Shown here in pieces: positions 1-64,000 of a stretch of DNA of 64,000 nucleotides. Where the stretch lies: positions 18,857,926 to 18,921,925 of the forward strand of contig NC_072802.1 in NCBI RefSeq assembly GCF_028583425.1. The letters run 5' to 3'. This DNA comes from Eublepharis macularius. Its lineage: Eukaryota > Chordata > Lepidosauria > Squamata > Eublepharidae. Position numbers and translations under genes: made by a program. Below the pieces are notes generated by a model. The model had not been told where the DNA came from and did not search any database. It saw only the letters and a list, made by a program, of their open reading frames with translations. How positions within the stretch are numbered: position 1 is the stretch's first letter; every line of letters starts with the position of its first letter.

Positions 1-99
1 ACATGTGTGATGGCAAAGAATAAGGTAAGTGCCGGCTCCCCTACTCCTGCTGGGAGGGTAAAGAGACCTGGCAGCCCTATCAGGGGTTGGGGAAGGAAG

Positions 100-233
100 G
101 GCGCTCATAGAGTCCATAATGCCAGAGAGTCCACCCTCCAAAGCAGCCATTTTCTCCAGCCCAACACCTCTGTGGTCTGGAGATCAGTTGTAATTCTGGG
201 AGATCTCCAGCCCCACCTGCAGGTTGGCAGCCC
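100..233 (-). mobile_element. hAT-type MITE fragment (TAGGGTTGCCAGC family)
   Basis: Partial copy of a short palindromic element seen about nine times in this window. Full members begin TAGGGTTGCCAGC and end GCTGGCAACCCTA. This copy keeps the internal stretch with 'tccaccctccaaagcagcc' and one terminal 'ggttggcagccc'. No coding capacity is expected; it is a non-autonomous DNA transposon relic. Confidence 0.7.
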
Positions 234-1039
234 AAGTTATGTATCCTACCACTCTGTTTAGCTAGGGCAGGGGGGGGGCAGTATCTTCTAACTCCCCATT
301 CTTTTCTTGGCAGTTTAATTTTTCTTGTTCCCTCTGTCTTTTTCGGAACGGTCATTGAGAGACATTAGACATCCCTTACGCAGGCTTGGAGGTATAATGC
401 GGAACTTCTTCAAAGGGCTTTTGGCCCATCCTGACAAATGTTTTTAATGCTCCTGCTCTGAAGGACAATAGCTTGGCCTCTGTTTTAAATTTGCTGTTTA
501 CATGATGGGTTTTTTTGACGTTTTAATGGTGTATTGGTTTAATGTCACTCCCCTTGGTTCCATTTTTTCTGAGAGAAAAGTGAGTCTAGAAACATTTTAA
601 ATAAATAAATGGAGCTTCTACAGAGATATACTAAAAAAGAAGGCGACCTTAAATGTCAGATGATTGCTTTAAGAAAGCTATTACACCCCCCTCCATTTTT
701 AAAAAATTGGATCTAAGTGTAATTTTACTTGTATGCAAATATAAGATGACTCACTTTTCTTTCTTTGCTTTGCTTTTAAGTTTTTACTCATGTAATAGGC
801 CTGTGCTGTAAGAAATTGATCGGATATATGTATTGGTAAATGGACAGGGCTTGTAAACTGTACTACTAGGTACTATCAGTTGGTGTAGATATGCTTCTAC
901 TGGGAGTTTCCACGATATTTAATATGTTTATGTCAAATTACGTTTTTCTGCAATGTTTCATATCTGTATTTGGTTCTATGTTTGTTTTCTAATTTCTGCA
1001 ATCCATACGCTATTGTATTGTTTGTTGAATGTGCCAGCT
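234..1039. other. Intergenic, no gene seen
   Basis: AT-rich sequence without a supported ORF. The right part, from about 840, may be degraded LINE 3' untranslated sequence leading into the LINE tail that follows, but I cannot place its start. Confidence 0.5.
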
Positions 1040-1125
1040 GTTAATCATATTGATTTACACTGTGTAATCCACCTTGAGTCTGAGTGAGAAAAGTGGACTA
1101 TAAATAACATAACTAAATAAACAGA
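1040..1125 (+). mobile_element. LINE 3' tail (L2/CR1-like)
   Basis: The stretch reading 'gtgtaatccaccttgagtct' followed by 'gtggactataaataacat' and an AAATAAA-rich end is the typical 3' terminus of vertebrate L2/CR1-type LINEs. Only the tail is recognisable; no ORF2 sequence is attached. Confidence 0.6.
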
Positions 1126-1738
1126 TTGGAGCAAATATGGTAAATAGCAACACAGAGGGGTTTTTTTTGTGGCTGGGGGCTGGAGTATTAAAGACAAGGG
1201 AGAAGTTTGGCTTCTTCGTCCCGACTGTGTCTGCAACAGTGTAGATCACACTCTCTTCTCACTGCTTCATATCAGTGGTTCTAAACAAAGGTTTGCAGGC
1301 CTACTCCCGAGGGATGTGTGGCGTGCTGTTTCTTGCACATAGTCATTATGGTTTTGACCCACAAGAGGGCAGCAGACAACAGTCTGGCAGGAATGTTTGC
1401 AGATTAGATGCTGATGTGGGTCTGTTGTTGATTTCAAAGGACAATCCATTATGGAAGGCTTCATGTACGTATACCACTTCAAACACTGTGTTTGGCATAA
1501 ATATACAATTTCAGCATAGATTCTACACGAATGTTCCTTTTAAAGGTTCCTTCCTGATCTTGCGCAAACACAACTGTACTGTGAGTACAACACAGACTGA
1601 CATGCATAGAAGTCACTGTTTTCCAGGAACAATATTTTGAACTGTTTATAACACTGATGAACAGCCATTATTTTTTAAAAAGTCCACATGTAGGTTTGGA
1701 TAAGGGGCACCCAGTATCCAAAGGCCCCTCATTACAGC
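1126..1738. other. Intergenic, no gene seen
   Basis: No repeat or coding feature I can name. The short ORFs here have no recognisable domain and no supported splice context. Confidence 0.5.
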
Positions 1739-1947
1739 TAGGGTAACCACCCCTGGGTCAGGGAATCACTGGAGATTTAGGGTTAGAGCCTGCGGAGGGT
1801 GAAATTTGAAGAGGGCAGGGATCTCACCGGTGTATACGTCCACCCTCCAAAGCAGCCATTTTCGGTGGGGTAACTGATCTTTGTCATCCATAAATCAGGT
1901 GTAATTCTAGGAGATCTCAAGGCTTCAAGTGGAGCCTGGCAAACCTA
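1739..1947. mobile_element. hAT-type MITE (TAGGGTTGCCAGC family), diverged
   Basis: Starts TAGGGTAACC and ends GGCAAACCTA. Flanking octamers ATTACAGC (left) and ATTAGAGC (right) agree at 7 of 8 positions, the 8-bp target duplication expected for hAT elements. It is the most diverged of the bounded copies. Confidence 0.7.
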
Positions 1948-2461
1948 ATTAGAGCTTTGTTCTCTGTGGTGGTTTTACCTTCTCCCCCCTTTTGGTTGTC
2001 ATCCTCAATTGTGGCTACATGGGATATGATTTCTGGGACTGGTGGACTGGCAAGGAAGAATTGCTGTAATTTTGCAGAAGCCTCTGGACCAATGTGTGTG
2101 TTGGTGTACCCTGGAGGAGACAGAGGGGCAAGATTCTCTTGCATTCTGATTCTATCGCTGTCTTCGCTTTCTCTTATTGGGAAGTAGCCCTTTCAGTCGT
2201 GAGTTGAACATCCTGCAGATTGTGGGCCTTGATGAGTGCCCACTGCCATACCTTGGCTCTGGCCCTGATAGTTTTACGCCCAAATACCACCATCACTTTT
2301 GAATCTATGGAGCAGAGGCAGTCAGAGAGTAAATATCTCTAGCTTTCAGCAGGTGGAGCAGAGCATTCAGCCATGGGCCACAGCATGGGAAGCGATCTTC
2401 AGTATGCGAAAGTCTGTTCCTATTTTTAACCTGTGAAGCCTTGGTGGGTAAATGTACCCTC
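1948..2461. other. Intergenic, no gene seen
   Basis: No coding or repeat feature recognised in this stretch. Confidence 0.5.
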
Positions 2462-2788
2462 TGTTATGTATTGCTTGAGTAGAATGGAGGCTCCTGAGGC
2501 CTGCAAAGCTATTGGTGTTTGGGTGCCGGCACGGCCAATCAGAACTGTTGCCTTGTAGCCAGTCGCTGTGCTGAAAAATAGATACCTGTATATAGTTAAT
2601 GCAAACGAAGGATTCTAGCTGCTTACGTTGTATTGGTTGTTGTACAGGTGGGTGTGGTTTCTACAGGTATAAATTGGTTACTGTTGAGCCTGAGGCTTCA
2701 GCCTGTCTGCTTCCAGTTTTCAGTAAAGATGTTTATCATAATAAAGAGCTGTTAATCTCAGTATGCAAGGCCCTCTGTAAGAAGAAAG
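2462..2788 (+). mobile_element. LTR-like fragment (fossil retroelement terminus)
   Basis: Begins TGTTATGTATTG and carries, in LTR order, a CCAAT-type box (ggccaatcag, near 2534), a TATA-like box (ggtataaattgg, near 2668) and AATAAA (near 2741). No internal viral genes and no partner LTR are present nearby. It runs directly into a LINE tail, so it appears incomplete. The family is not determined. Confidence 0.4.
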
Positions 2789-2880
2789 GAGAAAGCCTGC
2801 TGGGTCGGATCAGGGGGCTGCATCTTAGTCCAGCACCGTATTTCTAACAGTGGCCAGCTGGACAGCCAGTCATCTATAGT
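2789..2880 (-). mobile_element. CR1-type LINE 3' end fragment
   Basis: The reverse complement matches the same LINE end found at 53290-53622 on the other strand (the portion reading 'ggtctgatccaatagggc' and the 'ctggctggcc' motif). It is a short, truncated tail. Confidence 0.6.
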
Positions 2881-3045
2881 GATCAGTGTCGGAGTCCTCG
2901 ACCTTGCTGAGTGCAGGTGCCACTGCTGGCAAAATGGCTGCCATGGGGCTTGGGTCCCATCACCAAGTAGGGGGACGTTCAAAGGCAAGTATCCATCTGT
3001 GATGAAAATGGCTGTTTCTGTGTGGGTGCTACTTGCAAACACAAA

Positions 3046-3213
3046 GCTGCCAACCTCCAGATCTCCTGGCACTACTGCTCACCTCCAGATTGTCGGGAAC
3101 AGGAGTCTATGTCATTATACCTTGCTGGAGCCTTTCCGCTCCTCAAACCCCACCGTTCCAGGACTTTGTTTCCAAATCTCCAGGAATTTCCCCTCCTGGA
3201 GCTGGCAACCTTA
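3046..3213 (-). mobile_element. hAT-type MITE (TAGGGTTGCCAGC family), partial
   Basis: Contains 'gctgccaacctccag' at the left and 'cctggagctggcaacctt' at the right, the two ends of the family, with a rearranged, shortened middle. The flanks do not give a clear target duplication. Confidence 0.65.
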
Positions 3214-3389
3214 TGCAGACAGAAAGACGGTGCCTCCTGGACGCCTCTGAAGCACTTACTGCTCCAAAGAGAGGGAGAAAAGCCAGGATTAATCCTGCTT
3301 TGTTTTGGGAAAGGAAGGAAGTGCGTATCACATCAGAAAACATATTGGTGGGCATCATGCCACCCATATGCACCACATTGGGGATCACT

Positions 3390-3512
3390 AGGTTAGGGCT
3401 AGGGTCTGGAAATTCTGGTTCAAATCTCCACTGGGCCATTGCTGGGTGACCTTGGGTTAACCACACTCTCTCAACCTAACCTACCCCTCAGGCTTTTGAG
3501 AGAATAAAATAT
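3390..3512 (+). mobile_element. tRNA-derived SINE fragment
   Basis: Contains a B-box-like 'tggttcaaatctcc' followed by 'gctgggtgaccttgggttaa', the body motif of tRNA-headed squamate SINEs. The head is weak and the copy is partial. Confidence 0.5.
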
Positions 3513-5391
3513 TGCAGCGAGAACCATGGACCGTGCCCTGAGTTCATTGGTGGGAGACAAACGTATTGCAGAGACAGCCTGCAAGCTATCTGGGCATCAT
3601 GAAGCCCTTCCAGACTGTTTGCCTACCAACAGGTGATGTTCTGAGGTACACTGCCTCTGATCATGGAGGTTCTATTTAGCCATCATGGCTAACAGCCTTG
3701 GTTGGATCTATCCTCCATGAATTTCTTTAATCTCCAGTTAATGCAGTCTAAGCCCAAGTGGCCACAATCAAATCATGGGGCAACCAGTCCCAGGTGTTAA
3801 TTATGCATTTTGGGACCCCTCCCCCACTCCCCGCTGCCCTGCTAGCTCTGGGACTTAGCCAGTGAATCCCGTAAATGGCTGCGTTGTCACAGCAGCGTTG
3901 TAAAATAGATTGCGAGATGAAAGTGACAGCCTCATTTGCATATATAATAATATTTATGTTAAACAGACCGATTGAGTGCATGAACGTCAGCAAACAGTGC
4001 AGAAAATGAGCAATCTGATTAAAATTACATGGTGCCGTATGTAATGTTTACATTTTCTGAGTCTATGTATACGTTTGTGGATAACAGCTTTGAAAAACGG
4101 ATGCAAATCAAGCTTCTAGTGTTGCTTATTATGGTTCGCAGAGCCGGGAGCTTGCATTAGACTCTGTCTGACAACACAAAATAAAGACCTGGAATGGAGA
4201 AATCAAACCAGAAAAATGAAATGTGGAGACATACAAAGGTTTGAGCGTTCTGGATTGTCAGGGGGAGAAGTTCAGAGACTCAGGGAAAAAAACTCCTCTA
4301 TTTCACTCTCTTCTTTCCCATATTCAGGGGTTAGGCAGGTGCATGCTAGCGTCTGAAAACAGAGCGTCCATATTCAGGTATGGTATACCTTTAATTACCA
4401 GATTCTGGGGACAAACAGCAGAGGTACCTGTAATCTTTGTACTCTGCTTGCATATCCCAGAAACTTTTGGATCGCCATCTTTTTCTTCAGTTCTTCTTCT
4501 TCTTCTTGTTTGTAAAGCTACAGAAGGAAAGAAGCTTTTAAGTGGAGGCAACGTAATGCTAGTCCTCGCTGTGTAGCACAGCATACATATTCTATAAATC
4601 AAATGCAGGGCTAATTACCAAGCATCAGTTATTTCAGGATTGTGCAAAGTTATTCTGGACTGTGCAAACACAATAGATTAAAAAAAAATCAGAAACAGAA
4701 TGGTGCATGAGATTTTGATGTTTTGAGTTGGAGCCTGTTATTTTGAGACTTTCCAAACCTATGATTCCTACTAATTTTAAGGGGGGGGGGCGTGAAGGCA
4801 GAAAATTTCTACCCTTAATGTAATTTCTGTAATTTCTCTTTTGGGATTGTTAATAATGTGATACACAGGTCAAAATATGTCTTCCAAACAAGAATTCATG
4901 TTAAAGCGCTACTAGTAATAGAGTTTCCTGGTTCTATTTTTTGACGCATTCCATTGATCCAGAAGGTATTGATTGTGCTGCTCAAAACAAATAGTCATAA
5001 AGTCACACAATAGTCGCTTCTGCACATAGTCACACAATAGTCACATCTGCACATAGTCACACAATAGTCACATCTGTGCCACCCCCCTCCCCCACCACTC
5101 TCTGTCCCATTATAAATCCAAAGGTAGCACAGATAGGCAGGGAAGTCCATTAAAGGAAGAAATGAAAATTGCAACCTGAATCTGTTTTACTTATTCCATC
5201 TAAAACGTATAGCCTGCTTTCATTCTAGCTGCTGAAGGACTCTCTCTGTGGGTTTGGGGTTGGGCCTGAAAGCGAGAATGCCTGGGGAGGGGCTGTAGCT
5301 GAGTAGTGGGGAACTTGCTTTGTCTACATAAGGTCCTGAGTTCATTCTTGGATACCTCTGGCTCAGGGGCCTGCAATCTGTGGCTCTAGAG
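3513..5391. other. Intergenic, mostly unique sequence
   Basis: No gene found. About 3860-4180 is AT-rich, free of recognisable repeats and rich in short homeobox/octamer-like words (atttgcat, attaaaatta). That is compatible with a non-coding regulatory element, but nothing here proves it. A poly-G run sits near 4781. Confidence 0.4.
4990..5076. repeat. Short tandem repeat, ~27 bp unit, about three copies
   Basis: The unit is built on 'gtcacacaatagtcac' followed by 'atctgcacata' and recurs three times with small changes. It is local slippage-type repetition. Confidence 0.8.
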
Positions 5392-5392
5392 C

Positions 5393-5600
5393 TAGGGTTG
5401 CCAGCTCCAAGTTGGGAAATTCCTGGAGATCTGGGGAGTGAAACCTGGAGAAAGTGGGGTTTGGGGAGGGGAAGGACCTTGGCATGGCATAATTCCATAG
5501 AGTCCACCCCCCAAAGTAGCCATTTTCTCCAGGTGAACTGATCTCTGTGGCCTGGAGACCAGTTGCAATTCCGGGGGATCTCCAGCCACTACCTGTGGGC
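5393..5600 (-). mobile_element. hAT-type MITE (TAGGGTTGCCAGC family)
   Basis: Left end TAGGGTTGCCAGCTCC is intact. The right side reaches 'ggatctccagccactacctg' and then passes into other repeat sequence, so the right terminal repeat is missing. Confidence 0.75.
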
Positions 5601-6115
5601 TCACCCAGGAAGTGGAAAAATATATCTATATATTAAGGCATGAGATTCAACAGTATTATATCATATCATCCTCAATACATGTGCAAAAATACAAGTGCCT
5701 TCCTAGTATTCATAATACATCCCAAAGTTCAAAGTCTCTCAGTGCATTCATAATATTCATAACACATCCCAAAGTCCAAAGTCTCTTAGTCCAGTTCAAA
5801 CAAGGGACTCAGTGCCCTATTCCAATGCTTTTTTAGGAACAGGGTGGATGCTCCAGGTGTAAACAAAACGGTAAGTTTGTAAGCAATACTGTTTTTTTCT
5901 TTTCAGGTGTCACTCAGGATGTAACATCAAGGATCCAACAGAGAACAGCCCAAACTGCAGCCGGCTAAACGACAGATTTCATCATCAAGACTTCCTCAGG
6001 GGCTGTGGGATCGCTTGAATGAGTACAAATGTTTCTTAAGACCCAGAGAATGACGTGGATGCTGTGCTTCAGTATGGAAGCAAGCAGGGCTCTTAAAAAA
6101 AGAAAACCCGCTCTT
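5601..6115. mobile_element. Unclassified retroelement end, possibly Penelope-like
   Basis: The segment around 5955-6005 ('gcccaaactgcagccggct' ... 'gacttcctcaggggc') resembles 33596-33670. Both look like the non-coding terminal region of one dispersed family. The 'ccggct ... ttcctcagggg' pattern is reminiscent of Penelope-like element ends, but no reverse transcriptase or endonuclease is attached. Confidence 0.35.
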
Positions 6116-6126
6116 TAAGTTAAGAT

Positions 6127-6350
6127 GCCCTGACCTGGATAGCCCAGGTGAGCCTGATCTCATCGTATCTCAGAAGCTAAGCGGGGTCGACCTTGGTTAT
6201 TAATTGGATGGGAGACCTCCAACGAAGACCAGGGTTCCAGAGGCAAGCAATGGCAAACCACCTCTGATAGTTTCTTGCCTTGAAAACCTCACTAGGGGTT
6301 GCCATAAGTCAACTCTGACTTGAGGGCACCACATACACACACACAAGTTA
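6127..6350 (+). mobile_element. 5S rRNA-derived SINE
   Basis: Contains the 5S rRNA internal promoter: 'tctcagaagctaagcgggg' (box A region) and 'ggatgggagacc' (box C). The SINE body follows with 'ggcaatggcaaaccacctc', ending in a CA-rich tail. This is the 5S-headed SINE type known from lizards. Two other copies lie at 41313 and 57308. Confidence 0.9.
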
Positions 6351-7369
6351 AGGTACAGTAGAAGTAGAGGTGGGATGCTAGAATTGCCCAGATATGAACT
6401 GAGCAGCAGGATTAAGAGGCTTCTTAGAGATAATTTACAGGAAAAGGAGATGATAGTAGTGGACACTGGGCAATAATCCAAATGTGAACCATTCACAGAT
6501 TATGCAGAGTGCTTCTGTGTATATTTACTACATGTGAGATCTCGTGTGTCCTTGAGGAAGCAGGCCCTCACTCCCTAATAAAGGACTTGCAACCAACAGT
6601 TTGCTTTGTAGAAACTTTATGGATTATTAATCAGCATGTCAGTTATCAGCAATGTTAAACCGTCTAGGGGTGTGCAATCCAGCTTTCCTGATCCTGCTAT
6701 ATAACTGGATCTATGCCGATTTGGCATAATTTAGCCATGCCGGTTCATATTAGAGAATCCTGGATCAGATCCAGGAAGCCGGAACTGATGGGCCAAATTA
6801 AACCAGGTCAATTTGGTTCAATCCCACAAAAATGGCTGCAGCCTTTGGCTGTTTCTCTGGGCTTCCCCCGCCCCTTCTTTCCTGGCTTTTCCAGGGCTTT
6901 TCTCAGCAGGAGGGAGGGACAGAGGGACGGAGTGGCCAATGGTGGGAGAGAGCAGGTTGTCTGGCCAATTGGAATTCTCCGATGTGAGAGAGCCATTTTC
7001 AGATTCTTCAAAGGAGATGAAAAGCTGTTGTGTCTCAGACCAGACTCCATTTTGAATTTGAAATTGGAGATATTGTGCTGTGAGTGCTCACCTCTTAGCC
7101 TCCAGCTGCCCCTGCCTTGGATATACTGCTGCTTGTCTGGAGGACGGCCTGAGGAGGACCTGCGCCACCTGCCTGGAGGACTTCCACCTAGTTTGAGAGT
7201 TTTTCCTGTATTTTAGAAGAAGGAGAGTTGGCCTGGAGTTTTGGAAGGGATAGGTTAAGGTAGGGGAAGTTTTCTCTTCCAATTTATCTTTAGCCGTAGA
7301 AAAGAACAAGAGTCCAGTAGCACCGAAGACTAACAACATTTGTGGTAGGGTATGCGCTTAGCTCATTTC
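6351..7369. other. Intergenic, no gene seen
   Basis: The 167-residue open frame at 6713-7216 shows no domain and no splice context. At 7300-7345 a piece of the repeat family also seen at 34640-34735 and 45838-45990 is present ('gagtccagtagcaccgaag'). Confidence 0.45.
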
Positions 7370-7446
7370 TTCAGACAAGTCACTTTTTAAAAAGTTTATT
7401 TGGATACAAAAAAGGAGAAAGATGGGTTGTGGGGGCTGGAATAAGT

Positions 7447-7449
<3 letters not shown>

Positions 7450-7540
<91 letters not shown>

Positions 7541-7632
7541 TTGGATGGATATATATATAATTACAACAATTCATTGTTAATTTCTACATTATGAAATATC
7601 TTAATTAACATCAATTTATGTTAATTATGTTA
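7450..7632 (-). mobile_element. Retroposed AT-rich insert with simple-repeat tail, bounded by 18-bp target duplication
   Basis: The 18-bp word ggggctggaataagttct occurs immediately before (7432-7449) and at the end (7633-7650). Between them lie (CTTT)n, (TTTA)n and about 90 bp of AT-rich sequence. The duplicated block copy 2 (near 13410) has a single uninterrupted version of the word, so this is an insertion into copy 1. The polarity of the tail suggests insertion on the minus strand. Confidence 0.75.
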
Positions 7633-8104
7633 GGGGCTGGAATAAGTTCTGAGTGTAAACACATCTGCTATCTGGATACATTTCTTAGAAAGCTAAAATA
7701 CGTTATGCTTGTGGTGGCCGTTGGGGTCAACGCCCCCCCTGCACCATCAGTATGGAGGGGTGAGAATCACAAATGAGTAAATGAGCCTGTATAGAACTGG
7801 AGAAGACTGGTCAAAAACAGGTGCTGGGCTGTAAACAACAATCCAAGGCCCAGATACCTCATTGACTTTCTCTCAGTAGACTGGGGGGGAAATGCCTTCA
7901 CTTTCCATGGTCCTATGGGGGGGGGATCATGACCAATCTGGAGCTGTGGTGGAAACCATTCAGTGGTCATTCTGCTAGCTGGCCAATAATACCAGAACTG
8001 CCAGACTCCATGATATGTTGAGCTTTCTGTGATGTGAAATCCATCCCCTCATTTAGACTTCCTGTCAGGTGGCAGCACTTGTGGGTTTTGAGGGAAGGAC
8101 CCAA

Positions 8105-8345
8105 AGGCGCTTACATCATTCTCCTCCTCTCCATTTTGTCCTTAGATAGACTAAGAGAATGTGTGACTAGCCCAAGGCCACCTAGCAAGCTTCCATGGCA
8201 GACTGGGGACTTGAACCTTGTTCTCCCACATCCTAGTGATGTGGAATTCACTGCCAAGGGGTTCACTGCAAACAGAGGTGGCTATAAAAGGGGATTAGAT
8301 AAATTTATGGATGACAAATCCATCAGGAGCTACAAACCATGGTGA
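8105..8345 (+). mobile_element. MIR-like core SINE piece followed by CR1-type LINE tail
   Basis: 8105-8235 has 'cccaaggccacctagcaagc' and 'acttgaacc', the MIR-like core. 8236-8345 has the LINE end with 'aaaaggggattagataaatt'. The paralogous stretch is 14330-14605. Both are degraded. Confidence 0.55.
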
Positions 8346-8355
8346 CTAAAAGCAG

Positions 8356-8466
8356 GGCTTTTTTCTGGGAAAAGAGGTGGTGGAACTCGGTTGCCCGCGG
8401 ACAAAAAGGTCACATGGCTAGTGGCCCCGCCCCCTGATCTCCAGACAGAGGGGAGTTGAGATTGCT
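8356..8466 (+). mobile_element. hAT-type MITE (CAGGGCTTTTTTC family), right-truncated
   Basis: Starts CAGGGCTTTTTTCTGGG like the complete copies at 13509 and 60085. It stops after 'cagacagaggggagttgagattgc', where the shoulder sequence of the satellite block begins. The right terminal repeat is gone, which marks a deletion or rearrangement junction. Confidence 0.8.
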
Positions 8467-9449
8467 GTGTTGAGGAGGGGGGTTAACGCTTCTCTCCTGT
8501 GCCATTTTCCTAACAGATATCCAAACCCCCTCAGGCTGCTCCTTATCCTTCTCATATGTGGCCAGAGTTTGACACCCTTATCATTACCTTATCATTAGCC
8601 TGACTGTGACACACAGCCTGCATCATCGCCCCTGTGAGATTACAAAGTGCCCTCTGCCTACAGAGTATAAGGTTGCCCATAAAACCCCCAGAACTCTTTG
8701 GGACCAAGCCAGTGTTTCTGGAGACTTGAACTCATCTACAGCTCCCGTACCTGGCAGGTATAAAAATCCCTGGAGAAGTTCATGATGGATGAGGCCGCTA
8801 GCCTTGGCCTCTGTAATCTCTTAGACCAGCTACTTTGTACAAAATGTTTTTTTTTAAAGTTGCCTTTGAGAGCGAGCCCTTTAATATAGTTCTGCTCTTG
8901 CTCTTTTGATAGGTTTCAACCTAATTTTTACTATTTAGGGCTTCTAATCCTTTTTAGATTTTATGACTGAAGTTATGGAATTAAGAGGTAAAAAAGAACA
9001 GGTAAAAATGAAAAGAAAATGGAAATTGGATGAATGAAACAGAATAGCTGGCTAAAAGTATACATCATATTCCAGATGTGTAATAATTTTAAAAATATAA
9101 TAAAGTAGTTAGTAGATGAAACGTGCTTACAAGCTGCAAGGAAAGGACAAAGGTGAATCTGAAAGTGAACATCTAGGCATAACTTTCACAATGGTAATTT
9201 GATTTATTCTGCAATTCTACTTTCAGGAATCAAAAGCCACCCTCAGGGTAAGGAAACTTCAAGAGGAATTGTAAAAGCAGGGGGAAAGGACAAGAGTGCA
9301 GAGATGTCAACTATGACTGTATCCTTAAAAAGAAAAATTAAGCCCAATGAAACTTACATTGAGGAAGAGCCCTATCTAAGACCACCAAGGGGAGGACACA
9401 TGTTGGCAGCTCAGATCTCTGGACAACCTGCTGAACATTCTTTAGGGAG
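8467..9449 (+). repeat. Left shoulder of satellite block, copy 1
   Basis: Closely matches 15706-16679, from 'tgttgaggaggggggttaac' to the start of the satellite. Promoter-like words are present (gagtataagg near 8665; ggtataaaaa near 8756) and a splice-like pair near 9226-9250 (ctactttcag/ga ... cag/ggtaag). An ORF of about 75 residues around 9306 (MSTMTVSLKRKI...) is also open in copy 2, but the visible differences between copies mostly change residues, so I do not call it a gene. It could be a transcribed non-coding unit; unproven. Confidence 0.8.
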
Positions 9450-11110
9450 CTGGACCGACGGCAGCTCAGACGAACTAGCAGAAAGTTCACCAAACTTTGG
9501 GGAGCTGACCACCGGGCATTTAGGGGGCTGACCAAACTTTGAACAATCTTTGGAGAACTGACTGTCTGGCAGCTCCCTTTTACCAACCTTTGGGGGGCTG
9601 ACCCACTGGCAGCTGTCCAACTGACCAAACTTTATCAACCTTGAGGGAGCTGACCATCTGGCAGCTCCCTTTTACCAGCGTTTCGGGAGCTGACCCACTG
9701 GCAGCTCAGTCCAACTGACCAAACGTTACCAACCTTGAGGGCAGCTCCCTTTTACCAACTAACACAAGGAGGCAGTACAATTAACTGAATAAATGTTTTA
9801 AATATTTTTAAATATTTTTAAATATCTTTTTTAGGTTTTAGAAATATTAAAGTGCAACATGTGAGTCATACAAAATGCATACATAAGTCATAGGCAACAA
9901 TACAAATTCAGTCAAAAGTCAAGAACAAGCCATTTAAATTGTAAAAGGGAGCTACCAGATGGTCAGCTCCCTCTAGGTTGGTAAAGTTTGGCCAGTTGGA
10001 CTGAGCTGCCAGTGGGACCATACCAACTGGATGTTATGGTTGCAGACTGTGAGAGACCATTTGTACAATCATGCCCGGAAAGAAGCTTGTTGTGTGAAAC
10101 GGGAATTGAAAATCAGCCGGCGAAAGACCCGTAGGCTGTTGTTGCAGACTGAGTACTGCTCCTTTCCATCTGGAGGATGGTCTACTCTCTGAAAATGAGT
10201 TACATGAAATAAGTGATTCTCTCACCAGTTGGATTGTTTACATTTTGAATGGCTTGTTCTTGACTTTTAACTGAATTTGTATTGTTGCTTATGACTTTTG
10301 TATGCATTTTTATGACTCACATGTTGCACTTTGCACTTTAATATTTCTAAAAAATTAAAAAAGATATTTAAAGATATTTAAAAATATTTAAAACATTTAT
10401 TCAGTTAATTGTACTGCCTCCTTGTGTTAGTTGGTTTGCCTGCTCGTTTGTGGAGGTGCCCCGGTTTTGCTAGCTCCCTTTTACTGGCATTTGGGGGCTG
10501 TCCCACTGGCAGCTCAGTCCAACTCACCAAACTTTACCAACCGTGAGGGAGCTGACCCACTGGCAGCTCGGAACTGTCCAGCCTTTTTACCAACCTTTGG
10601 GGAGCTGACCCACTGGCAGCTCAGAACTGTCCAGCCTTTTTACCAACCTTTGGGGGAGCTGACCCACTGGCAGCTCAGAAGAACTCACCAACCTGTTTAC
10701 CAACCTTTGGGGAGCTGACACACTGGCAGCTTGGAACTGTCCAGCCTTTTTACCAACTCAGAGAACTGATCAACATGTTTACCTACCCTTGGGGAGCTGA
10801 CCCACTGGCAGCTCAGAGAACCTACCAGCCTTTTTATCAACCTTTGGGGAGGTGACCCACTGGCAGCTCGGAAGAACTGACTAGCCTGTTTACCAACCTT
10901 TGGGGAGCTGACCCACTGGCAGCTCAGGGAACCTACCAGACTTTTTATCAACCTTTGGGGAGGTGACCCACTGGCAGCTCAGAAGAACTCACCAACCTGT
11001 TTACCAGCCTTTGTGGAGGTGTCCCTCTGGTATCTCAGTAGTTGAGACGTATGTGTTTACCAATTTTTGGGGAGGTGATCCATTGGCAGCTGAAGCGAAC
11101 TGTCCAGCCT
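9450..11110 (+). repeat. Satellite array, copy 1 (short)
   Basis: 9450-9753 holds about three A+B monomers of the ~94-bp satellite ('gggagctgaccatctggcag' followed by 'gctgacccactggcagctc'). After a fold-back insertion, 10480-11110 holds about eleven simpler units of 53-57 bp containing only the B half. Each half has a GAGCTG...CAGCTC dyad. It is the short counterpart of the 14-kb array at 16680-31260. Confidence 0.9.
9754..10437. mobile_element. Fold-back element with ~195-bp inverted arms
   Basis: The left arm (9754-9946, from 'accaactaacacaaggaggc') and the right arm (10236-10437, ending 'gcctccttgtgttagttggt') are reverse complements with small differences. The 289-bp loop starts with a satellite monomer in the opposite orientation (9946-10015) and then a stretch with 'gaaacgggaattgaaaatca' of unknown origin. 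It is absent from the equivalent place in copy 2. No transposase is present. Confidence 0.8.
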
Positions 11111-12370
11111 TGGCTGCCCCATTGGAGCTGCCCAGCGGCTGCTGTGACCAGCTAACTTGTGTGCCTTGGATGTGTCCCAGTCACTTCACTATCTTCCTTA
11201 ATATCAGATATTCATCACCATTTTAGCCGTTCTTTTTTTTTTTAGCTTCATTTCGGGTAATCAGGATTGCTCTGGGCAAATGCTGGTTGCTGTTTCCCAG
11301 GGCCGGGAAGGAATTTTTTCCCTTTCGAGGCTGATTGGCTGTTGTCCTGTGAGGGTTTTTCGCCTTCCTCAGAGCAATTTTATTCATCCTAGGCCCTTAT
11401 TAATAACTCACCCAACATCACAAGAGAATAGCATTGTCTTTATTGGCCCTTATCAATTGATAGACTTCAGAAGAAATCTGTGTTCATGTTGAAAGAAAAA
11501 ACTCTGGTGTTTTAAAATAGTTATTTTGAGATTTCCCCCTTCAAACATAATTAATTAGAGTTTTAATGAAAATAATCTTTGGAGTGTTTCCCCTGCAAAT
11601 ATATAATAAAAAGATAAAACTGGAAAGACTGTTAAATTGTGTAAACAAAATAATTTCTATTCCATTCCTTTATCCTTCTTTTATTCTCAAATCAGTATCA
11701 GTGATGAAAATGGTAATGTTATAAAATAAAAACCCTTAAGACCCTATCGTCTGTGTCTTTGTGGCTTCTTTCGGCTACGTGAACAATATTAGCCTTTTTC
11801 ACGTGCTCAGTTTTGGCAGGTATTCCGCTCCTAAGTATCAGATCCATTTCGGGTTTCTGTAATTTCATGCTTGAGGACATCAAACCGAAATGGAGTCTGT
11901 TTAGTGTCCGGTTTTTATTTCTTTACTTTAAAAAATGCGCCTTTTCTGCAGTGGTCTGCTTGAGAGAAGACAACTTCCTCAATTTTGCTAGTCTGGGTTT
12001 TTTTCTCTATGGATTACAACGTCGTAATGTTAGGACGTTAGAAGGGATTGTGGTTAAATTCTACCTCACCCTGCAGTTGTCTGTCAGTGATTCAATAGTG
12101 GTATTTAGCACCAAATTTAACACATTTTGTATTTGTTAATTGTTGCAGAGTTGTTGTTTAATTTTTTAAAAGAAATTCAGGGTAAGAACTAGACAAAAAA
12201 AGTACAGGAAACCCAGAGACTCCTGTACAAAATGTTAGTCTAAACAGCTTGCGTTGACGAAAAGACAATTTACTTCATACTGCTGAAGTTAATGTTCACA
12301 AACAACGTATAACACAAAATGGCAACATACTTTTTATGGGTGAGGACTGAAAGCGGTGGGGGAAGAAAGG
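11111..12370 (+). repeat. Right shoulder of satellite block, copy 1
   Basis: Matches 31261-32490, from 'ccttggatgtgtcccagtc' to 'ggtgggggaagaaag'. A 70-residue frame at 11280-11492 is also open in copy 2 with about three residue differences, too little to argue for coding. Around 11310-11385 a compact motif ('gggaaggaattttttccc' ... 'tttttcgccttcctc') recalls a conserved stretch of reptile LINE 3' ends. Confidence 0.8.
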
Positions 12371-13359
12371 GGGAGAGGGTGTGGATCGGAAGAGGAAGAG
12401 AGGGAGGAAGTACCGCCTAGGGTGCTGCCATTTCAACCCCTTTGCCCTCAGCCATCTCTTTCTGTCCCCCTCCCTAGACACGAGGGTGTTTGCCCCAAGG
12501 GCCTCAAAAGAGGCAGCTCCTGGGGGTCTGCAGCTGCAAGCATCTCCTCTGTCTGGGAGCACTTCCAGAGGACAGAGGACCCACACTATGTACAATGGCA
12601 GCATTGTAGGGCCCAGGTCAGTCAAAGAAAATCATCTTTCAACTGCTAGCCTCAGGAACCCCTTGAAGAAGCACCAGGGAGAGAGAGAGGCTGGTGCCCC
12701 ACGGTAACCAGTGAGCCAGCAGGGGAGGTCATCTTGCAGCCACCTCTGACTCTGTCCCCCCAAGTCACCTGTAGGGAAGGGGCACCAAGCATCTCTGATG
12801 GAGATGTTTGGTGGAGGTGGCACTAGCGTGCCCAGAGGGGGGATTCAGAGAGCAAAAAAGAGGGTCACCAAGTGCATCACACAGGTGATTTCTATAGATG
12901 GACACTCCTTTCCCATGATCAAGGAGGTCGGCTTCCACAGACTGCTCTAACCGTTCTGCACATGCCCGCTGCTCACACCGCACTGAGCAGACTGTGGAGG
13001 GAGGACCCTTTACAGAGCTGCCAGGGAGAATGTGACGGCACAGTTCTCCTGCAGTGCTGGGAGAAGTGTGCACTTCACATAGGACATCTGGACCTGCCCT
13101 CGGTCACAGCTTGTGTACCTCTCACTGACTGCGCATAGGTGGCAACCCGACAGACTTCTAGACCAGCCTCAGTCACAGCATGCGTACTTCTCACTGACGG
13201 CACTCGTGGCATCCTAACCATCGTCTGGGGGTGGGGGATGACCAGTGTCAGGCAGGGATGGATGGAGGGCTGCCGGACTGGTTACTGCAAGGGTTTGCTA
13301 CACGGAGAGATTTCCAGGGCATGTGCTGAGTTAAAAAAAATGGTAGCAGCAACTTATTC
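12371..13359. other. Spacer between the two duplicated blocks
   Basis: GC-richer than the surroundings, with several overlapping short ORFs and no recognised domain. An imperfect direct repeat (around 'tctcactgac') occurs near 13104 and 13171. It has no counterpart after copy 2, so it marks the copy boundary or a later insertion. Confidence 0.5.
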
Positions 13360-14760
13360 CAAGGTTTTTTTAATAAGTTTATTTGAATACAAAAAGGGAG
13401 AAGGATGGGCCTGGGGCCTGGAATAACTTCTAATTGAGTGTAAACACATCTGGTATTTAGATAAATCCTTATCAAGCTAAAATACATTATACTTGTGATA
13501 GCCATTGGTAGGGCTTTTTTCTGGGAAAAGAGGTGGTGGAACTCAGTGGGTTGCCCTCGGAGAAAATGGTCACATGGCTGGTGGCCCCGCCCCCTGATCT
13601 CCAGACAGAGGGAAGCTTAGATGGCCCTCCGTGCCGCTCAAGAGGTTCCGGAACGCAGTTCCACCGCGTTCCAGCTGAAAAAAAGCCCTGGCCATTGGGG
13701 TCACCTCTCCCCCTGTTCCATCAGTATGGATGGATGAGAATCACATATGAGTAAATGAGCCTTTATTGAGGTGGAGAACACTGGGCAAAAAACAGTAAAC
13801 AGCTATCCCATTGTCTTTACCCCAGAAGGAGACTGGGGGGGGGAGGCCTTCACTTTCCATGGTCCTATGGGGGGGATCACAATCTAGAGCTGTGGTGGAA
13901 ACCATTCAGTGGTCATTCTGCTAGCTGGCCGATAATACCAGAACTGCCGGACTCCATGATATGTTGAGCTTTCTGTGATGTCAAATCCATCTCGCCATTT
14001 AGACTTTCTGTCAGCTGGCAGCACTTGTGGGATTTGGTAACATGGACAAAGGGTTTAATCAGACACAGAGGAAAGGGTATTTTAGAAAGGGATGGAGTGC
14101 TTGGTCACCACAGGAATTTATTAAGTGTTTCTGAATTAGAAGATCATTAACAGGAGGTAAACTTCCCTGAATGATCTTCTGAAAGCCACAGCAAGCTGGA
14201 TGTGTCTTTTGATAAAGGAGCGACAGGGAGGACCACCAGATCTAACCCAGTCTTCTGTGTGATCTGAAGGTATTCTCACGGGGATGCTGAGACTAGAACT
14301 TCACTCACTCACCCATCCACCCAATGGGGGCCGAAAGCAGCTCACATCATTGTCCTCCCCTCCAATTTATCCTCACAACAACCCTGTGAGGTAGATAGAC
14401 TTAGCTAGTACGTGATTAGCTCAAGGTCACCTAGCAAACTTCCGTGGCAGAGTGCGGATTTGAACCTTGTTCTTCCAGATCGTAGTGGTTAACATTTGGA
14501 ATTTGCTGCTGGGGGATTCACTACAAGCATAAGTGGCTTTAAAAGGGGATTAGATAAATTCATGGAAGGTAAATGCATCAGTGACTCCTAACCACGGTGA
14601 CTAAGAGGCATTGGCAGTGACCCTCTCAATCCCTGTGGCAGGAGGCAACATCAGGGCAAGACCTCAGCCTTTCTGTCCTGTTGTTGGCCCTCCAGAGTAC
14701 CTGGCTGGCCACCATATGGGACAGGCGCTGGATTAGCTGGAGCACCCCACTCTAAGCTTT
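13360..14760. repeat. Duplicated block, copy 2, left part
   Basis: Counterpart of 7370-8345. It continues into a CR1-type LINE tail (14500-14760: 'aggaggcaacatcaggg', 'ctggctggcc') that is cut off in copy 1. It contains a MIR-like core at 14330-14490 ('ccctgtgaggtagatag', 'caaggtcacctagcaaac'). Confidence 0.85.
13509..13690 (+). mobile_element. hAT-type MITE (CAGGGCTTTTTTC family), complete
   Basis: Ends are TAGGGCTTTTTTC and GAAAAAAAGCCCTG. Perfect 8-bp target duplication GCCATTGG on both sides (13501-13508, 13691-13698). Copy 1 of the surrounding block has the unoccupied site near 7714 ('ggccgttggggtc'), proving insertion. Confidence 0.92.
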
Positions 14761-15308
14761 TTTTGCGTGCTTATCTTAGGCCTCAATACATGTAATTTTT
14801 CTCAGTGGAAAGAAACAGTGATTCTCAGGGATAGTTTCAGGTCAGGAAATCCATGCAAAGGAGAGACACACCACGGCTGCATTCTGAATCGGGCCCTTGC
14901 ACATCTGGGAACTGATGTCTGAGCACAGAACACAGAAAGCGCATCTGATCAGAAGTCCTCATGGCGGGCCCGGAGAGCGTGCGAAGACAATGTCACCGGC
15001 AGTGGGCACTTAAGGATAGGTGTGATAACGACAGGAAAATGTCCTGGAGCCAGAAATATTTAGGAAGCTCCCAATTTCTCCTTTAGTAAAAACTGTGCTG
15101 CAAGGGGCTGGTTTGCCTCTGTGGGTGTGTTGTGGGGTGTGGAATCAGAATGAATGACCAGCTGCAGTTGCTTCCCATGGCGATAAAAGAATGTTGTGGG
15201 GGGTGACAGTTGGTGACTGAGAAGAGAGTTACAGAGAGAAGAATTAAGAGGCACAGAGGAGGATGAAGCAGAAGAGGAGGAGAAAGAACCTTTCCCTGGT
15301 GTAGAAAG
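14761..15308. other. Copy-2-specific sequence, no gene seen
   Basis: No counterpart in copy 1, where the same interval is replaced by the truncated MITE at 8356-8466. No recognisable coding feature. Confidence 0.45.
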
Positions 15309-15531
15309 GAAGGTGGCCAACTCTGCACTGGGAAACGCCTGGAGACTTGGGGGGTGGGGGGCAGCCTGAGGAAAGCAGGGTTTGGGAAGGAGAGGGACTT
15401 AGCAGGGTATAATACCCTAGAGACCACCTCCCAAAGCAGCCATTTTCTGCAGGGGAACTGATCCCTGTCATCTGGAGAGCAGGTCTAATTCTGGAAGATC
15501 TCCAGGGCCTGCCTAGAGATCTGCAACCCTA
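15309..15531 (-). mobile_element. hAT-type MITE (TAGGGTTGCCAGC family)
   Basis: The left end is diverged (ggtggccaactctgc); the right end is TGCAACCCTA. Flanking octamers GTAGAAAG and GTAGAAAA agree at 7 of 8 positions. Confidence 0.7.
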
Positions 15532-15705
15532 GTAGAAAAAGAAATATGGGAACCTAGAAACTCGATTGTGAAGAGAGTGACAATCTCTTGGCTGAAAGGA
15601 CACCAGGGTTCAAGATCAACAGGGAGAGGTGGCTATCTAGTGGCCAAACTCGATGTGACGCTGCTGTTGTAGGAGGCAGTGTGTTCTTATCTGAAACTGG
15701 GCCAC

Positions 15706-16679
15706 AGTGTTGAGGAGGGGGGTTAACGCTTCTCTCCTGTGCCATTTTCCTAACAGATATCCTAACCCCCTCAGGCTGCTCCTTATCCTTCTCATATGTG
15801 GCCAGAGTTTGACACCCTTATCATTACCTTATCATTAGCCTGACCGTGACACGCAGCCTCCATCATCGCCCCTATGAGATTACAAAGTGCCCTCTGCCTA
15901 CAGAGTATAAGGTTGCCCATAAAACCCCCCGAACTCTTTGGGACCAAGCCAGTGTTTCTGGAGACTTGGACTCATCTACAGCTCCCGTACCTGGCAGGTA
16001 TAAAAAAGCCTGCAGAAGTTCAGGATGGATGAGGCCGCTAGCCTTGGCCGCTGTAATCTCTTAGACCAGCTACTTTGTCCAAAAGGGTTTTTTAAAAGTT
16101 GCCTTTGAGAGCGAGCCCTTTAATATAGTTCTGCTCTTGCTGTTTTCATAGGTTTGAATCTAATCTTTACTATTTAGGGCTTCTAATCCTTTTTAGATTT
16201 TATGACTGAAGTTATGGAATTAAGAGGAAAAAAAGAACAGGTAAAAATGAAAGGAAAATGGAAATTGGATGAATGAAACAGAATAGCTGGCTAAAAGTAA
16301 ACTTCATATTCCAGATGTGTAATAATTTTAAAAATATAATAAAGGAGTTAATAGATGAAATATGCTTACAAGCTGCAAGGGAAGGACAAAAGTGAATCTG
16401 AAAGTGAACATCTAGGCATAACTTTCACAATGGTAATTTGATTTATTCTGCAATTCTACTTTCAAGAATCAAAAGCCAACCTCAGGGTAAGGAAACTTCA
16501 AGAGGAATTGTAAAAGCAGGGGGAAAGGACAAGAGTGCAGAGATGTCAACTATGACTGTATCCTTAAAAAGAAATATTAAGCCCAATGAAACTTTCATTG
16601 AGGAAGAGCCCTATCTAAGACCACCAAGGGGAGGAGACAGGCTGACAGCTCAGATCTATGAACAACGTGCTGAACATTG
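15706..16679 (+). repeat. Left shoulder of satellite block, copy 2
   Basis: Near-identical to 8467-9449, including 'gagtataaggttgcccat', the ctactttcag splice-like site (near 16462) and the short open frame. The immediate left flank differs from copy 1 (no MITE), so the junction at 'gtgttgagg' is a breakpoint in at least one copy. Confidence 0.8.
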
Positions 16680-19600
16680 TTTGGGGAGCTGAACCGACGG
16701 CAGAACAGACTAACTGGCCGAACGTTCACCAAACTTTGGGGAGCTGACCACTGGGCATTTAGGGGGCTGACCAAATTTTTAACAATCTTTAGAGAGCCGA
16801 CGGACTGGCAGCTCCCTTTTACCAACCTTTGGGGGGCTGACCCACTGGCAGCTCAGGCCAACTAACCAAAATTTACCAACCTTGAGGGAGCTGACCATCT
16901 GGCAGCTCCCTTTTACCAGCATTTGGGGGGCTGACCCACTGGCAGCTCAGTCCAACTGACCAAACTTTACCAACCATGAGGGAGCTGACCATCTGGCAGC
17001 TCCCTTTTACCAAACTTTGGGGGTCTGACCCACTGGCAGCTCAGGCCAACTAACCAAAATTTACCAACCTTGAGGGAGCTGACCATCTGGCAGCTCCCTT
17101 TTACCAGCATTTGGGGGGCTGACCCACTGGCAGCTCAGTCCAACTGACCAAACTTTACCAACCATGAGGGAGGTGACCATCTGGCAGCTCCCTTTTACCA
17201 ACCTTTGGGGGGCTGACCTACTGGCAGCTCAGGCCAACTAACCAAAATTTACCAACCTTGAGGGAGCTGACCATCTGGCAGCTCCCTTTTACCAGTTTTT
17301 TGGCAGCTGACTCACTGGCAGCTCAATCTAACTCACCAACATTTACCAACCTCGAGGGAGCTGACCATATGGCAGCTCCCTTTTACCAGCATTTCGGGAG
17401 CTGACCCACTGGCAGAGCAGTCCAACTGATCAAACTTTAACAACCGTGAGGGAGCTGACCATCTGGCAGCTCCCTTTTTCCAGCGTTTGGGGGGCTGACC
17501 CACTTGCAGCTCAGTCCAAGTAAAAAAACTACCAACCATGAGGGAGCTGACCATCTGGCAGCTCCCTTTTACCAGCTTTTGGGGGGCTGACCCACTGGCA
17601 GCTCTGAAGAACTCTCCAACCTGTTTACCAACCTTTGGTGGAGCTGACCCACTGGCAGCTCAGATGAAATCTCCAACCTGTTTACCAACCTTTGGGGGAG
17701 CTGACCCACTGGCAGCTCAGAAGAAATCTCACCAACGTTTACCAACCTCGAGGGAGCTGACCATCTGGCAACCCCCTTTTACCAGCATTTCGGGAGCTGA
17801 CCCACTGGCAGCTCATTCCAACCAACCAAAATTTACCAACCGTGAGGGAGCTGACCATCTGGCAGCTCCCTTTCTCCAGCTTTTGGGGGGCTGACCCACT
17901 GGCAGCTCAGTCTATCTCACCAAAGTTTACCAACCTCGAGGGAGCTGACCGTCTGGCAGCTCCCTTTTAGCAGCATTTCGGGAGCTGACCCACTGGCAGC
18001 TCAGAAGAACTCACCAACCTGTTTACTAACCTTTGGGGGAGCTGACCCACGGGCAGCTCAGTCTATCTCACCAACGTTTACCAACCTCGAGGGAGCTGAC
18101 CATCTGGCAGCTCCCTTTTACCAGCATTTTGGGAGCTGACCCACTGGCAGCTCGGTCCAACCAACCAAAATTTACCAACCGTGAGGGAGCTGACCATCTG
18201 GCAGCTCCCTTTCTCCAGCTTCTGCGGGGCTGACCCACTGGCAGCTCAGTCTATCTCACCAAAGTTTACCAACCTCGAGGGAGCTGACCGTCTGGCAGCT
18301 CCCTTTTAGCAGCATTTTGGGAGCTGACCCACTGGCAGCTCAGTCCAACCAACCAAAATTTACCAACCGTGAGGGAGCTGACCATCTGGCAGCTCCCTTT
18401 TTCCAGCGTTTGGGGGGCTGACCCACTGGCAGCTCAGTCTATCTCACCAAAGTTTACCAACCTCGAGGGAGCTGACCGTCTGGCAGCTCCCTTTTAGCAG
18501 CATTTTGGGAGCTGACCCACTGGCAGCTCAGTCCAACCAACCAAAATTTACCAACCGTGAGGGAGCTGACCATCTGGCAGCTCCCTTTTTCCAGCGTTTC
18601 GGGAGCTGACCCACTGGCAGCTCAGTCGGACTCACCAAAATTTACCAATCTCGAGGGAGCTGACCATCTGGCAGCTCCCTTTTACCAGCATTTACCAGCA
18701 ACTCACCAACCTGTTTACTAACCTTTGGGGGAGCTGACCCACTGGCAGCTCAGTCTATCTCACCAACGTTTACCAACCTCGAGGGAGCTGACCATCTGGC
18801 AGCTCCCTTTTACCAGCATTTTGGGAGCTGACCCACTGGCAGCTCGGTCCAACCAACCAAAATTTACCAACCGTGAGGGAGCTGACCATCTGGCAGCTCC
18901 CTTTCTTCAGCTTCTGGGGGGCTGACCCACTGGAAGCTCAGTCTATCTCACCAACCTTTACCAACCTCGAGGGAGCTGACTGTCTGGCAGCTCCCTTTTA
19001 GCAGCATTTCGGGAGCTGACCCACTGGCAGCTCATTCCAACCAACCAAAATTTACCAACCGTGAGGGAGCTGACCATCTGGCAGCTCCCTTTTTCCAGCT
19101 TTTGGGGGGATGACCCACTGGCAGCTCAGAAGAAATCTCACCAACGTTTACCAACCTCGAGGGAGCTGACCATCCGGCAGCTCCCTTTTACCAGCATTTC
19201 GGGAGCTGACCCACTGGCAGCTCATTCCAACCAACCGAAATTTACCAACTGTGAGGGAGCTGACCATCTGGCAGCTCCCTTTCTCCAGCTTTTGGGGGGC
19301 TGACCCACTGGCAGCTCAGTCTATCTCACCAAAGTTTATGAACCTCGAGGGAGCTGACTGTCTGGCAGCTCCCTTTTAGCAGCATTTCGGGAGCTGACCC
19401 ACTGGCAGCTCAGTCCAACCAACCAAAATTTACCAACCGTGAGGGAGCTGACCATCTGGCAGCTCCCTTTCTCCAGCTTTTGGGGGGCTGACCCACTGGC
19501 AGCTCAATCTATCTCACCAAAGTTTACCAACCTTGAGGGAGCTGACTGTCTGGCAACTCCCTTTTAGCAGCATTTCAGGAGCTGACCCACTGGCAGCTCA

Positions 19601-19885
19601 TTCCAACTAACCAAAATTTACCAACCATGAGGGAGCTGACCATCTGGCAGCTCCCTTTTTCCAGCCTTTCTGGAGCTGACCCACTGGCAGCTCAGTCGGA
19701 CTCACCAAAATTTACCAATCTCGAGGGAGCTGACCATCTGGCAGCTCCCTTTTACCAGCATTTACCAGCAACTCACCAACCTGTTTACTAACCTTTGGGG
19801 GAGCTGACCCACTGGCAGCTCAATCTATCTCACCAACGTTTACCAACCTCGAGGGAGCTGACCATCTGGCAGCTCCCTTTTACCA

Positions 19886-22800
19886 AGATACAAAGGGAAA
19901 ACTCCCAGGAACCCCTCAACTGTATACTATATATATCAAAATTTAATTACACTATCATGATCCAAATGCAAAGATATACACAATTTCATACAGTGTTACA
20001 ATATTACAATAACTCATTCCATAAATACAGTCATATGTTATACCAGCATTTTGGGAGCTGACCCACTGGCAGCTCGGTCCAACCAACCAAAATTTACCAA
20101 CCGTGAGGGAGCTGACCATCTGGCAGCTCCCTTTCTCCAGCTTCTGGGGGGCTGACCCACTGGCAGCTCAGTCTATCTCACCAAAGTTTACCAACCTCGA
20201 GGGAGCTGACCGTCTGGCAGCTCCCTTTTAGCAGCATTTCGGGAGCTGATCCCCTGGCAGCTCATTCCAACCAACCAAAATTTACCAACCGTGAGGGAGC
20301 TGACCATCTGGCAGCTCCCTTTCTCCAGCTTCTGGGGGGCTGACCCACTGGCAGCTCAGTCTATCTCACCAAAGTTTACCAACCTCGAGGGAGCTGACCG
20401 TCTGGCAGCTCCCTTTTAGCAGCATTTCGGGAGCTGACCCACTGGCAGCTCATTCCAACCAACCAAAATTTACCAACCGTGAGGGAGCTGACCATCTGGC
20501 AGCTCCCTTTCTCCAGCTTTTGGGGGGCTGACCCACTGGCAGCTCAGTCTATCTCACCAAAGTTTACCAACCTTGAGGGAGCTGACCATCTGGCAGCTCC
20601 CTTCTTCCAGCGTTTGGGGGGCTGACCCACTGGCAGCTCAATCCAACAAAACAACTTTCACAATGCTAATTTGATTTATTCTGCAATTCTACTTTCAGGA
20701 ATCAAAAGCCCCCCCTCAGGGTAATTAAACTTCAAGAGGAATTGTAAAAGCAGGGGAAAGGACAAGAGTGGAGAGATGTCAACTATGACTGTATCCTTTT
20801 GGCAGCTCCCTTTTACCAGAGTTTGTGGGGCTGACCCATTGGCAGCTCAGTCCAACCAACCAAAATTTACCAACCGTGAGGGAGCTGACCATCTGGCAGC
20901 TCCCTTTTTCCAGCTTTTGGGGGGCTGACCCACTGGCAGCTCAGTCCAACTCACCAAAGTTTACCAACCTTGAGGGAGCTGACCAACTGGCAGCTCCCTT
21001 TTACCAGCATTTGGGGGGGCTGACCCACTGGCAGCTCAGTCCAACTGACCATCCTTTACCAACCTCGATGGAGTTGACCATCTGGCAGCTCCCTTTTACC
21101 AGCATTTCGGGAGCTGACCCACTGGCAGCTCAGTCTAACTAACCAAAATTTACCAACCTTGAGGGAGCTGACCATCTGGCAGCTCCCTTGCCCACGATTT
21201 CAGGAGCTGACCCACTGGCAGCTCAGTCCAACTGACCAAAGTTTACCAACCTCGAGGGAGCTGACCGTCTGGCAGCTCCCTTTTAGCAGCATTTCGGGAG
21301 CTGACCCACTGGCAGCTCAGTCCAACTAACCAAAATTTACCAACCGTGAGGGAGCTGACCATCTGGCAGCTCCCTTTCTCCAGCTTTTGGGGGGCTGACC
21401 CACTGGCAGCTCAGTCTATCTCACCAAAGTTTACCAACCTCGAGGGAGCTGACCGTCTGGCAGCTCCCTTTTAGCAGCATTTCGGGAGCTGACCCACTGG
21501 CAGCTCAGAAGAACTCACCAACCTGTTTACTAACCTTTGGGGGAGCTGACCCACGGGCAGCTCAGTCTATCTCACCAACGTTTACCAACCTCGAGGGAGC
21601 TGACCATGTGGCAGCTCCCTTTTACCAGCATTTTGGGAGCTGACCCACTGGCAGCTCGGTCCAACCAACCAAAATTTACCAACCGTGAGGGAGCTGACCA
21701 TCTGGCAGCTCCCTTTTTCCAGCTTCTGGGGGGCTGACCCACTGGCAGCTCAGTCTGTCTCACCAAAGTTTACCAACCTCGAGGGAGCTGACCGTCTGGC
21801 AGCTCCCTTTTAGCAGCATTTTGGGAGCTGACCCACTGGCAGCTCAGTCCAACCAACCAAAATTTACCAACCGTGAGGGAGCTGACCATCTGGCAGCTCC
21901 CTTTTTCCAGCGTTTCGGGAGCTGACCCACTGGCAGCTCAGTCGGACTCACCAAAATTTACCAATCTCGAGGGAGCTGACCATCTGGCAGCTCCCTTTTA
22001 CCAGCATTTACCAGCAACTCACCAACCTGTTTACTAACCTTTGGGGGAGCTGACCCACTGGCAGCTCAGTCTATCTCACCAACGTTTACCAACCTCGAGG
22101 GAGCTGACCATCTGGCAGCTCCCTTTTACCAGCATTTTGGGAGCTGACCCACTGGCAGCTCGGTCCAACCAACCAAAATTTACCAACCGTGAGGGAGCTG
22201 ACCATCTGGCAGCTCCCTTTCTCCAGCTTCTGGGGGGCTGACCCACTGGAAGCTCAGTCTATCTCACCAACCTTTACCAACCTCGAGGGAGCTGACTGTC
22301 TGGCAGCTCCCTTTTAGCAGCATTTCGGGAGCTGACCCACTGGCAGCTCATTCCAACCAACCAAAATTTACCAACCGTGAGGGAGCTGACCATCTGGCAG
22401 CTCCCTTTTTCCAGCTTTTGGGGGGATGACCCACTGGCAGCTCAGTCTATCTCACCAAAGTTTATGAACCTCGAGGGAGCTGACTGTCTGGCAGCTCCCT
22501 TTTAGCAGCATTTCGGGAGCTGACCCACTGGCAGCTCAGTCCAACCAACCAAAATTTACCAACCGTGAGGGAGCTGACCATCTGGCAGCTCCCTTTCTCC
22601 AGCTTTTGGGGGGCTGACCCACTGGCAGCTCAATCTATCTCACCAAAGTTTACCAACCTTGAGGGAGCTGACTGTCTGGCAACTCCCTTTTAGCAGCATT
22701 TCAGGAGCTGACCCACTGGCAGCTCATTCCAACTAACCAAAATTTACCAACCATGAGGGAGCTGACCATCTGGCAGCTCCCTTTTTCCAGCCTTTCTGGA

Positions 22801-23011
22801 GCTGACCCACTGGCAGCTCAGTCGGACTCACTAAAATTTACCAATCTCGAGGGAGCTGACCATCTGGCAGCTCCCTTTTACCAGCATTTACCAGCAACTC
22901 ACCAACCTGTTTACTAACCTTTGGGGGAGCTGACCCACTGGCAGCTCAATCTATCTCACCAACGTTTACCAACCTCGAGGGAGCTGACCATCTGGCAGCT
23001 CCCTTTTACCA
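19886..23011 (+). repeat. Higher-order repeat block 1
   Basis: Defined from one AT-rich passenger to the next: 19886 to 23012 is 3,126 bp, exactly two monomers (188 bp) longer than the standard 2,938 bp. It contains the ~155-bp AT-rich passenger (19886-20041, flanked by tacca) and the flank-derived passenger (20653-20799). Confidence 0.85.
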
Positions 23012-25949
23012 AGATACAAAGGGAAAACTCCCAGGAACCCCTCAACTGTATACTATATATATCAAAATTTAATTACACTATCATGATCCAAATGCAAAGA
23101 TATACACAATTTCATACAGTGTTACAATATTACAATAACTCATTCCATAAATACAGTCATATGTTATACCAGCATTTTGGGAGCTGACCCACTGGCAGCT
23201 CGGTCCAACCAACCAAAATTTACCAACCGTGAGGGAGCTGACCATCTGGCAGCTCCCTTTCTCCAGCTTCTGGGGGGCTGACCCACTGGCAGCTCAGTCT
23301 ATCTCACCAAAGTTTACCAACCTCGAGGGAGCTGACCGTCTGGCAGCTCCCTTTTAGCAGCATTTCGGGAGCTGACCCCCTGGCAGCTCATTCCAACCAA
23401 CCAAAATTTACCAACCGTGAGGGAGCTGACCATCTGGCAGCTCCCTTTCTCCAGCTTCTGGGGGGCTGACCCACTGGCAGCTCAGTCTATCTCACCAAAG
23501 TTTACCAACCTTGAGGGAGCTGACCATCTGGCAGCTCCCTTCTTCCAGCGTTTGGGGGGCTGACCCACTGGCAGCTCAATCCAACAAAACAACTTTCACA
23601 ATGCTAATTTGATTTATTCTGCAATTCTACTTTCAGGAATCAAAAGCCCCCCCTCAGGGTAATTAAACTTCAAGAGGAATTGTAAAAGCAGGGGAAAGGA
23701 CAAGAGTGGAGAGATGTCAACTATGACTGTATCCATTTGGCAGCTCCCTTTTACCAGAGTTTGTGGGGCTGACCCATTGGCAGCTCAGTCCAACCAACCA
23801 AAATTTACCAACCGTGAGGGAGCTGATCATCTGGCAGCTCCCTTTTTCCAGCTTTTGGGGGGCTGACCCACTGGCAGCTCAGTCCAACTCACCAAAGTTT
23901 ACCAACCTTGAGGGAGCTGACCAACTGGCAGCTCCCTTTTACCAGCATTTGGGGGGGCTGACCCACTGGCAGCTCAGTCCAACTGACCATCCTTTACCAA
24001 CCTCGATGGAGTTGACCATCTGGCAGCTCCCTTTTACCAGCATTTCGGGAGCTGACCCACTGGCAGCTCAGTCTAACTAACCAAAATTTACCAACCTTGA
24101 GGGAGCTGACCATCTGGCAGCTCCCTTGCCCACGATTTCAGGAGCTGACCCACTGGCAGCTCAGTCCAACTGACCAAAGTTTACCAACCTCGAGGGAGCT
24201 GACCGTCTGGCAGCTCCCTTTTAGCAGCATTTCGGGAGCTGACCCACTGGCAGCTCAGTCCAACTAACCAAAATTTACCAACCGTGAGGGAGCTGACCAT
24301 CTGGCAGCTCCCTTTCTCCAGCTTTTGGGGGGCTGACCCACTGGCAGCTCAGTCTATCTCACCAAAGTTTACCAACCTCGAGGGAGCTGACCGTCTGGCA
24401 GCTCCCTTTTAGCAGCATTTCGGGAGCTGACCCACTGGCAGCTCAGAAGAACTCACCAACCTGTTTACTAACCTTTGGGGGAGCTGACCCACGGGCAGCT
24501 CAGTCTATCTCACCAACGTTTACCAACCTCGAGGGAGCTGACCATGTGGCAGCTCCCTTTTACCAGCATTTTGGGAGCTGACCCACTGGCAGCTCGGTCC
24601 AACCAACCAAAATTTACCAACCGTGAGGGAGCTGACCATCTGGCAGCTCCCTTTTTCCAGCTTCTGGGGGGCTGACCCACTGGCAGCTCAGTCTGTCTCA
24701 CCAAAGTTTACCAACCTCGAGGGAGCTGACCGTCTGGCAGCTCCCTTTTAGCAGCATTTTGGGAGCTGACCCACTGGCAGCTCAGTCCAACCAACCAAAA
24801 TTTACCAACCGTGAGGGAGCTGACCATCTGGCAGCTCCCTTTTTCCAGCGTTTCGGGAGCTGACCCACTGGCAGCTCAGTCGGACTCACCAAAATTTACC
24901 AATCTCGAGGGAGCTGACCATCTGGCAGCTCCCTTTTACCAGCATTTACCAGCAACTCACCAACCTGTTTACTAACCTTTGGGGGAGCTGACCCACTGGC
25001 AGCTCAGTCTATCTCACCAACGTTTACCAACCTCGAGGGAGCTGACCATCTGGCAGCTCCCTTTTACCAGCATTTTGGGAGCTGACCCACTGGCAGCTCG
25101 GTCCAACCAACCAAAATTTACCAACCGTGAGGGAGCTGACCATCTGGCAGCTCCCTTTCTCCAGCTTCTGGGGGGCTGACCCACTGGAAGCTCAGTCTAT
25201 CTCACCAACCTTTACCAACCTCGAGGGAGCTGACTGTCTGGCAGCTCCCTTTTAGCAGCATTTCGGGAGCTGACCCACTGGCAGCTCATTCCAACCAACC
25301 AAAATTTACCAACCGTGAGGGAGCTGACCATCTGGCAGCTCCCTTTTTCCAGCTTTTGGGGGGATGACCCACTGGCAGCTCAGTCTATCTCACCAAAGTT
25401 TATGAACCTCGAGGGAGCTGACTGTCTGGCAGCTCCCTTTTAGCAGCATTTCGGGAGCTGACCCACTGGCAGCTCAGTCCAACCAACCAAAATTTACCAA
25501 CCGTGAGGGAGCTGACCATCTGGCAGCTCCCTTTCTCCAGCTTTTGGGGGGCTGACCCACTGGCAGCTCAATCTATCTCACCAAAGTTTACCAACCTTGA
25601 GGGAGCTGACTGTCTGGCAACTCCCTTTTAGCAGCATTTCAGGAGCTGACCCACTGGCAGCTCATTCCAACTAACCAAAATTTACCAACCATGAGGGAGC
25701 TGACCATCTGGCAGCTCCCTTTTTCCAGCCTTTCTGGAGCTGACCCACTGGCAGCTCAGTCGGACTCACTAAAATTTACCAATCTCGAGGGAGCTGACCA
25801 TCTGGCAGCTCCCTTTTACCAGCATTTACCAGCAACTCACCAACCTGTTTACTAACCTTTGGGGGAGCTGACCCACTGGCAGCTCAATCTATCTCACCAA
25901 CGTTTACCAACCTCGAGGGAGCTGACCATCTGGCAGCTCCCTTTTACCA
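23012..25949 (+). repeat. Higher-order repeat block 2
   Basis: Standard length 2,938 bp. Passengers are at 23012-23167 and 23591-23734. The text is almost letter-for-letter the same as block 3 over its first ~1.9 kb, with differences of single bases only. Confidence 0.9.
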
Positions 25950-28360
25950 AGATACAAAGGGAAAACTCCCAGGAACCCCTCAACTGTATACTATATATAT
26001 CAAAATTTAATTACACTATCATGATCCAAATGCAAAGATATACACAATTTCATACAGTGTTACAATATTACAATAACTCATTCCATAAATACAGTCATAT
26101 GTTATACCAGCATTTTGGGAGCTGACCCACTGGCAGCTCGGTCCAACCAACCAAAATTTACCAACCGTGAGGGAGCTGACCATCTGGCAGCTCCCTTTCT
26201 CCAGCTTCTGGGGGGCTGACCCACTGGCAGCTCAGTCTATCTCACCAAAGTTTACCAACCTCGAGGGAGCTGACCGTCTGGCAGCTCCCTTTTAGCAGCA
26301 TTTCGGGAGCTGACCCCCTGGCAGCTCATTCCAACCAACCAAAATTTACCAACCGTGAGGGAGCTGACCATCTGGCAGCTCCCTTTCTCCAGCTTCTGGG
26401 GGGCTGACCCACTGGCAGCTCAGTCTATCTCACCAAAGTTTACCAACCTTGAGGGAGCTGACCATCTGGCAGCTCCCTTCTTCCAGCGTTTGGGGGGCTG
26501 ACCCACTGGCAGCTCAATCCAACAAAACAACTTTCACAATGCTAATTTGATTTATTCTGCAATTCTACTTTCAGGAATCAAAAGCCCCCCCTCAGGGTAA
26601 TTAAACTTCAAGAGGAATTGTAAAAGCAGGGGAAAGGACAAGAGTGGAGAGATGTCAACTATGACTGTATCCATTTGGCAGCTCCCTTTTACCAGAGTTT
26701 GTGGGGCTGACCCATTGGCAGCTCAGTCCAACCAACCAAAATTTACCAACCGTGAGGGAGCTGATCATCTGGCAGCTCCCTTTTTCCAGCTTTTGGGGGG
26801 CTGACCCACTGGCAGCTCAGTCCAACTCACCAAAGTTTACCAACCTTGAGGGAGCTGACCAACTGGCAGCTCCCTTTTACCAGCATTTGGGGGGGCTGAC
26901 CCACTGGCAGCTCAGTCCAACTGACCATCCTTTACCAACCTCGATGGAGTTGACCATCTGGCAGCTCCCTTTTACCAGCATTTCGGGAGCTGACCCACTG
27001 GCAGCTCAGTCTAACTAACCAAAATTTACCAACCTTGAGGGAGCTGACCATCTGGCAGCTCCCTTGCCCACGATTTCAGGAGCTGACCCACTGGCAGCTC
27101 AGTCCAACTGACCAAAGTTTACCAACCTCGAGGGAGCTGACCGTCTGGCAGCTCCCTTTTAGCAGCATTTCGGGAGCTGACCCACTGGCAGCTCAGTCCA
27201 ACCAACCAAAATTTACCAACCGTGAGGGAGCTGACCATCTGGCAGCTCCCTTTTTCCAGCGTTTCGGGAGCTGACCCACTGGCAGCTCAGTCGGACTCAC
27301 CAAAATTTACCAATCTCGAGGGAGCTGACCATCTGGCAGCTCCCTTTTACCAGCATTTACCAGCAACTCACCAACCTGTTTACTAACCTTTGGGGGAGCT
27401 GACCCACTGGCAGCTCAGTCTATCTCACCAACGTTTACCAACCTCGAGGGAGCTGACCATCTGGCAGCTCCCTTTTACCAGCATTTTGGGAGCTGACCCA
27501 CTGGCAGCTCGGTCCAACCAACCAAAATTTACCAACCGTGAGGGAGCTGACCATCTGGCAGCTCCCTTTCTCCAGCTTCTGGGGGGCTGACCCACTGGAA
27601 GCTCAGTCTATCTCACCAACCTTTACCAACCTCGAGGGAGCTGACTGTCTGGCAGCTCCCTTTTAGCAGCATTTCGGGAGCTGACCCACTGGCAGCTCAT
27701 TCCAACCAACCAAAATTTACCAACCGTGAGGGAGCTGACCATCTGGCAGCTCCCTTTTTCCAGCTTTTGGGGGGATGACCCACTGGCAGCTCAGTCTATC
27801 TCACCAAAGTTTATGAACCTCGAGGGAGCTGACTGTCTGGCAGCTCCCTTTTAGCAGCATTTCGGGAGCTGACCCACTGGCAGCTCAGTCCAACCAACCA
27901 AAATTTACCAACCGTGAGGGAGCTGACCATCTGGCAGCTCCCTTTCTCCAGCTTTTGGGGGGCTGACCCACTGGCAGCTCAATCTATCTCACCAAAGTTT
28001 ACCAACCTTGAGGGAGCTGACTGTCTGGCAACTCCCTTTTAGCAGCATTTCAGGAGCTGACCCACTGGCAGCTCATTCCAACTAACCAAAATTTACCAAC
28101 CATGAGGGAGCTGACCATCTGGCAGCTCCCTTTTTCCAGCCTTTCTGGAGCTGACCCACTGGCAGCTCAGTCGGACTCACTAAAATTTACCAATCTCGAG
28201 GGAGCTGACCATCTGGCAGCTCCCTTTTACCAGCATTTACCAGCAACTCACCAACCTGTTTACTAACCTTTGGGGGAGCTGACCCACTGGCAGCTCAATC
28301 TATCTCACCAACGTTTACCAACCTCGAGGGAGCTGACCATCTGGCAGCTCCCTTTTACCA
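25950..28360 (+). repeat. Higher-order repeat block 3, internally shortened
   Basis: Length 2,411 bp, 527 bp less than the standard; the loss lies after about 27180. Passengers are at 25950-26105 and 26529-26672. Confidence 0.85.
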
Positions 28361-30236
28361 AGATACAAAGGGAAAACTCCCAGGAACCCCTCAACTGTAT
28401 ACTATATATATCAAAATTTAATTACACTATCATGATCCAAATGCAAAGATATACACAATTTCATACAGTGTTACAATATTACAATAACTCATTCCATAAA
28501 TACAGTCATATGTTATACCAGCATTTTGGGAGCTGACCCACTGGCAGCTCGGTCCAACCAACCAAAATTTACCAACCGTGAGGGAGCTGACCATCTGGCA
28601 GCTCCCTTTCTCCAGCTTCTGGGGGGCTGACCCACTGGCAGCTCAGTCTATCTCACCAAAGTTTACCAACCTCGAGGGAGCTGACCGTCTGGCAGCTCCC
28701 TTTTAGCAGCATTTCGGGAGCTGACCCCCTGGCAGCTCATTCCAACCAACCAAAATTTACCAACCGTGAGGGAGCTGACCATCTGGCAGCTCCCTTTCTC
28801 CAGCTTCTGGGGGGCTGACCCACTGGCAGCTCAGTCTATCTCACCAAAGTTTACCAACCTCGAGGGAGCTGACCGTCTGGCAGCTCCCTTTTAGCAGCAT
28901 TTCGGGAGCTGACCCACTGGCAGCTCATTCCAACCAACCAAAATTTACCAACCGTGAGGGAGCTGACCATCTGGCAGCTCCCTTTCTCCAGCTTTTGGGG
29001 GGCTGACCCACTGGCAGCTCAGTCTATCTCACCAAAGTTTACCAACCTTGAGGGAGCTGACCATCTGGCAGCTCCCTTCTTCCAGCGTTTGGGGGGCTGA
29101 CCCACTGGCAGCTCAATCCAACAAAACAACTTTCACAATGCTAATTTGATTTATTCTGCAATTCTACTTTCAGGAATCAAAAGCCCCCCCTCAGGGTAAT
29201 TAAACTTCAAGAGGAATTGTAAAAGCAGGGGAAAGGACAAGAGTGGAGAGATGTCAACTATGACTGTATCCATTTGGCAGCTCCCTTTTACCAGAGTTTG
29301 TGGGGCTGACCCATTGGCAGCTCAGTCCAACCAACCAAAATTTACCAACCGTGAGGGAGCTGATCATCTGGCAGCTCCCTTTTTCCAGCTTTTGGGGGGC
29401 TGACCCACTGGCAGCTCAGTCCAACTCACCAAAGTTTACCAACCTTGAGGGAGCTGACCAACTGGCAGCTCCCTTTTACCAGCATTTGGGGGGGCTGACC
29501 CACTGGCAGCTCAGTCCAACTGACCATCCTTTACCAACCTCGATGGAGTTGACCATCTGGCAGCTCCCTTTTACCAGCATTTCGGGAGCTGACCCACTGG
29601 CAGCTCAGTCTAACTAACCAAAATTTACCAACCTTGAGGGAGCTGACCATCTGGCAGCTCCCTTGCCCACGATTTCAGGAGCTGACCCACTGGCAGCTCA
29701 GTCCAACTGACCAAAGTTTACCAACCTCGAGGGAGCTGACCGTCTGGCAGCTCCCTTTTAGCAGCATTTCGGGAGCTGACCCACTGGCAGCTCAGTCCAA
29801 CTAACCAAAATTTACCAACCGTGAGGGAGCTGACCATCTGGCAGCTCCCTGTTACTAGCGTTTGAGGGGCTGACCCACTGGCAGCTCAGTCCAACTGACC
29901 AAAGTTTACCAACCTCGAGGGAGCTGACCGTCTGGCAGCTCCCTTTTTCCAGCGTTTTGTGAGCTGACCCACTGGCAGCTCATTCCAACCAACCAAACTT
30001 AACCAACCTTGAGGGAGCTGACCATCTGGCAGCTCCCTTTTTCCAGCGTTTGGGGGGCTGACCCACTGGCAGCTCAGCCCAACAAAACAACTTTCACAAT
30101 GCTAATTTGATTTATTCTGCATTTCTACTTTCAGGAATCAAAAGCCCCCCTCAGGGTAAGTAAACTTCAAGAGGAATTGTAAAAGCAGGGGAAAGGACAA
30201 GAGTGGAGAGATGTCAACTATGACTGTATCCTTTAG
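28361..30236 (+). repeat. Higher-order repeat block 4, partial, with an extra passenger
   Basis: AT-rich passenger at 28361-28516, flank-derived passenger at 29128-29271, and a further flank-derived passenger at 30089-30234 about 960 bp later. Like block 1 it has 1,030 bp between homologous ORF landmarks, where blocks 2 and 3 have 842 bp. Divergence from the other blocks rises towards its right end. Confidence 0.8.
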
Positions 30237-30780
30237 GCAGCTCCCTTTTACCAGAGTTTGGGGGGCTGACCCACTGGCAGCTCAGTCCAACTAACCAAAA
30301 TTTACCAACCTTCAGGGAGCTGATCATCTGGCAGCTCCCTTTTTCCAGCTTTTTGGGGGCTGACCCACTGGCAGCTCAGTCCAACTCACCAAAGTTTACC
30401 AACCTTCAGGGAGCTGACCAACTGGCAGCTCCCTTTTACCAGCATTTGGGGGGGGGGCTGACCCACTGGCAGCTCAGTCCAACTGACCATCCTTTACCAA
30501 CCTCTATGGAGCTGACCATCTGGCAGCTCCCTTTTACCAGCATTTCGGGAGCTGACCCACTGGCAGCTCAGTCCAACTAACCAAAATTTACCAACCTTGA
30601 GGGAGCTGACCATCTGGCAGCTCCCTTTTTTCAGCTTTTGGGGGTTGACCCACTGACAGCTCAGTCCAACTCACCAACGTTTACCAACCTTGAGGAAGCT
30701 GACCATCTGGCAGCTCCCTGTTACCAGCGTTTGAGGGGCTGACCCACTGGCAGCTTAGTCCAACTGACCAAACTTTTACT

Positions 30781-31260
30781 AACCTTTGGGGATCTGATCC
30801 ACTGGCAGGTCAGAGGAACTTATCATTCTTTTTACCCACCTTTGGGGAGTTGACCCACTGGTTGCTCAGTACTGACTTACTTGTTTTCCAGCCTTTCGGG
30901 AGCTGTCTGTCTTGCAGCTTAGTAGAACTTACCAACAAATTTACTATCCTTTTTGGAGGTGACCAACTGACAGTTGAGAAAAACTGACCAACCTGTTTTC
31001 CAGCCTTTCGGGAGCTGACTCATTGGCAGCTGAGAAGAACTGACCAGCCATTTAACCAGCCTTTGGATATCTGACCCAGTAGCAGCTCGGGAGAATTGTT
31101 CAACCTATTTAACAGCCTTTGGGGGTACTCATCTGCTGACAGCTCAATCCAACTTATAGAACTTTTTTCAGCCTGTGGGGAGCTGTCACTCTGTCAGCTC
31201 AGGAGTCCAGACTTACTTGTTTACCAGCTTTTGGGGAGATCATCCATTGGCAGCTGAAAC
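30781..31260 (+). repeat. Diverged right edge of satellite array (B-type units)
   Basis: Units of about 55-60 bp built on 'gagctgac..actggcagct' with many changes. They resemble the B-only units of copy 1 (10480-11110) rather than the 94-bp monomers, as expected of old array edges that escape homogenisation. Confidence 0.8.
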
Positions 31261-32490
31261 AAACTGTCCAGCCATTCTTCTTAGCTGCCAAGTGGCTGCT
31301 GTGGCCTGCTAACTCATATGCCTTGGATCTGTCCCAGTCTCCTGACTATCTTCCTTAATATCAGATTTTCATCACCAGTTTAGCCATTTTTGCTTTTTAG
31401 CTTCATTTCGGGTAATCAGGATTGCTCTGGGCAAATGCTGGTTGCTGTTTCCCAGGGCCGGGAAGGAATTTTTTCCCTTTCGGGGCTGATTGGCTGTTGT
31501 CCTATGAGGGTTTTTCGCCTTCCTCAGAGCAATTCTATTCATCCTAGGCCCTTATTAATAACTCACCCAACATCACAAGAGAATAGCATTGTCTTTATTG
31601 GCCCTTATCAATTGATAGATTTCAGAAGAAATCTGTGTTCATGTTGAAAGAAAAAACTGGTGTTTTATAATAGTAATTTCAACATTTCTCTCTTGAAACC
31701 TAATTGATGAGAGTTTTAATGAAATTTTTTTTGGAGTTTCCCCCCTGCAAATAAATGATAAAAAGTAAAAAATGTGGAAAGATGGTTAAAATATGTGAAC
31801 AAAATCATTCCTTCTTTTATTCTCAAATGAGTTACAGTGATGAAAACAGTAACATTATAAAATAAAAACCTTTAAGACCCTATATTCTGTGTTTTTGTGG
31901 CTTCTTTCAGCTATGCGAACAATATTGGGCTTTTTTACATGTTCATTTTTTTAAAAAGGTTTTTTTGGGGGGGTATTCAGCCCGCAAGGATCAGATCTGC
32001 TTCAGGCTTCTATAATTCCATGCTTGAGGACAACAAAACCAAAATGGAGTCTGTTTGGTGTCTTTTTTCCCCCTTTAAAAAATGCGCTGTTTCTGTTGCG
32101 GTCTTCCTGAGGGAAGTTTTGTTACTGTAGTTTCCCCCCCCTTTGGATTACAACTTTGTAAGGTTGGGATGTTAGAAGGGGTTGTGGTTAACCTCTACTT
32201 TACCCTGTAGCTCTCTGTCAGTGATTGGATAGTGGTATTTTGCTCCAAATTTAACACATTTTCTATGTGTTAATTGTTGCAGTGTTGTTTAATTTTTAAA
32301 AAGAAATTCAGGGGAAGAACTAGACAAAAAAGTACAAGAAACCCACACTCCTGTACAAAATGTCAACCTAAACAGCTTGTTTTGAGAATACAATGTACTT
32401 CATACTGCCGAAGTTAATGTGCGTAAACAACATATAACACACAATGATGAATTTTGTTTTAAAGGTGAGGGCTGAGGGCGGTGGGGGAAG
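31261..32490 (+). repeat. Right shoulder of satellite block, copy 2
   Basis: Counterpart of 11111-12370. Similarity is high up to about 31650 ('aatctgtgttcatgttgaaag') and lower but clear to 'gagggcggtgggggaagg' near 32475, where it ends. Confidence 0.8.
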
Positions 32491-33260
32491 GAAGAGGGTT
32501 TGGGTCCATCTCACCCTTCAACCAATCTGGACTTAGTGGGGTAAATGGGAAGGTGAAAGTCAGGGCTTATACTGAATCAAATATTCTTCAAAGAAGCCTT
32601 CTTTTAGCATCCTGTAAAAAAATCAGGGTATGTGCACAGGGGAAAATTCCCATAGAAATCCTGGGGGGGGAAAGATTCTGCAATCCATATGGGAAGCGAT
32701 TTGAAGGCTGAACTGAGGTATTTTGACCATGTTTGTGGAACTTGCAGGGGGTGGGGGAACAGCAACTGTATGGGGCCAGAGCCGATGAAAAAGCCCTGTA
32801 AGTAAAAGCCCATCATCTTAACGGGAGTCCTCTGTGAAATGTGGAAACAGCGGCTGAAAATACAAAGGGTTCACACTTTCTGAGCGTGATCCCCATTGCT
32901 TCCAGTGGGACAGTTCCTTCAGTTATTCCTGTTGAAATGATTGGCTCTTAAATTAGTAAATCTTGTTTTTGGATTTTAGAAAGCATCGCCTTACATCAGC
33001 AGGGAGCATCATTGAAAAAGAGCTCTAGTTTGGCTTGGCAACACTCAGCATCTTGCAACTGGCCCCTTCCAGTTGGCAACCCTGAATGGTGATGATGTCA
33101 TTTCTGGAAGTGACATTGATGCATCCTGCAACATCGTCTCCCCCTATTTTCCCCTCCACTCCACTCAATCAGTAGGGTGAGGATGAGTCTCCTCAAGTTG
33201 CCCACTCATATATGTTAAGTGGCAACCTTACTTGAGTCTGGTCTGGATCAGGATTGGAAG
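32491..33260. other. Intergenic, no gene seen
   Basis: No recognised repeat or coding feature. Confidence 0.5.
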
Positions 33261-33478
33261 CAGGTTTGCCAGCTCCAGGTTGAGAAATTCCTGGAGATTT
33301 GGGGGTGGGGCTGAGGAACGCAGCATGTGGGCAGGGGAAGGACTTCATCCAGGGATAAATGCCTATAGAGTTCACTCTCCAAAGGAGCCATTTTCTCCAA
33401 GGGACGTGATCTCTGTCTTCTGGAGATAGTTGTAATTCTGGAAGATTGCTGGGCTCCACATGGAAGCTGGAAACCCTA
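33261..33478 (-). mobile_element. hAT-type MITE (TAGGGTTGCCAGC family)
   Basis: Left end CAGGTTTGCCAGCTCC, right end GGAAACCCTA. Flanking octamers ATTGGAAG and GTTGGAAG (7 of 8). Confidence 0.78.
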
Positions 33479-33489
33479 GTTGGAAGAAA

Positions 33490-34080
33490 CCATTCCTAGG
33501 TGGTGTGTACAGAACTTTTTCGAAAGATCTCCCCTGCAGTTTTTAGCTGACACCTTATTTAGGTTTGCCAGCCAATGATTGGATAGATGGAAACCCGAAG
33601 ATTCCACGCCCAAACTGGGGCCGGCTATCAGCAACACAGACCTCATCCCACGGACTTCCTCAGGGGCATACCAACAGTCCATGTTTTCAAGTGCAATGCA
33701 TTCCCAAATCTTTGGGTTTCCATCCATCGAGTCACCTGGATTAAGATAAACAGAGCACATTAATGAAGGATTTATAAAATTGTTTTCTTTGGAAATTTAC
33801 TCCAAGATCCTTCCCGGAGTCACCTCCTTGGCGTTTTCTTTGGATATTTATTGAACGCATGGGGAGTGTGTTGTTATTTATAATAATATTGTATGAATTA
33901 AGATGTATTGTTTTGTGTGAAATGCGATGAATTATACCATGACCAATTAATATTTGAGCACTTGGGCACTTTAAACTATATAAATTGCTCTCATTGTGAT
34001 GTTCTCTCTCCCGAGTGTGATTTTCCTTCACTGTGATTGGCGGCTTCATATCGGGAGTGCCTCTGTTTGAGTTGAGCTAA
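33490..34080. mobile_element. Unclassified retroelement end, possibly Penelope-like
   Basis: Shares the 'gcccaaactg..gccggct' and 'cttcctcaggggc' motifs with 5955-6005. The right half has 'gagtgtgattttccttcact' and an AT-rich centre. No endonuclease or reverse transcriptase frame is attached. Confidence 0.35.
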
Positions 34081-34379
34081 TGATTGGCACCTGGCAGGAG
34101 ATGGGGGCAGGAACATGGAGGGTATTGGCATTAAGCATGGCATGATGTCACTTCTGGGGGGATCTGGTCATGTAGACTTCACTTCCATACTTCAGTGGCC
34201 ATTTTATAAACATTTCTCCCACCACCCAAAGGAGAGGGGGCAAAAAGAGAGGGTTGCCAGAGGTAGGTCCTCTGCCATAGAAGGACACCTCACAGCCCCT
34301 CTCCTTACAATATAATGATGGACAGAAGTCCCAGAATGAAAGGTTAGACTTTTAAGATGTCACAAAAAAAGAACCAGAG

Positions 34380-34735
34380 GAGTTAGCCTTGTTAGTCTGT
34401 AGTTAGGCAAAATAGTAAAGAGGTGGAGTGCGCAATCCAGGCTGGGTTTGACCCCTTCTCTCCGTTGCTGAAGGGGTCACACCCAGCCTGGAACAGCAGG
34501 GGTCACAACCGGCCTGGATTGCACACTCCACCTCTTCCATGACTTTTGTGACTGATTTGCATTTATATGGCCCTCACCTCCAGCACCCGCTCCTCCTTTC
34601 CCTCACCACCTATATATCTCTGGCCAGTTTTTTCATACCCTCCATGCATCTGAAGAAGAGAGCTGTGGTTCTCAAAAGCTGATGCTACAATAAAGTTGGT
34701 TAGTCTTTAAGGTGCTACCAGACTCTTTACAAAAA
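34380..34735. repeat. Unclassified interspersed repeat with nested inverted repeats
   Basis: Outer arms 34419-34443 (agaggtggagtgcgcaatcc...) and 34511-34535 (...ggattgcacactccacctct). Inner arms 34442-34457 and 34470-34488 (ctgggtttgacccctt / gaaggggtcacacccag). The ending 'ttagtctttaaggtgctacc' recurs at 41695-41715 and, inverted, at 45880-45900. Confidence 0.7.
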
Positions 34736-35403
34736 AAGAAAATACTCTAAGATCCATCTGCTCAGCTTTTAATACAACACATAGCAGTCAGAGCTGAGCT
34801 TTTATCAATGTTTAATTTTTAGAGGTGGGAGACAAACGTTCTAGCTCAACTATAGGAGACATTCACCATTTGCTAATTCATGGCTAGTGATCTCACTTAT
34901 TCGTGGTCTGTGGCTCAAAAACATGATTCAGCTATCCTGGAGTGCACTAACTCTCCACAAGTTAGGAGCATAAGTTAGATAGCATAAGTGGGCTATCCCT
35001 ACTCCCCTGCTCCACATGATTGCCAGATCTTCAAGACTATCAACGTGCCTCCTCAGCACTGTGCCTATATATGAAGGAAGCCATATTGAGTAAGTTGCAC
35101 AGTGGCCACTATGGTGTGGGAGAAGTATGCAGGCCACATTGGACATTAGACCTCTCTCTGACTACAAAATGGTGAGAATGCAAAGACCTTGATCTTCTTG
35201 GCACACCATGAAATGCACACTCCAAGTTGAAACCCACCCACCCCACTCAAAAAACAATAGCCCAGCCAGCACACTTTTGGACCTTGGCACAAATCTGTGC
35301 AGAAAATTAAGAAAAGCAGCCCCAGAAATGTTGTTCTCTTGCCACTGGAGAACCACTTGCCATATTTTTTAAATATTATCTACTGCCTGGATACCCCTAC
35401 ACA
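34736..35403. other. Intergenic, no gene seen
   Basis: No recognised repeat or coding feature. Confidence 0.5.
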
Positions 35404-35640
35404 TAGGGTTGCCAGCTCCAAGTTGGGAAATTCCTGGAGATCTGGGGTGGTGGTGGTTAAAACCCGGAGAAACCTGGAGAAAGTGAGGTTTGAGGAGGGA
35501 AAGGACCTTGGCATGGCATAATTCCATAGAGTCCACCTCCAAAAGTAGCTATTTTCTCCAGGTGAACTGATCTCTGTGGCCTGGAGACGAGTTGTAATTC
35601 CAGGGGATCTCCAGCCACTACCTGGAGGCTGGCAATACTA
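35404..35640. mobile_element. hAT-type MITE (TAGGGTTGCCAGC family), complete
   Basis: Starts TAGGGTTGCCAGCTCC and ends GGCAATACTA. Perfect 8-bp target duplication CCTACACA at 35396-35403 and 35641-35648. Confidence 0.92.
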
Positions 35641-35659
35641 CCTACACACCTAGGTATGT

Positions 35660-35955
35660 GTGTAGGGATAGAATTAAAAATATCTTCTTTACCTGTCACA
35701 CTTGTTACTCTTCAAAGCTAAACTGCATGTTAGCAGAAAACTGGCCTAAAACTAACAAAATGAATTTATATGGAGAAGAAAGTAAAGTTCTGCATTTAGG
35801 TAGGAACAAATTTAAATGTTTAATTACAGGAAAGGTGAGTCTTGTTAGTAGTACATGTGAAAAGGATCTAGAGGCTATAGTAGACCGTGCACTGAATACG
35901 AGTAAGCAGTGCGATGCATCAGCTAAAAAGGGAAATGCAATGGGTCTCCCAGGTT
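35660..35955 (+). mobile_element. CR1-type LINE, ORF2 C-terminal fragment
   Basis: Translation contains VLHLGRNKFK, STCEKDLEAIVDRALNTS and KQCDASAKKGNAMG, the hallmark end of the CR1 reverse transcriptase (compare the usual '..KDLGVLVD..LNMSQQCA.AAKKAN..'). The rest of ORF2 is missing. It is a degraded, non-functional fragment. Confidence 0.85.
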
Positions 35956-36371
35956 CTAGTACAACGCTCTTAAACATTTCACCGGCTTGTGAGTTCTATG
36001 CCTGGACATTAATTCCCTGGCGTGGGTGGGCCTGATTCACATTAGGACTTCATCATGGAGGTTATGTCTTCACATATCTGTATAAGATGAAGCTGAAGTT
36101 GGTTCCCAGTTCCCAGTTCCTTATTTGCAGTTCCTAGTTCCTTACTCGCAAAGCCAAAGAAAAATACTGTAGGGAAATTGAAAAGCTCTGAACCCCAAAA
36201 TGAAGTTTGGAGGGGCACATATTACCTCCAGATTCAGCAGACTCGGCCCTCTATGTGGACCTATACTGGGTCATCCTACAAAACCCAGATCTTGAGTTAA
36301 CACCTTCAAAATAGGGTTCCCCGAGAACAATTCAATAAGAAGAAAGGGGCGGCAGTTGCAGCAGAAAAAGC

Positions 36372-37320
36372 TTTGGATCACCCCAAATCACACAGCCTTG
36401 AACTCCAGAGACTGTCCCCTAGAAGAGGACATGTGCTAGTTCTGATCCAGTCTCTATTTCTGGAGCTGAGGACTACTATTTCACCTTTCTCCCAGAACCT
36501 TGCATTAGACATTGCTGCAAATAAGGAACTGGGAAACATAAGAGGCCTCTGCACCCCCAAATAATCTTTGGATCACCCTAAATCACACAGCCCTGAGCTC
36601 CAGAGACTGTCCCCTACAAGAGGACATGTGCTGGTTCTGATCCAGTCTCTACTTCTGTAGCTGAGGCCTACTATTTCACCTTTCTCCCAGAACCTTGTAT
36701 TAGACTTTGCTGTGAATAAGGAACTGGGAAACTAAGAGGCCTCTACACCCCCAAATAATGTTTGGATCACCCCAAATCACACAGCCCTGAACTCCAGAGA
36801 CGGTCCCCTACAAGAGGACATGTGCTGGTTCTGATCCAGTCTCTACTTCTGTAGCTGAGGCCTACTATTTCACCTTTCTCCCAGAACCTTGTATTAGACT
36901 TTGCTGTGAATAAGGAACTAGGAAACTAAGAGGCCTCTACACCCCCAAATAATGTTTGGATCACCCTAAATCACAAAGCCCTGAACTGCAAGAGGATGTG
37001 TGCTGGTGCTGATCCAGTCTCTGGTTCTGGAGCTGAGGCCTCCTATTTGGCCTGCCTCCCAGAACCTTCTATCAGACATTCCCATGAATAAGGAACTGGG
37101 GGAATTTGGGCCCTCTGTGACCAAAAACAATCTTTGGATCACCCCAAATCACACAGCTCCGCACTCCAGAGGCGTGCGGAAGCCCTACAAGATGGCATGT
37201 GGTGTTGCTGATCTAAACATTGGTTCTGGGCTGCCTCCCTGTAGCTTGTTTTGGGAACAGCTTCTGTCTCAAAACAGTCCTAGTCTTGGAACTCCTAGAT
37301 TGGAGCCTGGACTAGAGTGT
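36372..37320 (+). repeat. Tandem repeat, ~194-bp unit, five copies
   Basis: The word 'tttggatcacc' starts units at 36372, 36567, 36761, 36955 and 37133, giving periods of 195, 194, 194 and 178 bp. Units 2-4 are the most alike; the first and last are more diverged. No long frame runs through all five, and no known family is recognised. Confidence 0.92.
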
Positions 37321-37439
37321 TAACTTATCCATTTGAGTGCCTGATTATAAGTGGTCACATTTGCCCTCATGATGTTAAGAAGGTGTACTGTGAATAACAT
37401 AAATAAAATACATTTTCAAAAATGTCCTGATCACATGAA

Positions 37440-37955
37440 GAAAAGGTATCACTTTAGTAGATGGGGAGGAGTTGTATTCTGTTGTCCCAGAGGATTGGAC
37501 CAGAACCAACAAGTTAAAATTAAACAAAAAGTCGTTTGGGCTAAACAGTAGGAAGAACCTCCTAATGGTTAGAGTGGTTCCTCAGTGGAACAGCCTTCCT
37601 CAGGAGGTGGTGGGTTTCCTTTGGAAGTTTTTAAGAGAGGCTAGATGGCCATCTGCCAGCCAAGCTTTTTCTATGGCTCTGTATGAACTTAGGAAGATTG
37701 TGAGAGGGAGGGCAGAAAGGGATGAGCCAGTGTTTGGCTCTTGTGTGACCCTTTCTTCTGTGCCCCACGTAACGCCAATCACCACTTTGGCATCAAGAAG
37801 AAAGTTTCCTGCAGGAGTCCTGGAGGCTTTTTGCCTTTCTCTGGCTATTGAGCACGGGTCACTGAGAGAGTGGGGGATGTAGCTGTGAATTTCCTGCATT
37901 GGCAGGTTAGACTAGATGACCCTTGGGGTTCGTTCCAACTCTGTGATTCTAAGGT
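37440..37955 (+). mobile_element. CR1-type LINE 3' end
   Basis: Has 'cagtggaacagccttcctca' (WNSLPQE), 'ggctagatggccatctgcc' and the terminal 'ttagactagatgacccttgg' with 'tctgtgattctaa'. This is the standard end of reptile CR1/L3-like LINEs. Confidence 0.85.
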
Positions 37956-38196
37956 CCACAGATCCTCACTGCAATGAGCATCTTGGCCTTCAGGCATTCA
38001 GGGTATAAAGAAGCCTTGCCAGAGACTCTGGAATGCTGCAGTCTACATGATCAGATAACACTGGACTGGCAAGCTGGACCAGCAGGCTAAGATCAGGTAG
38101 GTCCTTTTATCATTGTGGGACCCTCAGTCATGTTGCATAGGATGTCCTGCTAATATCCATTTCCTTGGAAGGACTGATTACATATTTTTGTAATAA

Positions 38197-38470
38197 AGGT
38201 AAAGGTAGTCCCCCTGTGCAAGCACCGAGTCATTACTGACCCATGGGGGGATGTCGCATCACAATGTTTTCTTGGCAGACTTTTTGTTACAGGGTGGTTT
38301 GCCATTGCCTTCCCCAGTCATCCACACTTCACCCCCAGGAACGTTGGTAAAATGAGTACCCAGGTTGAGTCAACCGTGAGCCGGCTACTTGAACCCAGCT
38401 CCCGCCAGGATCGAACTCAGCAGAGCTTGGGCTGCAGTACTGCAGCTTACCATTCTGCACCACGGGGCTC
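38197..38470 (-). mobile_element. tRNA-derived SINE (ACA-like)
   Basis: Read on the minus strand it starts 'gagccccgtggtgcagaatg' (A box) with 'gagttcgatcc' (B box). It goes on through 'aaatgagtacccagg'-type body words in complement and ends 'ctacctttacctttatt'. This is the near full-length structure of the tRNA-headed SINE abundant in lizards. Confidence 0.85.
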
Positions 38471-38479
38471 ATCTTTTTG

Positions 38480-39470
38480 GTAATATCTATCTATTTATTT
38501 AAAATATTTCTATATTACCTTTCTGCCCAAATAGGATCCTCAAGGCAGTGAATATCAAACATGAAAACATTTCAGTGTTAAAAACATTTAAAATAAAGCG
38601 TGTGAATGTGTGTGTATAGTAATCCAATAAAACCATATAAACACCCAAAGCACCCAAAACCAGTGAGGAGGCCAGTTGGCAATATTATTATTATTATTAT
38701 TCGATTTATAAACTGCCCATCCTCAGGGGCTCTGGGCGGTGAACAAGTTAAAATCAATAAAAACAAGAATAATTCTAAAATCAACATACAATAAACAATA
38801 ATAAAATAAATTAACCAAATACATTAAGGTGCAGTGGTGGGGAGAACCCCACCCCCACCCCAAAGGTGGGAGGCCGACATGGCAAAGCCCCCTTCAATCA
38901 CCGAATGCCTGGCGGAACAGCTCTGTCTTACAGGCCTGGCGGAACGATAATATGTCCCGCTGGGCCCGGGTCTCCATTGACAGAGCGTTCCACCAGGCTG
39001 GGGCCAGGACTGAAAAGACCCTGGCCCTGGTTGAAGCGAGGCGGGCTTCCTTAGGGCTGGGAACCACCAGTAAACATTTATCCTCTGATCGAAGCGGTCT
39101 CTGGGGAACATACAAGGAGAGGCGGTCCCGAAGATATGCAGGTCCTAACCTGCTCAGGGCTTTAAAGGTAAGAATCAACACCTTGAACCTGATCCGGAAC
39201 TCAACCGAAAGCCAGTGCAGCTGGCGCAGGACAGGTGTGCTATGTGACTGGTAGGATATACCAGTCAGGACCTGCGCCGCTGCATTCTGGACCAGTTATA
39301 GTTTCCGGATCAGGCCCAGGGGTAGCCCAGCGTAGAGTGAGTTACAGTAATCTAGCCTGGAGGTGACTGTTGCATGGGTCACTGTAGCCAGGTCCTGGGG
39401 TGTCAGGTAAGGGGCAAGTTGCCTGATCTGATGGAGATACCACAAATTATGCAGTCTAGTTTCCCGCATT
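38480..39470 (-). mobile_element. L2-like LINE, ORF2 C-terminal region and 3' tail
   Basis: Minus-strand translation includes FKALSRLGPAYLRDRLSLYV, RARVFSVLAPAWWNALS and FRQACKTELFRQAF, the C-terminal region typical of L2-group LINEs. The 3' end on the minus strand runs to 'ctataaatcgaataataat'-type sequence (38686-38712) with an ATA microsatellite tail. 5' truncated and degraded. Confidence 0.8.
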
Positions 39471-39544
39471 TAGGGAAATCGCAGGGGTCAGCACACCCGG
39501 AGTGTCAGTAACAGTCAGATTTAATATGAGGAAGCAAGCAGGCA

Positions 39545-39720
39545 CACAGTGCTAACTTTACAGCAGCATCTGTTTATTTAGTTCTTCCCCATATCATCCC
39601 CACAACAACCCTGCGAGGTAGGTTAGGTAAAGGTGACTGGCCCAAGGTCACCCAGCCAGTTGTACAGCAGGCTGGGTATTTCAGCTCAGGTCTCCCAGAT
39701 TTTTTTCTGGCATTCTAATC
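39545..39720 (+). mobile_element. MIR-like core SINE
   Basis: Contains 'cacaacaaccctgcgaggta', 'ggcccaaggtcacccagcc' and a following 'tctcccaga' region, the conserved CORE-SINE pattern. Confidence 0.75.
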
Positions 39721-39834
39721 TCTGCACCAATCATTCTCACCCTCCTAAAAACAAGTTCTTGGATTCCCACCCTGCCCCAAGCTCCCTTTTGCTGCCAGCC
39801 ACAGAACTTGAACCCAAGAAGCTTCCTCTTACAG

Positions 39835-40012
39835 AGTCAGACCATTGGTCTTTTTAGGCCAGCCGTGTCAACTCTGACCATCAGCAGCTCTCCAAGGTCT
39901 CAGGCAGAGATCTTTGTTATCTCCTCCTACATGGTCCTTTTAACTGGAGGTGTCTCTGAACTTTTGCATGCCAAACAGATGCTCTACCACTGAGCAACGC
40001 CCCTCCTGAAGC
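39835..40012 (-). mobile_element. tRNA-derived SINE, second type
   Basis: The minus strand begins 'gggcgttgctcagtggtaga' then 'gcatctgtttggcatgc', a clear tRNA A-box head. The B box is worn. The distal end shows 'accaatggtctgac'. Confidence 0.7.
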
Positions 40013-41312
40013 CACAGCCCCTTAGACACATCTCTCCTTCATAGGCTCCACTTATACTGCCAAACTCTTTTTCTTCACTCCTACCCAAGTAGTGTGTGTA
40101 TGGTTACTAGCTAGTAGCCACTGGCCATCAGTGCTCATTCAATAAAGTATATTCTAGCTTTCAATGCTCATCCAAGAGATGCCTTTAGATATTTGCAATT
40201 TTAAAAGTTAGCAGAAAGGAAACCGAAAAGAAAAGGACTTTGCTTAATAAGGGCTTCTGATGATTTATCTACTGTGTGCTAAAATTAAAAAGGAGAGGTG
40301 GCTTGCTGGTAGTGAAGAAAGGCAGGTTTGGAGTCTTTGTTTGGTTTGATTTAGAGAAGGAAAACCGATCACTAGTTTGCCCTTAGCTCATGTTTGGCAT
40401 CATTTAGGAAGCCTGAGCAAAATTGGGGCCATTGATTTTTTTTGTTTTGTGCAATTGCAGCCTGGGGGCTCCGTATTTTCATTAGCTGTGCCCTATGGAA
40501 TCTCTGACCTCACATTACTGACTTCACAGAGGAGACTGGTGCTGAGCATTAGGTCTCCATGTCGTGAATGCATCTGCTAGTGACTCCCCAAAAGGGAATG
40601 ACACAGTGCATGATCTCAGATCAGCACGCTGAAAACTTCTGGTGGTTGATGGAGCAAAGCTTTTTGTGAGCTATGTTAGAAATCACAAATTAAAGGAGAC
40701 CCTGCACTCATTCCCTGCCTTTCATTTGTCACGGAGCCAAGCTAGTGAACATGGAGCGCCAGTGAACAGGGAGGAATACATGTGAGTCTGTTCACTTGCC
40801 GTTCAAGTGTCATTCATCACTTGTAGCTTGGCCCATGGAATAAGAGGAGGCAAGCTTAGGGGTCCCAGCACCTTTCATGGCCAGATCTGTACCTGCTTGG
40901 CTTCACCAAAGCTTTGTAATCTTCTGATGGGCCTCTTCTAGTCTACATTTGAAAAGAATCATTGGCACAGATGGCATTATATTTACAACTGTAAAATGGC
41001 AAAGGCACCAGAGCTGCATTCTAAGAGAAGAAATAAAGCAGAAAGAGCGGATGTGACAGCAGTGTGTAAAATTATGGGAGGACAAATAGAGATTATTTAT
41101 TTACTTACTTATTTACAATATTTTCTGAAACTACTAAATGAAACTGGCAGACATGAAATTCACTATTAAGAGAAGATCTTTATGCAATGCATAATTTACA
41201 GGCTTCATTGTTACAAGTGGTTGTAATATTCATTCGTTTAGAGATGAATGGGAATTTGGATGAATGCAAATTTAGGATTTCAATCTCATCATAATTGTGA
41301 TCAGGAGGGAAG
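40013..41312. other. Intergenic, no gene seen
   Basis: Largely unique-looking sequence with a short TTAC/TTTA stretch near 41095. No coding feature supported. Confidence 0.5.
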
Positions 41313-41500
41313 GTTCAATATAGCCCGATCTCATCAGATTTTGGAAACTAAGCAGGGTTAGTACTGGTTAGGAGACCTCCAAAGAAGACTCTGTAGAGGA
41401 AGGCAATGGCAAACCACCTCTGCTTTCTGCTTGCCTCGAAAGCTTCTTGCCGGGCTCACCATAAATCAGTTGTGAGTTGATGGCGCATACATATAACTGT
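41313..41500 (+). mobile_element. 5S rRNA-derived SINE
   Basis: 5S promoter remnants 'cccgatctcatcagatttt', 'aaactaagcagggtta' and 'ggagacc' are followed by the body 'ggcaatggcaaaccacctct'. More diverged than the copy at 6127. Confidence 0.85.
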
Positions 41501-42429
41501 GGTCATTTTAACAACTCCTGTAACTTCTTATCCATTATAGTTATTACCCCCATACATTTCACCTTCCTGCCATTCAAGATCCCTTGAACCCTACTGGTCC
41601 CCCCTGCCCCCTTACAAAATTTCCTATATAAATTGACTACATAGCGAGGATCTGTTGGAAGAAGTGGGTTTGAGTCCACAAAAGCATATGCCGAAATAAA
41701 ATGCTCCTAGTCTTTAAGGTAGCAGAAAAGTCCTGCTTATTTTTGCTGCCACAAACTAACACAACCACACCTTTGGGATTCTTTGCCCAGCTGCCCTCAA
41801 AATTGTTGGCAGAGTGCCAAACACAGCGATAGCCACCCGGTACTGTTTAAAGAGTAACATACTTGATAGTAAAGAGGAGAGATAGAGACAGGCATCTAGC
41901 GATCGAGCTGGCTAAGAGAGAGAGTCCGGAGAAGCAGCGGGATATTGCCTGAGAGTACCAAGCTGGAGACAGGTCAAGAAAATGACCCTCAATAGAAAAA
42001 AGAGATGCTGTCCTCACATCCCTATCTGGCGAATCCTTGCTGCCTCCTGTAGGGTAGGATCTTCTTCTCCTTGTCTTTGTACACCAGACATTGCTACGCC
42101 CAGCAAAAAAGCCCAGTCGGATCTCTCCTTGTTGGCCTTTGGGAGAATGGTGATGTCTGCATTGAGTCCCAGGAGGGGCCTGCTCTGAAAGATGCATTGC
42201 TTAGCCTGGGCCAACTGTCCAGGTTATTTTTACAGTTGCTTTTTTTTACGTTGTATGTTTTTAACTTGGTGGGGGTGAGACTGCTGTACATTTAAGTGCC
42301 GGGATTGCATTTTTGCATTGATTCTTGGATTGTGTATCTTAGTGGGGCTTTATAGTATCACTGATGTTTCTCCTATAGTTGGGAATATTTTACATTTAGC
42401 CTCTTGTGTTTTCACAGTACTTAATAATG
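41501..42429. other. Intergenic with one unclassified repeat end
   Basis: 41640-41775 carries the end also seen in 34380-34735 ('ctagtctttaaggtagcag'). The overlapping short frames at 41847-42295 have no recognisable domain. Confidence 0.45.
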
Positions 42430-43105
42430 GAACCTTTGAAATTCAAATCAAATACCTTTAATGGCATACAAGGATCTAAGACAACAAACAAGTCACTATA
42501 AAATTACATAAAATATCAGAAGGCAATATATTTATACAAAGCTTGTATGAATCTTAAGCATACCCACTAAAAACTCCTTAACCATTCTAGAAATCACTGT
42601 ATCATTATCCTTCACCAGAAAATGATAAAAAGATAGATTGTTCTGGTGTTCAATATGTATTGGCAGCCTCTCAAACAGCATTCTTTGCAACTTATCATAT
42701 AAATGGCATTCCAACATTATATGGTGGATGGTATCTGGGCAGTTGGATCCACACAATGTCTTCCTGAAAAGGGGACTCACTGGTATCTCCCCTGAAGGAC
42801 ACTGGAGGGAAAGGCATTTAGCCTGGCCAACGTAAAGGCCCTATGACAGCCGGGGGTCTCAAGATCATAAAAGTACTGCGGAATTCTGTCAACATACGTA
42901 GTCACTCCTAACGCATCTGAGGAGCAAACAAAAGGTTGGGCTGGAAATAATTTCTGTTGCTCCCCATCTAGTAAATGCTGCTTAACACAATTAAGGATAT
43001 AGGCCTCATCAGACATAAATAAGGCATCCACTGTCAGTCTCATATGCTTAAATTTACTCAGTATGCCCGCTGACCACGCCCAGGAATATTGATCCCTTTT
43101 CAAAT
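42430..43105 (-). mobile_element. Non-LTR retrotransposon, ORF2 C-terminal fragment (Vingi/I-like, clade uncertain)
   Basis: Minus-strand frames give FTLARLNAFPSSVLQGRYQ followed by CGSNCPDTIHHIMLEC, a C-x-H-x-C knuckle after an RNase-H-like or linker region typical of I/Vingi-type LINEs. Two adjacent frames carry it and nothing upstream is present. Degraded. Confidence 0.65.
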
Positions 43106-43321
43106 GGGTTCATAGACTAGAAGGCGCGGCTCTAAAATTTTGAGCCAAAATTTAAAGGTAGTAATCCATGCCCTTGTCTCAATCAAAGATTGACCCAATT
43201 CAGCACACAAAGCTAAATAAGAAACACAAAATTTGGGACACCCAAAATTTGCCTAAAGAAAACTTTGAAATCATAGAAGGATATCTTGGACTTACCGGTT
43301 GCCTGAGACAAACAATAGAGA

Positions 43322-43509
43322 TAGGGTTGCCAATGCCTGGTTTGGAAATTCCTGGAGATTCAGAGGTGGAGGATTTTGGGAAGATGAGGGAGCCCCATGC
43401 GGATGAGATGACATGTTTCTGTGTTCCAAAATTGTCATTTTCTCCCAGGGAACTGATGTGATCTCTGTAGTCCGGAGATAAGTTTTAATTCCTCTAGGCT
43501 GGCAACCTA
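43322..43509 (-). mobile_element. hAT-type MITE (TAGGGTTGCCAGC family)
   Basis: Starts TAGGGTTGCCAATGCC and ends GGCTGGCAACCTA. The flanking octamers agree at 6 of 8 (AATAGAGA/AGTAGAGG). The middle is shortened. Confidence 0.75.
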
Positions 43510-43517
43510 AGTAGAGG

Positions 43518-45249
43518 ACAACCATTACTTACATCATGCCCTGCTTGAGAATACACCAAGAAACATCTACGGTACAGAGTGTCTCCCTTGAATTTCATGG
43601 CCTTTCCCCCCTCTATATAGTCCAAATGTCTTTCAGCTGAAGATACACCATGCTTATAATTTTTTGCATGTAAATAAATTTGTGTGTTTTATTTCTGCTG
43701 GTTAATATAGAGGTTTTGACTATTGGTTACTGTGGTTTTAAATGCAGTTCTCTGAAGTAAGAAGGAAGGGCGCTTGATAGGTGAATGGAGTGTGCTGTGA
43801 CTAGATGGTGGCTGTGCCCTCTGGGGCAGAGGGAGGTGCAGTTTTTAGTCAGAGTGCTGAGAGAAAAGTGTTTATTCTGTCAAGTTCAGTGTATCTGTGT
43901 GGAGTTCTGAGAAATTCTGTCTAGGTTTCACACACAGGGCAAACTCCGTGCGAGCCTGAGTCAGTCTGTGTCCATTTATTTATTTAATTCAGGCAAGCTG
44001 TGTGAATCTATGTCGGAGAGGAGTGTTTGTTCTGTTAGTGAAGATCTGTGTGGAGAAATTAGTCTTTCTGACTGGGCCTGTGAATATACCTTTAAGATTA
44101 TATGGCTATTTTGAAACCATCAAGCTTATAAACCTATTCAAAAATCAGTACTCAGCAATCATCATGCTTATGTACTTAAGTAAATTCTATTTTTAATTAA
44201 ACAAAAAAGTATCCTTTTTTTTTTACTTCACAGCCACCCCCCATGTACTAACCCTTCTGTCACACCACTGTCTATAACAAGCTTTCCTAAAATACCAGTT
44301 AAACAGAAGAGATCTAAAGCAAAAAACTTTAATGGCAGCAAAATCCTTTTTGGGAAGCAGCAATATATAGGTCACATAAACATGGCCAAACATGGTATTA
44401 GCAATGGGATTCAAACGCCAAAGAGAAGGTGTTCCAGGCATCCTGGGTAAAGCAGGGAACACCTGAAGCTCTCTCTGTGTGTAGAAAGACAGGAGTGTTG
44501 GTTGTGTGACCAGAGCCCTCCTGAGGTAAAAGTTTAAGGTAATGTAAGGAGCTGTAATTATGGTCCAAAGGCAAGGCAGGTTTAAAAACAACAACAAAAT
44601 AATTACAGTTCCTATGATATAATGGGATCGATAATACTGTTTCAGATATTCAACTGTTGTTAGAGTAGTCTGGGGACAGGCCATGCGCCGATATCTCTGC
44701 CTTGAAGGTTGGCACGGAATGTCTGAATGGAAAAGCGCTGCGTTTGAAATGATGGAAGGGATATTGACATTTGTTCCTGGAAGGCGAATGCATTCACACA
44801 GGCAAGCTGCACCTCCATGCTGCTGCAGTCATCAGGTGTTGTCTGTCACACAAGTGTGAACTGGCTAGTCTGGATGTCTCTTGAAGTCTGAAGTGGAGGG
44901 CATTTGGGATGGAGCCTGCAAGGAGATCCCATCTTGACCTGCCTCCCAATCATTTAGAGTCTTCTTTGAGAATGAAAATAATGGCTCCAGATGACTGGAA
45001 TTAATCCCTGGAATAAATATCTAGATTATTAGGACTGAGGTTGTTTCAAATGCAGGATGCATTTTATGTCCAGTGGGGAGTCAGTCCATGGTATCACGCA
45101 GCGGTTTTCCCTTTGCACACCCACTCACATAATTTAGAGCAACCCTTATAGAGCAGCCGGCAGGGTGCATTATCTACAGCAGAAGCTGCTAAAAGCTGGG
45201 CTGCAGCCAGCCACAAACTTCCCCAGGCAGAGGCAGCTGCAACAGGCAA
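43518..45249. other. Region upstream of the exchanger gene
   Basis: No TATA box or CpG island is evident close to exon 1; the sequence just upstream is CAG/GCAG-rich. The 153-residue minus-strand frame at 44223-44684 has hydrophobic stretches but no family resemblance and no splice support; I do not call it. The transcription start of the exchanger may lie here or in an unseen 5' exon. Confidence 0.4.
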
Positions 45250-45496
45250 ATGGAGAGGCCGAACTTTGGAAGGCAGGCTGCTCTGGGACCTTCCACTCCC
45301 CTTCTCCTGGCCCTGCCAGTAGTGGCTGCATTCGAGGGCTCTGTGATGCTGGAGTCTCTTGAGGATATTGACCTGGAGCAAAGCCAGGGGAATGACTCTG
45401 CAGCCCACCCGGTCTTCTTCTCCCTGGACTACCAGCATGTCCAGGTGCCATTCGAAATAACCTTGTGGATCATGCTGGCATCTCTGGCTAAAATAG
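45250..45496 (+). CDS. Na+/H+ exchanger exon 1 (start, signal region, first membrane segment)
   Basis: 82 codons plus one base. The ATG at 45250 has G at +4. The N terminus [13 protein letters not shown] leads into a hydrophobic [11 protein letters not shown] stretch (residues 18-28), a likely cleaved signal or first helix. An acidic extracellular segment follows with a possible N-glycosylation site (NDS, residue 48). Then comes the family hallmark [18 protein letters not shown] leading into the helix [12 protein letters not shown], matching the FPVLxxDYxxVRxPFEISLWILLA region of NHE1 and NHE2. The donor is g/gtatgc at 45497. The start is the only upstream in-frame ATG giving this layout; a longer 5' untranslated exon cannot be excluded. 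Confidence 0.85.
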
Positions 45497-45837
45497 GTAT
45501 GCTCCAATCTTTGCTGCTCCAGAGACAGGGACTCCAGTGGATGGTGCAATTTCTAAAGGGTGGCTTGGGGCAATATACATTTCATGGATGATGAGTCCAC
45601 ATCAGCTACTTTGTATAGTTTCTCTTTTTATTCTATAGCTTTTACAGTTGTTGACAGCTGTGTTTTAATTTTTATATCTTGTTTGGAAGATTGGGAGCCA
45701 CAACCACATTGGGCATTTTTTCATGGAGGGTTGGCCAATAAATATTTTCAATAGATAAGGGTTTTCAAATCAATAATAGTTTTCATTGTAACCATTATTA
45801 TTTCTAGATCACTTGGAAAGCAAACTGTACCATCAGT

Positions 45838-45990
45838 GGAGTTAGCCGTGTTAGTCTGTAGTTGCAAAATGGTAAAGAGTCCAGTTGCACCTTTAAGACT
45901 AGCCAACTTTATTGTTGCATAAGCTTTTGAGAGTTACAGCTCTCTTCGTCAGATACATGGAACCATACTGGACTCTTTACTATTGTACAA
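45838..45990 (-). repeat. Unclassified interspersed repeat
   Basis: The inverse of the family at 34380-34735: 'gttagccgtgttagtctgta' at one end and 'gcataagcttttgagagtta' then 'agctctcttcgtcagataca' at the other. It lies in intron 1. Confidence 0.65.
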
Positions 45991-47647
45991 TCAGTAAAAC
46001 TAAAGCCATGATATTCTGAGACAGTGTACCACTAAATGCTGGAGACAAGCCACAAAGGGAAGGCTGTTGGCTTTGTGCCACGTTTCAAAGCTTTCCAAAG
46101 GCTTCTTTCTCTGTTGGACTGAGATGGACATTTGATCCGATCTTGCCACACTCTTCTTATGCTCTTGTGGACCTTGTGCTGGAGGTGGGATGGCTAGGTT
46201 GATCTAAAGCAAATATTCTGTAAAATGCCCAACTGGATACCCTCTCTTCTCTTCTGAGCTAAGCCAGGCTTAATTTTAGAAGCCGCTTTTAAAGCCCTGT
46301 ACTGTGTGTAATTATTAAACATGATTATCAGAATTTTTTCTGATGCTTCTTTAAATTTTATGTGTGCTATTATACTATATGAATCCGTTGTTGTTGTTAC
46401 ATGTGGGCCTCCTTATGATCTTTTGAATCAAAAGGCAGGCTGCAGTCTGAAAAATACTTTTTTAAAAGGGCACATTTCTTTAAATGCTCATTTGACATTT
46501 TCTCTTATCCTTGCAAAAAAGCTGGCAAGGTTGGCTGTTGCTAGCGCTGCTATGGGAAGGGTACAGCATTCTAGGGATTTTGCAAATACTCTGCGTTGGT
46601 TTACAACGGCAAACAATGTTGTCGTTGTGAAAGGTGTCATTCTACTTCCACTGCTGAGAAAGGCAATACCCCAGGAAAGTGAAAAGAGCTCCGGCTGTAG
46701 ATTTATAATAAGCCATGATAGCATTTGTTCTTTGGGTTAAAGATAACACAAGAAAATCCTAGCTGTCCAAGAACTGGTTCAGAATCAGAACGCTTACTTT
46801 TTTCCTATGGAACCCAGGGCTCTTCAGTCTCAGTATTGATTGACATGCTTAGGATGGGCAGTAGCAGTTTATTAGACTGTATACCTCCTGCTGTGCATGA
46901 GCGGGGATGTACCCGTTCCCTGCTCAGCTTTGACGGCCCTGGGGGGTGGGGGAAGAGCTGTACCCTGAAGATCCATCTACTAGCTCATTTTAAAAAGGTA
47001 TCTCAAGAAGTTCAGACAGAAAAAAAAGGAGTGCTGAGATGGGGACCAGAAGAAAGTGCTAGATCAAGTACTAGAGTTACCATGTAAGCCTTTGAAGCTG
47101 CCACTCTGTGAGTACACAGGGGGCCCTAATCATTGCACTTAAAAGCCACCCTCTTCCATTGCCATATCTTCCCTTTCAGAGTCATAAAATAGCCCTGTCT
47201 TTCCAATGAGGCTGCAAAGATTTTTCTTATCCATTATTCAGATGCGCAAATTAGCTGTCCGCCTTGGCCAGATGTACCAAGGGTGGCTTTCAGAAGGTTG
47301 TATTGACATTTTCCGCTCATTTGAGGCATGAATGATCAGCATGTGTTAAAAATGGAATCTTTTATAATTAATAAGCCTTTCTTTGATTATGAGCCCTTGA
47401 AAGCTTGCTGGAAACATGGACAATCAACAGAGCTTTAAAAAAAAAAACACGCTGAAAAGTCTCAACCCTTGAAAAGATGATGCTGAGCTAGCCATATTGC
47501 CATCAAGGTATTTAATGACAATGTAAATGCTGGTAGCTTTTTAGACACACTGGCTGGGATCCAAAGACCTCGGGTGTGCTCAGATGGGGTTGCCTACCCT
47601 GCCTACACACCCAGACACAAACTATTATGTTACGTTGCACTGCACTG
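45991..47647. other. Intron 1, unique-looking stretch
   Basis: No repeat family recognised. The open frame of 139 residues at 46321-46740 lacks domains and splice support. 47260-47440 is AT-rich and may be non-coding conserved sequence, not testable here. Confidence 0.45.
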
Positions 47648-47755
47648 CACTGCACTATATATTATATTATATTATATTATATTATATTATATTATATTAT
47701 ATTATATTATATTATATTATATTATATTATATTATATTATATTATATTATATTAC
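47648..47755. repeat. Pentanucleotide microsatellite (ATATT)n
   Basis: About 20 uninterrupted units of ATATT, preceded by 'gcactgcactgcactgcact'. The very low divergence suggests it is length-variable. Confidence 0.95.
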
Positions 47756-48002
47756 TGGACTAGCTTTTTTGTCTTAAATGTCCTCCTGAGAAATAGACAT
47801 TTAACAAATGAAGATTTCCCAGGCATGCAGATAAATGATAACAAAAATCGCCCCTGCTTAGATTGCTGTCAACATATGGCAACGCTATTCCCGGTGTGGG
47901 TTGTGATCTTTTTTTGAGCAGTAGACTCTCTCTCCATGCAGGGATGGAAATCTAATTCAAGAAAAAGATAGGCCCCCTCTGATGATACAAGATTATGACT
48001 AT

Positions 48003-48768
48003 TGTTACGTCCCTTTACTTTCGCTAGGGTAGATTTTGCCTTTAATCTTTCCCTTACACCCTCTGGGTAGTTTGCTGCCACCAGGAATATTCCAAGATAT
48101 TTTATTTAAGGTTTCCCTTTAGAAACATGCCTAAGCGTCAGGCTCCTTCGTGGTTCTATGTGGCTCTGAGGATAGGAATAGGTTATAGCAATGACAGCTA
48201 CTCTGGGATATAACAAAAAAACCCACGTATTTTTTCAAGAAGCGCATCGGTTTCATAAAAGTAGTTCTCTTAAAGTTACTTCATTTAAACTCATTCATAC
48301 AGATCTCTTCTAAGGCTTCACACACAGTTAGCCTCTTTCTCTGACTCAATATTTCTCACAGACGTGCTTAAAGTTATTCAGGCTGCACACAGCTTGCCTG
48401 CTTTCTCTAGACTCAATATTTCTCTCACAGAAATGCTTAAAACTCCTCAGGCAGCACACAGCTGACCTCTCTTTCCCTGACTGAGTGTCCTTTCACAAAC
48501 ATGCTCAGTTCAGGTTCCACACAGGTTATATTTCTCTCATAAATACTTCAACATACTCAGGCAGCACACAGCCAGCCTGCCTTCTTCTGACTCAAACTTT
48601 GCTCTCTCTCTCTCTCTCTCTCAGTCTAAACTGCATTCACTCTGCCCACCCTCTCAGTCATCAACCAATCATATCACTCACTCATCCCTCTCCTTCACCC
48701 CCCACTCTTCACCGATCTCACACCAAGCATTTAAAGACACATGCACACATTTACTTGAAATCATTACA
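48003..48768 (-). repeat. LTR (3' LTR of the element), 766 bp
   Basis: Begins tgttacgtccc and ends tcattaca in window orientation. It includes several imperfect ~75-bp internal repeats built on 'caggcagcacacagc' and 'gactcaatatttctctcaca', and a (CT)n run. Confidence 0.9.
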
Positions 48769-49084
48769 AATCCCCTCCCCTTGTCCTTAAGCGGAACACA
48801 TGTCTTTTTCAGAAGAGTTGTGTGCAGCTTCCTCTGGCTTAGGGAATGTTTTATTGTCTCTGCAGTTCCGGTTAAGTCCATTTCTCACTCTTCTTGTGGT
48901 TTTTGGTTTAAAGTCTTGCGTTTCTTTATCCTGCATTCCTCCTCTGCTTGGGTATCAGCTTACTCTCTGGGATGTTTCACAGCTGGGCTGAGGTCATCTC
49001 GGCTTTGGCCTTGTCTACTAGGTCGTTGTTTGCTTCTTCTGGTTGTTTCTCTATCAATATTCTGTTCTTTTCTAAACAGTCTAT

Positions 49085-49905
49085 TTCTTGATGTATTGTC
49101 GAAGGCTTTCACGGCCGGAGAACGATGGTTGTTGTGGGTTTTCCGGGCTGTATTGCCGTGGTCTTGGCATTGTAGTTCCTGACGTTTCGCCAGCAGCTGT
49201 GGCTGGCATCTTCAGAGGTGTAGCACCAAAAGACAGAGATCTCTCAGTGTCACAGTGTGGAAAAGGTGTTGGCAGGTCATTTGTATCTACTCAGGAGGGG
49301 TGGGGTTGAGCTCAGTCATCCTGTAAGAGTTTCCCAGGGTGTGGAATGCTAATGGCGGGAGGCTTCACTGTATCCTGAGGATGTTCTTTTGCATATGGAT
49401 TGGTGCTTGATGTGCTAATCTTCTCTGCAGGGCTATTGTCGGGTGTAGAGTGTTTTGTTAGCCTGGTGTTTTTCAGAACTGGAAACCATGCTCTGTTCAT
49501 TCTTAAGGTTTCTTCTTTCCTGTTGAAGTTTTGCTTATGCTTGTGAATTTCAATGGCTTCCCTGTGCAGTCTGACAAAGTAGTTGGAAGTGTTGTCCAGT
49601 ATTTTGGTGTCCTGGAATAAGATACTGTGCCCTGTTTGAGTTAGGCTATGTTCAGCCACTGCTGATTTTTCAGGTTGTCCAAGTCTGCAGTGTCTTTCAT
49701 GTTCTTTTATTCTTGTCTGGATGCTACGCTTTGTGGTCCCGATGTAAACTTGTCCACAGCTGCAGGGTATATGGTATACTCCTGCAGAGGTGAGGGGTTT
49801 ACTGGAGGTTTCATTTGAGTTTGTTGAGTTTTTCGGGTCTCTAGTAGCTTCTTCATGCTGATCATCTGAATCAGTTCTAGTGACCTTCCTTACATGCTCA
49901 AGCAT
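49085..49905 (-). mobile_element. Penelope-like retroelement fragment with GIY-YIG endonuclease, nested in the LTR element
   Basis: The minus-strand frame 49312-49905 contains GVYHIPCSCGQVYIGTTKRS, then RIKEHERHCRLG and KSAVAEHSL, the GIY-YIG endonuclease motifs of Penelope-like elements, including the Cys pair before the second motif. The following non-coding end (49085-49310) carries 'cgccagcagctgtggctggc', common in reptile Penelope copies. The reverse transcriptase is not present, so it is a 5'-truncated copy. Confidence 0.88.
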
Positions 49906-49919
49906 TGTTTGCTTGGGTT

Positions 49920-50950
49920 GGTTCTTTAGACATTTGTAAGCTAAATGCCCTTTCAGACCACATACAAAACATCTTCAATCATTCCAGTATCCATCTTGGT
50001 TTCTTTCTATATTTTTATCCTTACTTTTTATAATCTCAGCTCTCTCATATGTTCCTTTGCTTTCCCCCTCTTGTCCTTTACTTGGTTTAAACTCTGGTTT
50101 ATAAGAATAGTCTTTTGAAATCCACTTATCAAAATAGTTTGTCAGTTTGGCACTAAAAGACTTAAATGACTTCTCTTTCTGAGGTACAAGGCTTCTAAAC
50201 TTCTTTCTGAAGTAATCAGCACCTAGCCTAAATCTGTCATATACTGCCTGTTTGTATTCAGCATAAACAACAGGTTTATCTGAGGGAAATGTGTTGTAGA
50301 TCTCAGCTAATTCCCCTCTAATTAAGCTGGGTAAATACTTCATATATTGGGTCTCTGGTATCCCCCAGTTCTGAGCAAATCTTTCAAAAGTGGACAGGAA
50401 AATTTGTGGATCTTCTCCTGACACATACACCATAAAATCTTTTGGGGTAACTCGAGGTAAATCAGCTCTGGGTTCAGAGTTTCCCTCCTTTTTGTCCCCA
50501 TTCTTAAGTCTCTCTCTTTCTAATTGTAATCTTTCTGCTTCCAAACTGGTTTGTCTTTCCATCTCTTGAACTCTTTCCACTTTTCCCTCTCAAGCTGTTT
50601 TTATTCTATTTCAGCTTCCCTTTCAAACTGTTTTTGTTCTATTTTTCGAGTTCTAAGTTCTGCTTCAATTTTCCCCATTCAAGCTGTTTTTGTTCTGCTT
50701 CAACTTTCAACTTTTCCTTTTCAAGCTGCTTTTGTTCATTCCACTTTCCCATCTCAAACTGTTTTTGTTCCCTCAAAAACTCTAAATATTCTGGACTAGG
50801 GTTGTACATTCCCTCAAGGTTTCTCTCCTCTGCAGTTCTGCTAGGCTCCACACTGCTTTGTATCAGTATAACTCTCAGTTCTTCTACACTTTTCCCCTCA
50901 TGAGGTAAATTTAACTCATTACACTTCTGAATCAGAGCCTCCTTTTTCAT
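49920..50950 (-). mobile_element. Gag-like region of the LTR element
   Basis: The minus-strand reading shows a charged coiled-coil region rich in E/Q/K, then a retroviral/SCAN-like capsid region (TPKDFMVYVSGEDPQIFLST, GELAEIYNTFPSDK), then a zinc knuckle of the form C-x2-C-x4-H-x4-C (CFVCGLKGHLAYKC). This composition fits Gypsy-group (Gmr1-like) gag. It is a fossil and is not intact as a unit. Confidence 0.8.
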
Positions 50951-51236
50951 CCCTATAAACTCTGCCGTTTTCTCTCTTTTACTTGTATTTCCTGCTACAA
51001 TTTTACTAAAATCCAGCAGATTATGTTCTCATAAATCCTACTAGTTCTTCTGTGTCTTTCCTTTATAACAGTTCTGTATTCCTCACAGAATTTAACTGAA
51101 CACTCTGTCTCTTTGGCTATCTGTCCCTTCAGAATGCCTTTCTCTTAGAATGTTCCCTCCTCCCAGGCTATTATATCCCACTTAAAATATTTTCTCCTCC
51201 TCAGGATGTTTGAAATCCCACCACTAAGCCTCCACT

Positions 51237-52004
51237 TGTTACGACCCTTACTTTTTCTTGGGTAGTTTTTTTCCTTTAATCTTTCCCTTAACACCCTCTG
51301 GGTAGTTTGCTGCCATCAGGAATATTATATTCCATGACATTTTATTTAAGGTTTCCCTTTAGAAACATGCCTAAGCGTCAGGCTCCTTTGTGATTCTATG
51401 TGGCCCTGAGGATAGGAATGGGATATAGCAATGACAGCTACTCTGGGATATAACAAAAAAAAACCCTTTTATTTTTTCAAGAAGCGTATTGGTTTCCTAA
51501 AAGTAGTTCTCGGTTCTTAAAGTTACTTCATTAAACTCATTCATACAGATCTCTTCTAAGGCTTCACACACAGCCCCTTTCTCTGACTCAATATTTCTCA
51601 CAGACGTGCTTAAAGTTATTCAGGCTGCACACAGCTTGCCTGCTTTCTCTAGACTCAATATTTCTCTCACAGAAATGCTTAAAACTCCTCAGGCAGCACA
51701 CAGCCGACCTCTCTTTCCCTGACTGAGTGTCCTTTCACAAACATGCTCAGTTCAGGTTCCACACAGGTTATATTTCTCTCATAAATACTTCAACATACTC
51801 AGGCAGCACACAGCCAGCCTGCCTTCTTCTGACTCAAATTTTGCTCTCTCTCTCTCTCAGTCTAAACTGCCTTCACTCCACCCACCCTCTCAGTCATCAA
51901 GCAATCATCTCACTCACTCATCCCTCTCCTTCACCCCCCACTCTTCACCGATCTCACACCAAGCATTTAAAGATACATGCACACATTTACATGAAATAAT
52001 TACA
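51237..52004 (-). repeat. LTR (5' LTR of the element), 768 bp
   Basis: Partner of 48003-48768 with the same internal repeats and a shorter (CT)n run. The length differs by two bases only. Confidence 0.9.
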
Positions 52005-52207
52005 ACTATATTTTCATTAAAATTAAAAAGAAACCTAAAGTTTAATTTTTCTAAATGTTTCTGTGGTTTTCTATTAATCTAAGTAAAAGGTTAAATATTG
52101 GGAACTTTGCACAAGAAAAAGGTGAAACAACACCCAAGGTCGTAGGCTTAGCCTGCACAGAATGGCACCCCTTGCTGCCATAACCCAGCAAAATGGTTTG
52201 TTATGGT

Positions 52208-52653
52208 CAGGGGTCATTTGTAGAAAAAGAGCTGGAGGATCTCATTAGCATAATTCATTAGCATAACTCATTAGCATATGCCATGCCTCTTGCCATCACC
52301 GGAAGTGTGTCATTCATATAACTGATTTGCATAGGCCACAAACCCCTGACATCACCTATTCTGGCTCTTTTGGACCCAATCCTGGCCATTCAGGACCGAA
52401 ATTGGGCCCAAAATGGCAAAAAGGAGCTTAAAATGGCTGAAAAGGGACACAAAATGGTCAGGATCTGGTTGCTGCTGAGTGGGAGAGTGATCCACCACTT
52501 GTCAGAGGCCCAATCCAGGCCGTTTTGGTCCCAATCCAGGCCAAAATCGGCCCAAAATGGCTGAGGCAGGTGGGTGGGGCCACCTGACATGTGACCTCTT
52601 TGGGGAACTGCCGGAACTGCATTCCTGTGTGTTCCCCCTCAAAATGAGCCCTG
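52208..52653. mobile_element. hAT-type MITE, third family (CAGGGGTCATTT...), complete
   Basis: 446 bp, starts CAGGGGTCATTTGTAG and ends AAAATGAGCCCTG. Perfect 8-bp target duplication GTTATGGT at 52200-52207 and 52654-52661. It contains three close copies of 'cattagcata' and repeated 'aaaatggc' words. Non-coding. Confidence 0.92.
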
Positions 52654-53289
52654 GTTATGGTTCACGAAAGGCTACTATTTGAAAACCCACTCCAGGCAGG
52701 TTTTACTAGTGCCACTGTTCTGTTGGAACTTAGAACTGCTGTTAGAACACAGGGGATTGCGGGGAGGGGGACAAACTTTTAGATGGATTAAGATGCGGGT
52801 ATGCCATTTACACAGGAGGGAAAACAGCAGTTCCGTAAGGGCTGTTTCAGGTTGCGAAAATGGTGCGGGGAGTACTAATCCCCCTTTCCCCACATGCTGC
52901 AGTCTTGATCTGAGTCAGGTTAGCATGCCTCTGGGAAGAATGGAACTCCAGAACACATTGCTCAAAGCAACCCTAAGAAAACGTGGGGAAAACGCAATGT
53001 GTAGTTAGGCCCTTTGAGGCGAAATTTGAACTTGGGACCTCCTGCTTATGCCGTTCTTATGGGTCTGGTAGGATTCAGGTGTTGCATTCTTTCAGAAGGT
53101 GGTTACGGTGATTGGAACACCATTCCAATGAGGAGTCCGAAGAGGCTGAGGTTTTTCTGTTGAGAAAAAAGACAATGAAAAGGGTGCGCGATAGAGATTG
53201 GTACTGTTATGCATGGGGTGGAGAAAGTGGACAGGGAGAACCTTTTCTGCCTCTGTCATAATACTTAAATTCAAGGGCATCCAATCAAA
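52654..53289. other. Intron 1, no feature recognised
   Basis: No named repeat or coding feature. Confidence 0.45.
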
Positions 53290-53622
53290 TTGATGGGCAA
53301 TAGATTCAGGATGGACGAAAGGAAGCACTTCTTCATTTAAGTACTGAAATTGTGAATACAGTGATGGCCTGTAGTATAGATGACTTAAAAAGGGGATGGA
53401 ACAGATTCATTGAGGAGAGGTCTACTAGCCAGGATGACTAAAGAGAGCCTCCACGTTCAGAGGCAGTAAACCTTAGAATACCAGTGCTAGGAGGCAACAT
53501 CAGTGGACGGCCTCTATGCGTTGTTGGTCCTCCAGGGCAACTGGCTGGCCCCAGTGTAAAACAGCGCACTGGGCTAGATGGACCATTGGTCTGATCCAAT
53601 AGGGCACCACTTATGTTCTTAT
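53290..53622 (+). mobile_element. CR1-type LINE 3' end next to exon 2
   Basis: Contains 'aggaggcaacatcagtgg', 'ggcaactggctggcccc', 'actgggctagatggaccat' and the terminal 'ttatgttcttat'. It ends 27 bp before the exon 2 acceptor, so the branch point must lie in or just after the LINE end. Confidence 0.85.
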
Positions 53623-53649
53623 AACAGTGTTGACTTTTGGCCTTGGCAG

Positions 53650-54113
53650 GTTTCCATCTGTTTGAAAAACTACCCTCAGTGGTACCCGAAAGCTGCCTGT
53701 TGATCTTTGTAGGGCTGATCATGGGAGGGATCATCTACGGACTAAACGACAAGTCCCCTCCGGTCATGGACAGTGATATCTTCTTCCTCTACCTCCTGCC
53801 GCCCATTGTCCTGGATGCAGGCTATTTCATGCCGAGTCGCCCTTTCTTCGAGAACATTGGGACAATCCTCTTGTATGCTGTGGTGGGAACGATATGGAAC
53901 GTCTTTGGCATTGGCTTCTCACTGTATGGGATATGCCAAGTGGAAATCTTCCAGCTGCATGATATATCACTACTCCACAATCTCTGGTTTAGTAGCCTGA
54001 TTGCTGCTGTGGACCCCGTCGCTGTGCTGTCGGTGTTTGAAGAGATACATGTCAATGAAAAGCTTCATATTTTGGTTTTCGGAGAATCTCTCCTCAATGA
54101 TGCTGTGACAGTT
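53650..54113 (+). CDS. Na+/H+ exchanger exon 2 (core transport helices)
   Basis: The acceptor ggccttggcag ends at 53649 and the donor gtgagt starts at 54114. The exon encodes [17 protein letters not shown], then [16 protein letters not shown], the segment linked to amiloride sensitivity in NHE1. Next come [18 protein letters not shown] and GESLLNDAV, the latter holding the Asn-Asp pair that forms the ion-binding centre in the family. All expected acidic residues of this region are present. The single large exon of about 464 bp corresponds to the large second coding exon of SLC9A genes. The upstream intron ends with a CR1-type LINE tail only 27 bp before the splice site. Confidence 0.95.
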
Positions 54114-54509
54114 GTGAGTACATTTTCTTGAGGGCTTTAATTTATGAAGCTGCTTGATACGGAATTAAAACATTGGCCTCTCTAAGGTCTTAGGCAGAGA
54201 AAGTTCTTTCTGGGTGAGTTACAGTTGTGGCTAGTAGTTTTCATCTACCAGAGGAGCCCTGTTTGGAGGTGCCTGCCAATGGCAGGCAATCTCCTAGCAA
54301 TTCATACCTCTGCCTGCCAATCACCTGCTGATTGGTCCAAAGAGGCAGGCCAGAGAAACGAACTTTTGCGCACCCATGTCCCTGGCCAATGATGTCATTT
54401 CCTGTGCGACCCAGAAGCGATGGCATTGCACCAGGGACAGTTCTTTAACAGTTGCCCCAAAACATAGAAAAAATGTGCTGCAAGTGATATCATCAGCCAG
54501 GGCTGTAGG

Positions 54510-54736
54510 TAGGGTTATCAGCCTCCAGGTAGTGGCTGGAGATCTCCCGGAATTACAACTGGTCTCCAGGCCACAGGGATCAGTTCACCAGGAGAAAATG
54601 GCTACTTTGGGGGGTGGACTCTATGGAATTATGCCATGCCAAGGTCCTTTCCCTCCCCAAACCCCTTTCTCCAGGTTTCTCCAGGTTTCACCCCCTAGAT
54701 CTCCAGGAATTTCCCAACTTGGAGCTGGCAACCCTA
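54510..54736. mobile_element. hAT-type MITE (TAGGGTTGCCAGC family), complete
   Basis: 227 bp with ends TAGGGTTATCAGCC and GGCAACCCTA. Perfect 8-bp target duplication GCTGTAGG (54502-54509; 54737-54744). The best-bounded member of the family here; it lies in intron 2. Confidence 0.93.
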
Positions 54737-54744
54737 GCTGTAGG

Positions 54745-55388
54745 CATAATGCCACAAGTAACCCTCACCTCCCACTGGTTGCCAGGGGGTCCTGGCAATC
54801 CTACATAAATCCCCTTTTATCTGGCTGGGCACCTAAACTCTGAATAGCTACACAATGTATAGAAATCGAACATGGGGAAGGGGGTTACTGAAGGGAAAAA
54901 AATCTCTGCCTGTTATATTTTAATATCTAACTATCAATTGTTTATCTGTCTACAAGGAGTTCAGCGAAACATGCAAAGTTCTCTCATCAATTTACGTTCC
55001 TATGATGTAGGTGAAGCTGAGAATAAGTGACTAAGCAAGGTCATTCAGTGAGCTTTATGGCTTTGAATTTGGGTTTCTAATCCTAGACTAAGGCTCTCAC
55101 CACAAGATCACATTTACTTGGTCTGTGAGTAACATTTTTGAAGGTGTTCAAAGTGTTTCCCATAGTAGTCCTTAGAACAGCCCTGTGCGGCAAGACTTCA
55201 CACCTTATTCTCTAAACTGCTATACTTCACTGGTTGTTAACAAGGGGAACTCATTGATAAAGGCCCAAGCAGGAATAAAATTCAAAAAGAGAGTCTGAAT
55301 TTCTCACATATCCTGCCACATTGTGGTCATGCCTGGTAATGACTTCTTTCCTGGTCTTCATTTTTTTTCATTGCTGTTTGTTTTCCAG
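54745..55388. other. Intron 2 remainder
   Basis: No recognised repeat. The last 20 bp supply the pyrimidine-rich tract of exon 3. Confidence 0.5.
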
Positions 55389-55639
55389 GTTTTGTACAAG
55401 CTGTTTCGATCCTATGCTGAAATGCCATCTATCAAAATGGTGGATGCGTTTGCAGGAATTGGGAAATTTTTTGTGGTTGGGATAGGTGGAGTTTTAGTTG
55501 GCCTCCTCTTTGGCATGATAGCTGCCTTTACCACGCGCTTCACCAAGAACATCCGCGTGATCGAGCCCCTTTTCGTCTTCCTCTACAGCTACCTCTCTTA
55601 TCTCACAGCAGAAATGTTCCACCTCTCGGGTATTGTGGC
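55389..55639 (+). CDS. Na+/H+ exchanger exon 3
   Basis: The acceptor ctgtttgttttccag ends at 55388; the donor gtaagt is at 55640 and splits an Ala codon (phase 2). The exon encodes [19 protein letters not shown], then [12 protein letters not shown] and [18 protein letters not shown], then [19 protein letters not shown]. This is the middle of the exchanger domain and is the part that agrees most clearly with NHE2. Confidence 0.95.
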
Positions 55640-56302
55640 GTAAGTAAATTAGAGGATAATTAAGGCAGCTATCTTAATGCTCCATAGAACTGGGCCTAAG
55701 ATGCAAGGATTGAGAAGGTATCTGCACCAAGATTATGCAGGAGAAAAAAAATTGTTTACTGAGGCAAACAAAGTATAAAAGCTTTGGAAAATTAGCTCAG
55801 GGACAAAAAAAATCACATTCCTAGGGTCTGTATAATTAGGCAGAAATGAAGACGTACATTTATTCAAACACAATCATTATCACATAATAATCTGAGGCTC
55901 GGATAGACAAAGAAATGGGACTTATAGCTGAGATGTTTTGCCTTTTCTAAGCTTGCTCATTTTTTCAGTTGTGAGTTGCAAAGCCCCAGGTAGCCGCTGA
56001 CGACTGAAAGACTCACAGTTGCAGGAGATTTGTGATCCATCTTGAATAATGTGTAAACAGGAACTGCAATGCACATCTGGTGATTCTAGTCTGTGTCCCC
56101 ATGCTTAATGCCCCATGCTTAATGCCCAGATACTGGAATGAAAGTCCCAAATGAGTTTCTTACACTTGTGCGCCCAGATGTGACGTTCACAGTGTCATAA
56201 CTGAGGATCCAGCCTATTCTCTTTAATCTTCCTGTATTACTAAAAAGACCCCCTCCCCGAACCACAAAGTACTGCACTGCATGGCCTTCTTTTCTCTTTC
56301 AG
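55640..56302. other. Intron 3
   Basis: Short intron; no repeat or gene recognised. Confidence 0.6.
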
Positions 56303-56520
56303 AATCATTGCTTGTGCGATGGGCATGAAGCGTTATGTGGAGGCCAACATCTCTCTGAAGTCCCACACAACCATTAAATATTTCATGAAAATGTGGAGCA
56401 GCGTCAGCGACACCCTCATATTTATCTTCCTCGGCGTCTCCACCATCGGTGACAACCATGAATGGAGCTGGCCGTACATTTGCTTCACCGTCGTTTTCTG
56501 CCTTCTTTGGAGAGCACTAG
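56303..56520 (+). CDS. Na+/H+ exchanger exon 4
   Basis: The acceptor tttctctttcag ends at 56302; the donor g/gtatta is at 56521 (phase 1). The exon encodes [17 protein letters not shown], then [20 protein letters not shown] and [15 protein letters not shown], ending in LLWRALG. One residue stands out: family members usually read S-E-T-L-I-F-I-F, and here the acidic residue is Asp (S-D-T). The donor is weaker than the others at +4 to +6. Confidence 0.93.
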
Positions 56521-56604
56521 GTATTAAGAACGGGGAAAGATCTCCTTTGGGCAAGTTGCCAAATAAATAGATACATAAATAAATAAAAAATAAATGTTCA
56601 CCCT

Positions 56605-56746
56605 TAGTTGGGTATGGAAAACTGTTGGGAGTCACTAGATAAGGGAGTGGGGAAAGGATGGGGAAAATGTAATGGGGTGGAAAATGATAACGATTACCAT
56701 GTTTATGTTTGTTAACCCATCCAATAAAATTTTTTGAAAAATAAAT
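56605..56746 (+). mobile_element. Retroposed LINE 3' fragment with target duplication (L1-like)
   Basis: Flanked by the same ~17-bp word (aaataaatgttcaccct) at 56588-56604 and 56747-56763. The insert ends in 'aataaaattttttgaaaaat', an A-rich tail with a poly(A) signal. The length and tail fit a short 5'-truncated retroposition; the family is inferred only. Confidence 0.65.
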
Positions 56747-57266
56747 AAATAAATGTTCACCCTCCAAGCTGAAGGCTAACTGACCTGCATGATGCAGATT
56801 AAAATTATGCTAATATTTTCCTGCTTTTTAGAAACACTGTTTTACACTGTGGGATAAGCTTCACTGGCAATTTCACACTTCTGTAAAAAAAACTATTAAA
56901 CAGTCAGCATTCGAGTCTTAGGGGAGCATGATTATTCCGCCTGATATTTCAGTTGAATCCTTTCTAGGGGAACAAATATTTGTAGGGACTTACATGCCAA
57001 GGCTATATCTAGATCTTGTTTACCTGTGTTAATCCAGGTAAATACATTGTGCTGCTGTTGAACCCTCAGAAATGATAACCCAGAGACAGAGTTTCTTGGT
57101 GGTGGCTCCGCATCTTTGGAATGCCTTTTCTCTTGAGGTTCCTCTGCTGCCTCCCTGGTTTTTTAGCAGAAGACTAAAGTCTTTTAATTAAAGTGATTTC
57201 CCATCTGTTTCATGAGGGCATAACCAGACAATATGCTGGGTTAGGGTTTTATGGTATGACTACAAT

Positions 57267-57595
57267 CAGGGCTTTTTTTCTGGGAAAAGAGGTGGTGGAA
57301 CTCAAGGCCCGGATAGCCCAGGCAAGCCTGATCTGTCTGATTTCAGAAGCTAAGCAGGGTTGACCTTGGATAGTAATTGGATGGGAGACCTCCAGTAAAA
57401 ACTAGGGTTGCAGAGCCAGGTAATGGCAAACCACCTCTGTTAATCTCTTGCCTTGAAGACCTCACAATGACGTCACTTTGGGTCAGCTGGAACAAGACGG
57501 GAGTTTTTTAAAGTTTAAATTGCCCTCGGTGAAAACGGTCACATGGCCAGTGGCCCCGCCCCCTGATCTCCAGACAGAGGGGAGTTTCCCCTCTG
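57267..57595 (+). mobile_element. hAT-type MITE (CAGGGCTTTTTTC family) interrupted by a SINE
   Basis: Starts CAGGGCTTTTTTTCTGGG. Up to 'ggtggtggaactca' and again from 'cacaatgacgtcactttggg' it matches the uninterrupted copy at 60085-60318. The 5S SINE lies between. The right terminal repeat is not preserved. Confidence 0.8.
57308..57468 (+). mobile_element. 5S rRNA-derived SINE inside a MITE
   Basis: Has 'ttcagaagctaagcagggtt', 'attggatgggagacctcc' and 'taatggcaaaccacctctg'. It ends at 'cttgaagacctcacaatgac' where the MITE resumes. Being inside the MITE, it is the younger of the two. Confidence 0.88.
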
Positions 57596-57724
57596 CAATA
57601 AATAATAAATGAAATATTCATATGTAGGCAAGCACACCATGGTAGGGCTTATTTTTTCTTTAAGACTGCTGATTTAATTTTCCTTCATTCCCCATAATTT
57701 GCCATCCTTCTTCACTTCTTTTAG

Positions 57725-57921
57725 GAGTTCTTGTGCTGACGTTCATCATAAATCGATCACACATGAATACTGTGACCTCGAAGGACCAGTTCATTATTGC
57801 ATATGGTGGACTTCGAGGTGCCATCTGCTTCTCTCTTGTTTTCTTGCTCCCAAACTTGCCGAGAAAGAAGCTCTTCATTGCAGCCACAACAGTAGTTATC
57901 CTCTTCACTGTGTTCATACAG
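57725..57921 (+). CDS. Na+/H+ exchanger exon 5
   Basis: The acceptor ttcacttcttttag ends at 57724; the donor gtaaat is at 57922 (phase 0). The exon encodes [10 protein letters not shown], then [15 protein letters not shown], the highly conserved re-entrant loop with its Arg, and [16 protein letters not shown] followed by FTVFIQ. The loop before PRKKLF is two residues shorter than in NHE2 as I remember that protein, one of the features setting this gene apart. Confidence 0.95.
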
Positions 57922-58344
57922 GTAAATACAGGTGATAATTATTCTCCTCCTTTGGGTAGAAGCTTTATTGTTTTTAGAAGGGGTTGGTTACTCAATCTTG
58001 CCCAATTTCCCTTAGCAATGAATCCCTCGTCCCACATGGCATTTGTCTATGCATCTCCCATGAGTATCAGCATAGCCTTTTTGGATGCTTAAAGAGGACC
58101 CCCTTCCTTCTTCACCTGCAGAAAAACTGGTTGGAACCAATCCAATGTGCAGACTTTTTGAAGTGGTATACCTAGATTTTTGAAAAGTTATCTTGTAGAT
58201 TTGTACCCTTGCCTCTCCCTGCTCCATCTCATCAATGAGCTACAGTATAAATCACCTTAAAAACATGCCTACAAATCCCACAAATCTCCTGTTAGTTGAA
58301 AATTGGCTCCCAGAGTCACATTTGGTGAGGGTGAACACACAGAG

Positions 58345-58690
58345 AGTCTTCCTACATGAGACACCTCATTGTGTGTTCATCAAGTGTAGGGAGATGCAAT
58401 GTTAGCTGGGAAGTGTAGTTTAAAAAGACAGAGCTGGCAGAGATCACTCCTCAGCGAGTTTGTTAATTTCATCTTTGCCTCCTGGAAGGCTCTGTCAGCT
58501 TCAACTCTCTAGTCTAAAACTGTGTGGGATTGCAACCAGAGGGCACCGAGGAATGGAAATGGGCTGGAGCTGCCTTCCAGAGCCGAGCTTGGACCTGGAG
58601 AGGGAAATGGGCTGAAATTTCCCTTCAGGCATTTCACAGCCCCTTCACACAGCTCCCGTGTATAGCAAAGCCTTTGCCCTGCTGTTGGCT
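58345..58690. repeat. Inverted repeat arm 1 (intron 5)
   Basis: The reverse complement matches 61310-61520 plus 62536-62670, for example 'cattggagctgccttccagag'-type words (tggagctgccttccagag near 58563) and 'tttgcctcctggaaggctct' near 58473. Either a dispersed repeat in opposite orientation or a local inverted duplication. Confidence 0.8.
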
Positions 58691-60084
58691 CTGCCTTCCC
58701 GGCTATCATTGCATCTCCCAACATGTGTCAGATGTATCATGTAGAGAAACTCTGAGAAGTCATGGCTGGTGAAATGGTATGTTGACGCCTCCTCTGATAG
58801 CACCCTGGTTGGGTTGCACTCCAGGGCGCTCCAGAGACAAAAGCCTCTCTAGAAGCCATCTTGGAACTGGATGGAAGCAGCATTAGGGCCAGCAGAATCA
58901 CACCCTTCTGAATCCAGTGATGGATTTAGGAGGGCATAACTCCGCTTAGCGCGGCATTGTTGGGGGTGGATCCAGAGAAGCAAAGGTGCAATTTATACCA
59001 TTCCCTTTCCCTGATGCAGACCTGTTATTCCATTCCGGAGGGTCTCTTGCCCCCAGGAACAACATTTCAGGGAGATCCGCGGACTGCAGTGGGAGAAAGG
59101 GAAGCAGGAACGTTCTGTTCCACTGACAGAAGTGACTTCCACATGCGGAAAATTTAATCTGGATCCAACTCTTGATCTAGGAGGTGACAGAAAGTGCAAG
59201 CCACGCCCAGCAACTCCTGCAAAGTTGCTGTAGTGCCGATTTTGGTCCCCTAAATGTCTGCTTGGGTGGTGACACAGCCGTGGGTGGGAACCATTCACCA
59301 CTGCTGTGGGGCTACAGGGAAGAGACCTCCCTTATGAGTAACCACAATGAGGGTGAAGTAGAGATAAGGGGGAGTCTCGGAGTCTCTACACAATACATCT
59401 TACAGGGGGTTGCTTAAGAAAGTGTGTGGTCTTATATTCAAGTGTACTCTGTCTCCCTAGCAGTGCACGTGTGTCCACAACGGGAGAACAAATGCAAGAT
59501 ACTTCGCTTGAGCCTACTCATGTAAGATGTCTTGTGTCTAGTCTGCAGGCTCACAAATGAAGAAGCTGTCATCAAGAGGTGCTCAAGAGGATATTTATAG
59601 GGGATTTCATGGGGTGCTCATTTATGAACATTTCTAAATGGCTCAGTGTGTTATGTGTAATCACAGTTTGAAAGAGGCACCTCCTGCCTCTTTGTTTTAC
59701 CAGCAACATCAGGAAGTGGCAAAGCATACTGGAGGTTTTTGCCATTGGTGGCCAGAAATAAATTTCATGTTGCCACTAATGATCATATTTGTGGATTTCG
59801 GGATGTGCTTGGACATAAAGGATGCCTGAAACAAGACTGTTTTGTTGCGTTCTTGTGCCATCTGGTGGTTAAGATGAATCTAGCATGTGATATCAATGCA
59901 ATTTCATACATTTCTGGATGAGGTGGTTGTGATAGTGGTGTAGTTAAAGGGTTAGATTAGGATCAGGGAGATCTGTTGAAATCCTCCCTCTGCTAATGGG
60001 TCATCTCATTCAGTCACTTTTCTTTTCCATCACAGAGGGCAACTATAATGCTTCCTTCCTTAGAGGAAGGAATAACAATCTAAT
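58691..60084. other. Intron 5, no gene seen
   Basis: No recognised family. Short frames lack domains. Confidence 0.45.
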
Positions 60085-60318
60085 CAGGGCTTTTTTCTGG
60101 GAAAAGAGGTGGTGGAACTCAGGACTGCACAATGACGTCACTTTGGGTCAGCTGGAACAAGGGAGGAGTTTTTTAAAGTCTAAATCGCCCTTGGCAAAAA
60201 TGGTCACATGGCCGGTGGCCCCACCCCCTGATCTCCAGACAGAGGTGAGTTTAGATTGCCCTCCGTGCTGAGGCCACCGGCCATGTGTTCCACCGCGTTC
60301 AACTGAAAAAAAGCCCTG
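60085..60318 (+). mobile_element. hAT-type MITE (CAGGGCTTTTTTC family), complete
   Basis: Ends are CAGGGCTTTTTTCTGGG and GAAAAAAAGCCCTG. Perfect 8-bp target duplication AATCTAAT at 60077-60084 and 60319-60326. 234 bp; longer inside than the 13509 copy. Confidence 0.93.
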
Positions 60319-60672
60319 AATCTAATACATGAAATAGAAAGGGAGTTTAATACAAAACCAGCTGCTTTGCAACAAATCTCATGTTTTTCCACTTCTATTG
60401 AAAATGTTCAGAGCTAATTTTATATACCTAATCAACACAATGTGAAAATATTTTTGTTTTAAAATCTTTAGCTTTCACTTTGGCCAGTTGTTTGTCTTTT
60501 TCTGATTCTCCTCAGTCCTGGTATTTTGTTTTCTGTTGATCTTGATGATTTTCTTGAATGGCGCCACCCCAATGCAAGATATATAGAAAGTAGTTATTCT
60601 TGCCATTATTTTGCATTTTTAGAGAAATGGGTCCATTCTTCGTGGGTTATTTATTTTTCTCTTGCACCGCAG

Positions 60673-60762
60673 GGAATGACTATTCGTCCCCTTGTGGATT
60701 TGTTAGCTGTCACTAGAAAACAAGAAAGTGCCCCTACCGTTGGAGAACAAATTCATATCCGG
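60673..60762 (+). CDS. Na+/H+ exchanger exon 6 (end of membrane domain)
   Basis: Thirty codons between acceptor ttgcaccgcag and donor gtaagt, phase 0 on both sides. It encodes GMTIRPLVDLLAV, the last membrane helix and its exit, then TRKQESAPTVGEQIHIR. The first part is the NHE1-type sequence, and the basic segment after it begins the cofactor-binding juxtamembrane region. The exon sits between the arms of an inverted repeat (58345-58690 and 61310-62670). Confidence 0.93.
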
Positions 60763-61309
60763 GTAAGTGCTCGTATATTGAAGGGCCATAGGAAGTGTTG
60801 GCGAAGTACTTATGCAGCAGTCAGAAGTGTAAAATTCTAGACAACCTCCTTGAAACAGTTGTGGGAGAAAAAGGTGTTTCTGGTCCTTAGATATTGATTC
60901 ACACTGTTAGAGGCATCCCTTGAGCCCATTGTTACTAAGATGTTAGAATACTGAAGGAAAAGGGTGGACTGTGCCACTTCAGGCTTCTCAATGGACCAGG
61001 AATGCCATTTTTCTATGCTCCTTCATATGAAATAGTCTGTGCAAATTAAAAAGAAAATTAGTGCATTGGGAAGAAAGGTAGCCCAATCCACAGCATGCGG
61101 TTCTACTTGCAGTGCAGGTTTTTTCCCCATAGAGGAGCATTCATGAGTGGTATCCCTCACCTGCAGTTTGAAATGGTACAGTCCATTCCACCACTTTAAA
61201 ACTCTGCCACCTCAGTCTGTTGCATATGTAAACCAGTGTATGGACTGTAGAGTGAATGAATGCTTTTGGCATCCATAATTTTGTCCCTAAACTTAAAAGC
61301 ATGCACAGA

Positions 61310-61520
61310 ACCGGCGGCAGGGCAAAGGCTTTGCTATACACTGGAGCTGTGTGAGGGGCTGTGAAATGCCAGAAGGGAAACTTCAGCCTATTCTAACCTC
61401 TCCAGGTCCAAGCCTGGCTCTGGAAGGCAGCTCCAGCCCGTTTCCATTCCTGGCTGATCTCTGGTTCTGAACTTCTGATCCCACACAGATTTAGAATGGA
61501 GAGGTGAAAATGACAGAGCC
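61310..61520. repeat. Inverted repeat arm 2, left part (intron 6)
   Basis: Matches arm 1 in reverse complement: 'cagggcaaaggctttgctat', 'ggctctggaaggcagctcc' and 'gatcccacacagattta'. It is cut at 61520 by the insertion that follows. Confidence 0.8.
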
Positions 61521-62535
61521 TGTAACGAAATGGTTTCCAGGGGTGAAATGAGTGCCAGTTGCTGTTATCCTGTCTTTAAAGAAAGGGGAGGAGATGTTCC
61601 TCATGAGGTCTGATGGGCTGTGGGGCCAGGGAGGGGCCTGCAGGAGTCTGGGTGTGGGACGCCCTTCTTCGTGGACTACAACTCCCAGCTGCCCCCGGGC
61701 CAAGAAAGTGCGGGAAAAATAAGAGGTGGAGCTGGAATGGAGAGACTCAGCCGATCCTGAGGGGGAAAACGTCAGTTAGTCTCCTTCTTGGTTGAAGAAG
61801 GAGAAGCTCCTGCTGCTGGGTGAAACCCGGGTGCCTGGGCCCTAAATGTGGAGGGCCTGGGAGGCAGCAGAAAGGGAATAAAGAGAGTCACTCTTCTTGG
61901 TTGAAAAAGGAGAGGCTCCTGCTGCTGGGTGAAACCCGGGTGCCTGGGCCCTAAGTGTGGAGGGCCTGGGAGGCAGCAGAAAGGAAATAAAAGGTGAACC
62001 TTCCCTCAGACCCCCCCCCCCCCCGCCCCTTAAGGTAGAGTAGGGAACAGTGTGGTAGGGAAAGCAGACGGCGGTTCTCTTCAGTTTGATTTTCTGCCCT
62101 ATGAGTTCTGAACAGGGGGGTCTACCCCTATGTGTTGTGCCTTTACCTGCTTGTATATAGTGCTCTGTATATAGTTAATAAATTATACTTTTTTGGAATA
62201 TAAAGGACCTTGTGGTGCTCTGACTACGTAAGCTCCCCCACTTGGCACGCTACAGGGAGGGAGGGAGCCCAAGAGAACCTGATCAGGCCAGACCTTGGTG
62301 GGTTGCCAATTCTCCAGGGCCCACCCAAAGATTGGGGAATTCCCTTCCCAGTAGGGAAAGTCAGCCCGAGGGGTCTCACTGCCCCTCAGTCAGGCGGTGT
62401 ACAATTCAGTGAGTGGTGGCAGCGACGAAGAAGGTGAGCCATGCCCACCAGGGATGGTGGGAGGCGGATAGCGGGGCTAGCAGGCCATTGACGGTGGCTC
62501 AGTTGCCCGGACTGAGAGCCAACGCCCGTTCCGCC
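61521..62535 (+). mobile_element. LTR-like insertion splitting the inverted repeat (fossil)
   Basis: About 1,015 bp, starting TGTAACGAAATGG, bounded by acagagcc on both sides (ends at 61520; 62536-62543). The arm-1 copy shows the uninterrupted site, so this is a true insertion. Inside are 'gtatatagttaataaattat' and a U5-like GC-rich part, as in an LTR. It may be a solo LTR, or an LTR with some internal leader ('gtggtggcagcgac'). Family and exact right end are uncertain. Confidence 0.5.
61784..62000 (+). repeat. Tandem duplication, ~109-bp unit, two copies
   Basis: The unit starts 'cttcttggttgaa' and runs through 'tgaaacccgggtgcctgggc' to 'gggaggcagcagaaagg'. It lies within the LTR-like insertion, as promoter-region repeats often do. 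Confidence 0.85.
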
Positions 62536-62670
62536 ACAGAGCCTTCCAGGAGGCAAAGATGAAATTAACAAACCTGAGGAGCAATCTCTGCTCTGTCTTT
62601 TTAAACCACACTGCCCAGCTAACGTGTCTCCCCACACTTGACAAACACGTGCAGAGGTGTCTTGTGTAGA
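62536..62670. repeat. Inverted repeat arm 2, right part
   Basis: Continues arm 2 after the insertion: 'ccttccaggaggcaaagatg', 'aaattaacaaacctgagg' and 'cacacttgacaaacacgtg', all found inverted in 58345-58490. Confidence 0.8.
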
Positions 62671-63728
62671 GAGAGAGTGAGTTGAAACAACTAGTTTCCT
62701 CTTTTCTTTCCTGCCTAGGCCCTCACTACATTAAATCTTTTCTATTGTCCCAAGCCTTTATGGGGGAAACTAGGAGTTACAATAAAGGCTGCTTCCACAT
62801 GGGTCTCTCCCCAAAACTACAGCATGGCTCATATGGGAAAATAAAGAAGCCATTTAAAGGGCCAAGGGAGATGAAGAAAGACGGAGCTTAGCTGTTTCAT
62901 TTTGACAATGAAGCTTAGCTCCACCTAATTCCATGTTGATGCTCTGCCTACCCCCTAACTCCCCCCCCCCCGCAATTTCTTCTTTGAACCAGATCAAGGG
63001 AGGTTTTGCTGTGATCTGATTGAAAGGGGGAAGCCATGGGAAGCCCATAGGTGATAGCTGGAATGAGCATGGCATAGTGTGGATGCTACCATTTAAATTG
63101 CAGGCTTTCTGCAATCCATGCTGTGAAAAGTCCCCAAGTGGAAGCAGCCATACTACCACTGAAAATGGCAATGATGTGTCGAAGTGCCTCCTTTCCACTG
63201 GATCATCTGCTACCATTTGTGATGTTGTGATGCTATGCATTTCCTCAGCCCCTTTTCAACAGCAGTCAGAGATGTGGTCAGAAATGAGGACGTGTACAAT
63301 GTCAGAACACAAATAAGTTTACTTGTTAAGGAGGTGAGGAGAGGAACTAGACCAGTGGCTGCCATTTTCCATGGCAGGCGAGTCTATTCTCGAGTTCCAA
63401 CCTAATGTTTAACTGTTAATTCTGGTATAGTTGGGAGAGGAATGTTCATGTCAACATGTTTCAACAATTTTTGTTGCCTGTTTTTAGTTTTATCACACCT
63501 ACAGCAGATTTTTTACAGCACTTAAAAAGTTTCATAAATGAAGAAATATTTGCAGATTAAATGGAGAATTGTGTAGGGAGCTCCCCTTGACTTTACTGGA
63601 GATACACACCTTACCTAAAAAAAGTGCTGATCTTTCAACTGTGGGCTTCTGATACTATCTTTCCAAGTTCATCCTTTCTGCAATAAAACTACATCTGTGC
63701 ATTACAAAAATCCTTTCTCTCTGTTCAG
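62671..63728. other. Intron 6 remainder
   Basis: No recognised family. A C-run lies near 62962. The 3' end provides the pyrimidine tract of exon 7. Confidence 0.5.
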
Positions 63729-63799
63729 TTCTTGGACCATTTGTTGGCTGGCATAGAAGATATATCGGGACACTGGGGACAGTATTACTGGAAAGACAA
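63729..63799 (+). CDS. Na+/H+ exchanger exon 7 (start of regulatory tail)
   Basis: The acceptor tctctctgttcag ends at 63728; the donor gtaagg is at 63800 and splits a Lys codon (phase 2). The exon encodes [12 protein letters not shown] and [12 protein letters not shown], matching the CHP-binding and adjoining segment of NHE1 (FLDHLLTGIEDICGHYG...WKDK). The following exon lies beyond the window. Confidence 0.93.
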
Positions 63800-64000
63800 G
63801 TAAGGATTTGCTAAAAATACAAGTCTCTACATGTTCAGAGTGAGGGAGAAAAGACACCTGGGAGTCAGATTTCTGTTTCTCACTAGGGACAGCTTGGTAT
63901 CACTCATCTCCGTGTCCCAAGCAGATAACTGTTGCATACAAAAAGCTTTTTCCTTTTCTTCATTTCTTTTTCATCAAATACAAAAGGTAGGGCTGCATTG

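Follow-up and report, generated by a model that had tools for sequence, protein, structure and literature searches.

The Drosophila hsr-omega locus reportedly produces a noncoding RNA and contains a long body of tandem repeats that changes rapidly. In engineered systems, tandem arrays have been built from the MS2 coat-protein operator, a hairpin consisting of a stem, a bulged A, two further pairs and a 4-nt loop. The tandem unit of the SVA and LAVA elements is about 40–50 bp long. These elements are described as VNTR composite retrotransposons of primates (PMC4432496). PNCTR, as outlined in PMC6224606, is transcribed by Pol I into a repeat-rich noncoding RNA; its short tandem repeats carry PTBP1 motifs, and the RNA sequesters PTBP1. 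Squamate genomes contain SINE-derived satellites, the monomers of which (about 70–290 nt) are reported as pieces of Squam1–3 SINEs (PMC10702118).

The array described here lies in a 64,000-nucleotide stretch of the genome of the gecko Eublepharis macularius (the window). It is read here as the body of a noncoding transcription unit belonging to a repeat-rich RNA family, partly transposon-derived, in which the hairpins may act as multivalent protein sites; a probability of about 0.4 is given to this reading. Likened by description only, it shares with hsr-omega a tandem repeat body and differs in repeat unit and taxon. Its hairpins have the layout of the MS2 operator with an unrelated sequence, and no protein is implied. 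The proposed RNA would resemble PNCTR, as the latter is outlined, as a long noncoding RNA with tandem repeats that amount to hundreds of protein sites, but it has hairpin monomers of 40–57 bp and Pol II-like signals (PMC6224606). The likeness to SVA/LAVA is a tandem-repeat body placed between unrelated 5' and 3' modules (PMC4432496), and that to the squamate satellites, again set beside the gecko monomer by description only, is the origin of tandem arrays from dispersed elements in reptile genomes (PMC10702118). No earlier description of the satellite turned up in the portion of the squamate satellite literature covered by a text search; this is weak evidence, as searching text does not retrieve a sequence.

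The hairpin array and the repeated unit

TRF places the tandem array at 16805–30808, with ragged edges out to approximately 16680 and 31260. Between these outer limits there are 112 exact GGGAGCTG-N9-CAGCTCCC dyads, together with 241 occurrences of GCTG-N9-CAGC and 191 of AGCTG-N9-CAGCT (means of 0.7 and 0.1, respectively, in 40 dinucleotide shuffles). The dyad-rich 14-kb tandem array reported in the initial annotation is therefore real, although the total is 266–271 dyads, according to the number of mismatches tolerated, and not a row of roughly 300 hairpins. The 94-bp period, previously taken as a monomer with two dyads, consists of alternating type A and type B dyads at 40 + 54 bp (40 or 54 in 224 of 265 gaps); this arrangement does not extend to every monomer, as inserts and gaps intervene. 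These interruptions comprise eight 74-bp gaps, four A+T-rich inserts of ~160 bp and a 146-bp segment of the 5' flank that is present five times (Table 1), and they are contained in a higher-order repeat of 2938 bp, the copies of which are 98.5% identical and are read as recent. The edge monomers are degenerate. At the 3' edge only type B dyads are found, mostly 53–57 bp apart, as is also the case in the 3' portion of the neighbouring unit. A palindrome search of the contigs gave 449 matches; among those listed, nine are on C1–C10 with other loops and the rest are on C13, which holds the window.

The array stems are of 8+2 or 6+2 bp. Each hairpin would thus be formed from 8 or 6 bp, a bulged A, two C-G pairs and a 4-nt loop, the ACC-NNNN-GG loop allowing the two extra C-G pairs beyond the bulged A. 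The type B arm is frequently GGGGCTG, which places a G.U in the position of an A-U pair (62 of 162 copies). Stems recognized by Drosha or Dicer need about 30 bp, and a microRNA or hairpin siRNA cluster was rejected since the array stems are too short; longer palindromes are present only in the second array of locus L007.

The array had also been described as a satellite in its own right. This is not supported, because the array recurs on C13 with both of its flanks and is the body of a larger unit. The unit consists of a 5' block, the array and a 3' block in a single orientation, and six C13 copies contain both ends: two in the window, one 1.1 Mb away, one ~82 kb long on the opposite strand with an array of ~80 kb, and two older units 4.9 Mb away. 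In all six the array is located between the two blocks, and not as a free-standing head-to-tail array, usually in heterochromatin, of the kind that defines a satellite; 5' and 3' ends common to the copies are those expected of a tandem-repeat lncRNA.

The 5' block of unit 2, the main unit, is 94% identical to C13:17766422-17767383, 97% identical to C13:19041193-19041950(-) and 73% identical to C13:23755305 and 23735615. All 100 of the 5' block matches listed are on C13 (40 of 56 first-look candidates scored), and the high identity among young copies may be the result of gene conversion. The 146-bp segment alone has at least 90 copies in C13:18962373-19041950(-) among the matches listed. Further 3' block matches are found on C13 at 17788346, 18959968(-), 23740640 and 23763348. 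Within the short array of unit 1 there is a 682-bp interruption with inverted arms (9754–10435), read as a foldback insertion. In the far unit, another dyad-rich array, unrelated to the first, separates the latter from the 3' block; its hairpin 1 gave no significant covariation over 15 copies. The genomic context, with an SLC9-type exon within 25 kb and a defined 3' block common to the C13 units, gives no support to the analogy with fragile sites and centromeres.

Table 1. Positions of the features of units 1 and 2 in the window.
Feature	Position	Strand	In copy 1	Basis
5' block of unit 1	8467–9511	+		sequence comparison
Short array of unit 1	9512–11110	+		TRF, sequence comparison
3' block of unit 1	11005–12373	+		sequence comparison
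5' block of unit 2 (main unit)	15707–16750	+		95.0% identical to 8467–9511
Promoter-like part of 5' block	15856–16020	+	8616–8780	TATAAAA at ~15999–16006; conservation
Hairpin array (40-bp type A and 54-bp type B half-monomers alternating, 2938-bp higher-order repeat)	16751–31168	+		TRF, dyad spacing
Gaps holding ~160-bp A+T-rich inserts, four	19853–20053, 22979–23179, 25917–26117, 28328–28528	+		dyad spacing
146-bp 5'-block segment inside array, five copies	20653–20798, 23591–23734, 26529–26672, 29128–29271, 30089–30233	+		sequence comparison
3' block of unit 2	31169–32498	+		81.7% to 11005–12373
Poly-T plus AG, splice-acceptor-like	31387–31400	+	near 11230–11245	~22 nt 5' of structured domain
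Structured domain, 33 pairs	31423–31531	+	11268–11376	conservation, consensus fold, model R1
Poly(A)-site-like: AATAAA, ~20 nt, GT-rich stretch	31861–31901	+	near 11725–11765	kept in three aligned C13 copies

Conservation of the hairpin motif

The observation that dyads are kept where linkers vary was borne out in two arrays. In the window array (38 unique of 87 monomers) the variability of the linkers is 0.19 and that of the arms and loops 0.02–0.09, and in the array 1.1 Mb away (23 unique of 33 monomers) the values are 0.17 and 0.01–0.08. The linkers are thus two to twelve times as variable as the dyads, a difference that in either array was matched by none of 20000 permutations. Monomers were selected on an anchor in the linker rather than on the dyad, and the anchor positions were excluded. 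Young and old units were compared by setting the far 54-bp consensus, built from 35 of 69 anchored monomers, against the two older units (23.74 and 23.76 Mb); the hairpin consensus is identical at 21 of 21 positions and the linkers at 24 of 35. The hairpin is also common to the far 57-bp consensus and to the distant 56-bp type B consensus.

These values bear on the view that the array is an ordinary minisatellite produced by unequal exchange, in which founder dyads persist through homogenization. The recent origin of the higher-order repeat (2938 bp, 98.5% identity) and the degenerate edge monomers are what such a process would give. Homogenization within each locus, however, would not by itself make linkers more variable than dyads inside arrays, and would not keep the hairpin at 21/21 and the linker at 24/35 between loci with a 33% difference in the 5' body; a minisatellite of this kind is highly improbable.

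The compensatory changes proposed as a check of pairing are almost absent. Among 116 unique of 569 dyads there are no double changes from one Watson-Crick pair to another and two double changes to G.U, and a looser set of 289 dyads contains one Watson-Crick double change. The G.U bias is weak in type B (51 versus 15, with one single pair giving 27 of the 51) and in type A (8 versus 6). The loops are conserved to the same degree as the arms. As the whole motif of ~25 bp is kept, loop included, with compensation near absent, pairing itself is not demonstrated as the conserved feature, and the data are equally compatible with a hairpin and with a sequence motif of DNA or RNA. The 25-bp dyad could be bound as DNA by a dimeric protein, or be a recombination or cruciform element; the arrays would then act at the DNA level, in an enhancer-like, insulator-like or fragile manner, and transcription would be irrelevant. 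Arms and loop alike in conservation with little compensation are what a protein site predicts, and the dyad is present on both strands of duplex DNA. The flanking blocks described below make this alternative improbable.

The mean probability of local dyad pairs is 0.40–0.56 on the plus strand and 0.20–0.37 on the minus strand (153 dyads), while stretches of 470 nt are more stable on the minus strand (mean −186 versus −167 kcal/mol on the plus strand, 15 stretches). Plus-strand fold z-scores of the related ~50-bp arrays on other chromosomes, taken with the array of an old C13 unit, range from −2.7 to +4.2, and those of 12 control windows from −3.5 to +1.5; this old C13 array folds no better than its shuffles (z −1.3 and +0.8). 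As the related arrays are no lower than the controls, strong folding is not a general property, and it was ruled out as a rule for every related array.

The flanking blocks and their dispersed relatives

When old and young copies are compared, conservation is highest in the hairpin motif and in the TATA-containing part of the 5' block. In an alignment of copy 1 with the 23.755-Mb unit, the promoter-like part is identical at 136 of 162 positions (84%), followed by 8781–8960 (135/174, 78%), 8961–9430 (302/453, 67%) and the upstream part (76/154, 49%). The TATA-like word is CATAAAA in both distant units. A 21-nt exon considered within the 146-bp segment was dropped, as its donor is absent in both distant units and the acceptor AG is absent in L031 and present in L033.

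The 3' block contains a structured domain preceded by an acceptor-like tract, which is present in nine of 11 aligned loci and absent at C10 and C7. The domain is 91–98% identical among three aligned C13 copies; the remaining windows of the far-copy comparisons give 32–81%, with one at 87–88%. Over seven loci, 228 of 231 cells are paired in its structure (slid versions, 39–61%), and its covariation score was equalled by 8 of 500 shuffles, with two further measures giving no clear excess (changes on both sides of a pair, 48/500; pair types, 347/500). When each strand is given its own best consensus fold, the plus strand reaches −40.6 kcal/mol with 33 pairs, 32 G.U and 1 A.C cells, and the minus strand −26.8 kcal/mol with 25 pairs, 3 G.U and 7 A.C cells. 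Single domain sequences compared with shuffles gave z −1.5 and −2.9 for the plus strand and −2.0 and −3.8 for the minus strand. Rfam 15 gave no matches above gathering score in the window and none in 15700–18700; two sub-threshold minus-strand matches lie in 31160–32000 (E 0.11 and 0.66). Words similar to the poly(A)-like site are seen by eye at the C19 locus. The better plus-strand consensus fold of the domain and the 5'-array-3' order of six C13 units point to a plus-strand RNA and away from a DNA site, which would also leave the acceptor-like tract and the poly(A)-like site unexplained.

The domain and ~50-bp arrays recur on other chromosomes, which suggests a transposable origin. The search for dispersed loci gave 54 matches, with 40 of 325 first-look candidates scored. 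At five of eight off-unit loci (C6, C10, C7, C2:8.2 and C17) TRF finds a tandem row of 46–56 bp upstream of the domain; at C13:49.5 the row is of 100 bp, at C19 a diverged array is recognized by eye only, and C2:222.98 has no array upstream. The domain model R1 matches two loci not used in building it: L019 (51 bits, E 1.6e-9), where the match follows what we take to be a tyrosine-recombinase-like reading, and, weakly, L017 (22.5 bits, E 0.012), presumably a CR1-like 3' tail. We infer that an older dispersed element gave rise to the 3' domain and perhaps also to the array in its ancestral form.

The tandem rows and the R1 matches are also those expected if the whole unit were a dispersed mobile element in which an internal body of tandem repeats is joined to a 3' module of transposon origin, whether an SVA/LAVA-like composite or a CR1- or tyrosine-recombinase-type derivative; one copy would have landed on C13 and grown there, without function, by segmental duplication and unequal exchange. 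This is a close rival and quite possible. On the other side, the 5' block is confined to C13 among the matches listed, so that a dispersed 5' module is not shared, and homology at C6 runs ~600 bp beyond the AATAAA of the poly(A)-like site, which is unexpected for a retrocopy ending there; both are differences from SVA/LAVA. The conservation of the domain and the promoter-like part among C13 copies also argues against it.

The proposed transcription unit and its significance

Protein coding was rejected owing to frame disruption and the absence of a Pfam match. A frame of 120 aa in copy 1 (9169–9531) is interrupted by a stop in the far copy, as judged by eye, the frame at 17499–17894 in the array has no Pfam match, 94 is not a multiple of 3, and the longest sense-strand frame past the C19 domain is 63 aa. 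No conserved reading frame is found, as expected of a tandem-repeat lncRNA. MAYEX, described as a dosage-compensation RNA of anoles, was considered as a lead and is not claimed.

As a noncoding transcription unit, the locus would be started by RNA polymerase II at the 5' block, read on the plus strand through the array and ended at the 3' block to give a long repeat-rich RNA. This RNA would display tens to hundreds of hairpins on A/C-rich linkers and could form a multivalent platform, or a sponge, for an RNA-binding protein. The 2.94-kb higher-order repeat and the ~80-kb array of one unit suggest that the arrays grow and homogenize by unequal exchange or conversion, with both ends held. It is more doubtful that the loci on several chromosomes together represent a family of vertebrate noncoding RNA genes with hairpin arrays, in which a transposon-derived structured terminal exon is retained while body monomers are swapped (94-bp, 57-bp and 115-bp), reaching ~80 kb in one unit, as a natural counterpart of engineered protein-tethering arrays.

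Repeat-rich noncoding RNAs are mostly known singly, and their repeats change too fast for comparison. Here, a single genome holds old and young copies of one unit, so that what is kept (the hairpin motif, the promoter-like part and the structured tail) can be distinguished from what drifts (linkers and copy number). If transcribed, the unit would represent a testable case of a tandem array giving rise to a multivalent RNA, with a transposon-derived tail as the shared end of many such loci.

Architecture of the array and variation among its monomers

Between 16680 and 31260 the window holds 241 GCTG-N9-CAGC dyads where 40 dinucleotide shuffles average 0.7, which bears out the dyad-rich array proposed in the initial annotation; 112 of the 241 are exact 8-bp type A dyads. 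The proposed 94-bp monomer does carry two dyads, but their spacing is an alternation of 40 and 54 bp (224 of 265 gaps), formed by a 40-bp type A half with the dyad GGGAGCTGACCATCTGGCAGCTCCC and a 54-bp type B half with the dyad GGG[A/G]GCTGACCCACTGGCAGCTCAG. In the predicted RNA fold of the dyad, a bulged A separates the stem from two C-G pairs, which close a 4-nt loop. A higher-order repeat of 2938 bp, 98.5% identical, points to recent growth of the array. An inverted copy of the monomer is seen near 9941-10018, between the arms of the foldback-like stretch of unit 1 (Table), and 36371-37213 holds 4.2 copies of a separate tandem repeat of 194 bp.

Among monomers picked by a linker anchor (38 unique of 87 in the window array, 23 of 33 in the array 1.1 Mb away), linker variability is 0.19 and 0.17, respectively, and that of the dyad parts 0.02-0.09 and 0.01-0.08, a difference reached by none of 20000 permutations in either array. 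The dyads are kept where linkers vary, as had been claimed. The compensation between arms that the annotation put forward as a check is nearly absent: 116 unique dyads contain no Watson-Crick double change that keeps a pair and two double changes to G.U, and a looser set of 289 contains one Watson-Crick double change. As the loop is also conserved to the same degree as the arms, the motif is constrained but pairing itself is not demonstrated. Type B dyads hold 51 G.U pairs on the + strand against 15 on the - strand (89 unique dyads), with 27 at one pair; for type A the counts are 8 and 6 (27 unique dyads). Local pair probability is 0.40-0.56 on the + strand and 0.20-0.37 on the - strand (153 dyads), and whole 470-nt stretches of the array fold more stably on the - strand.

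Units of common layout on C13

The array is the body of a unit, lying between a 5' and a 3' block, and this layout is common to the copies. Self-comparison of the window aligns 8467-9511 with 15707-16750 (5' flank, 95.0%) and 11005-12373 with 31169-32498 (3' flank, 81.7%), and a third unit in C13:17.762-17.792 Mb is 96.5% identical over 13907-16750. A genome search with the 5' flank, in which 40 of 56 first-look candidates were scored, gave at least 100 matches, all on C13 among the matches listed; the search with the 3' flank located the 3' ends of six C13 units. Within the minus-strand unit, at least 90 matches are listed for a 146-bp segment of the 5' block. In twenty 10-kb stretches sampled across C13 17.80-18.19 Mb, neither the flanks nor the monomer had a match at E 1e-6; the sole match in this sample involved the second array and lay in stretch L027, and a laxer search gave weak 3'-block matches in stretches L019 and L024. 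Upstream of the far unit, stretch L005 holds diverged 3'-block pieces at 337-439 and 1319-1710 (C13 ~17.7623-17.7637 Mb; 77% and 65%), which may be what is left of an older unit.

Coordinates of features in the window and on C13
Feature	Position	Details
Foldback-like stretch, unit 1	9754-10435	inverted arms 9754-9945 and 10237-10435, 91.5% identical
LTR-like direct repeats	48002-52005	92.7%; around gag-like reading frames, minus strand
SLC9-type sodium/proton exchanger exon	53634-54131	Pfam PF00999, E 4.4e-38
Possible further exon (by eye)	57673-58092	without Pfam match
C13 units	18.866 and 18.874 Mb	both within window
C13 unit	17.766 Mb	far unit
C13 unit	18.960-19.042 Mb	minus strand; ~82 kb, 2 kb examined
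C13 units	23.736 and 23.755 Mb	distant units
Second array, far C13 unit	L007 3700-6100 (C13 ~17.7857-17.7881 Mb)	~115-bp monomers

The gag-like frames have no Pfam match; one ends in what we take to be a GIY-YIG-like stretch.

Over the aligned 5' block, the two old units (23.74 and 23.76 Mb) hardly differ from one another and have 73% identity to the window. Relative to copy 1, 136 of 162 positions are kept in 8616-8780, 135 of 174 in 8781-8960, 302 of 453 in 8961-9430 and 76 of 154 upstream; the best-kept part includes a TATA-like word, which reads TATAAAA in young units and CATAAAA in the old ones. This promoter-like part and the hairpin motif are under constraint. High 5'-block conservation among young copies may reflect gene conversion. 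In the parts examined, the old arrays contain only type B dyads, spaced 55-57 bp apart except for one 87-bp gap. They share 21 of 21 hairpin and 24 of 35 linker positions with the consensus of the far 54-bp monomers (built from 35 of 69); the comparison with the minus-strand unit (two-monomer consensus, boundary set differently) gives 33 of 37 and 9 of 19. For the array of one old unit, ~240-nt windows give folds no more stable than those of shuffled sequence (z -1.3 and +0.8).

The structured domain of the 3' block

In the three C13 copies aligned (copies 1 and 2 and the far copy), 3'-block columns 241-420 are 91-98% identical; outside them, windows reach 32-81%, with one at 87-88%, in comparisons with the far copy, and 67 to 98% between copies 1 and 2. 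The domain core (31423-31531, 109 nt), closely preceded by a T-run and AG in 9 of 11 loci, has 33 pairs that form in 228 of 231 cells across seven loci, compared with 39-61% for slid versions. Two pairs carry changes in both partners, a count attained in 48 of 500 shuffles; 8 of 500 attain the covariation score and 347 of 500 the value for pair types. Because the tested structure was derived from the + strand, both strands were refolded, giving -40.6 kcal/mol, 33 pairs and 32 G.U plus 1 A.C cells on the + strand and -26.8 kcal/mol, 25 pairs and 3 G.U plus 7 A.C cells on the - strand. The fold is conserved, and it is the better one on the + strand. Against single-sequence shuffles the - strand does as well as the + strand (copy 2, z -2.0 and -1.5; C17, -3.8 and -2.9, respectively). 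An AATAAA and then a GT-rich stretch lie ~330 nt downstream, kept in the three C13 copies.

The domain's covariance model has matches in stretches L019 (51 bits) and L017 (22.5 bits). At L019 500-950 (C13 ~17.9625-17.9630 Mb) a tyrosine-recombinase-like reading, made by eye, is followed by the model match. We take the preceding element to be tyrosine-recombinase-like, and the tail holding the L017 match is presumably CR1-like. With matches in such element-like contexts, the domain probably descended from a transposon, and the L019 match suggests carriage by more than one kind of element.

Possible noncoding RNA or mobile composite

Weaker loci on other chromosomes also came up in the 3'-flank search. 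At five of eight loci examined (C6, C10, C7, C2:8.2 and C17) TRF reports a tandem 46-56-bp row upstream of the domain, and at C13:49.5 a 100-bp row; at C19 a diverged array is visible by eye only, and no array was found upstream at C2:222.98. By eye, the window hairpin motif is common to C6 and C10 (with a different loop, AGCT, in C10), a cousin motif with a weaker stem, GGGAGCT...GGCAGCT, occurs at C17, C19, C2:8.2 and C13:49.5, and C7 has a different palindromic repeat. Windows of these loci have + strand fold z-scores between -2.7 and +4.2 (12 control windows, -3.5 to +1.5). The second array, between a partial 5'-block copy and a 3' block, has monomers 60-80% alike with two long palindromes each; its fold z is -3.8 to -7.7 on both strands in seven windows (-1.6 and -1.2 in an eighth, at the edge), and its hairpin 1 has no significant covariation in 15 copies.

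Such domain-plus-array loci keep strong the nearest rival explanation, a mobile composite whose body is a tandem repeat, which we consider a serious contender at somewhat under even odds. Against it, and in favour of a gene, the 5' block is on C13 only among the matches listed, homology extends beyond the poly(A)-like site and the C13 copies are conserved. We tentatively favour, at a probability of about 0.42, a noncoding RNA: transcription of the + strand would give a repeat-rich transcript, presumably spliced and polyadenylated, whose hairpins would act as a multivalent protein-binding platform.

A relative of the window array, ~80 kb long and in the opposite orientation, is seen at C13:18962373-19041950 (minus strand; 2 kb examined, stretch L032). 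Being inverted, it faces the window array tail to tail, and convergent transcription of the pair could yield double-stranded RNA.
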